64,000 bases of DNA, taken from NCBI RefSeq assembly GCF_032854445.1, contig NC_088301.1, positions 53,927,187 through 53,991,186 of the forward strand, given 5' to 3'. Origin of the DNA: Liolophura sinensis (taxonomy: Eukaryota > Mollusca > Polyplacophora > Chitonida > Chitonidae). Of the stretch, positions 1-64,000 are shown piece by piece (within the stretch, counting starts at the first letter, position 1; every line of letters begins with the position of its first letter). The position numbers were made by a program, and so were the translations under genes. The notes under the pieces were generated by a model that saw only the letters and a list, made by a program, of their open reading frames with translations, had not been told where the DNA came from and made no database searches.

Positions 1-1805
1 AATTAGACACCATGTCAATTGACTCTATGCCAAATCAGTATCATGCCAGAGACTCAATGCCAAATAAGACCAGTACCAACAGACTGTGTCAAAGTGATAA
101 GCACCATGCCGGCAGACTGTACTTGCTTAATCACACCATACCAACACACTGTACATGTACATGCCATATTAGTAGATACATGATCATGCCAATGGACTGT
201 ATGTGAAATTAGTAGAGACCATGCCAAGGGACTGTATGCGAAGTTAGTAGATACCATGCCAAGGGACTGTATGCGAAATTAGTAGATACCATGCCAAGGG
301 ACTGTATGCGAAATTAGTGGATACCATGCCAAGGGTCTGTATGCAAAATTAGTAGATACCATGCCAAGGGACTGTATGCAAAATTAGTGGATACCATGCC
401 AAGGGTCTGTATGCAAAATAAGTAGATACCATGCCAAGAGACTGTATGCTAAATTAGTGGATACCATGCCAAGGGACTGTATGTGAAATTAGTGGATAAC
501 ATGCCAGGGGTCTGTATACGAAATTAGTAGATACATGTACCATGCCAAGGGATTGTATGCGAAATTAGTGGATACCATGCCAAGGGACTGTATGCGAAAT
601 TAGTGGATACCATGCCAAGGGACTGTATGCGAAATTAGTAGATACCATGCCAAGGGACAAGGGACTGTATGCGAAATTAGTGGATACCATGCCAAGGGAC
701 TGTATGTGAAATTAGTAGATACCATGCCCAGGGACTGTATGCGTAATTAGTGGATACCATGCCAAGGGTCTGTACGCAATAATAGATACCACGCCAAGGG
801 ACTGTATGCGAAATTAGTGGATACCATGCCAAGGGTCTGTATGCGAAATTAGTGGATACCATGCCAAGGGTCTGTATTCGAAATTAGTAGATACCATGCC
901 AAGGGACTGTATGCGAAATTAGTGGATACCATTCCAAGGGTCTGTATGTGAAATTAGTAGATACATGTACATGTACCATGCCAAGGGATTGTATGCAAAA
1001 TTAGTAAATACCATGCCAAGGGACTGTATGCGGCATTAGAAAACCGTGCCAAGGGACTGTATGCGAAATTAGTAGATACCATGCCAAGGGACTGTATGCC
1101 AAATTAGTAGACACATGCATCATGCCCAGGGATTGTATGCAAAATTAGTAGATACCATGCCAAGGGACTGTATGCCAAATTAGTAGATACCATGGCAAGG
1201 GACTGTATGCCATATTAGTAGACACATGCATCATGAAAAAGGGATTGTATGCGAAATTAGTAGATATCATGCCTAGGGACTGTATGTGAAATTAGTGGAT
1301 ACCATGCCAAGGGACTGTATGGGAAATTAGTGGATACCATGCCAAGGGCCTGTATGCGAAATTAGTAGATACATGTACCATGCCAAGGGATTGTATGCGA
1401 AATTAATGGATACCATGCCAAGAGACTGTATGCAAAATTATTGGATGCAATGCCAAGGGACTGTATGCGGCATTAGTAGATACCATGCCAAGAGACTGTA
1501 TGCGAAATTAGTAGATACCATGCCAAGGGACTGTATGCGAAATTAGTAGATACCATGCCAAAGGACTGTATGTGAAATTAGTAGATACCATTCCAAGGGA
1601 CTGTATGCGAAATTAGTAGATACCGTACCAAGGGACTGTATGCGAAATTAGTAGATACCATGCCAAGGGACTGTATGCGAAATTAGTAGATACCATGCCA
1701 AGGGACTGTATGCCATATTAGTAGATACATGCATCATGCCCAGGGACTATGTGCGAAATTAGTAAATACCATGCCAAGGGACTGTATATGAAATTAGTAG
1801 ATACC

Positions 1806-1955
1806 ATGCCAAGGGACTGTTTGCCAAATTGTAGATACCATGCCCAGACAATAGACTGTATGCCAAGCCATCGGATACCATGCCAAGGGACTGTTTGCCA
1901 AATTGTAGATACCATGCCCAGACAATAGACTGTATGCCAAGCCATCAGATACCAT
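1806..1955. repeat. 74-bp higher-order repeat inside the minisatellite
   Basis: Two nearly identical 74-bp blocks begin at 1806 and 1880. Each holds a unit with CTGTTTGCCAAATTGTAG followed by a shortened unit containing CAGACAATAGACTGTATGCC. They differ at about one base (ATCGGATACC against ATCAGATACC), which points to recent duplication of a two-unit block. Confidence 0.85.
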
Positions 1956-2392
1956 GCCAAGGGACTGTATCCCAAATACGTAGCTACCGTGCTAAGAGAC
2001 TGTATGCCAAATAAGTAGATACCATCCCAAGAGACCGTGCAAAGAAAATGTATGCCAGATTAGTAGATACCATGCCACTTCATTAGATACCATGCCAACA
2101 GACTGTATGCCAAATAAGTAGATACCATGCCAAGAGATTGCATACCAAATTAGGAGATACCATGCAAACAAACTGTATGCCTGGTTATTAGATACCATGC
2201 CAAGAAAATGTATGCCAATTTAGTAGATACTTTGGCAAGAAAATGCATGCCAAGTCATTAGATACTATACCAAGAAAATGTATGCCAAGTCATTAGATAC
2301 CATGCCAAGAAAATGTATGCCAAGTCATTAGATACCATACCAATGAAATGTATGCCAAATTAGTAGATAGAGACTGTATGCCAAATCATTAC

Positions 2393-2640
2393 GTGTAGAC
2401 ACCATGCCAAGAAGAATGCCAAGAAACTGTGTGCCAAATCATTATGTGTAGATACCATGCTAAGAAACTGTGTGCCAAATCATTACGTGTAGACACCATG
2501 CCAAGAAGAATGCCAAGAGACTATGTGCCAAATCATTATGTGTAGATACCATGCTAAGAAACTGTGTGCCAAATCATTACGTGTAGACACCATGCCAAGA
2601 AGAATGCCAAGAGGCTGTGTGCCAAATCTTATGCCAAGTA
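2393..2640. repeat. 94-bp higher-order repeat at the end of the minisatellite
   Basis: GTGTAGACACCATGCCAAG starts at 2393, 2487 and 2581, giving a 94-bp period. Each block contains AAGAAGAATGCCAAGA followed by a variant unit with CCAAATCATTATGTGTAG. This is a higher-order array derived from the 35-bp unit. Confidence 0.88.
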
Positions 2641-2690
2641 AAATAGCATGATACCAAGATAGTGTTTGCCAAATCATAAACTTACCATAA

Positions 2691-3545
2691 GTTTAGAGTC
2701 ATGAAATGTAGTTGGGACTGCTGGCACTCCCTTCTTATAGAGATATTTACAATGCTGCTGCACTTCCAAGAGAAACTTCATGTAGGTGGATATACTATAG
2801 TGGTATGAAGGAAATTTCATAGAATACAGCCAGTGCCATTTTCAGCGGATGTACGATGACTAACTATATTTAACTCTTTCAGCTGTTTCCATAAATCTAA
2901 CTGGTGTGACCTTATAATTTACAAATCTATAGTGCATGCCCTTGACTGGCTAAACTTAGTTTCACTGCATGGTGTCTAATGATTTGACATACATGGTCTT
3001 GGCATCATGGTATTTTGTTTGGCATATGATTGCGTGTGTTTATCCCACTGCAGTTATCTCACTTTGTTGGCTCTCAGATATCTGCTGCTTTGTAAAATGA
3101 GCAACTAAACGATAGGTAGTTGTGCTATTTACATGTAGGCATAGGATATCAGAAATTATTATAACTCATAGGGTAATTCTTGGTTTACTTTGGTCACATG
3201 ATATTCTGCAAAACATGATGTACAGTGATCATGCACACCAAGAAATGCAAAGTCACACTCAAAAAGTATTATCCCACGTTCACGAGGCAACATCCAACGA
3301 TCTCGTGCTAATATCCCAAAAGCGCATGCGTTTATTCTACAGCAGTTGTCTCCCTTTGAGAGCTCTCTGGCGTCTGCTTGTTCGTAAAGTAAACAACTGG
3401 ATGATAGTTATAGCTCCTTTATTGACATATAAATTTGGCGATTTAAAGTACAACTGGAAAAGGGGTTTTTTTTCAGTATAATAAAACATATGGTGCATGC
3501 TGTGAGATTGGCCTTTGTTTGAATATAACTTCTTTTGAGGTCCAT
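2691..3545. other. No gene recognised
   Basis: Unique-looking AT-rich DNA between the minisatellite and a SINE. The reading frames here resemble no family known to me and are not bounded by convincing splice sites. Missing Sema exons of the receptor could lie here or further left, but I could not identify any. Confidence 0.5.
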
Positions 3546-3870
3546 TTTGGGAGCAGTAGATCCAGGATCATTCCTAGGTGGAGTCACACCTAAGACCTTA
3601 AAAGAGGAAGTTGTAACTTCCTCGCTTTGCGTTCAACATAAAGGGGATACTGCAACGACTGCTTGACCCATAGCAGTATAATGGCTCGGGCGGGACGTCT
3701 TACTTGCCTTCGGTAAGTCGTCTCAGTGAAGCAGCACTAAATAAAAGGGCAGTGGAAAACTATCCTGCAACAAGGAGGCACATTGCATACACTCTAAGGA
3801 CTCCTTCGTCATCATATGACTGAGAAATTGTTAAGTACGACGTTAAACCCCAAGCACTCACTCACTTCTT
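3546..3870 (+). mobile_element. SINE family A, near full length
   Basis: This copy matches the copy at 56251-56618 (opposite strand) over most of its length and the copy at 38100-38262 over its 5' part. Shared blocks are GTAGATCCAGGATCA, AAAGAGGAAGTTGTAACTTC, a GTCTCAGTGAAGCAGCACTAA block, and the 3' end TTAAGTACGACGTTAAACC followed by CACTCACTCACT. The family head is tRNA-like (clearest at 56618 and 38120). The tRNA head is poorly preserved here. The element is non-autonomous and contains no coding region. Confidence 0.85.
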
Positions 3871-5134
3871 TTGAGCTGACACTTTCTGATATCCCTACCC
3901 ACAGCATGCACTATCTGCATATTGTCAGATCTTGACGTGATGCTCATATCATGCTCTGCACTCATTCCAAGAGAAGATATCACTTTGTGAGCATGATACT
4001 TTCCTTGAGCGCGTTTATGTAGATCATGTTGTGTGGAGTATCATGTGAGGGTTGTGACTGTATTGACCAATGGAAATCAAGAATCACTTCATGAGGCATA
4101 ATAATATTTTTATGTGTCATTGAATCAATAAGATATGATGAAGAGTAAGGCAGTTATGTTGGAATGATGTCACAAATGTTTGAACATACAGCCTCATTTG
4201 TTGCTATATGCCAATATGTGTTCTTGCATGACATCTTATGAGGCACAAGTGGAAACGAAAAAAAAAAAACTTTTATTTTCATATGATCCTCCAAAACTTG
4301 CAATATTTACTAGGCTTTAATACACTTCGATTAATTTACAATTTAGGAAAACATTTCAGACTTATCTTTATCATTTAACAGTGGGGTAATACCGGTATAT
4401 TAAACATTTCAGAAATTATGATAAAGGTTTGTACAGAGCCACTAAGTACATTGCTATTAGCTGATCTGCATGTACCATTATATCCCAGAAAGTTAAAATA
4501 ATATAGATAGCTTTTGGTGACGATAAGCAGATGATCACACGCGTGCCCATTTGTGCTGTATAAATGTTTTCTGAACACCATCATGGTGGAATACAAGTTC
4601 ATCCAGAACCTGCCAGAACTCACTGGTTTATCCGTGGCTTTCTAATTTCCTCCACCAGTAAATACTTACCCTCATTGTAAAAAAGAAAAATTCTTGAATA
4701 TGCCATTAGACATCAATAAAATAAATAAATGAGTAAAATTTGAAAGATGTCACAGCAAGACTAGCTGCTACGAATTATTTTTACATTACTGGTATATTTT
4801 TTACATCAGTATGGTGTACATTTACCGCAATCTGTATGATGATTAATATCAGATCTGAGGTTCTTCATTGATGGTTTATCATAAAAATTGCACTCACATC
4901 AAATTGAAGTACTGTACATATATATAAGTAAATTTTGTTTCAGCTACTTTATGTTTCCTTCATGAGGTGAGTGCTGCAGCGCAAATATTGATTTTCTGAC
5001 TTCAACTGCTTTATATGGATTCATATGGCTTTATCCGAAATATAAATTACGCCTGTATGTGTGCACTTAAAAAGTTAAAATGTTTCGTCTTTATAGTAAA
5101 TGTTTCATGTAAGCTCTAATTTCTGTTTTATTAG
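3871..5134. other. No gene recognised; presumed intron upstream of first visible receptor exon
   Basis: AT-rich sequence ending in a polypyrimidine tract and the acceptor TTTTATTAG at 5134. I found no exon resembling a Sema domain in it. Confidence 0.5.
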
Positions 5135-8100
5135 TCGGGTCAGCCGGATTTTTGCGGGAAAACCAAGATATCACAGGAGTACTCATCTATGGATGTCCCA
5201 GATGCTGTGGAGGTTGTTCCTATCGTGGAGGAGACAGGGCCTGGCTTTACAGCCATAGTAACGACCTCTGTACATGACAGACCTGTTCTGTTTATCGGTT
5301 TGGCCAGCGGAGAACTTAAGAAAGTAAGATTTATTAATACTAAGGATGTTTTAGGATGTAATAAATATTCACTCTTATTACTTAATATTTACATGTACAG
5401 ATTGCTTTTGTAGGACTGTTTGCTTGGAGTTTCATATTAAACTGCTCTGGTAGACAATGGTACATGTAATAAATATGACTAAAAAGTTATTGATTATTCA
5501 CTCGTAATATTTTCTTTTCCACTAGATAACTCTTGCTGAGGATGGTAACTACACCACTGTGGAAGACATCAGAGTTGGCTATGGAACACCTGTCTTACCT
5601 GATATGTACCTGTCCAAAGAGAAGACTCACTTGTATGCTCTGACAAAGGATAAGGTACTTTTGAGTGATGGGCAAATTTCAGGCCTAATTGTTACCTGCT
5701 CTGGAGTAAAGTCTGTTTTATAATACATTACTTTGTCATGAAATAATTGTCTTGTGAGCATACATATCCCAACACACGTTTTTTTAAGTAAGCAGTGTAG
5801 TGAAAAATAGTATCAGGTAGTTGCTGTTTTCTTTCTTGTTACATGACTTAGATTAAAGGGTCGCTTTAAGCATGATTTGTAGAGATCAATTTGTGTGGAG
5901 CTAGGTCACCTTTTGAGTTGCATGTAGATCAGATCTTTGTTAGATTCATGTATACAAAAAAGAGTAAAAGGATTTGGTTTCTTCGCTGTCGAGTTTAGAA
6001 GCCTCCATCTATATTTCTTCATTTATACATTTAGTGCTCTATATGTTCTGAATGTGGAGAGAATTGGTAACTTTCACCATTAATTCTTCAACAGGCACCG
6101 TATAGTTAAGTGATTATGTCAGTTTTCCCTCCACCCCACAGGTTGTACAGATCGACGTAGCTGACTGTAACCTTAGGACCACATGTGATGCCTGTCTGTC
6201 TGTGAGTGATCCGTACTGTGGTTGGTGTGTCATGTCCAACAAGTAAGTGATCAGCACTCTGTTTCTATACAGGTGTACTGGCTTTGTGTGACTGGTGTCT
6301 GCAATTAATATATTATCCTTTCTAACAAATCCTTTGGAAAATAACTGAAATGTGGCCATGTTTAGTGTGGAAAATATCTTATTTTGTTATTGCAGTCAAA
6401 AGCCAGTTCCAGTTTATGTCCAGAATCATGTTGTATTTAAATGAAGATGAGATGAAAGTTAACTTTGGAGTATTTTTCATTCTAAGTTATACTATTTTAC
6501 CATTTCCCTTCATTGCTTCAGGTGCACCAGGAAAAGCAAGTGTGCAGTGTCAGAGGTCACACCAGCCTGGCTTCCAGGAACTGCAGGACAATGTGCAGAA
6601 ATCACAAGCCTGTCACCTTCAGCTCTCAGTGTTGAAGTTTTGGAGACCAAAACAGCTAAGGTCAGGAAAAGGCCTTACCATAGACCTTTGTAACAGTCAT
6701 TGTCGTATAGTCCATTTAGTATATTTAACGGATCATGTGTCATTTGAAAAAGGTGTTCTAAAAATGAAACAAATATTTCAGGCATATTATGGCAATTGTT
6801 TCTGTTTTCTAACAGAAATAACATTTGGAAGTGCAAGCTCAAAATTGTGAATACTATTATTTGACAAATTAATGCATCTTTTATGCAATAATTAGTCAAA
6901 ATTCAGTAATTTCAGAGACACTTTACAGCGTCATATGATATACATATCTGAAGCCACTTTGAACTATGGGCCAAGAGCATCTCCTGGAGTCAGTTGCAAT
7001 GCCAATATTTTGATAAAGTTTGTGCTGCTTATTTAATTAAGAAAGGGTCTGTGAATTGATGTATTTAAAATTGACCACTTTTACTTACTTTTCTGCTTGT
7101 TGACAGCTGTCATTTCGGGTAGGAGAGGTAATCATTCCCAACAATGCCAATCTCAATGTGAAATGTGTTTTTGCAAATGGCATGAAGACCCAAGTGACAA
7201 ACACAATGATGCCGGGTAGCAGCCAAGTAATGTGTGATATTCCAGCCCTTAGCAAACTGCCACCAATCCCACCTAAAATAGGTGAGATTAAATATGTGTC
7301 AGTTGTTTTATAGGTTGGCCAGCTTTAATTCAAGTGTATTCCACATGTATATAATTGTGTATTCAAAACTATTACAAAAACTGATTTTTTATACATGTAT
7401 AAAAAGAAATTTTTTTTAAATTTGAAAGTTGTAGTTGTCGATCTCCAGTGCAATATAGCTTAAGAGAATCATTTTCAAAATAAGGCATTTTACTCTTGTT
7501 TTGTCTTTTACATTTTTTTATGCCTTTGTGCCTAGTTGCATGTATAAAGTTTGTGAAATATACTGAAGAAACTTATGTTTTGTTGTCAGATCACACTAAC
7601 CTCGAATTACGCCTTCAAGTTGGAGGAAAGTCTGTTGTTTCCAAGCCTGTTTCCTTGTATGACTGCAGAGTACATAAAACGTAAGTAGACTACAAGTACA
7701 ATGAACATGATAATTGTTTATACTACTCTCCATCTTCATATCTTCACAGTTCACATCTTATGGTATAGTTTTGGTTTCACTTAGTACTTTCAGGTAACAA
7801 ATAATGCACACACCACCCATTATTGAGATTCTTACTTTGGTGACTTTATTTTTAAGGGTTCCTCATCTGATGCCATAAATAATCTCTGAAATATTAAGTC
7901 ACCAATGTGAGAGTCTGAATGTTCAGGAATTCTTTATAGATGCATTTAATAGCCATCTGCATTTCTCAGGTTTTAAGAAATTAGAACTCAGTCTGTGTAA
8001 GACGAAATAATTCCAGCATTACCTGTTTAACTTTATAATTAGTTTCATCTGTCATTTAACTTCCACTACACACCTTTCACTCATATTATTCTTTGTTTTG

Positions 8101-11100
8101 CATAGGTGCACCCTTTGTACAGGAAGCCAATTCTCTTGCCAGTGGTGTCCAGGTACACATTCATGTATGAACAGTGTCTCTGCATCATGTCCATCTTCAG
8201 GTGGAAATCGCATACAGGTGAGTTGCTGTGTAAATTTATTTGTGCAATTTGTCAGTAAAATCAAAAGTCAAAATGTTACATACATTGTTCACTTAATTAA
8301 TCAGTTTTTAACATGCATATTTTAGAAACTAGCTTTACCATCTACCTATTCATGGCGAAAACTTATTTTTGATATACTTTTGCCTAAAGCAGTATAGGCC
8401 TACAGACCTAAACCTTAATATTTCCATGTTTTCAGACAACTCCGGGCATAAAGCAAGCCGACAGCTGTCCTAGATTGGTGAACCCCAAGTCTGACATTGT
8501 GGTCCACTCAGGAGAGCAAAAGGAGGTGTTTGCTGAATTACCCAACCTACAGGTAAGTTTGTGATCAATAATTACATAATAACTGTGTGTTGGTAATGAG
8601 GTTAGCGCAGTGTTTCTGGTGTTTGAAATCTTCTTGAAAACCATCATATACAAACATATTCGAGCGCCAAGTGAATGTGCTGCTGATTTAGTGGAAATTA
8701 TTCTTACAGGTGACATTTGCACCCATTTGTGATGTTTGCATATCAATTACATGTATAAAGGTCGGCAAGTTACAATGGATTTAAACTTGAATTTAAGTGT
8801 GCATAAAATCATAAACAATGTGTCCCTCAAATGAAATGTCACAGCGAACTGTGTCCAAAAGTACTTCAAAACATTTTTTACATTTTTTTCTTACCATGAG
8901 ATTACACAGAAGTCAGTTCTTTTGTATAGTGGGGAAAATTCCCTAGGCAAATTAGGAAAATTTTTGGGAAGAAACTGATGTGACTTGAAACCAATTAGAT
9001 GTAGTCTGAAAAGGCCACCATATTTTATCCACTTTAACATGTCTTTTGTGGAGCTTCAAAAATTCTACAAAGAGCAACAAATAAAAAATAAATGAAAATA
9101 ATATGGGGACAAATTTGTACAGTGATTTTAATGGGACTGACTTTATCACATCATTTATGATCAGTTTAAGAGCCAAGCATGGCCAGTCTGAGTACAGACA
9201 GAGGGTTATAGGGAAACTGTAGGCTTGTGATCAGTGTCAGTTGGGTGTATATATGCAACCATTGCTTGTAGATTGCTTATGAGGTGAATGTGGTTTTAGG
9301 CTTGTCTTGATGCCTCAGCAAAGCATGTCATTTGTGTAAACATAAATCAAAAGCATGCATGTCCTCTCTGGTCCAGACACTTAAGTCGGTGGATTGCTAC
9401 AACTGTTAGGTCATGATCCTAAACAGCTGGGACTGATAGGTCATGATCCAAAACTTAGCTGTGACTGTTAGGTCATGATCCAAATCTTAGCTGTGACTGT
9501 TAGGTCATGATCCAAAACCTAACTGCGACTGTTAGGTCATGATCCAAAACCCAACTGTGACTGTTAGGTCATATCTAAAACTTATCTGTGACTGTTAGGT
9601 CATGATCCAAGACTTAGCTGCCACTGTTAGGTCATGATCCAAAACTTAGCTGTTACTGTTTCCGCTACGGCCTTAAGTCAGTAAGTTTATTAAACACCTG
9701 AGATGCATATGTATGTATACATATAAAGTAGAAAGTAAAACTCCAAAGAAGTATTTTTATAAGGTTCATGTATGTTTTGCCAGCATGTCAAGCATATATA
9801 ACCTGTCTCTCTTAGTCTGATCACATACTGGTACATACATTTTTTTCGTGTGATGTTATTTATGTAATTAGTATGAATTCGCAAATGGCTATATGGACTG
9901 GATTTTTCAGCTCATTGACATGCTGTACTTACATTTTAATCAACGTTGTTAACCTGAGACAGCCTTTTTATTTGTTCCTTTCACCTACTGTTAAAATGCA
10001 GACCTGCTGCAAAACCTAGTTTTTGCAGGGCGTCTTTGCCTAATCTTGAGTCCTGTGAACAAGTAATGCCTTTTGATGCTGTGCCAGTTTGAAGGGGCCT
10101 GGGTGGTTTATAGCCCTCTCAGTTTAGAGTGGAGGCTAATGGCGGGCCAGGAGTGATAAATCAATTCTCCATATCAAGATAGCTTCAAGGAAACAGACAG
10201 TGGAGCTTTTGTATACCAATAGCTTAGAACATTAAAGGCAAAAAGAAATAATTTGAAAACCTTTTTCACTGTTTACAGACTACATTTTTCTGTTTACATA
10301 ATAAACATGAATTCTTCTTGAATATTGAGAAGTAGTTTAGAGATGACCTATTATTTAGGATATTTATGGTACTAGTGGTTTCCCCTCCCACCAATCTTCG
10401 CCCCCCTCCAAGTAAGTCCAGGTGAGGATAGACAAGTTTACATTGGTGTAAGGGGCCTTGGGCTTCTCTATCATCAGTCCAGTTTGGGAGGAGTAATCAA
10501 CTTTTCTGGTTGTTGATTCATTCATAGTGCAGTTGAGGGACATGTTGGCAGTGTTAATAAACAATGCAATTTTTAATTAATGTTGTCCATTTTGAAAATT
10601 GGAGTCACTTGGAATTACCTACTACTTATCCCAATATTAGGAATCCCTTGAAGTAATTATCAATGTTTATTTTGGTTGACTTCCTTTAATTATTAAATAA
10701 TCTTCAAATTTGCATATGATACATATATATCTATGTGCCATAATGATTTTGATATTTTGCTCTCTCACACTGTTGAAATTTTAATCAGACATTTTTTTTC
10801 TACTCTGTTGTTTTGTTTATTTTGACCAAGACAATCTTGATGTGTTTTGAATATTTCAGTTTTGTTGCATTAGCAGGTTTACAAACAATCTGTACAAAGG
10901 TAGAAGTTTCTTACAATTTCTCAGTATGTAAATGGAGCTGTGTGAACATGCAGTAAGATTTTGGACATCTACTTGCATTTAGATGATGTAAAGACTGTTT
11001 TAACTTCCTGGCATCCAATTCTTTGTCCAAATTTGTAAATGAGGTAATTAATCATATCGAGTTTAGCATCTTGTCTCTCTTTAAACGAGCCTCAAGAAAC

Positions 11101-14100
11101 AGTTCGCCACGAACTCCCACTTTCGGTTACGTCTGGTACGTTTAATTAGAGTTACTTGAGTTTGTATAAGAACACACGCTGGAAATTACAAGACACACGT
11201 TGGTTGTCTGGTCTTATTAATTACAGCCACTCGTGGCCATCTGTCAGATTTGCTTTGGGGCTGCTGTTGCCGGTGAACTAGGTAATAGTTTTGATGGATG
11301 GCACACCCCTGCCACAGACACAGGAATTCAAGGAGAATCGTGGGGAGCTGTTTGCTCAGCATGTGTGCAGCCATTTCACTCAGCTGCACTGCTATGGCCT
11401 CGACATCCTCTGCTAATTACCCAGCTTTGTTTTAATTTCATGTCTCTAAGACTGGAGAAATGATGAAGTGGGTTGTCGCTTCTAACAACAAATCTACAAA
11501 TATTGGCATCCAAAGTGATCGATGTATAGACCGTTAAACTTCTGTGCTAATAAATTACTGATGGGATTTTGTTTGACATAACAACTAAGCGACTTTGTCA
11601 GATGCTCAGGCAGATAATCCACAGAAGTGTCTTTGCTTTGGAAGATAATTACTTCCAGCAAGCACAGTAATTTATATTGAGTTACCACATACATTTTTAA
11701 ATGAAGGCTCGTCTGAATGTAGTGAATCTTATAGAGTCTTCAAAAGACATCATTCCTTTTTCATAAATCCAATCGGACTGCATTTTTCGTCTTGAGTTAT
11801 TTTTTTTCCTCTTTTCGTGGCTTGGAATATCTTTTTCTCTGATGCAACAGATTTTATAAAAGATCATATTCATGGAACATTGATCTCAGCTTTGAAGAAT
11901 ATATTTAGTGACTTCATCTCTTTATTCCGGATCCTCCTGTAAATTTTATTGATGTTAATGGATTTTGTTATTTACTTGGCAAGTTGAGTCAGCTGAACAC
12001 TTTCAGGGTGTTATCTTTAATGTCATGTGCTCAAAAATATTTAAAATCTGCGGAATATGCAGCTTAGTGGGATGTAGGAAATGTTTCCATAGCAACCAAA
12101 ATTAATTAAATGTTTTTGTGGCGATGTGGCTTTGAGTTCTTGTTTCTTGAGTTGAAGAAACCAGTACAAGAAGTGAACTGCAGCTGGTGTTGCAGAGTCC
12201 TTCCGAAAAAAGAAGAAAAAGTCTTACTTTTTATTCATTATTTTTTTCTCTATCTTCTTTAGGAATTAATGTCTACAAATATAAAGAAGTGGATTGAAAA
12301 CTGTGTTTTAGGTTTTAACTGTTTAACTCTGATTTGACAAGGCATTTAATTTTCTAACATTTTAAAATAATTATGTGATATGAAGTGATCAGAAATACTA
12401 AGTTACAGTGATAGCAGTTCTGACTTCCCTTCAGCCAGAATGGCCTAAAGGCTGTTCTGTATGTGAATATATACAGAGCCTCCAAGCGTCTGGCTTACTT
12501 CCTCTGTTCATTTTTGTATACGCCTTCAGATGCAATTTGCACACCCTTAGAAGAAAGTTGATGATGGAGTATATTGGGATAAAGCAAGCCCAGAGGGGTT
12601 ATATTTGCATTGGATCACTTTTATAAGTTGATTAAATTTGTTTATTTGTTTGCTGTCTGATTAAATTACATGAACTGAAATATTGACTGTTGGAAATCAG
12701 AAAGGCTTCAAAGAAACCACAAAGAGTTTAGTCTCATTAAAATCTAATCTTAAAGGTTGAACTCCTATCTATTAAGAGCAATTCTAGTTATATAATATAT
12801 AATATTATATATATATATAGTTAATAATATAATTCTAGTTATAAAATATATAGTATTTTGAAAAATCAAAGAAGGCAAAACAGACTGAAATATCATTTCA
12901 CTATGTATGAGCGCTTGGAAACTTAGAAATGCCCTTGTGTATAGAAATAGTTTTGTCTTGAAAATATGCTCTGTTTGAATACACCAAAACCTTGAAAACT
13001 GTTTTATTTATAGTAAAGGAAACTGTGAATTTAATCTCAAGTTTTGAGCACAAATACTTAAGGCACCTATGTACATATTTTATTTTCAGTCCAATCAAAC
13101 ACAAGGCCTGAGTTGTCGTTTTTCATACCTGGGAAAGTCTGAAGAAGTAAGAGCAACCTACACAGGAGGCCGTGTCTACTGTGACAGAGTTAGGGTAGGT
13201 CAAACATCAAGCAAGCAACACACACCACTAAAAATCTGTCTGAGCTTTTGTCTCCCAACATGTCATTTGTAATATTACAAATCTTAGGCCAGTTTGCAAA
13301 AGGTAGATAACTTCTCTATATATATATATTTTTTTTTTTTTAATATATCAGAACTGCTTCCAAGGCTTATTTCCTTTCAAACCCTTTTTGCTGAAACAAA
13401 ATGAAGGAAATGAATTCTAAACCAACAGGTTCATGTCACTTTGCATGAACTGGCATATACATGTACAATACGGCTGATCAAGAAGCAGTTTTGTGTGATA
13501 CACTCAGGGTGATAGATTTAAAAACTTAATTTTATTGTATTATGTCATAAAAAGTATGTGTTTGGATTTGTACTGTGAATGTGTTAAATGAGAACAGTTG
13601 CTAGCTCATTTAGCTCAAAAGATTTTTTCAACCCACATGATCATCCCTAACCAAGATGAGATTAGCAGGTTCAAATCCAGCTCTTACTGCCACTTTAAGT
13701 CACTTTAAGTTTTCTCTTACCTTTTGAGTTGCTGTGGTTTACTCTGGGCTCTGGTTTCTCTCTGGAATGTGTTAAAACTGAATACACTGTATTTCATTAA
13801 TTTTCTTTTTTGCTCTAGTTTGAATATGATGATGACGAAACTCCATACGTTATGTCATCATTCCAAGTCACTTGGGGCCCACAAGCATATGTTCTTGATA
13901 ACCCAGAAAATGTTCAAGGTAACCAAACATTTCTTTGTAGGTGATGTTCCTTTATTATCAGTGTCAGTCTTCATACATTTGAATTCACTTTTTTATTCAG
14001 TTTGCTGCATCTCCTCAATATTTTTGCACGTAAAAAATACCATTTGAGAAAATGTTACACAGTTCTAGTTGCATGTAAAAATGCATTTTTTGTCTTGACC

Positions 14101-17100
14101 TTCTTGACATATACACATACATGTGTATATAATAATATGTGTGGGAAAAATATTTCTAATATGAACAAAATGCGAAAAGGTTAAGAAGTAAGATTAAATG
14201 TTCACATTACTGAAGTTAACAAAAAAAATTGCATTTGTGTTATTTGAACCTGACATTGTTTAAATTTGGTGTTTTCTTAGTTCGAATCTACAAGTGCCCT
14301 CTAATGGTGACGAATTGTGGGAAATGTCTTACTATGGATCCGGAGTATGACTGTGGCTGGTGTGAGGGGTCGTGTAGCCTAGCAAAACACTGCCCTGGGA
14401 ACTGGCTGGATCGGGATGCCACCTGTCCTGATCCTCAGATACTAAGGGTAGGTAATCCAGCCTTGTTCATATTTATACATTTTATCAAGTAAAAATATAT
14501 ATATATATTCAGTGAAGTCTAGTAATATATATATATATTCAGTGAAGCCACAGATTTCTGTTCTCATATTCATGCAGACGTAGAAGAGGTGTCTGTGTCA
14601 TTAAAAAAACTTTTGCATCAAGGAAGTACATGTATTTGTGTATTGTAGATGGGAATTAACATCTTGACAAAACTAGAATTGGTCCTTGAAAACCTTGTCC
14701 ATGTATTACGATTCTGTCGTTTCTTTATGTTACAGTTTAACCCAACAACTGGTCCTGTAGGAGGGAAAACGAATGTATCTGTCACTGGAATCAACCTGGG
14801 CAAGACAGTGGCTGATATTCAAGGTGGCGTGAAGGTTGCTGGGGTCAAGTGTGTAGTAGAGCAGAACAATTATGAAGCATCTTCTGGGTGAGTTGGAAGA
14901 CTGACAATAAAATCTCCATTAATATGGGTTGTACATCTAATTCTTCATCACACTCAAGTTGAAATATTATAAGAACAAACAATAAGCAAAACATTGATTG
15001 GATGTCTTTTGTTATAAATTTCACTAATTAAAGAATAAAATAGTGCAGGAAAAGCAAATGCAGATTTGCCTTTAAATTAGTTAGAAGTAAACTGGCCAGA
15101 GTTTTTTACAAAAATGAAGAGGTCAGAAAGACACTCAAATTGATTTAAGTTTTTATGGCAATGGTTTGAATTACATGTAATTATGATAATTATGATAAAA
15201 TGTTAAAACAATGTATGAAACTGTAGGTGGAACAGACAGAGTCTTAGAGTGAAAACTTTTAATTAAAACGAATTGCTAATGAAGCAAACTTGATATGAAT
15301 GATGGCACATTCTGTCCAAATATGAATTGTCTGATCCAGAATTATGGCCAATAAAGTACACCACATCATATGCTATCAGTACTACACACAAGATGCTTGT
15401 ATAAATTCTTCATTGAAGTGTAGAAAGCAGCATTAATATTTTCATCAAAACATCTACACATTTTATAACACACCATGTTATGCCTGTTTATTTACAGGTT
15501 TACCTGTGAAACAGTCCCTACTCCATTTGACAATAGTGGCACAATATCAGTCCTTGTATCTGGGATGTTCAATGCGGAGTCGGATAGTATGTTCAGATAT
15601 GTGGTAAGTAGCAGTGGAGCTCCATTTATGAACTCCATTTGGCTAAATGTTGTATTCCACATGGTATTTATTCATATTTATCTCTGTTCAGTCAGTGAAT
15701 GCTTTTAAAGCAACCTAGAGCATTATGTGAATCATAAGCCACTGTCTGCCTGTTTATAGACCCCAGTTCCAAAATCTCTGGATCCCAAGAAAGGCCCAGT
15801 ATCAGGGGGGACAACTGTGAGTGTACAGGGGTCACACATGAACACTGGCAGCTCTGTGACAGTTACGGTGAATGGAACTCCTTGCACTGTCTTGAGGTGA
15901 GTTATTTCTGAAGTTTGGAATGTCTTACCATAGTGAGATCAGAAATTGAGTATTCACAGAATTAGACATATTTTTATAATTATGGATGTGGCTTTTACTG
16001 GCCTCATGCAAGTGTCCTTAGTACAGTCATACTTGCCCAACAAACTTCCAATCTTGTAGTCTTTGTTACTATATGTATATAAATTTTCTCCAACAAATTC
16101 ATAGAATCAGTTAATTTCGGTTGATTCCATATATGATAATGTTTATTGCATTTCAGGTCAAATGCAACAGCACTGGAGTTTGTAACTGCACCTCATAAGC
16201 AGGAAGGTCGCATGAATGTAACACTGAACTTTGGTGGTTCTGAGAAAACCCTGTTGAAAGCCTTCCAGTATGTTCCTGACCCAGCTATTGAGAAAATAGA
16301 GCCGAAGACCACCATTTTGAGGTACGTGGGTTATTGACAAGTCCGCCAAATGATTTCAGGGTAATCAGTTCAGAATTCCTCCCCTCCAGTAGCATTGTTC
16401 ATCACCACTTTACAGACAATGAAATAAGGGAGGTTATCCTTTTACATCAATCATATTGCATGCTTCACCTGTTACACATTCTGTAGATTGTTGTTACACA
16501 GGTGGATGGGTTACTCTGTGTTACTCTGGGCACTCCAGTTTCTTCAATCTATAAACCTGACCATTTGTATATAACCAACAAACTATTGTGTTCATGATTA
16601 TCTTGTTATAGATACTGTTTATTTTTGTCTACTGGGAAGAAAAGAATGATCATCTGTTGTTGATGTCAGTTTAAGATTGTTACACTTAGTGAGTAAAAGT
16701 ATGATCATGGATTTGACAAGATTATGTGTTAAATTAAATGAAACTTTTTAAATAAGTGAATAAAAGTGACGACCATTCTCTGAAATTTCAGTGGTGGCAC
16801 AACTCTGGCAATCCAAGGGACCAACTTGGATATCATTGACCAACCCGAGTTCTTCATACGCCTGCACAACGGGAAGAAAAAAATGGTTGTAAGTGGAACA
16901 AATATTTTTATGTGCTGTGCAAATTTTCAGCTTAAGGCTAATGTGAATCTTAAAGATTTTCATTGTGAATCCATGTATATAGGTGCTCTTGAAAAAGAAT
17001 CTCTGAAAATAAATGTAATATGAGACTTTATCATATACATCAAAGTTGTTCAGTATCCAGAATCCATGTATTCTGGTAAAGATTAAAATTGATAGTGTCC

Positions 17101-20100
17101 TTTACTGAGTTAGTGGCTTAAAGTATCACTGCAATGACACCCTACATCATTGATGTTTGTTGGGACCCCAGCATTCGCAGGTTATGCTGTGGCTGTATGT
17201 CTTTATGTGGTTTTCCTCCAGCATATTCTTTCTTGAACAAAATGATAAGTAAGGTGATCTTCAAATTTTCCTATTTTCTTCTGTAGTCCTGCCACAAGAA
17301 AAATGAATATCTCATCCACTGTGTTGCCCCTGGAGTGAAAGATCAAAATTACAATGTGTCGATGTCTAGTCCGGAAGAGCTACATTATGGATTTGTCATG
17401 GATTCTGTGAAAAGCTTAGAGAGGATTTCTGAATCATACGAATTTGGTCCCCTGCTGTACTACCCAGATCCCATGATCAAAACTTTCCCAGAGAACAATG
17501 GTGTCAGGAACTATGTGAAAGATGCAATGTTAACTATTGAGGTAAGGTCTGGTTAATTTAACAGGGTTGTAGACTGATGAAAAAAAAGGTGAAAAATGTG
17601 AAGGGCAATTATGCCACTATTTCTCTGAGTTTTTCTAGATTGATGTTTTGTTTATATAATCAAGAAATGTAGCAAAATGCAGTAATTTTATTAATAATAC
17701 ATGTATGTCCAATAATGAGCATTTGTCATCTGCTCATGTCTGGTTACTGTATTGGTGAATTAATGTTGACAGCTTTAGCTTTTAAGCATTTAATCAACTT
17801 AATCAGTGAATACTATTAATTCATGAAAAAAAATTTCCCCCCCATATACACAGGGCAAGTTTGTGAATATTGATGAGCTGATATCAGATGTGATGATCTT
17901 GGTCGGGTCAGACGTGTGTATACGTCCTTCAGGTACAGAGACCAGTCTCACCTGTGAGCCCCCAACATCACCTGGAGGTCTGGATGGTGAAGGGAAAGCA
18001 CCAGTACAGGTGAGTGCTTACACTGATTTGTCATAGAGTAAGGACTTGGAGATACAAACCGGTAGCTATATATATGCTCACAAATATTTCTGAGTGAATA
18101 GGTACATGTACATGTATTCGTAATACTCCAGTTTCATTTGTTCACATTCACTGAAACTATCATGCCACTGTTAGATAAATAGATAAATGCTTAACACAAG
18201 CATAGTATATATCAAATGGTTTCTACTTGCAGGTTACTATCGGTAACTTCAAGGCACAGGTGGGTTACCTGAAATACTACGAAGTGAAGAACAATGACAA
18301 GCCAATAGCCTTGGGGATAATTTTGGGTGTTGTCTTGCCAATACTAGCCATTATTACTCTTTTGTCAATCTGTGTGATTCGGCGTCACCTCAAACATGGT
18401 CCTTCAGACACAGAGAATTACCTGCCTGATGTTCTAAGGGATGAGGATGAGAAGAAGGAAGAGGAAATAGCCCTGAGCCTCGTTAATGGAGATATTGCCA
18501 ATGACAAAGGTAGATTTTATGTAGCAAACCCTATAGCCAAAAGTCATGCAGCCAATACAACTACGTTGTACTTCTCAGGACTTTTTTCTGGCTACACCTA
18601 ATATAATACTCTGCATATAATAAATAGAATAAATACTGTACATATCCTTTGGTGAAATGTTATAATCATATCTCACATGACTCTTCGCGCCTTGTAGGTT
18701 TGGATTTCCTCCTTTCTCTCTTAACAATATTTATGGCCTTCGACTTTCACTGTGCAATATCCCCAAATTTTGATAAGCATTCCATTTCACTAAAATGTGC
18801 TTAACTTGATATTTTATGTGTGTGCTAGTCAAAAGCTTTTCAATCTTGAAAGTTGAAAGGAAATTTTCAGAAAGGACTGATTTTGCCCATATTTACTTTG
18901 AGTATTTGCAAAGTATTAAGAACAAAATAAAGTGACCAAATAAATTTTTGAAAATTTTCTTTATTATTATGATGCAGTATTACCATTTAATTGACTCTTT
19001 TACTGTGTGTGTGCATTATGAAGAATTTTCCCCATTTTTATGTACAGAAACACAAGCCTTTATCAACGAAATCATTTCTGGATTAGAAGATGAGCATTTA
19101 CAGCAGAATGCCAAGCAAATGTTACTCCCACGAAGTAAACTGGAATTAGGAGAATTGATTGGAAAAGGTATGAATGTAAAGCATATTTGCTGTGAGTTGA
19201 AGTCCAGCTCATGCTGGCTTCCTCTCCGGCCATAAGTGGGAAGGTCTGCCATCAACCGGATGGTCATGGGTTTTCCTCGGGCTCTGCTCGGTTTCCTCCC
19301 ACCATAATGCTGGCTGCCGTCGTATAAATAAAATATAATCTTGAGTACGGCTTAAAACACCAGTCAAAATAAATAAATAAATATAAATCATATTTTGAAG
19401 GTTTCTGTCACTATTTTTTAAGACTTGTTGTGTCATACATAAGACCTTAAAATTGAATAGCATGATACTTGGAAAATACCTGGAAAAATTTACAGAAGTT
19501 GTCACGCCATGGAATACAATCTAACCCAGTGTTAGCATAGTGTGAGTAATTGGGATGTCATGTCTTGTGCCTGTGATATTATATTCCAGTGATATGGTGC
19601 TTAAATATGTAAGCCTTGTGAGTTGTTAAAAAAATGTTAACCGTGCATTAACTTTAAATTGCATTGTTTCCAGGTCATTATGGAAGTGTTTACAAGGCAG
19701 AACTCAGAAGAGCTGATGATGAACAACCAGTGTTAGTTGCTGTCAAATCTCTACAAGGTGAGAAGTGAAAATGAAATATTGATGGTTGTACATTTGCAAT
19801 CTGTAGTCAGAAGGACCTAACGGACCAGGACAGTTACCAAACGTAAATTCAGTGTGCTAATTTGTGACTACTCTTGACTAGCCCAGGAATGAGTAGTAGA
19901 GACATGCACTGCATGAACATGCCTATTTTGACTCCAGAGGTGATCATGTTCTGTTTTCCAGCTACCCATAAGGATACAAAGTCGATGCAGAATTTCATGC
20001 GTGAAGCCTTGGTGGTGAAAGATCTGACACACCCAAACATCCTATCTCTGCTCGGGGTATCAATCTCGCCCAATGAGAGCCCCCTGGTGGTGGTTCCTCT

Positions 20101-22917
20101 CCTTACTAGAGGTGATCTGAGGACATACATCAAAGACACATCAAAGGTTTGTCAAAAATATTGGGTATGGCCTTGAGCAACAATTGAATAAATAAATAAA
20201 TCAAATATTTTGGGCCCAAAAGTTCGAAATTTTCTTGTACTAATAATTCCTTTTTATGCAGTTTACCAGTCGGGACAAAATAATGCTGTAAATATATGAT
20301 AAAACATTGAATAAACAATTCAGTAGATCTACTGTGTGTCATTCAAATATCTTTTATCAGTGTGATACTAAGAGGTATTGCTCTCAGCCTGAAGAATCCC
20401 TGATCCACATCACCAGCTCCAGACTAAAATGTGTTACGCTTCACTTTTCAGAATTTGACCGGTATGGAGCTGTTACAGTTTGCGGAACAGATAGCCGACG
20501 GAATGAACTACTTGTCAGGCCTCCGGTTTGTCCATCGCAACCTTGCAGCAAGAAATTGTCTGTACGTATTTCATATAATTACCTTCTGAATACTTCCCAA
20601 AAAATGTTGTAATTTATTTTGAGACTCATTAAATTTAAATGAAACTACGCTGTTTTTAAAAGGTAAACTACGTTTCGAAAAGGCACTTCATTGACACATT
20701 CAGGTGTAAAATGTTACATTTATGAAGAAAATCATAAAGACTTATGTGTAAGCCTGTAATGTCCAAAACATATATTGGTTTAAACAGTGTTGCCATGGTG
20801 TACTTTCTTCTTCTTGATATCCTAAGAAATCCCAACACTCATGAAGTAATATTTGTTATTAAAGTTTAAAGATAATCTAAAAAAAGTAGTGAATACTTTG
20901 GTTTCACTCTTCGGAATTCTATCACATGTTAACTGCGATGTAGTCATGAATTGTGAAACCAAATGTTCATTCTTTTTTCAGATTAAATGAAAACCTCAAG
21001 GTTGAACTGACAGACTATGGGCTGACAAAAGATTTGTTTGACAAAAACCATGTATGTAATGCTGGAAACTCAACCAAACTTCTTCTGAAGTGGATGGCCC
21101 CTGAAACACTGAAAACCCAAGAATTTAGTCTGAAAACTGATGTGGTGAGTTTCTTGATAAAAGTGATGTGGTATTATCATTTTGATGTCTTTTTTTTCCC
21201 TTTGGTGTGTATATTTTTACTACTATTTCATGTGCACTTAACCCATATTATTCACTTCACTTTTTTTTTTACCTTTCTGGCACATTTGGTGATAAATTGG
21301 CAGTAGTGTAGCAAACCATTGATGTATTACAAGAATATTATCTTCCCAAAAAACGCATAAAAATATGTTCTGGATGTTGTGACATGTCTTGTAATCTTGT
21401 ATACAAGGTGAGTTATTTCCTCATAATGTCTGTATAATGTGATCACATGGTGTCAGTTGACTTTGAACAAAGATTTCATATTCTGTGTGCAGGTGTTTGT
21501 TGAGGTGAACTTCATTCCTTAACTGTGTTGAAATTTCTGGTTTTTGTAGCAACTGATTAAGATTAGCAAGTTTGAAAGATATTTAAATGATTAAATGATT
21601 GTTCGATCAGATTTGTGTTACCGTTGCAGCCAGCTGAAAATAAGAGATGTTCAGATACAGTTACTTTTTTTTCACCTGATTGTTTAAAGTGCTACATTTC
21701 CTGAGTTGTGCTGGTCACTGTCGAATAAGTAAAATATTCTAGAGTATGGCGTAAAATTCCAATTAAAAAATTAAGAAATAAATTATGAAGTTTAGCATAA
21801 GCAAGCCTGTTATGTGCTTTGTGATTGTGTGTGACACTCACTTTCTGTTAAGTTTTCACAAAGATTAACTCAGTCCTTCATTTGAGTAAGAAAAAATTGT
21901 CTAAAATTTGGTGAACTGTTCCTATTGTTAATATGCAATGTACTTCCATTTTCCACACATGCACTAACCTGTGACCCAGTGCAATGCTTTCTACACAACT
22001 AAGGCAAATTTGTTAGAATTCCATAGTGATTGTATTTACTGAAATGAAAACGTGTTCTAAAATGGGTGAAATATCTACATATTTTTGTATGCACCAATTT
22101 GTGCTAATAATTTGCTCATATTTCTTTTTAAAGTGGTCATTTGGTATCGTTCTGTGGGAGTTGATGACAAGGGGGATAACTCCATACCCTGATGTTGAGC
22201 CTGATGACCTTGTCACATACCTAGACGGTGAACACAGGATGAAAAAACCCAAACATTGTCCAGAATTTGTGTAAGTCATCAGAATAACATATCAGAGGCT
22301 CCTGTCTTGCATGTAAATTGATTCTCTGAAAGCCATGAAACCACTTCTCCTTTTAGGTCTCTTAAATTTTGTACACAAGAAATATCATGTAGTGAATATC
22401 ATTTGTAAATACAAATGATGTGCTTGCAGCATCAGTGGTGTCATCCTATGATGTGAAACAGTCTTGTGTGTTTTTGGCTGAAGCAGTGGAATAGTTAAAG
22501 TTGTTTTTGTGTAGTAGGAAACAGTCTTTACATCAAGCCTGCAATTCATTTTTGTAACATGAATATTTCATCTGTTTTGCTCATGATCGTTCATGATAAC
22601 TATTACCATTTCAGTAATGATCACTCCAACACAGTGATAATTATTGTGCTAAATGACCATCAGATGATTTACATACCATACAAATTTTTGCTAAGATTGC
22701 ATCTTTGTTCTCCACTAGGTATAAGATGATGATGAACTGCTGGCAGAAGGTTCCAGATGATAGACCAACGTTCTCAGCAATACATCAAGATCTCAACAAG
22801 TGGATTCAACCGTCTGAGGCAGAAGCAGACAGTGGAAGTAAAAACAATGAAACAAAACCCCTATATAAAAATGTGGAGTGTGCCGGGTCTGCTGAATACT
22901 TGGATGTGATTGGTTGA
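5135..22917 (+). CDS. Plexin-ectodomain, MET-like receptor tyrosine (pseudo)kinase, 5' incomplete
   Basis: Exons: 5135-5323, 5526-5654, 6142-6242, 6522-6660, 7107-7281, 7590-7680, 8106-8217, 8436-8552, 13090-13194, 13819-13918, 14281-14447, 14736-14887, 15498-15603, 15760-15896, 16157-16321, 16792-16888, 17287-17541, 17854-18009, 18233-18509, 19048-19167, 19674-19757, 19962-20146, 20452-20561, 20982-21144, 22134-22270, 22719-22917. All junctions are GT-AG and the phases join without a break, giving about 1255 residues to the stop at 22915. The order is Sema end, three PSI modules with IPT-type segments, a transmembrane helix, a juxtamembrane region, a tyrosine-kinase domain and a short tyrosine-bearing tail. 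The family to which the kinase belongs (MET/RON) binds growth factors at the cell surface. The ectodomain instead follows plexins, which bind semaphorins. The ligand is therefore unknown. The start codon, signal peptide and most of the Sema domain are not in the exons I could find. Confidence 0.9.
8553..13089 (+). other. 4.5-kb receptor intron with no recognised gene
   Basis: Intron between the exon ending at 8552 and that starting at 13090. It contains the 32-bp minisatellite at 9404-9657 and otherwise unique AT-rich DNA. The short reading frames here have no family resemblance. The protein reads straight across, from the ELPNLQ segment to the next exon's TQGLSCRF, as in plexins, so no exon seems to be missing. 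Confidence 0.7.
9404..9657. repeat. 32-bp minisatellite, eight copies
   Basis: Eight head-to-tail copies of a 32-bp unit with core TGTTAGGTCATGATCCAAAA followed by a CTTAGCTGTGAC-like end. Copies carry scattered substitutions; copy 6 has a one-base deletion (GGTCATATCTAAAAC). It lies within a receptor intron and has no relation in sequence to the 35-bp array at 1-2690. Confidence 0.95.
13640..13800 (+). mobile_element. tRNA-like SINE fragment (family C), tentative
   Basis: Contains a pol III B-box-like GGTTCAAATCC at about 13669-13679, followed by sequence like other family C pieces in the window. A-box and ends are not clear. It sits in the intron just before the exon at 13819. Confidence 0.4.
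18233..18509 (+). other. Transmembrane and juxtamembrane exon of the receptor
   Basis: The exon finishes the last ectodomain strand, then encodes a hydrophobic segment of about 23 residues ([18 protein letters not shown] plus LLSICVI) followed by the stop-transfer charges RRHLKH. An acidic and lysine-rich stretch follows ([11 protein letters not shown]). In plexins the next region would be the bipartite RasGAP domain; here the next exons begin a kinase. No RasGAP motif was seen anywhere in the window. Confidence 0.85.
19190..19385 (+). mobile_element. SINE family B, 5'-truncated
   Basis: Starts inside the B-box region (TTGAAGTCCAGCTCATGC) and continues through the family B body (CTTCCTCTCCGGCC, GGTTTTCCTCGGGCTCTGC, CCACCATAATGCTGGC) to the tail TTGAGTACGGCTTAAAACACC and an A-rich (AAAT)n end. 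It lies in the intron between kinase exons 19167 and 19674. Confidence 0.88.
21720..21785 (+). mobile_element. SINE family B tail fragment
   Basis: About 65 bp resembling the family B 3' end (GTCGAATAAGTAAAATATTC, then GAGTATGGCGTAAAA, then an A-rich run). Diverged and truncated; in a receptor intron. Confidence 0.65.
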
Positions 22918-25240
22918 AAGTGAAATGTGTGGAGTTCATTAACCTTCCATCGGGTGGTGTCAGGGTGCTGAAGCAGCTAATGTTCCCAGATTGAACTATA
23001 TTCCATTGATCTCGAACCAAACTGATATTTTTAGGAGATTTGAGAACATCCAATTGTACATTTTCACCAGGAAGAACGCTTTATTCTGCTAGCCCTACAG
23101 AACCTTGGCTGGAGTGAGATTATGAACATTATATTTTTGTAACATTTTATGCTGCTAGTTATGAGGTTGGCTCATATAAGGAATAAATAAAGGCCCAGGA
23201 ACAAGACAAGTTGCCAACTTCCAAAAGTCTCCGCCGAATCCACAACTGTATCATGGATATAGAGTGTCTGTTCACCATTGTTCCACGTTGTGCCACAGTT
23301 ATGTGTGGAAGGGACCTGCTCTTTTTTTTGGCCTGGACATCTGCTAACTCACCAGTAGGAAAGTCCTGGTCTTTGTCCGGAAATAAGATTTCCTACCATT
23401 CAGCAAATTAAAGCTGAAGTGCAGTGTATTTCGCATTTACAAATGTCTTGACTGTAAGCTGATGCAGTGTCAGAAGTCTCGAAGTTACAAGAGGACTGGA
23501 CCATATGCACTTCTGTTTTTGATAGCGACGCATTGTGTACATATCCTTGGAGTAGGTATATACGTTTACAAACTGGTGAGGAATATATTTATTGGTGATG
23601 TATATAGAATGATTTTACATGCTGCTTTAACCGTTTCGTCCACAGACAGCTTTACTGTTTGCCACAGCCTGCAGATTCCTTCTCAGGTTTGGATTGCTCA
23701 ATGTCTTTTGCTACATGTAGTTTTGTGTCAAGTTTTGTGTAGGCATTAAACAAAACCATGAAATGGGGCCTCCTTGCAGCAGAACATTGGGTTACTATCC
23801 TACTTTTCTATACTGAAACTCATATGAAACACGATTTACATGTTTATATTTTGATCTTGGGATTGGTACTGTGGACAGCAATTCAGGTCAAAAAGCACTC
23901 GGTTTCAGAGCTGGATATTTTTCTCTAAACACTGCCAAAGCTACAATAGATGGTTCACAATAGTAATAATTTTGTCATGGAAGGACCCAAGCTTCAGTGA
24001 ATTGAAACAGGCACAAAACCCATGTTGCAATTTTCTGTCAACATATTTTCTTGATTGCTGACAATAGTGGAGCTAAACGTGATAATGATTGCTGTTATTC
24101 ATTCACTGTAAGAACAGTGGCTCCCTGAAGGTTGGCATAAAGATCAGTTTTGGCGGCAGACAAAAGGGTATCACTTTCTGATACATGTACATGTGACTTG
24201 AATGCCTAATAACAGGGCGTGTGACAAAAAAAAATAATAAAACCGTGAAATATCATAAAAAATAATAAAACAGCAGCAGCACTTGATGTAAGCCATTCAC
24301 CACAGTAAACAAGAGACTACTTTTGTATAATGACTCACCATGAGAGACAAATGAAGAGAAGCCAAAGCAGCTGTCTAAAGAGTGTCCAAAAAAAATACCA
24401 GTGTCCTGCGTTTAGGCCTAATGTGATCCTTGGGAGATATTGGATCAACGTGCGTGTGAGGCAAATATTTTTGGAGCTGTGAGTTGATATTGCTATGGTA
24501 GTTAGGCTTAAGGGTGAAAATGTCAGTTTGTTTATTTCATGCACTTATTTGTAAGGAAGTGTCGTGAAATGAGAACTTATGCAATGCTTTATGCTGTGAC
24601 ACTGTTCACATTGAACTGTACAAATGGGGCAGCCTTTCATAATATATATAATGTGCTTTTTAGTGAATTTGCTAATTGAGGAATCAGGCATAAATAACAA
24701 TAAAAAAGCTATAAAACTTCTTGCTCAGCAAATTTGCTTTGATGTTGTTTGATGAGACAAATTTTATTCATGTCCATGTAGAAAGACAATTTATAGCAAT
24801 AGCTCTTTTGTGAGCTTTAGACATATTTTAAGATTTATATGCCTAAAAATATTTTTGTTTTTTTAAGTAGATTGAAAGAAATTGTTTTTCTTTTGTACAT
24901 ATCTTTTGATTGTTTGTACTTTTATAAATGCTACGCATCTGTGTATGTGGGTTTGTTATCCCTGTAAATGGTGCCTCATGGTCACCGGTTTTTTCAGAAC
25001 TTTTTGGAATCTCAAGCATAAAACACCTCGACAGTTACTCTGTTCATCAGTCAACTAGTGCAGCTTTTTCTCTAAGTGAAGGTATTTTAGTCCACAAAGT
25101 TTTTTCTAAATAAATGTAACTAGTTTATGGACTGGATTCACTAAATACCAAAGTACTAGTGGTCTGTTTTCTACACTGTTTATACTTGTTTGTATGCTTT
25201 TACTGTATTGTATTATTTATGAGTATTTAATAAAAGTATG
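22918..25240 (+). other. 3' UTR of the receptor (extent inferred)
   Basis: Non-coding DNA following the stop codon. There is a polyadenylation hexamer AATAAA at 23182-23187 and another at 25229-25234 (TATTTAATAAAAG), so the UTR could be short or about 2.3 kb. No further conserved reading frame was seen. Confidence 0.5.
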
Positions 25241-28149
25241 ATTGCAAAAAATATTCGATTTCCTCAGTTATGTTACTGAAAGGCCTGCATGCATTGTTCA
25301 ACCAATTTTAAGTTCTGGTTATGAGAAGATCATGTATCCTCTCGCAACTGACTGATCAACAACCAGTCTATGCCACCAAATTACTGGTAGTGTATGAAGG
25401 AATCAAGTTTTGTGAGACACAATACTACCATGTGTTATTAAAATACAGCATACATACTGGGTGGCCCCATAAACATAAGCTTTTAAGAGTGGAAGATTGA
25501 AGTAAAAAGCCGCTGGACCAAAGCTCCAGATGGTCAGTTACCTGAACACTTACAGGAGAGTGGAAAAGTGCACAAAATATGTTTTGATTGGGTCATCAAC
25601 ACTGTAAAGCGCACAAAACAAAAAAAACACTTATTGGTGCCATATTATGTAAAAGAGTAATTCTTACTTGGTGTGCACAGGTACGAGTAGGTCATAGCCT
25701 ATATGCCATATTAACTAACAGGTAGGGCTATCCCCACTGATGTGACCTATATGTGGACGCACATATAGCGTCCTGCTCTGAACAGACACGTTCAAGTTTA
25801 AGTATCAAACCTGTAATGTGCCAATTTTTTTATGTCAGTTTTGCCAGATCAAATCCAGCTAGAATTTGGATCACTTTCAGTCAATTGAAATATCTTTCAG
25901 CTACATATTTGGCTTTTAGATTTGCAGGGTTGAGCTATATTTATATAAAATATATCCAAAAGGTTAGTTAGCTGTCCCCTCTATGCACGAGTTACTATTT
26001 AACATTGGTAACGAAGTTCATAAAATTATGAAGAGGGTCACATTACAACTTGTTGACATTTTAGATCCATTTTAACACTATAATAAATATAAATAGTAAA
26101 TGTACAGCTGACATTTATTAAAAGACAACAATTTGAGATAATTTTGGTACATACAAAGAGTTTATTTGATTTGCTAATATGGGTTTTTGGCCAGAAAGTT
26201 CCAGGCTTGCCTGTTTAATTCAAATCTTACCTCAAGCATCGAAGACATCCCATTATAATGATATTAAGTGCATTAGATTTACTTTGTGTTAGAGAAGGAA
26301 GAGAATAATAGAAATACAGAACAGTAGGGTTTAATCTACCAAAACTGGTTCTCCACTTGCCACAACCACCATGTTACCTTAATGTTGCCCATTTTTCCTG
26401 ATTCTGGGAGTTCTATTGATTTTAGAAATATGTTGAGGTTTGCTTATAACATGGGATGGTATTCTACTGGAAAACTAAGCTTCAGCAACAAAAAATATTT
26501 TTGACATTCATTTGCCTGTTAAAATGCACGTTTGTGGACAAAATTTGAGGCTAGGTGGGGTATTTATTTATTAGATTGTTGTTTTCTGACGTATTTCAGA
26601 ATATTTCACTTTAATGCGACAACGACCAGCGTTATGGTGAGAGGAAAGCTGGCCCATATTACGGTTTCCTGAGTGAAGCCCTGGGGAAAACAACGATCAA
26701 CCACAGGGTGCTGTCAGATCTTTCCAAGTTTGTGTCAGTGATTTGTCACTGATATCACGGTCGTGGCATAATGCATGGAAACGCATATTCACATTGTACA
26801 GTGTATGCGTACGATCATGCAAACTACATACCACACTTAATTATGCTTAATTTACATGCTTCCCTTGTGGCATCGAATATGTATATTTCTTCTTACACTC
26901 TAAGGGCTAAAGTTATTGACATCTATCATATATTTGACATTGGTTTAATATTGTGCTCAAGAATGTTTTACTTTATACCAGAGTGGTCAGGTATATGTGT
27001 ACAAGGTACAGGGCAAGCTTCAATGTGATAATAGCAGAACCAAGCCAGCAGGTGTCTACATACCGATCACTTAGCCAATCAAGACTTTCATGAATGAGCC
27101 AATGAGTTACTCCAATATATAAAACCTACTAAGTGTTATACTAAGAAAAATGTATCATAATTTGTTCTTGAAACACCATTAACAATGCTGTCTAATCAGG
27201 TTTTCTGTGTTGATTTCAGTTAACACTGGCTTTGTGGTTTCAGCACAAGTAATTGGTTTGTTCATTTTTGAAACACAAAGCCTAGCTTTCAAGGAAATAA
27301 AGACCACTTCTGTGGACTAGACATACATGGCTCAGTATACCTAGATGATAAGTTCACAATCAGATACAGATCTTTGAAAAGACAAACAACATATCCAGTG
27401 AGTATCCAGACTTTATTTCTGTGAAGACAGGCATCCATATGGCCAGCATCCAGGCTTACGCCATTGGCACATCTTGGCAAGAATGTGGATCTTACATGAT
27501 GATGACGATGTATACGTATGCAGTTTATTCAGCATCAAGGAAAGTCATCAGCCGTTAAGTCCGTTAGGAATTCATCTGTCAAGTCTGAGGAAAAAGACAA
27601 AACAAAAGATACACGTAATCTTGTAGCTCTGATGTTGTCAGGCAAAAAGCTGGTCTACTTTGAAGTCAAAATTGAAAAACAGACAGATAAAAACTGCCAT
27701 TTCAAACGATAATCAGTTCTTAAAGAATATATGAAAAGTTACGATGAAAAGTCTGGTTTTAAGGAAAATGAAAAAGATTATGAAAAAAAATTTTTTTAGG
27801 CATATTTTACACTTCTGGAATCAGTACATTAGGAAATTCAAAATTATACGTTCAAAATCTGAATACGTGGAAAAAGCAGTATTACTTTAAGTCATGAATG
27901 GGGATAATTATTATACCAAGAAAGCAATCAGAGATTGCAAAGATGTACATATATGTTCCCCCTCCTCTCCAGAGAAATACAAATATAGCCCAATCAGCCA
28001 TTGTGCAGTATTAATATATTTTTAACAGATGGGGTGTACTTGTAGGCAAATGAAACAAAGCAAAAAAGACACACATCACACAGGCTGACAGGTGTGGATT
28101 CAATAACAACATGGACAACTGCATGGCAAGAGAGGCCAGATACTGATAC
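25241..28149. other. Intergenic DNA without a recognised gene
   Basis: AT-rich sequence between the receptor and HROB. It holds a degenerate SINE at about 26561-26745. The reading frame at 27518-27712 (+) is lysine-rich and resembles nothing I know. I see no splice-bounded exon of a known family. Confidence 0.5.
26561..26745 (-). mobile_element. SINE family B, degenerate copy
   Basis: Begins with TATTTATTTATTAGATTG on the + strand, then matches the reverse of family B with many changes (CAGAATATTTCACTTTAATG, CCAGCGTTATGGTGAG, and a CTGTCAGATCTTTCC block). More diverged than the copy at 54953, so probably older. Confidence 0.75.
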
Positions 28150-29250
28150 CTGTTCATCACTTCAGATCATTTTCCAAACTTTGTGTGAGTTCAGGAATCT
28201 TAAACTTAGACACCATATAGTCCATTTAAGATATGTTCGTTGGTTGGTTGCATGCATTCTAAAATAGAAAAGTACCTGCTGGCTCTGTTGAGATTACCTC
28301 CCGAACATACTTTTTACAACAGCGATGTCAAAATTGAGGCTTCTGCACTATGTCACCTGGTCTGACATGCCTACTTTTGCCTCATGTAAACAACTGCACG
28401 TGATGGTGAAAGTACCGAACTGTTGAGCAGTGCACTATTCACAGGTGTTCGTGGGTATTATTATCATCTCTGTCCACGCTCAAGCTGAACCATAGCAATT
28501 AAAATATATTTACACACTCACCTCTTGATTTTGCATAACAGAATTCAGAGGGGATACAAGAATAGTTATCGTGGATAACCAAGACATTAGCTATCTATAC
28601 ACAAGCCCTGTCTCGGTAATGAAGGATAACGTAGAAAGGCGCTTGATCTCGAATGGGTTGCATGGATACCTACACTGTAGCTGAGCAGTATCGGGTATTT
28701 CAGCTAATACGACTGTAGCCAGTAAATTACAGTGGAAGGAAGCCTTTAAGAGCCTGGAGGGAACCCACGTTTCTCGGCAAGCTTCATGGAAACAGGCTTA
28801 CCCACTTAAAGCCAAAGAGAAAACAGCACGAGCTCAGTTCCAGCCTTAACATCATTGATGGAAGGTTAGGTGAGTGCTTTAAACCACTCGATCACAGAGG
28901 GTTCAGTGTAAGAATCCTACCTGTATCCCATATCATACCCCAGATATACATATATCGGTACGTGCAAACAACTACTCAAATAATCAGAATGTGAAAAAAT
29001 AGTCTGACAATGCATCACTTTAGTTTATCTTGCACAATTTGTGTGAGTTTAAGAAACAAATGTAATATGATACATGTCAAAATATATTTTTCACAAACTT
29101 GCCAATCAACAGACCAGAAAATATGCACAAGCACAAATAAATCCTAAAACTGATGAAATAGTGAATAAGTGCACAAATGCAGTTTATTTTGCACACTTTG
29201 TGTGACTTTGAGAATCCTATGCTAAATTATAGCTGACATATGGCTCATAC
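28150..29250. repeat. Degenerate long-period repeat near HROB 3' end
   Basis: A block with ACTTTGTGTGAGTTCAGGAATC (about 28178), CAATTTGTGTGAGTTTAAGAA (about 29036) and CACTTTGTGTGACTTTGAGAA (about 29196) recurs. The last two are about 160 bp apart, and each follows a GTGAAAAAATAGTCTGACA-like or GTGAATAAGTGCACAAATG-like stretch. This looks like diverged tandem units inside an old mobile element. The flanking GGACGGACGGATGGACGG (about 29400) and the GTATGTTCCCCCT motifs at about 27950 and 29430 may belong to it. Confidence 0.55.
28590..28915 (-). mobile_element. tRNA-derived SINE-like element, tentative
   Basis: Read on the minus strand from about 28915, it begins CTCTGTGATCGAGTGGTTTA, which resembles a serine or leucine tRNA 5' half with a box A (GATCGAGTGGTT). 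A degenerate B-box-like CTGGAACTGAGC follows about 50 bp later, then a body. I see no second copy in the window to define its ends. Confidence 0.4.
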
Positions 29251-29548
29251 AAATTTCCTCTGAAATATCATTCGCAGAGGAAATATGTGCAAGGGCAGAT
29301 AACTCCTAAATTAGAGTGAAATGTGAAAAAATAACCTGACAGTGCAAAACTATACAGGAACATCAGCTTGCAAACAGAGTTTAAGAATTTGAGCAGGATG
29401 GACGGACGGATGGACGGACTGTGATTGCTGTATGTTCCCCCTAATGAAGATGGGGGACATAATAACTAAATGGACACATAAGGAGATTCCTGTATATACC
29501 AAACCCAACTAAATTCATTGTGGATGGCATAATTATAGAGACATTTTC

Positions 29549-32500
29549 TTATCTACATCCGCTCTTCAACTCACCATCAGGCCATAAGCTGTCGACATTC
29601 ATCTCAGTTGGGTTTCTTCCTGCCAGCGAAGTATTCAGCTCCAAAGGTGTATCACAAGGGGCTACTTCCTTAAATGATCTGGGAGAAAATGCAGAGCTAT
29701 GTCCACTTTGATGTCCCACATCTAATGTAAAACTTGACTGATCAACCGCAAAGTTAGGTCTGCGGCTTTTACTGGGTGGTGGGTTGACTTCCAAGGACGG
29801 CGATCCTAAAGAAGCTGCTTTTGCTCTTAATTTGGCAGGCAACTGAATTGGCACAGATGTCCTTTTGCCAACATCAAAGGATGGTAGAGACACATCTGAG
29901 GGAGATCTCTGCCAGTCTCCTGTCACACCTGTTGAAGTGTGAGGAGAGCCAACACCTGATGACCTTTTAGACTTGAATGTCCACTTCGATTTTGAACACT
30001 GCAAAGGTGTTGTGGCATTCCCAAGAGACTGTTCAGAGCTGTCAGATGAATTTGGCAAGGTGGCATAGGTGGGAATGGCTTGTAAAGGAGAGCGCTGTAT
30101 AGCACTGGTACTTGGAGAAGAGTGTCCAGGTACTGCCTTGTTGTTAGACTGTCCACCTGTAACCCTCGATGCTGGTCTGGAGGCTGCATATTGTGGCACA
30201 GGCATTGTGGCATTACGTGGTGAAGGATGCTGATATTGAGGTTGTGCACAAAACTTGTAGCTATCAGAGTTTCCACTTGCAGATGGTGCAGGTCTTACAG
30301 CCGGGCTAGAAGCCAGAGGTGAGGACAGACTATAAGGAGGCGTAGACGGCACAGAAGATGGCTGGTGCTTCAGTTTAGTCATCCTGTTTGGTGATGTCCA
30401 AGTCTTCGACCTATGTGCTGGAGAAAATGGAACTTGATGACAGGTGTGGGCTCTATACTGAGGCATGCCAGGCTTATTAAGATGTCGGCTAGGAGTTAAA
30501 GATGTCGACTGAGGTACTTTAAACACCTGGTCAGTTTTTGAAGGCCGCCAACCAGACTGTGGTACTAATGGACTACCAAGTTTTGTCATGACTTGACCGA
30601 CACCTGGAGAGCTGTGGACATTCTGGAACAAGGTCGGACTCTGAAGGACACTTTGGATGGGAGTTCCTGGCAGTGAGAGAAGCTGACCAGCTTTGGGGGT
30701 GCTGACGCTTTGCAGTTGGGTCAGCTGTGTCTCCACAGCACTGACTACTTGCAGCAGGTTCTCTGTCTCTCCCTGGGTCACCCTTGCTGTTCCATCCCCA
30801 TTTGAGCGATACACACTCACAACATTGCTCGGAGTGATGTTCAGGTAATGAGTGCGCTGAGACGGACTAATTACACCCACCTTAAACAAATGTATTAATT
30901 AGTTATAAACATCAATTTAGATAATTAAAAGTGTAAAGTGTTACACATGCCTTTAGTTTATATTATGTCCACGATCATGGCCAAACACAATACACTGTGA
31001 TTAAACAATCTCTTAAAGACATGCCATAATTTCACATAAAGAATGTAATACACACTATAATATTTGACAGTGTGACAATGGTCTTAGGGTATAAATATGA
31101 CAGAGTGCCTTGAGTAATGTAAGATTAAAAGCAAAGTTGTGTAATTTTAACACCATACTCAAGAAGTTTACAGTTACAAATTCAGGATTTTTTCAAGATG
31201 GCTTCCTCTCTGATCATATGTGGAAATGTTTTGCAGCAACCTGCGGATAGTCATGAGTCTCCCCTGGGCTCAGCCCATTTCCTCCCACCATATTTATTTA
31301 TTTCATTGGTGTTTTACGCCCTACTCAAGAATATTTTATTTATACAACAGTGACCAGCATTATGGTAACACACCCAATGAAATAAATAAATAAATAATAG
31401 ACAATGTAAGGATGGAGGAAACCAGACTGTCCCGAATAAATCACAAAGATAGTTACCAAGTTTAGCACAAATACTCAGTTTTCCACACATGCAGCAGTCA
31501 ATCAATACAATTTATTTCTATATCGTATTTTAATGTCATACTCAAGAAGTTTTACGTTACTGAATGCCAGCCACATGTAAGTTATGAATGAATGAAACCA
31601 GTGGGCCATGAGTAACTCACCATTCTACTGTGAGTTACTCACCAACCTTTGCCAGCAACTCACCAACCCATGGTTAGTTACTCCCCAACCCATACTCCTT
31701 ACAGCACATGTGCTGCTCTCTACACTCAGTTTACATCATTGGCACCAATAGCATTCAGCATAACATTGTTTCAGGTGTGGTTAGAGTTATGTTGTGCACA
31801 CTGTAGATAAAGAGAATGTAAGGAGAGTGTCCGTAACATTTGCCGGCAAATCACCAACCTATGGTGAGATAGTTACTCACCAACCTTTGCAAGTTACTCA
31901 GCAGCCTGTAAATTACAGGAATGAATGAATGAATGATTATGGCTTTATGCCACATTGTGAATATATCAGCCATATCAGGGCGAGTGAGTTACTGGAAAAC
32001 TCAATATTATGACACAAAAGTATATCACACTCGTGGAAGGAAATCAGTCTCCAGCAAGCTTCTTGTAAGATCACACGAGAACCAATTGAATCACATTAAT
32101 GTGATTAAAGATTCCAAAACCAGTGGAATCAGGAGAGCCTAGAATTGTGCGGAACCCAGAGTTCATCATCCGGCTATCCTTACAAGATTTAGTTGGGAAA
32201 TTTTTTCTTTCATACTGGAGAATAAAAAAGATTGGTTCATAATCAGGCAATCCTTATAAAATCCATTGAACCGTACCCCAACCAGGTCATAAAAAATAGG
32301 GCAGATCAGCCAGGACTTTTTTTCTTTCATGCAGCTCAAAATTTTGACTACTGACTTACCTGTTTGAGGACAAGAACAACACCCTGCTGAAACTGTAACT
32401 CAGACTCTTTCAACAGCTCTCGATGGGCCGTGCCTTGCATTTTGCCTGAAAAAGTAAAACAAAATATCACCATAAAAGGCAACTACTGCTTAGGACATTC

Positions 32501-35500
32501 CATCAGTACTATCTATATTATATATCTATTCTTCGCTATGTTAGCTCACCTGGGTAGGTAAGGTTGTAGATAGAGGTATGGGGATGTAATTACATACACA
32601 AAAGGTTATAACAACATTTACCTGTCTTATCTCGAAGAACGACAAAGCCATCTGTACCCTGAATATCCAGAGTTTCAACAACGACAAACAGAAGGGGCAC
32701 CTTGCCATTAGGGAGGTGCTTCAGCCTTGCCTGAGAAAGATAAATACATACAGATTGACTTCACTGAATAATAAGCTGCTGCTCCAATTACGTACTTTCA
32801 TATATGTATTTTCTTCACACTATGCTGTTGCTTAAACATAGTGTACAACTTCTAATGTTTCAGCCCAGCTGGACACTATTTTTTACGTTATTACACAATA
32901 TGGTTACTGTATGGGATTAAAATACATTGTATACAGTATTTATATAAAGAAAACATTAATGTTCTAATTTTTTCAGTTTATTTCACAGTGAAATGCAGTT
33001 TTCATGGTCCTTAAGATTACCACAAACAATTAAAATCAGACTAATGTGTGCAGGAAACCTACATAATAATCTATGAAGAAATTGTATACATTGCAAAATA
33101 CTTAAAAAACTGGCTTTAGAAAAAAAAACATAGAATGAGGCATTGAAGTGTTAACTTCTTTGGTCTAGTAAATGATCTTAGACTCAAGTGAACAGACTAT
33201 AAAAGAGTTATAAAAGCTGAACAACAGAACAACCTAATTACATGTATCACAGGTAACCTCCACTTTCTACATCTCTAACTTCACAAATTCTGAATCATAA
33301 TATTACACAGAAAACAATAATGATTATCTTAAGCCATATTTTACACTCTTAAGGCACTTAATTTCTTGCATACCTTGCTGACAGTGTCTGCAATAGAGAA
33401 CTTCTTCAGAATAAGCTGGCCATCTTCACCCAAATCATGCTGTAACATCTTCCAAGGAGCTTCAAGAAAGACGTCTTCGGCACTGGACTGTGAGGGGGCA
33501 ATAGGTATATCCTAGCAGGGACATTAAACAGAAGTAAGTAAACAGGATATTTCATGAAATCAGAAAACAATTTGTCCGTTTACAGTTTGTGGAGAAATGT
33601 TCATGTCAAATTACACGCGCACAACTTCTCGTGAATTTTACTGTGTGCATATACCACATTTAATAAAATAACAATGTAGTACATTATATGTTATATTTTT
33701 TTTTCATAAATTAAAAGTAAGACTCTTGCCATGCATATTACAACAGTGGTTAGAAAAGCAATGCAAATGTACAAAGCTGTGTGTAAAGTATGTTATCAAC
33801 CTAAGGTACAGAACCCAAATGAGTCCAAAACATCAAACCTACTTAAATCACAGCTTAATTTACACAAGGATACATTTTGCAACATTAAACGGACCTGTCA
33901 TTAATCATGATGGAATGAACTGACCTGTTTTTTTGGAGATTTTGGAACATTAAGCACAAGCACTGGAGCAGATTGAAGATCTTGACCTGGAACCTGATTT
34001 TTATGGCAAACAAAAATATAGACAAATTATTGTTGGCAAGCTTTGAAATACGAATCAGACCCTCCCTGGATACGATATATAAACATCAAAACTTCAGATA
34101 AAGTAATGTGTGTTTTGTAACCCAATGATACATATCATATACTCATAGCCAACAACTAACATACAAGTAACTTTGTCCTTCAATAAGCCAAAATTCAAAT
34201 TTCAGGAGTCTTACTGCTAATATACATGAACATGATTTTACGATTGTCTGTAGACTGAAAATGTGTGCTGCATTATCTCGCCTGTGTGAACTCCTGAAAT
34301 GTTGATTCGGCTTATTTCCATAACTTTAATTTCAAATTTTCCAGATGTACATCCTATTTTTATCAAAATTTCAAGATGATCCTATATGCAAGTCTCAATA
34401 ATAACTTACAAGTCTAGGCAAAAGTCCAGCAGGCCCTGGAAACTTCCTCTTCATTTTTGACTTCCCATCTGATAAATCTGCTCTGTTTGCATCTACATGT
34501 ACTTCCTCAATATGGCCGAAACTTTTCCTCTCAGGCTGACCCATCATAGCATGTCCCTCTTGTGGCAATGTTGATACATCCAGAAAATGGCATGTGGCAG
34601 CCTGATCTCTCGGATGACAGGTGTCAATTCTATTGGTATGCACTGATTTGTTCCCATAGTATGGTGAATCAGACCCGAGTCTATTAAAAGTTTGCAACAC
34701 ACTCACACTATTAGCACGTCTTCCAAAACTGCCCTTGTTTTGAATACCAGCTTCAGGGCTCATCTGGTTTCCAGATGCCACAGAGGTATTCCGCACGATC
34801 ATTTGTTCTTCAGGCTCTTTAGATCCAGTTTCGGACTGAAAGGTAAGACTAAGTTCCAAATCAAATTCACTACTCTGAGTCAAATTAAATATATCATGCA
34901 GGGTCTCTGCACCAGCATCTGGCTTCTGCATGTCATGAGTTGCTAGATTTTCACTTGGCACAGGTTTACCCTGCATTTCTGTTTCATCTGTTCTCTGGAG
35001 TTCTTGGTTATTACCCTGAAATAAAATAACAGGGCTCCCTCTGCCTGAATCAAGAGATGCAGGAAAATTTGCATCTTTTCTAGGCTGCTGTTCAACAACA
35101 CCTGACTTGTTACTTTCCACCTGAGCTTGTGAGATAGTATTAAATTGTGGAAGGCTATCCCCAAGTGGTAAGTTCTGAAAAATAAAGATGATAGAGGATG
35201 GCTAGTAAATTGGTAGTAAAGTAAGTGGGAAAGCCATACTCTGAAACCATACATGTACCACTTGAACAAAGTTTTGGGCTATAACACAAAGGAAATTTTT
35301 TACATGCAATAAATTATTCTAACTGTAATTCTGACATATTAATTTGTGGAGGTTTCTCTACCTAAATTTCTCAAATGCATTGCCTGAATCAGAATTACCA
35401 CTTTACAAACCACTCTGCAAATGCAAGGCTGTTTAGAAGACAAAATTGATACCTCTGTTGGTTGCCCAGTAGCCCCGTATAGGTATTACACTCCTCTCTT

Positions 35501-35692
35501 CAATAATTTGACCAGTAACAAACAGTTTCAACAACCTAAACTTTGCAACTCCTGAGGAACTGCAGCAAGTGTCTCCACATGATGTTGTTGCAACAAGTCA
35601 CAAGAATTCACTTTTATGGCTATAAAAACACTCATTTTTCATAATAAACCAACCTCCCAGAATTCTTCATCATCGTCTGGAATTTCAAACAT
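29549..35692 (-). CDS. HROB: Homologous recombination OB-fold protein (HROB/MCM8IP)
   Basis: Exons from the start: 35692-35654, 35174-34410, 33993-33925, 33511-33374, 32730-32622, 32445-32360, 30880-29549; total about 845 residues. It starts MFEIPDDDEEFWE, then has a long, poorly structured region ending in the motif KRKFPGPAGLLPRL, which is the family landmark (human: RRFPGPAGILP). The OB-fold follows (PWKMLQHDLG, FSIADTVSK, LPLLF-like strand, GTDGFVVLRDKTGKMQGT, GVVLVLKQ, VGVISPSQRTHYLNITP). In vertebrates HROB binds MCM8-MCM9 and helps load or stimulate this helicase in homologous recombination and crosslink repair in the nucleus. The last exon adds a Ser/Pro-rich tail of about 420 residues after the OB-fold, much longer than in human HROB. 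It starts head-to-head with COQ2. Confidence 0.88.
31195..31400. mobile_element. Two SINE family B fragments in inverted orientation
   Basis: 31195-31293 matches family B in plus orientation (TTTTGCAGCAACCTGCGGAT, CCCATTTCCTCCCACCAT). It is cut off and directly joined to a minus-orientation fragment starting TATTTATTTATTTCATTGG, then GTGTTTTACGCCCTACTC and ACCAGCATTATGGTAACA. The second probably inserted into the first. It lies in the last intron of HROB. Confidence 0.75.
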
Positions 35693-36621
35693 TGCAATTT
35701 CAGATGACAGACCAAAAATGGTTTCTGTTACATCAAAATTTCAGGTGGAAGAAAACATCTAGTCCGATAGCCTTCGTCAAAGTTGCCGCCCTCGCCCTCG
35801 CTGGGCCAAAATCCTGTGTACGCAACATGTGATGACGTAGGCTATATCGGCGTTAGGAGACCTGTGTGCTGTCATGTTGATCTTGACCGAAAGTAATGTT
35901 AAATTTGATGTATCCATGAACCAGGTTACATTTGGTGGTATGTTGAGAGTGCCATACTTTTGTTCAGCATTGCTTTGGTACGAATTTGTTTGATTAAGAT
36001 TTTTAACTCAACAACATGAGATTGGTTCACGGACTTTTGCCTGAGTGAGGGACTTGGACTGAGTAATCTACAATAATAAATGTTTTATGTGATTATTTCT
36101 TACCGTACATACTACTGCAGTAGTGGTAACAGCAGTGTTAGATAAGTTTACTTAACTTCTTGTAATTTATTTTAGTCCTAAGCGATGCATTGTCGTCTGA
36201 CGATTTTGTTGCATTTCTACTTATTTAAGGAATGAACAATAATGTGATCTGAGACAATTTTAATCACCGGTACTAGAATATCTAAGAGTAAGTTAAGATA
36301 CTGCAAATGTAGTTGCTCAGCATCGATTCAGATATATGTACTGATTCTGTAAGTAATCCATAGTGTAGATATATGTCAAAGCCAGTATCGTAAAACTATC
36401 TTTTGGAAGTCATCTAGCCTTTAAACTAAAAAATAATTGAATAATTAGTGTACCGTAGTCGAATCAACACCCTCCATGTTTTGAATCCAAACTTCCGACA
36501 AGTGCTAGAAATGTGGTATACATGTAATTACTAAAAATAATGTGCGCATGGTTCAGTAAAATGTTGTTCAGCTGTTATAACAACAAATTGATCTTGAATA
36601 TTATTTTTTTCTTGTTTTCAG
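35693..36621. promoter_or_regulatory. Shared HROB-COQ2 divergent promoter region (inferred)
   Basis: HROB starts at 35692 on the minus strand and the first recognised COQ2 exon starts at 36622 on the plus strand, 0.93 kb apart. The part nearest HROB (about 35770-35870) is locally GC-rich with CpG dinucleotides (GCCCTCGCCCTCGCTGGG), unlike the AT-rich surroundings. This fits a bidirectional promoter. A first non-coding COQ2 exon is implied by the acceptor TTGTTTTCAG at 36621; its donor was not identified. Confidence 0.5.
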
Positions 36622-36623
36622 AA

Positions 36624-36656
36624 ATGGTCAAACTGTGGAAAATAGTGGGAATGTAA
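36624..36656 (+). CDS. Upstream ORF in the COQ2 leader
   Basis: Ten codons plus a stop (MVKLWKIVGM) beginning two bases after the 3' splice site at 36621 and ending 31 bases before the COQ2 start at 36688. It is in a different frame from COQ2. An upstream ORF so close to the main start might lower COQ2 translation; there is no direct evidence that it is translated. Confidence 0.4.
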   Translation: MVKLWKIVGM

Positions 36657-36687
36657 AGCAGTCAGAAAGCACAGAGCCCCCTCCATC

Positions 36688-39600
36688 ATGTTAAGATTAC
36701 CTGCATTATTGACTTCAGTATTTCCTCCAGACTCAAAGTCCTTATTTGTTCATGCACCATTGATAAGAAGATGTCTTAGAAGAGGTTATGCATTCAATTT
36801 GTCGTTACATATGTGTAATGGACACGGTACAAATTACGTAACAAGACGTACGACAAGCTGCTCATTCAAAAGGGAATCCTGGAGTTATCCCCATTCCATT
36901 TGTCTGCATAGAAGTGGGGTGCACTTGAGTAAGGTTTCTTGTATTTATTTTAACCAGAATTCTGCTGTGCAGAATCAAGAGAATAATTTAATGCATATTT
37001 TTTGTAATGGATCAGTGATTAAGCAGCGTGTGTATGTTCCACATCATCAAGACTGTAGACATTTCTCTGTGCTAGAGAGAATCACATCAAGTCAACCTTT
37101 ATGTGGAGCAATGAGGAACAGTAATGAACACAAGGAAAGAACACATGTTCCAGTACAGACAAATTCATCAAGGCAGCTGAGTTTTTCTGCAAAAAGTGTT
37201 GTAGATGCATCGCCTCTGTCTTTCCAGCCTTATCTGCGATTGACACGAGTGGATAAACCAATAGGTAATATATGTATACAGAGCTTCTGTTCTTATCAGC
37301 TGGGAAGGTCAGCAAGTTTTAACTGTGCTATCTCATTTTATCAGTCTGTGCATCTGTCTCTGTAATTTATCTGCCCTTCAGCTTCACTGAATGTTTAAAG
37401 TTGCTTAGCTGATCAGTGTTTTACCCCATACTTCAACACATTCAACTTGTTTGACTGAGTGGTTGAAGGAAACCAACCACTGCACCTTGCCATGTACCTG
37501 ACACGGCTGTGAGAGAGTAACAGTAAGGACTCCTAAGTCCTAATAATGAGGCACACGAGGTGTGTTCAATCCTGGCCTTGGGCACGGAATTTGTGGATTC
37601 CAATGAGCAATGGAGAGCATTTGTGGGGCTGTTGGCACACAGTTTTGATTTATTAATGACCATTTGTCTTCCACCAGAAATGGAGTGCAAGTCTGTAAAG
37701 TAGGAAAGGTTGTAACGTTCACAGCAGTAGTAATTTCCCAAAGGTTAGTGGATAAACTGGATAGCTGTTTCCCATGTATCTGATCGAGATTTCATGGCTG
37801 CAGGACAAACAAATCCATGTGATTAAAGTATTTGTAAATAAAGTATTTGTGAACCTCAGCATTTAAACATACAGTAGTTCAGCAAAATCTGTGTATTTTA
37901 TTCCACTCATGACATCTTAAACTTTACTTGGGTTTTAGGACAGTTTCAAGTTGAAAATTTAGAAAAATATATTTTAATAAATTGGATTGGAGTTGAACTG
38001 TTGGCTATCGCCAAAGACTGTAGTGTACATTAGGCATAAATGATCATGTGTGTTTGTTTATCTTACCAATGACACGTTACGCACATGCATACTGAGGCAC
38101 CACTTCAAACAGCTGGTCACAGTTGGTAGAGCGTCCGCTTCGGGACCGGTAGATCCAGGATCAATCCTTGGTCGAGTCACACCTAAGACTTTAAAAGAGG
38201 AAGTTGTAACTTCCTCGCTTGGCGTTCAGCATGAAGGGGATAGTTATTACCCTGGTAACTCGGATTTCTAACATGCATGAAACTGACCTCCACCATTAAA
38301 GTAAAAAATTCTTCATTTACATGACGTTAAAAAGCAGTCAAAATTAGATGAATTAAAGCCACAGCTAAAGAAAACTTGTGGCCTTGTGAACCATAGGCTT
38401 TTCCTAGTCCTACAGTATACAGTATGGGGGTTATAGCGATCAGGATGTCTGCAGGTTTGCCTGTAATCATTTCTTTTTAACAAATCTGCTCTTAATGTTT
38501 TTATCATATTGTCGTGAAACTTGATCTGCATTATGAGGATGATATATGCATGTGCTGTTGTGGTTTTGTTACATCAGTTATTTACATTTATCACTCTTCC
38601 AGGATATTCTAGATTCAAAGCGAGAAGGTGCTTATGAACAAAACACTTGTTCAGCTTATGGCCCATTTGCTTCCATTTAAATATTTTGCATACATGGAAG
38701 ACTCAAGGGAACACAGAATAGGCTTCTGTATTTTAATGTCAAATACATGTACATGTAATAGTAATAGTTTGCAGTCAAGCAACGTTGTGGGTTTAGTTTA
38801 ACAGTTACTCTATTGCATGGTTGCAGGCACATGGCTGCTGTTCTGGCCGTGTACCTGGAGCATCTGCCTGGCTGGTGAGGCTGGGCATTTACCTGACTTT
38901 AGAATGATTGCTCTGTTTGGCATGGGGGCTTTTCTCATGAGAGGAGCAGGATGTATCATCAATGACATGTGGGACAAAGACTTTGACAGAAAGGTAAAGC
39001 CTTAATAGTTCTAAGAATTGGTGATTGGTGTTTTACGCCGTACTCCTGAATATGTCACTTATATGACAGCAGCGGGCATTATGGTGGGAGGAAACCAGGG
39101 CATGTGCACTGTACCTTTTAAACCTGGAATGCAATATGCATGATGAATAATTTAAACCAACCAAGCTAGAGCGTGTAATTTTGAAAAATGCATGTGATTG
39201 GTTCTCGTAGGGGCATACTATATCTGTTATTTGCTCTTTTGCCGTCTCAGGTTGAAAGAACCAAGCTACGACCCCTGGCAAGTGGAGAACTGAACACATT
39301 CCAGGCCCTGTGTTTCCTGGGCCTAAATTTATCTCTTGCGTTAGGTGTCCTACTTCAGCTTAACTGGTACAGGTTAGTTGCCAATTACATCTAGCAATCT
39401 AGCATATGATATGAAAAGTGTTTTTCTTTGACTTTTAGATAATGTAAGTGTAACATACTCTAAGTGTAATATATTCGAGTGACTTGTACAGTATATATTT
39501 TTACTTGTACACTGTATGAGTAATCACTTTTATTATTGAATGTGATTAAAATATTAATATAAATAGCTGGAGTTAAAAATAATTTGATTACTTTTGGGTA

Positions 39601-42600
39601 CATTCAAGCTTTTGACGATAAGGTGTGCATTAGAATTCTTCCTTTATTGTAGTGTGATGCTAGGAGCTTCATCAATGTTGCTGGTTGTTACTTATCCCTT
39701 GATGAAGAGATACACCTACTGGCCCCAAGCCTTTCTAGGTATTGTGTGACACTGATTCATCTTTTGGTAAAGGACAAAACAGTTCTGGATATACAGTATA
39801 CATGTATGAGTGGAACTGATGAGAGATGATTAATATATGTGTGAGTTGATCATTGATCCTAAACTGTAGATTTTCAGCTTCATTAAATTTGAACCCTTTA
39901 TGTTAATATTCAAGGATTATCCTGTCAGAGGAGCCTGTTCTAACCAAATATTTAAGATGCTTGCCTTTGAGTTGCTTGGTCACACTATGTGTGAGTTCAA
40001 ACCTAGCCTTGGGGTGGAAAATGTAAAATTTAGTGTCTTGGGTCTTAATGGCAATTAGTGGTCAGTGGCACTCGTGTGGCTCTTTGCGATGTTTAATAAT
40101 TGTTAGAGACCACTTGTCCGCCTATATGGCGTGTATATCTGAACGTCACTGGTTGGAATATTTGGTGGTAAAATGTCAAAGGTTAGTGGTTTGCCAGTTC
40201 TCTCTGCCATCGTATATGTACATGTACAGTATAATTGAAAGATTATATAGTATTATGTTAAACAATAATGAAATAAGCAAATCAAATGTAAAGCAGAAGT
40301 AAATTTCTTAACAAATGGCGTAGTATGTTACATTTTCACTTGTGATTCTCAGTATTGTGACTCTCACAGCACTGATGTGCATAACCTCCTACCATGTGTT
40401 GGCTGAGTATTGTGTGCTTAGGAATACGAATTTAGTTTTTATTGTGCTTTAGATATAAAGTTACATTTCATGTAATAAATCCTGCTCCCCATATTTGCCA
40501 CAGGGAGAAAACAAATGTATACAAGCTTGTAACCAGCCACTTTGTACTCAGTTGTCATATGATTAGGAATGGTCTTGATGGTGACTTTAGGCTAGATTTG
40601 TAGTTACGGATGTGTTCTATGTTCTGTAGTTTGTTAAGTATGGCGCTGTCACCTATATGCAGCAGCCACTGCTCACAGTAATGTTACAGGATTGCTCAAT
40701 AATGGCACATGCATGTACAGGATATATGTATGGTTTTAAGGTTAAGACATCGGAGCGTAATCCCTTTGTGTGTAATATCACAGTTTTATGATCCAGTAGT
40801 GCTACTTACCTGTGTTATTCAATACTAGTTTGTATATTTTACAAAAATTTCTTCCAGAATTTGAATACTTCTGCTCTTAAAAATCAAATGTCACTGGAGA
40901 ACATACATGTAATCAGATCTAATTGTTGTAGATAGTTGCTATTATTGGATATAGAGGCTTTCATGTACCTGTAGATGAAATTTCATAGTTTTTACCGTAT
41001 GTTGCAGATAAACATGCTTCAAAGGGAAGTTATTCTGTTGATGTGAATTCAAAACCTTATTACCTGAAGAAGACAAAGGTTACTAAATGCCTTAAATAGT
41101 TGGTGAAGGTATTTCAAGGCAGAACATTGTCGTCATATGACTGAAAAATTGTTAAGTACAATGTAAAACCCCAAGCATTCATTCATACCTTCATTTAAGG
41201 CAGAACAAGTTTCCTCCATTAATTCAGTGTGGCCAGGCTAGAGTAGAAAGTGTGTACTCTGAAATATGTTTTCCAGGCCTAACTCTGAACTGGGTGTTCT
41301 CTTGGCTTGGAGCCACCTGCAGGGAAGTTTGGAGTGGGGGAGTTGCCCCCCCTTTATATGGCTACCGTTCTTTATACCATGACCTACGACAGCATTTACT
41401 CACACCAGGTAGTAAAAATGGAAAGCACTTCTATCTATACATGTAGTTTTTGTGATGGGAACACTGCAGCAGACAAATATAAACTACAAGAGGCTGTCAG
41501 GCCAGGGAAAGAAATTAAGTATAGAAAGAAATTATTTTTACAACACCTTAAAATTTGAGCTGTTATTCACAGTATGGCTGTGCCTCTTCTAGCTTTATGT
41601 TTTTTTTCTGCAGTACAATGTCCTGGTATATGTGATCCCTAATACAAGTTTTTTGTTTTCACACAGGTGGTATATTGGCTTAACAAGGGAGTGTCTTTTG
41701 CTATGTAGAAAAAAAAAACACCAAAACTCTTTTTCTCATTTTATGTGTTACTGTAGGATTAACATTCAACTACGGGGCCATACTAGGTTGGTCAGCTGTA
41801 CAAGGTTCGTGTGATTGGCCCATAGTTATTCCCCTTTACACAAGTGGCTTCGCATGGACATTGTTGTATGACACCATCTATGCTCACCAAGTGAGTATAA
41901 GAGGAAAGGCCCCTGGGTGATAGTGTGCTGGGTGGTAGTATAGACTCATGGTAGCGTTACCTGACTGTTCCCTTGTCATTTCCCATTCCCCATGTCAACC
42001 TGGAATGAGAAACTACTATTAGAATTACTAAATAGGGTATTGGCTTTGGCAGAGTATTAATATGTCTGTATGTTAATTCTTTGATCTTGCATCAATGTTT
42101 TTCTACCTAGTGAACTCACATCATTGTAATTGCAAAAGCCAAAATTATTCTGAAAAGTTCAGCCGAGAAGGAGAATAAATCTGGTCTCAAATTTAATTGA
42201 TACCTAGATGTGGCAAGGTATAGAAGAAAAAACACATTAAAAAATGGGTGCTTAAAGAGGCTAAAAAAAATCAAGCGATGCAAATCCTGTTGATTTTTTT
42301 TTTGCTATTATTTAAGAAATAATACTACGAAAATGGTCGAGGGTTATAAAATGTAGAGTAACCCAAATAATTACCATTCACTGAATATGAGCCTCATCTG
42401 TGCACGTTACCTTTCAAAATACATGTAGGTAATAAAGATACTAAATTTGTAAAGCAGGTTGCATTATAACTTTATCAATTGTAGAATGATTTTAACACTA
42501 TAAACAGTACAGGTGCAAATCTGATACTTTAAGATGTGTGAGGTGTTCTTGACAAATACAAAAAAATTGATTTAACTTTACTGTTTTGTTGCAATATTGA

Positions 42601-45467
42601 AGGTAGAAAACATGGATGGAAGACTTGGATATAAATGTATTCTTACTGCATGTACTTTGACCAACTTGTTAAAGTTGGAGAAAGCCTTGAAATTACAAAG
42701 ATGCTGCATCACTAATAAGTGTGGGTTTATACCAAACATTGTAACTCCTGTTAAGAGTATAAATGAAATCGTGGACATCAGCACCATCAAGTCGTTCAAT
42801 TGGCAATTGAGTTACATGTATTTAATGCACTGTTATTGTAGTAGAGTGTGTGTTAGATTAGAGTATTAGATTATGTACCTTATTTAAAAGCCCACCTCAT
42901 AAGTATTTGATTGACTCTGACAGCACCTGGCAAGTACTATTACACAAGTAGACCAGTCACCTGCCTCCGGAAGATATACTTGGTGTAAACACTTTATATT
43001 GCCTACCAGAAATTTCACAGGATGCTTTTGAGTTTGGATAGTTTGAATGTCACTAGTCTTGATGGATACCATAGATTTCTGTAGAATTAAGCAGTCATGC
43101 AATCATGGTGGAGTTTTTAAATTAGTCTTTGGGATGCCCATGAAGTATATATGCTCATAGTGCAAAATGGTGTGTGTGTACATTATGTACAAGGTGCATA
43201 CAAAGAGGGGTCATCAATATGTGTAGGTATAAAACAAAAATTTATCTAAACAAATTTTCAACAAGATGGAAGGCTGGATGGAAACTTTATGGATCATTTC
43301 TCTGATTGGTCAGCATTGGTCTTTCTTTTTTTTCTTTTTTTAAGCGTTGGTCATTTGTTTATGTTTCACGTACATATCTTAAGCTAAATTCTTACCTTAG
43401 AATTTTAGAAATTTGGATGTGATCATCACATGTGTTGTATTATGACAAAATTGTTACATCATGTATCCTTGTGATCCTTGATTTGCTGGGTCGCAAATTT
43501 TTCATAACCAAGTTATAACCATTAACATGATTTCATTTTGCTAAATATAGTCGGCAACTAGAGTTTTATTTTTTAAGATTGAGATTCAGCTTCATAAAAG
43601 AAACATGTTGCTTCGTAGCATGCATGCATGTTTTGTGGGATGGGTGCCTTTTTAGGGAGAAGGAAGAGGGTCATATGAATAAGATGCCTTGGGCATTTGA
43701 CCTTTGTCCTGCATGTCGAGGTCACATTTTACCTGGCACTATCCCAGGTCAGTCCTCATACTTCTCCTTATTGCTTGCTACCATGATCTAAATCCACCTT
43801 GCACACTCATGTGTACAGAGTTTGAATCAGTCTTGTTTGTCTTTTGCTTCAGGCTAATTCTATGGAATTATTTCTTCAGTATTTGGAATGTTGTACATTT
43901 TCGGTTTCTTTCTCTTTCTCTCTTGTTTATTTTTTTTTTTATGTTTCTTTCTTTTTTATTGTGGCGAACATCTATTTCACAAGCTGTCTTACAATTTGTT
44001 GTATTTAATATAACTTCTTTTGCTAGCATATGTATTCAAAAAATATGTACTAAAACACACAAGTGGGCTTTGTCTTGATTACTACTCAACTCTGCTGCAG
44101 GTCATGCAAGATAAGAGAGGTTTTGTATTTTTCTCATACATAAACCATGTTAACTGCAGCCAATTTCTGGGTTCAATCAGTCATTTTGTCTTTGCGCACA
44201 ATTTGTACTGAAACTTGTACTTTAATTGATTCTGCTGTATATATGCCAAAGTGTTCTGTAGATGAAACATGTGTACAGGTAAAACTTTTATTTCAGAAGT
44301 ATTGCTACCTTTAAATGTTTCGAAAAATCTTAACAAAAAGGTTTGTATGAAAAACTTTATTTTTATATGAAGCATGCATGCTAGAGAAATTGTGGATGGT
44401 TTATTCTGAATCACCTGCATAATATATCAACTGACTTGTTACTGCGATTATACCTGCAAATAGTGCCATTTATAAATAAAATCAAATTAATATTGCTTTT
44501 TTTTTCAAGAGAAAGAAAACAAATTCATTTTTTTTGCAGGATAAGTATGATGACATGTTGATTGGGGTCAAATCCACAGCTCTGAAATTTGGAGATCAGA
44601 CCAAACCTTGGCTCTTTGGGTTTGCTGCAGTGATGATGAGCGGCCTCACCTGCACAGGTGTAATGTGTGAGCAGACCTGGCCGTATTACCTAGCAGTTGC
44701 AACAACTGGAACACACCTTGCTTACCAGGTAATCAGTGTTTAAAATATTTGGCTCTCATCAAGATATATGACCCAATTTAAAAGCACAGTTCTATTTAAA
44801 TTTACACCAAAATCTCCAATAACTAGTATTGTGGTTGCACAGTAGGGCCTATATATTGCCCTGGCTGTCTTATCATATATATAAGTTAACTTTACAAACC
44901 TACAGGTAAATTTACTTGTACCACCTGGCATAATACTGTACATACATTACTGCCTTGGTTGCTTTTATAATGTTACCATATGTATGCTTTCTGAAATGAT
45001 CTACTGGTGCATATGAATACCATTTTTCCTGTTGATATTTTTAGTATTTTAATTGTTCATTTTACTACTAATGTATCTGGTAAAACACTAGTAGGGATAA
45101 GGCGAAAAAAAGTTTTTATACCCAGTGAGAGTTACTTTTTTAACTATAATGTTGGCTCTTGGTAGAAATTAAATTTGTTATGTGTTAAAGATACTATATC
45201 TGGGAGTTTTGAATATTGTGAAGTATGATTTGAATGTTTCCATACGTAATTGCAAAGTAACAGGGCTATTCTTGCTGTGAAAAACATTCATGTAATTTCC
45301 CATTTCAGATATATGATGTGGATCTGAACAACCCAGACGACTGTGCTAGGAAGTTTCGCAGCAACAGCTGGCTGGGAATGATCTTGTTCCTGGGAGCAGC
45401 ATTTGGTACCTGGCTAAGACATCCTCACACAAAGGGTGATAGAGCAGTCAAAGGAACTAACAGATGA
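36688..45467 (+). CDS. COQ2: 4-hydroxybenzoate polyprenyltransferase, mitochondrial
   Basis: Exons: 36688-37264, 38827-38993, 39251-39372, 39653-39738, 41757-41890, 44540-44728, 45309-45467; 477 residues, phases consistent. It attaches the polyprenyl tail to the aromatic ring in quinone biosynthesis, in the inner mitochondrial membrane. The first exon encodes about 190 mostly unconserved residues, expected to hold the mitochondrial targeting sequence, then [12 protein letters not shown]. Two Asp-rich sites of the UbiA family are present: NDMWDKDFD (exon 2) and [13 protein letters not shown] (across the junction of exons 5 and 6). Hydrophobic helices follow ([15 protein letters not shown] and others). 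The protein is longer than human COQ2 (about 370-420) because of its N-terminus. A homologous alternative form of exon 5 lies at 41277-41408. A polyadenylation signal AATAAA is at 46031-46036. Confidence 0.95.
37440..37745 (+). mobile_element. SINE-like repeat in COQ2 intron 1, tentative
   Basis: Contains a B-box-like GTGTTCAATCCTGGCCTTGG followed by GGCACGGAATTTGTGGATTC. This pattern (box B, then CCTTGG, then AATTT.T.ATTCC) is shared with 58040-58150, 62235-62300 and 45885-45930, which I group as family C. The boundaries are uncertain. Confidence 0.5.
38100..38262 (+). mobile_element. SINE family A, 5' half
   Basis: tRNA-like head with box A (AGTTGGTAGAGCGTCCGC) and box B-like GGATCAATCC, then CACACCTAAGACTTTAAAAG and GAAGTTGTAACTTCCTCGC, ending near GAAGGGGATAG. 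The 3' half is absent. It lies in COQ2 intron 1. Confidence 0.85.
39020..39098 (-). mobile_element. SINE family B, 3' fragment
   Basis: GATTGGTGTTTTACGCCGTA, ATATGTCACTTATATGACAG and GGCATTATGGTGGGAGGAAA on the plus strand match the reverse complement of the family B 3' half. It lies between COQ2 exons 2 and 3. Confidence 0.85.
39985..40210 (+). mobile_element. SINE family C copy, tentative
   Basis: B-box-like GAGTTCAAACCTAGCCTTGG, then GGTGGAAAATGTAAAATTTA and later GAGACCACTTGTCCGCC. The last block recurs as GAAGACCACTTGCCCCC at about 45937 and GAAGACCACTTGTC at about 62368. It lies in COQ2 intron 4. Confidence 0.55.
41115..41192 (+). mobile_element. SINE family A, 3' end only
   Basis: CGTCATATGACTGAAAAATT, GTTAAGTACAATGTAAAACC and CCAAGCATTCATTCAT match the 3' end of the copy at 3546-3870. 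It ends about 85 bases before the alternative COQ2 exon at 41277. Confidence 0.85.
41277..41408 (+). pseudogene. COQ2: Alternative (rhodoquinone-type?) version of COQ2 exon 5, with two 1-base gaps
   Basis: It is bounded by a good acceptor (ATGTTTTCCAG) and a donor (CACACCAG then GTAGTA) and begins in the same phase as the exon at 41757. Its 132 bases translate to a homologue of that 134-base exon, but only if one base is missing in each of two G runs: GGG at 41292-41294 and GGGGG at 41336-41340. With these allowed for, it aligns over all 45 codons with 22 identities and no gap, for example AWSHLQGS against GWSAVQGS and YDSIYSHQ against YDTIYAHQ. Residue 4 is Leu (41285-41287) where the other exon has Phe, and residue 43 is Ser (41400-41402) where the other has Ala. 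Nematodes switch quinone type with just such a pair of COQ-2 exons. It is typed pseudogene because of the frame breaks, but homopolymer sequencing error is a real alternative. Confidence 0.85.
41891..44539 (+). other. COQ2 intron between exons 5 and 6; no gene recognised
   Basis: 2.6 kb of AT-rich sequence. The short reading frames at 42597, 43704 and elsewhere show no conserved motif. A poly-T tract precedes the acceptor at 44539. Confidence 0.6.
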
Positions 45468-45859
45468 GTGCCGCATCATGCCAGACAGAACATGTACCAT
45501 GCAGACAAGGATAGTGATAAAACAGTGTGATGCCAATTTTAAATTAGGACTTTTCAAGTGTGCTTCCCTCTCCCCAAGAGCCACTAATTCTCAGCCAGAC
45601 AAATCTGACTTAGAATGTCGACATTGAAATGATTCGTGCATAATGGTGTTGCATTCTGAGAATATTGTATCAGTCACTATATTAAGTGGCTTCATGGTAA
45701 TAATCTTGGAATGTTCCTGCTGCTTGAGTTTGTACAGAGTTTTTTAGTCCCCGAGAACCTCATAATCTTAGAATAATCTGATTTTATTTGAAGACCAAAG
45801 AAGGCAGCAGTTGCACAAATTGGAGAGCTACCATGGATGATTTGTTAATGGTGTTTGAC

Positions 45860-45970
45860 TTGGTGTTGATAGGACACCTGAGGTACAGGTTCAAACCCAG
45901 CATTGGTCATGAAATTTATATACTCTCCCATTCACTGAAGACCACTTGCCCCCACCAAAATGGATTACAT
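45860..45970 (+). mobile_element. SINE family C fragment in COQ2 3' UTR, tentative
   Basis: ACAGGTTCAAACCCAGCATTGG (box B-like), then ATGAAATTTATATACTCTCC and GAAGACCACTTGCCCCC match other family C pieces. It lies between the COQ2 stop and the AATAAA at 46031, so it may be part of the transcript. Confidence 0.55.
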
Positions 45971-47268
45971 ATTTGTACATCAGAAAAAGCTGGCTCATTT
46001 GTTATTTGCCTCGGGTCTTGTGAAACCAACAATAAATTAATAAGGGAAACTATTTAATGCATTTAAAGATTTGCCTTCATGGTACTAACAGTTCTCATCT
46101 TCAGCCAGTGGGAGTACCAGGCCTTAGTTCTGCATTATCATATCAAAACAGTTTAACTTTTGAATAGTTAATGATCTATTGGTCGTGTGTGTCACTCACT
46201 GCTTGTAATAAGGCACGTCCTCTGGCAATCAGATTAAATGATTTTGGTTCATGGTCATTTGAGCTAATATTTAATCCATTTACCATTAAAAACATGACAT
46301 TTTTATATGATAGTTTCATTGTTTTGTTATACTTGTCTTCATGGCCTTGATTTCTTAAATAGACATCTACATATGGATTAATCCATGCTACATTGTTTTG
46401 AAACTTGGTAATGACCCTGGTAATGCCTTTATATGGTACTGCAAAGAAGATGTCTTTCCACAGTTACCATGTTACAATGCATTAAAGTTTTATAAAAATG
46501 ACCTTTGTTCTTAGAAGGTGAACTACATACACACATAGACAGGGTTGGTCAAATTTGCCAATAGCGAATATCCTCTTGAAATGCACATCAACGCCTGTAA
46601 ACAAACCACTAACAGAATAAATCCTAAAATTAATGTGTAGTACAGATCAAAATAACAGCCCAAATCAGTGTAATTATGTTCACATTCAAAACAATAAGTT
46701 TTATTCATAAAAACAAGTTAGGTGATAAAATGCATGGAAATATAAAACATTTAATAATCTGAATGGACGGACGGAATGTAAATTTTGTACACGTTCATAA
46801 CAGAATAACATTTCAATATTAGTACATATATTTGTAACAATTCCAGATGCACAACCTTTCTGTCTGACCGAGGTGGTTTCATGTGTTGTTCCAATACATA
46901 AAATATATGTTGTCAATGTGCAACCAAATTGTACATAAATTCAGTATGTATTTATACGCTAAAATATAATGCAGAATCTGCAAGCATGAGTGAATGGAGA
47001 GAACAGTTATTGCTGAACAGACCATCATTACCACTGGACATTAATGTTACATTTACTTGACGATACATGTGTTTATATAATATCTCTATCAACTTATGGC
47101 ACCATTGGCAAAACTTGCCATGTTTGCTAAGGAGTGGTATTAATTATGACTTGTCTTCAAGACATGCATGAATTTCCATTGTTCAAGGATACCATGCACT
47201 CAATGAATAGATCAATGCAAATATTTTGTTCACGTAATACTGACAATGGTTCATTGTATACAATATTG

Positions 47269-53502
<6,234 letters not shown>

Positions 53503-53558
53503 CTTCCTCTGCTAAAAGTAAGCTTGAAAATGACAGCTCAAACTGTTCGGAATTTAAT

Positions 53559-53565
53559 GTAAACA
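53559..53565. promoter_or_regulatory. Forkhead (FOXJ1-type) motif candidate upstream of ZMYND10
   Basis: GTAAACA, the reverse complement of TGTTTAC, lies 57 bases upstream of the ATG at 53502. Forkhead factors of the FOXJ1 class work with RFX at motile-cilium genes. A 7-mer occurs often by chance, so the support is the position and the nearby X-box. Confidence 0.35.
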
Positions 53566-53605
53566 CAGCAGCATGTTCGGACATATGGCAAGCACGTTGT
53601 CAACA

Positions 53606-54500
53606 GAAAACAACACGCGATGCATTCAATGTAGATACGTTGATTGTTTATCTTTTATTACGACTTGAAAAGTGCTATAAGAGATTTTTACATTAAATTA
53701 TGAATGATAATATAACACCCATTTAGTTGATGAGCAGTAATAAATTTTTTAAAAAGTGCTGATTTAAAAATAGATTGCAGACCATGGCGTAACGTACCTG
53801 GTTGTAGCAGCCGACGCAATGGGGCCTGAGCAATTAAGAACGAATGAGGAATCAGTTTTACTTTCAAATATGTTATCCATGCCTTTAGACTGAGAAACAT
53901 AGATTTACTACTATCTGTTTACTATATTTTATTCATGGCGTATTCGTTAAGTGTTGGGAATGCCATTGCAATTGTCGGAAAATGGACCCTGTATTATATG
54001 CAATATGGTATGGATATATAATCAGCTGAAACACTGTCAGCTCTTCAGCACGGCGTTTTAAAACGGACAATTTTCTTAGCAGCTTCACACAAAATAAAAT
54101 GAGGGAAAAGCTTTTGTACACGTGTAATTCTGCTGTGTCCAGCATCAGGAAAATAAGTTGGCATTTATGACGATGTCATGTGAGGAAAAAAACATAATTG
54201 CTTAATATAAAGGAGTGCCATGCGGATGACAAATCTGAATTGACATGATCACACTTTGGTGGCTGATAAACCAGCCAACTTTTACACATTTCATAACTGA
54301 CATATTTAAAGCAAACAGCATTTTCCTGAATTATTTTTTCCATTAAGTTAATAGCATACATACTAAAAACTAAGAAGAGAATATATTACTAACTGAGCAC
54401 AAGGTGATGTGACCTTGACAAATTTAAATTCTGTATATATATTACTAACATATTTTTCAGAATTTTTTGTATGCCAGGTGAAAATTATTTTTCACATCTT
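53606..54500. other. Intergenic DNA, nothing recognised
   Basis: AT-rich sequence upstream of ZMYND10 and before the SINE cluster. The short reading frames show no family resemblance. The promoter and any untranslated first exon of APMAP could be here or to the right but were not seen. Confidence 0.5.
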
Positions 54501-54615
54501 TTATTTATTGATTTATTTATTTATTTGATTGGTGATTTGCGCCGTATTCAAGAATATTTCACTCATACGATGGCGGCCAGCATTATGGTGGGGGGAAACT
54601 GGGCAGAGTCCGGGG
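54500..54615 (-). mobile_element. SINE family B, 3' fragment
   Basis: TTTATTTATTTATTTGATTG, GATTTGCGCCGTATTCAAG, GGCGGCCAGCATTATGGTGG and GAGTCCGGGGAAAACCCAC on the plus strand are the reverse complement of family B. Only the 3' half is present. Confidence 0.9.
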
Positions 54616-54952
54616 AAAACCCACATCTTTTAAATATCACAAGATCACATACCTCTATAATAAAACAGGCTTTGAAAGAAATGTATATACCACTTAACCT
54701 ATCTCACAGAGAAGAACGAAATGATCATTTGAAATGGCTCGATATTTCAGTACTTTTTATGGTAATTTCACAGTGAAACTTACAATTATACATAGGTTTA
54801 GAGACATTCCAGTGATATAATATCCTTACATCTAAAACAATATTCTGTAATATTCTCTTCTAGCTGTTATATCATCTTGTGAACGATCAAGTCAAAATGA
54901 GCCTTTTGTTTTTTTGGAGTTTTTACCTGTGTATTACATTAACCAATAGGTT

Positions 54953-55218
54953 ATTTATTTATTTATTTGATTGGTGTTTTACGCTGTACTCAAGAATATT
55001 TCACTTATACGACAGCGGCCAGCATTATGGTGGGTGGAAACCGGGCACAGCCTGGGGGAAACCCACAACCATCCGTAGGTTGCTGACAGACCTTCCCACA
55101 TACGGCCGGAGAGGAAGCCAGCATAAGCTGGACTTGAACTAACATGGACCGCATTGGTGAGAGACTGCTGGGTCATCACGCTGCGCTAGCACGCAAACCA
55201 ACTGAGCCACAGAGGCCC
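54953..55218 (-). mobile_element. SINE family B, full length
   Basis: Best copy of this family in the window. Read from 55218 on the minus strand it starts GGGCCTCTGTGGCTCAGTTG with box A (TGGCTCAGTTGG), then box B-like AGTTCAAGTCC, body CAGCTTATGCTGGCTTCCTC, and ends TTGAGTACAGCGTAAAACACC and an (AAAT)n tail at 54953. The head is clearly tRNA-derived; a true tRNA gene is excluded because the cloverleaf does not close and the body continues. Confidence 0.93.
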
Positions 55219-56024
55219 TAAATCAATAGTGTAATCTAGATCGTTATAGGGAATTGAAATATTAACAAATGGTTATTGGTAGAAATTTCTAACCATGGTA
55301 AGGTTAGGGTTTCTCTTAAATTCTTCTTTTTGTTTTATTGATTTTTTTTTCTTTTTTTTTTTTTTTTTTTGCACACCACAAAGAAGGCAAGGCAGGTATA
55401 TATACAGTCCATTGAGGTCTACCTCAAGGAAGAGCATATGCAGGGTTGTTTTGTTAACAGAACTGCCCACACATACATATGGACCTAGGTCAAGCTGACC
55501 TCTGTTTCTTGTTCACTGAAGGGTGCACCCTAGCATGACCCATGTGTGGCATAGGCTATTATTCACATGGACATGGTCAGCCACTGTTATGGGTAAGTTC
55601 ATCAATTCCCCAAAACACACTATGCATTGCTGTATTTTCAGTTCTTTATAATTTTTTAAACAAATTATTTAAGATAATATGAAATAAATTAAGATATAGT
55701 AAAAGTAACTGTTTGGCAGAATACATGATAATTTAGGCTATTGCATTTATGTAGAGGAATATTAAGTGATTGTAAGTTTGTAACACTAAGTAAGATCAAA
55801 CTTGCAGTATTATGAGAATAACTATATGCACCAGTGTAGACTAACACTATATGCAAGGCTGCTTTTAAAGATGAACAAGATAACTAAGTTTATGGTGTGA
55901 ACTTTTGTAACACTGACCTACTTAGGCTAAAAATAGTCATTAGCACTAATAGTTTGCATTAAGTCAGCTAAAAGAAGTAAAAGCGTTTAGTCTTACAAAT
56001 TCCCCTTATTTTTATATTTTTCAG
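55219..56024. other. Intergenic DNA, nothing recognised
   Basis: Contains a poly-T/TTC tract at about 55338-55370 and otherwise unique AT-rich DNA. It ends at the acceptor TATTTTTCAG (56024) of an APMAP leader exon, so part may be the first APMAP intron. Confidence 0.5.
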
Positions 56025-56110
56025 AGTGCGTTTAAAACTGTTTGAGTAAGCAAGAAGCACACCAGTCTCCACATCAGTTTTGGTATACATTCACATTCTG
56101 ATATAGAAAG

Positions 56111-59100
56111 ATGAAGAAGTTGACTGATAACCAAAAGGCTGTTGTGTCTGGAACTAACAGGTAAATGGGAGGACTGTTTATTTACTTACTGTCTGAAGCA
56201 TTGATATGATTTTTGTCCTTTAGGTATAGACTTACAACAACAAACATCTGAGTGAGTGAGTGAGTGCTTGGGGTTTAACGTCGTACTCAACAATTTTTCA
56301 GTCATATGACGACGAAGGAATCATTAGGGTGCATGTACGTGTAATGTGCCTTCTTGTTGCAGGACAGATTTCCACCGCTCTTTTATTTAGTGCTGCTTCA
56401 CTGAGACGACTTACCGAAGGCAAGTAAGCCGCCCCGCCCGAGCCATTATACTGATACGGGTCAACCAGTCGTTGCACTATCTCCTTCATGCTGAACGCCA
56501 AGCGAGGAAGTTACAACTTCCTCTTTTAAAGTCTTAGGTGTGACTCGATCAAGGATTGATCCTGGATCTACCAGTCCCGAAGCGGATGCTCTACAAACTG
56601 TGCTATCCGGGCCGGTACAAACATCTGAACTGGCAGTGTTGACAAGTCTTTCAAATTAGGTTTACTTTTGTTGCCATATTATATATACAAGCATGCATGT
56701 GTATGATATGCCTGTTCTTCAGTAAATAGTGAAAAAAAATGACCTAAATTTATGCAACTGTATGCATTTAATTATTTCTTTGTAATGTGTGTTGTAATGA
56801 CACAAAAAAGAATTTCGTCTTGAATTATATGTTTGGTGTGAACACTAAGTTTTTCTGATAAGAAATTAACCAAACTTCACAGACAAATCTTAATTGACCT
56901 GGCTATAGGGTGGATAAATAAGTTAGAATCATGACAAAATGTTTCCCTTGAAAAAGTCTGAACTTTAGGTGAAATATAGTAGGCTACAAATGACATTTTT
57001 TTTTACATCTGTTGTAGAAAGGCATTGTTGCTGTCTATATGTGTTGGGGCCTTCGCACTGATTGTATATCTGATTCCATCACCTATTGACCCTAAACCTT
57101 TCAGGTAGGTAGAATGTTGCAGGTTTAGTTTGGATAGGAAATTATAAGTACATTTGCTGGATTTATATCTGTAATGTATATTTAGAATCCGGTTAGAAGC
57201 TGTAATATGTCTGAAATGAGAGACTAAGGTTCATCTTAACATAAACTTTTTTCTGTATGGTTTGTTACTTTTTTAAAAATTTTATTCATCCAGATTTGAC
57301 AAGCCACCACCAAAATTAGAAGGCCCTTTAGCTCCAAATTTTAACCTCCAGAAGGCAAGAAAACTCTTTGAGGGTAAAGTTGCTGGCCCAGAATCATTTG
57401 CAGTCGACAAAAATGGTAGGTGCACTTGATTGAAATGTGTGGGACAGTTTTACTGACACATTGAAGACAAAGTAAAGGCCAGAGTACATTTCAACCACAT
57501 ATAGGATTTTGTTTATTTAATTAATCCCCTACCAGTACCTGAATGTTTTAGTCAATTTTTTTTTTCAGAATGATGTTTTATTCTGATGTGATGTGTTACA
57601 TGGGTAGTGGCCATGTCTTGCAAAAGCAATGCATTCAGGACGCTAGTTTTTTTTTTTGAATATGATTTATGAAGAAACAAGTCATTTTCTGTTGTATGTC
57701 TGGTATGTATTACAGAATTTTCTTTCATTATTGTATAATCGTATTTATGACGGTAATCTTCATCTTCATCATGTGTATGTATTTGTGCATTGTAGGTAAA
57801 ATTTACACTGGTGGTTCTGATGGCAAGATTTGGGGATTCCAAAGTGGACAAATCCAGCTTGTGGCTATTACTGGCAAAAATCATTCAAATTGTGGTAAGT
57901 CTTTCATTGCTATACTTATGTTTTATCTTGTTGGGAAGTGTCTAAAGCAAAAACTGTCATCATATAAGTGAAATATTCTTGAGTACTTTGTAAAACACCA
58001 ATCAAATAAATAAGTAAATAAATAAAGTGAAGTGTCATGTAGCCTGTGAGTAAGGTGCATGGCTCTCATGATGAGAGATACAGTGTGTTGGTTCAGTCCC
58101 AGCCTTGGATGGGGAATTTATAAATTCCACCACTCTCACTGTTAGTATCGTGAATCATGATGAATATTTGAATTTTGCACTGGGATCCTATTTTTATTTG
58201 TAGGTAGTTTTGAGCTTGAGCCAGTTTGTGGCCGTCCTAAAGGGATGAAGGTGGACAAGGGAGGTAACCTAATTGTAGCAGATGCTTATCTGGGATTACT
58301 GAAGGTCTCTTTACCAGCAGGAAATATTCAGGTCTTGATACCAAACAACAAAGGTATGTAGGACAGATTTGTATTTACATTCTTCCACTTTTCCAAGGCT
58401 AATTACTTTTGCTTATTATGGAAAAGACCGACTGGAATGTAGTTGGTAGCTATAGAATTTTCGATTGATCTTAAAGCATTTCATTGTTTGGTCAAATTTA
58501 GAAATCAGTTTTGAAATTTACATTTAGGTTAAAGCAGTAACGCTTACTATGTGTTTTAAACTCCTCTGCCACCATATCCAAAGGCCAGCCTGAGTTATAT
58601 TATTGAAGCAACTAAGTGTAAAAATATGGATATTCAGTGTTAACCAAATGTCTTTAAATTTAGGCTTTTTATTTTATTTTATTTTTTTGTATTTTTGACT
58701 TTTACATTTTTGTTTCGTTATTTTAGGATTGGGTGGAGTGCCATTTAAGTTTCTGAATGGACTTGACATGTCAGAAGATGATGTTGTGTATTTCACAGAT
58801 TCCTCCACTAAATGGGACAGAAGGCACCATAAATATGAGGTCTGTGTATTTGTAATGTCACTGAGTAGTTTCCTTTAATTTGCCAATGATGGTGTGGTTT
58901 ATTTATTTTTTTTTTTGCACTACAAATGTATTCACAGAACAGTCGATGTAGGTTACCTACACACATTAATCAGCAGTCATATGCAAATTATTTTGTAAAT
59001 GTGTTGTAGAAGAAAGTAAGTTAGATTCATTTGTTTTACAGGTGATTGAGACAAATAATTATGGGAGGCTGTTTGAGTATGATCTAAAGACTGGACGCAG

Positions 59101-61331
59101 TAAAGTGCTGCTTTCAGAGCTGTACTTGGCCAGTGGAGTGGCCTTATCATCAGATGAGAGCTACCTCCTGGTGTCAGAAATGAGTGTGTGCCGTATACAA
59201 AAGTAAGTTTGTAAATTTTATAATATGTGCTGTAAGATAAAGTATGAGTTATAAGTACATACCTCATTATAGCGTTCATGTAGCTAATCTTCCATTTAAA
59301 CCTTCATATAGTCACTATATATCGACTTTCTGAGCTCTGATGAGTGTGTAATTGCATGTGTGTAAAGTAAAGTAAAACTGCCAGAATTTCTTGTTTCTCT
59401 CAGTCATTTCTGGTGTATGCTCAATCTGCCATTATTATGGTGTAATTGATTAAATTTTTTTAAATTATTGCTTAAATGATTTTCTAGTTCTGAGATATGT
59501 GGATTGCTTATTTAAATACTTTTAGATATTACCTGAAGGGCCCAAAGGTAGGGAAATCAGAGTTACTTCTGGATAATCTACCTGGTTACCCAGATAACAT
59601 CAGACTTAACAGCCGTGGTAACTTTTATGTTGGTTTGGCCTCTGTGAGATATGAAGGGTCAGGTGTGACAAAACCTTTCCTAGACGTCGTCGCACCATTT
59701 CCAGCAGTGAAACGGTTTGTTGCAAAGGTGAATGTCAGCAGTCATATTATTTATATTTTTAGTATAATATTATGTTAGTTTTTATATTTTATATATATAA
59801 TATTACTTTAGTATTACAATGAATGATCCTACTTTATTATTAAGATATAAGTGAAATTTGTGCACTCTGCATAAATTATATAGTGGCAATAGTAATGATT
59901 ACTCAGGAAAAAGGGAGAAAAAACATTTTAAAAAAAATGAAAAGGAATGTCTGGGATGTGACCCCCACACTGCCAGGTATCAGATACAGTGGGCCTAGTA
60001 CTATAATCCAACATAGAGATTAAGTGCCTTTGATCTTCTGCTCATAGCCAAGAATAAAAGACAAAAAGAATACATTTGTTGCAAACTTGATGCCTATTCC
60101 CACAGTAAACTGCTGTGACAAGTTTCATGCAGTCTTGAATCAATTTTGGAGAAAACCAGAATGATTTCTGAAAAGTGTTTTGACGATGATGTGAAAACCA
60201 CAACTTGAATGGGAATAATCCTATGAAATTAAATGTTCAATCCAATTGTGTAGTTTTCACAGGTGACCTACTTTAGCTCTATTTTCATCGGCTAGCTCAA
60301 GCCTAATTTACTCACAGAAATGTCTCATATTAAGAAGTTTTAATTGCCAAATCATTTCAATTTCGGCTGTTGAGCTGAATGCCAGTCATCCATTCAATTG
60401 CTAGGAGAGACAAGGTACGAGTTGAAGAAGAAAACATAAAAATGATACTAAAATCAGATGACAACTTAATTGCAGATTTTCGATTTTTGGTTTTAGAAGG
60501 AAAGGGTGTTTGGAAATATTTTTGTATTTTTGGTATTTGGGACCACCTCTTGGTATTTTGCATAATGCTGTTCTAAATAAGGCATGTGCTGCTTGTCAAA
60601 TATATTTATTTGAATGTAAATTTGTTGTTTATATCCAAACATATGTATTTAGTCTGAATTATGATAATGTTTATGAATATATTAAAAACATAAAAATATG
60701 ATCAGAATCTGGGTGGAACACATTTGTCAGCCGAAAAGATCAAATTCTAGTGGTAATATGTTTATTAAATGTGTGTTACATCCTCATTCATAACATTATT
60801 ATGCAAAGACAGTATATTCCTAGAAGTGATCCCAAATACACAAACATTATTTTTAGGTGTCTTTATCTCTTTAAGAAAAATCGAGAAGAAAAAAATATTT
60901 AAGACCACTTTTCACACTCTTTTATCTGAACTTCATGTAATTTTTACATTTTCTCCACCCTTAATCCCCAGTTTTGGACTGATGATTCATGGTATCAGAT
61001 GGGTTATGGTTGTTTTATAATCCATGGTACATGTACATCCATGTTTGTAAGATTATGGTTGTTGTGGTTAACACTTGCTAACAGGTGCAACTGATTTGTG
61101 TGTTTTTGCTAATTTTTTCAGGTTTTGCCATTTTGGGTGTACAGTATATTTCTTCCAAAGCACTCTATGTTGTTGGAGATCACAGGAGATGGGGCTATTC
61201 TGGGAAGTCATCATGATCCAACGGCTGATGTATTGTCTGGAATCAGTGAGGGTTTCCAATATTTGGATAAGGTGTACATTGGACATTTTGCTTCAACATT
61301 TATTGGAGAAATTTCTGTAAATGATCTCTGA
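56111..61331 (+). CDS. APMAP: Adipocyte plasma membrane-associated protein (strictosidine synthase-like)
   Basis: Exons: 56111-56160, 57018-57104, 57294-57415, 57796-57894, 58204-58353, 58727-58839, 59042-59202, 59526-59727, 61122-61331; 397 residues (human about 416), all GT-AG and in phase. The leader exon starts at 56025 after TTTTTCAG. A short basic cytoplasmic N-terminus (MKKLTDNQKAVVSGTNRK) is followed by one membrane anchor (ALLLSICVGAFALIVYLI), making a type II membrane protein. The rest is a six-bladed beta-propeller of the strictosidine synthase/gluconolactonase type: GPESFAV, GKIYTGGSDGKIW, CGRPKGMKVD, NLIVADAYLGLLKV, VYFTDSSTKWDRRHHKYE, GRLFEYDLKTG, LPGYPDNIRLNSRGNFYVGL, and a C-terminal YLDKVYIGHF. 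Vertebrate APMAP has arylesterase-like activity and sits in the plasma membrane and ER; its physiological substrate is unsettled. A polyadenylation signal AATAAA is at 62157-62162. Confidence 0.96.
56251..56618 (-). mobile_element. SINE family A, full length
   Basis: Read from 56618 on the minus strand, it starts CCGGCCCGGATAGCACAGTT, with box A-like TAGCACAGTTTG and GAGCATCCGCTTCGGGAC, then GATCCAGGATCAATCC, and ends at TTGAGTACGACGTTAAACCC and CACTCACTCACT. It also contains an insertion (ATTACACGTACATGCACCC) near its 3' end that the 3546 copy lacks. It lies in APMAP intron 1. Confidence 0.92.
57965..58150 (+). mobile_element. SINE family B tail followed by a family C copy
   Basis: 57965-58028 is a family B 3' end (GTGAAATATTCTTGAGTACT, CACCAATCAAATAAATAAGT). 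Directly after it, 58030-58150 has a tRNA-like head (TAGCCTGTGAGTAAGGTGC, box B-like TTGGTTCAGTCCCAGCC) and the family C body TTGGATGGGGAATTTATAAA. In an APMAP intron. Confidence 0.7.
59728..61121 (+). other. Last APMAP intron, nothing recognised
   Basis: 1.4 kb of AT-rich sequence. No exon of the family is missing between the exons joined here, since the propeller reads straight on from AVKRFVAK to VLPFWVYS. Confidence 0.7.
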
Positions 61332-61479
61332 TGTTTTTCTTCTTAATGTTAGATCAGAAAAGTTAGTCGGTGGTTAGTGGTAGGCAATTGGTTCAAAGGG
61401 ACCAGTCCTTACTTTTTCAAACTTTTACATTAAAAAAATCTCTTATCCTTTGAAATACATAATACCAAATTTTACACAG

Positions 61480-61975
61480 CATACATCTGTGGGGCAAGTA
61501 GGCAATTCAACGGCGATTTGATTGTAGTCAGATGATGTCAGCTTTGGTGTCAACTGAAAGAGATTTAGAAGTTATGTATGATGTGTAAGTTTGGTTGCTC
61601 TAGACCATTTACTGTTGCCTGTGTGAGCCAGATGGCTATTCGACCTGTGTGAGCCAGATGGCTATTCGACATGATTTGATTGTAGCGCTCCTGAAGTCTG
61701 TTGGTGTCGGCTTTGATGTCGGGTGAAAGATGATCAGAAGTGCTGTACATTGTGTGAATTTAGTTGCTCAAGATCATTTAGTATTGTGTGTGTAGGCCAG
61801 TAGGCGATTCGATGGCAATTCCGTTGCAACTTTAGTGAAAGAGAATCAGAAGTAATGCATTTTCTGTAAGTTTCGTTGCTGTAGGCATTTTGGCTTTGCT
61901 TATAAGAGCCAGTAGCGCCCCCTGGAGTCAGATGGTGTCAGCTTTAGTGTCAGGTGAAAAAGGGTAACAAGAGGT
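61480..61975. repeat. Degenerate tandem repeat in APMAP 3' flank
   Basis: A unit with GTGTCAGCTTTGGTGTCAAC, GAAAGAGATTTAGAAGT, TAAGTTTGGTTGCTCTAGA and GCCAGATGGCTATTCGA recurs about three to four times with period near 120-180 bp (for example GTGTCGGCTTTGATGTCGGG at about 61705 and GTGTCAGCTTTAGTGTCAGG at about 61935). Inside it, TGTGTGAGCCAGATGGCTAT is directly duplicated with a 26-base step at about 61619 and 61645, which is a recent event. It lies inside the probable 3' UTR. Confidence 0.8.
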
Positions 61976-62219
61976 GTATATTAAGATCTACACTCATACT
62001 TACAAATGTATATATATATAAGTATGCTTACAGCATGCTTAACTGTATTTGTTTCAAAACATATGTTTGTAGTTTTTTTTACACAATCTGTATCATAATT
62101 TGTTTTTATACATTTGTACTTTAGAGACCGACATTGATTAACAACTTACTGGTTGAAATAAACTGATATGTATTAAGTGCTTGATATATTTGTGCAGTTT
62201 TCGTATTGCTCATGTTTAA

Positions 62220-62395
62220 AAAAGAAGCCTGTCTTTCAGTCATGGTTACAATCCCAGCCTTGGCCAAGGAATTTGTTGACACTCCACTCTGGCCATTTAT
62301 GGGACCCGGGTGACAAAAAGTAGTTGATGAGGCACTAGTGGCCATTTGCGTAGTCTGTTGTTTGTTGAAGACCACTTGTCTTTCAGAAATATGTC
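62220..62395 (+). mobile_element. SINE family C copy, tentative
   Basis: GGTTACAATCCCAGCCTTGG (B-box-like), AAGGAATTTGTTGACACTCC, then GGCCATTTATGGGACCCGGG and GAAGACCACTTGTCTTTCAG. This shares block order with 39985-40210 and 45860-45970. Confidence 0.6.
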
Positions 62396-62882
62396 GTGTA
62401 TATCTTTAATTATTTGACAGCTTTAAAACTAGCATGAAACTTGAAAATTTGCAGTAATAGGCCTTTATGATCGAGGAATAGTATACATTTGTCTGTTATA
62501 AGCTTTATATGCCTTTCAGTGGAATAATCTTGGACTTGTTTTGTTGTGGCACAGCATTTTGAGTAATTCTATACCAAATGCCAATTGTCTCTGCATTTGT
62601 TTTACCTAATTCTGCCTAAGCCATGGTACTAGGGGCGTGCAATTTACTACTATTTAAACATTTACACAAACATTTAGATTAAAACCCTAATCGAGGTAAA
62701 TCAACAAGAAGCCCCATTTCATCGGCTGCGTGTGACCATTAGCCAGTTATTACACTGTCGTCTCAGTTTTTTTTTCTCTGTGTGATGTAATTCTTTTATT
62801 ATACATGTAGTATTATTAATGTGCTATTTGTATTTACGTTTTTCCCAACATCTGGTGAAGGGTTAGTTAGAAATTTTCAAGG

Positions 62883-62885
<3 letters not shown>

Positions 62886-62965
<80 letters not shown>
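62886..62965. repeat. (TA)n(TG)n compound microsatellite
   Basis: About 35 bases of alternating TA (62886-62920) run straight into about 45 bases of TG with one TA interruption (62921-62965). Likely length-variable between individuals. Confidence 0.98.
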
Positions 62966-62968
<3 letters not shown>

Positions 62969-64000
62969 CATTGTTGTTCCACCATATGTATTCAATCACT
63001 AAGCTCAAGCTCTAAGCTTAAAAACGCTTCTTCTTTGAAACCAGTCTGACAAGGTTTTCCAGATGGTATGCTTTTCTATGTAATCATGAATCTTTTCCTT
63101 GTAATTGGTGCCTGTTCCAATACTTTGTATGGTGTTAAAACTGCTTCTTGCTTTCTCGTCAATCTCATGGACATCTTGAAAAAGCGCTATAAATGCCAAG
63201 CAGTTTGGCGGGATTCTGGTGTAGCCTTTGAGAATTGTTGGCCCCAAAACGATTAGCCTTCAGCAGCGATGTTTATTCCTGGCCTCGAAATGATTGGACT
63301 GGACGTCGCTGTAATCACACAACGGTACGGAAATGTGCGATACAGATCGCAAGTTGGATATTGACGTGTATATACGGTATATCTATCAACCGTTAACTCG
63401 TTAACATTTGTGTTAAAATTGTACTAGCAAACAGATTATTTGTATTTAATCGTGCATCACATACGAGGTTTATGTATCGTGGCTTCCGTTATCTACATGT
63501 GCAAACGTAGCTCCGTAAATCCAGACTAGGCCTAAATGAGCCAAGTACAAATACATGGAAAAGACGGCTAATAATTTCATTGCTATTCATGGGCTACACA
63601 TTTAATTCTTTTTCGTAGAATGTTACCACATGATTGACACCAATATTGACCTTTGCAAAGCAATAAACTAATATGATCTGGGAAATGGGTAGGCAATTTG
63701 TCAGAACAAATTGTCGTTAGATTGACTCGTATTGAAATATACTGCGTTGGTGCAGAACGTCTTGGGAACCAATGAGAATGCCGCATTTCGCACGCGTTTA
63801 TTCTAAGGTCCTTTGCTGCAACATTTACAACTGGTGGAAGACGGATGTCAGTTGCCCCTCTTCAGCTATCGAACAGGGCAAGGGAGATATTACCAACAGG
63901 GGTCATTCCCTTGTTGCCACCCGACCGGAGAGATTGAGAAAGTTCACAGGTTCTGATCCCATTTAGACCAACATCACTGATCTGACCCTCCAATGATTGG
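62966..64000. other. No gene recognised up to the window end
   Basis: A minus-strand frame at 63005-63247 is open for 80 codons but has no ATG (it would begin at a TTG) and no family resemblance. Part of it includes AAAAAGCGCTATAAATGCC, a kind of sequence I associate with the 3' tails of LINE/SINE elements. The GC-richer region with CpGs at about 63240-63520 could be near a promoter of a gene lying to the right, but there is no direct sign of one. Confidence 0.4.

Follow-up and report, generated by a model that had tools for sequence, protein, structure and literature searches.

Tandem a- and e-type alternative exons of COQ2 in the chiton Liolophura sinensis, with the e-type exon out of frame as assembled

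In Caenorhabditis elegans, the coq-2 gene carries two homologous alternative exons, 6a and 6e, both of 134 nt and both expressed, and parasitic nematodes and flatworms have counterparts of this pair (PMC7434440). All e exons examined by Tan et al. (2020) replace Phe204 with Leu and Ala243 with Ser, two positions that lie 39 residues apart (PMC7434440). The switch between ubiquinone, the electron carrier of life with oxygen, and rhodoquinone, its counterpart for life without it, has already been described for molluscs, annelids and helminths; the species listed in the available text of the same paper include the oyster Crassostrea virginica, the snail Biomphalaria glabrata and the annelid Capitella teleta, and no chiton is named there (PMC7434440). 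An a/e switch is not new to molluscs, and its kind is known. In the COQ2 genes of Alvinella and the siboglinids, adjacent a and e exons are told apart by the first signature site, which is the most diagnostic in annelids, and the second site (A/S) shows no clear pattern; the siboglinids keep the e exon even though several of their kynurenine-pathway genes were not found (PMC12403961). Within open-licence PMC we found no paper on rhodoquinone in chitons, and none of the matches listed in the wider lophotrochozoan and mollusc literature concerned a chiton COQ2 e exon.

The assembly studied here was published under the name Liolophura japonica, with 609,495,693 bases in 632 scaffolds (PMC11068029), and the species name was later corrected to L. 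sinensis (PMC12441733). The genome that we searched comprises 609,464,459 bases in 632 contigs, and the window, the whole 64-kb stretch of DNA that was analyzed, is G000:C7:53927187-53991186. A partial genome duplication has been reported in L. japonica (PMC12005716). The animal is abundant on intertidal rocky reefs (PMC11068029) and is most likely a rocky-shore chiton, not a mud dweller of the sort mentioned in the initial annotation of this locus. The COQ2 gene lies on the + strand of the window and has seven exons per transcript, one of which is either of two alternatives. Its features, in window coordinates, are as follows (slashes mark exon boundaries).

36688–37264, + strand: COQ2 exon 1, with a long N-terminal region; open frame, donor ATAG/gtaata, the ATG being our choice
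38827–38993, + strand: COQ2 exon 2, with the first Asp-rich motif, NDMWDKDFD
39251–39372, + strand: COQ2 exon 3, read on the sequence
39653–39738, + strand: COQ2 exon 4, ending in phase 1 (G/)
41277–41408, + strand: e-type alternative exon, 132 nt as assembled, with two single-base frame breaks; Leu4 and Ser43
41292–41294, + strand: GGG run in the e exon, best-fitting site of the first missing base
41336–41352, + strand: GGGGG-AGTTG-CCCCCCC tract in the e exon, site of the second missing base
41757–41890, + strand: a-type alternative exon, 134 nt, intact; Phe4 and Ala43
44540–44728, + strand: exon following the alternative pair, with the second Asp-rich motif, DKYDD, at its start
45309–45467, + strand: last exon, including the stop codon

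The a-form coding sequence runs for 1434 nt through seven exons without a frame break, and all six of its introns start with GT and end with AG. Its protein matches TIGR01474 (4-hydroxybenzoate polyprenyltransferase) with 375.1 bits against a cut-off of 275.45 bits, over residues 180–458 and profile positions 2–280 of 282. This near full-length UbiA/COQ2 match, together with both Asp-rich motifs, identifies the gene as COQ2, as had been proposed from the sequence at the outset. A UbiA profile search and a search with the a-exon peptide indicate that COQ2 is present once in the genome; the peptide gave one genome match, in a search that missed the e exon itself, so diverged or broken copies would escape it. 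Two neighboring UbiA-family genes, each covering most of the family profile in one open frame, lie on contig C9 (G000:C9:26630201-26635668), and UbiA-matching exons on contig C1 are, by their motifs, presumably COX10-like.

Several other features share the window. A receptor tyrosine kinase gene at 14220–22917 (+), which we take to be MET/RON-like by its layout, has a PSI exon and five kinase exons and probably starts near 5135. Its catalytic loop reads HRN instead of HRD and its DFG site DYG, and VAVK is kept; because of the first two changes, the predicted kinase may be weak or dead. A 449-codon open frame at 29552–30898 (−) resembles HROB (homologous recombination OB-fold protein) weakly, its 27.9 bits falling short of the 30.8-bit cut-off, and a 268-codon frame at 34398–35201 (−) gave no Pfam match. 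At 58970–59203 (+) lies an exon of the strictosidine synthase family (PF03088, 55.5 bits), presumably APMAP-type. Tandem repeat arrays occupy 185–2633 and 9402–9660; the first repeats a 35-bp unit 61 times and has a 111-bp register within it, and the second repeats a 32-bp unit ∼8 times. A dispersed repeat, which we assume to be SINE-like, occurs at 19291–19357, 39031–39095 and 54535–55041, and its words TTTTACGCCGTACTC and ATTATGGTGGGAGGAAAC have 11 matches against 0.59 expected and 6 matches against 0.03 expected, respectively.

The two alternative exons of COQ2 lie 348 bp apart, both come after G/ and thus enter in the same phase, and each has its own splice sites, with acceptors ttttccag (upstream) and ttactgtag (downstream) and donors CAG/gtagta (upstream) and CAA/gtgagt (downstream). 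In these coordinates and sites, the initial annotation was accurate. The exons are homologous, stand in tandem and code for the same protein segment in the same phase, which is the arrangement of an a/e switch and the architecture reported for the oyster and the snail, members of the same phylum, and for Capitella (PMC7434440). The adjacent a and e exons of Alvinella and the siboglinids are laid out likewise (PMC12403961). The chiton a exon has the 134 nt of its C. elegans counterpart, whereas the chiton e exon, a predicted one, has 132 nt as assembled. No frame break is mentioned for the oyster, snail and Capitella pairs in the available text of Tan et al. (PMC7434440), which sets the chiton e exon apart from them. 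Inverted repeats that might pair the introns and so enforce exclusive use were sought, and only short or imperfect ones were found.

With its own exon masked, the 45-residue downstream peptide scored 121 at the upstream exon in a frameshift-tolerant alignment. Its best scores elsewhere in the window were 46 (+) and 54 (−), a score of 71 ending at 41335 being a portion of the upstream-exon match, and the top score in 40 Markov-resampled windows, both strands included, was 63. Chance resemblance was rejected on this comparison. The alignment over 45 codons with 22 identities that had first been described stands once one base is supplied at each of two places; as assembled, the upstream exon has 132 nt and its frame is broken. 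The 22 identities consist of 21 among 44 readable codons plus Gly7, and another choice of run lengths gives 23. Between the a and e exons, bases differ at 19 of the 43 first codon positions compared, at 17 of the 45 second and at 31 of the 44 third. If the differences were placed at random, 9.7 ± 2.1 of the 44 readable residues would be identical, against the 21 observed, a number reached in none of 5000 simulations. Third positions near saturation together with a conserved peptide mean that the duplication goes far back and that the pair spent a long time under coding constraint. The upstream exon is thus not a recent copy, and the homology of the two exons is well supported.

At residue 4, the upstream (e) exon has Leu and the downstream (a) exon has Phe; at residue 43 they have Ser and Ala, respectively. 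These residues, 39 apart, are as first read, and the changes F204L and A243S named in the initial annotation agree with the published ones, so that chiton and C. elegans share Phe to Leu and Ala to Ser at the same spacing (PMC7434440). It is through this spacing, not through alignment with C. elegans, that residue 4 is equated with site 204 in C. elegans numbering. Among bacterial UbiA proteins (the best 80 of 174 relatives), 79 have F at site 4 and one has I; at site 43, 65 have G and the other 15 have A. On the sequences compared, Leu at site 4 is the more telling change because Phe is so nearly constant there in bacteria. Site 43, Ser in the upstream and Ala in the downstream chiton exon, is not to be leaned on, since the corresponding annelid site has no clear pattern (PMC12403961) and the remote archaeal structure 4od4 has Ser at the aligned residue. 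A test of whether the e exon retains the residues at bacterially conserved sites gave P = 0.17, which is not significant; a column that is a gap in every bacterial sequence was left out.

As assembled, the e exon cannot be read in frame with its flanking exons. It needs two separate one-base additions to match the a exon, and a transcript with the e exon only would end HLLTPG and then meet a stop where the exons join, short of the second Asp-rich motif. The frame is also lost if both alternative exons are skipped. Inclusion of both, in contrast to either of these, leaves the frame open to the normal stop with 44 residues added, because 132 is divisible by three. One G added at 41292–41294 restores Gly7, a residue present in 22 of 22 bacterial representatives; this first gap sits in an ordinary GGG run, one of 519 G/C runs of three in the window. 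No G/C run in the 64 kb is longer than the C7 run at the second gap, and only one other is as long. Here seven combinations of G- and C-run lengths give near-equal peptide scores, from 128 to 135, so the original codons 22–26 are not recoverable. A hairpin was considered as the cause of the second gap, and the case for it is weak: DNA folding of the G5/C7 tract gave a z score of −0.70, and 51 of 200 shuffles fold as well. Once its frame is corrected, the e exon is free of stops, and its splice sites and the two signature residues are preserved. Simulated neutral substitutions left the frame without a stop in 78% of cases for 4 substitutions and 43% for 16, so the open corrected frame argues only mildly against decay.

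Our search for a second or repaired copy of the e exon returned one full genome match, the locus itself (40 of 102 candidates were scored), and 45 other matches that covered only the first 49 bases of the query. Window positions 41150–41198, ∼80 bases upstream of the e exon, match at least 45 other places in the genome.

G/C runs are a common site of residual HiFi indels. The chiton assembly was made from PacBio HiFi reads with hifiasm at 14x coverage, and GenomeScope put the rate of read errors at 0.74% and heterozygosity at ∼1.24% (PMC11068029). Other open coding sequence in this assembly, ∼14 kb in our sample, showed no frame break, the a exon 348 bp away included. The sample comprised the seven a-form COQ2 exons (1434 nt), the HROB-like frame (1347 nt), 238 codons of kinase match and eight haemocyanin exons with 3674 codons of open frame, flanks included; as all of these are recognizable genes, it is biased towards intact ones. 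The haemocyanin exons correspond to eight molluscan haemocyanin matches (PF14830) in a row on contig C8, as fits a mollusc. Matches to COQ2, kynureninase and alternative oxidase were read for internal stops, and all the stops lay in intron sequence beyond the splice sites; this reading left out one alternative-oxidase-like match on contig C6 and three tryptophan dioxygenase matches, one of them with a stop. Were two errors to fall at random over ∼14 kb, it would be very unlikely for both to land inside these 132 bases, but G/C runs attract errors.

Genes of the surrounding pathway were also found. Kynureninase exons lie on contig C3 and tryptophan dioxygenase exons on C8; taken one exon at a time, the kynureninase matches do not reach the family cut-off, which is normal for a split gene. 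Contig C1 apparently carries two genes for alternative oxidase, oppositely oriented and separated by a few kilobases (G000:C1:77838041-77846142). The presence of these predicted genes for kynureninase, tryptophan dioxygenase and alternative oxidase would be consistent with synthesis of rhodoquinone and does not demonstrate it.

How, then, is the broken e exon to be read? We give slightly better than an even chance to the view that the exon pair is real and so is the loss of the e exon, whether as a decaying exon or as a null allele. The main competitor, a serious one to which we assign somewhat over a third of our belief, is that the e exon is intact and functional in the living chiton, that the missing bases are homopolymer assembly errors, and that the a and e exons are spliced exclusively as in other molluscs. 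Both gaps do fall at G/C runs, one of them in the G5-N5-C7 tract, HiFi coverage was just 14x (PMC11068029), and a single added G restores Gly7; moreover, the frame is otherwise open, the signature residues and splice sites are kept, and exons of kynureninase, tryptophan dioxygenase and alternative oxidase are in the genome. Against these points stand the unbroken frames of the ∼14-kb sample, a exon included, and the first gap's position in a GGG run of a kind found 519 times in the window. On balance we lean towards a real lesion, slightly ahead of a misassembled intact exon, and the matter is not settled.

Three further explanations carry far less weight. The 132-nt exon might have been put to a new use, either as a poison exon that lowers COQ2 output or as a 44-codon cassette, and the transcript with both exons is indeed open to the normal stop; most of the added peptide, however, would not be read in the conserved frame, and it would break up the core of the enzyme, and we consider such a use quite improbable. 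Equally hard to credit, and if anything harder, is an origin of the upstream exon by lineage-specific duplication of the a exon, with Leu and Ser acquired independently and no role in rhodoquinone synthesis at any time. Tan et al. left independent origins in helminths, annelids and molluscs open (PMC7434440), but the conserved peptide with 31 of 44 third positions changed points to a long coding history, and the a-exon length and the two-residue change are the same as those published. That an intron came to resemble the exon by chance has nothing beyond the frame breaks in its favor, and the score of 121 against a best of 63 in resampled windows leaves it a probability close to nil.

The preferred reading, a real pair with a real lesion, suggests the following course. 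The pair would be the ancient set of alternative COQ2 exons that also occurs in nematodes, flatworms, annelids and other molluscs; its downstream a-type exon is intact and fits the ordinary ubiquinone enzyme. Judging from published C. elegans work, use of an e-type exon would exchange two helices in the core of the enzyme and favor the rhodoquinone precursor. By arithmetic, two 134-nt exons between these flanks would require that exactly one be included to keep the frame. In the assembled haplotype, the e exon lacks two single bases, such that a transcript with the e exon alone would stop at the junction, and this transcript should be degraded or inactive. The initial annotation had proposed the upstream exon as an e-type exon of a ubiquinone/rhodoquinone switch. 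The published architecture and both signature residues bear out the type, and the two frame-breaking losses with the immediate stop speak against a working e exon. A functional switch in this chiton is not supported, because the e exon, in its assembled form, breaks the frame. That the switch is being lost, with an intertidal chiton giving up an inherited e exon by frame decay, perhaps as a segregating null allele, and only the ubiquinone enzyme left, is a tentative proposal whose chances we place a little short of even.

Should the frame breaks be an assembly artefact, the e isoform would be absent from gene models built on this assembly. A genuinely broken exon would make the chiton a natural test of how an intertidal animal manages without it. 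Chitons belong to the Aculifera, the other main branch of the molluscs, and an e-type exon there would put the a/e pair in the molluscan common ancestor. Whether rhodoquinone synthesis in animals is ancestral with losses or arose repeatedly was left open by Tan et al. (PMC7434440), and a pair in the molluscan ancestor would bear on that question.
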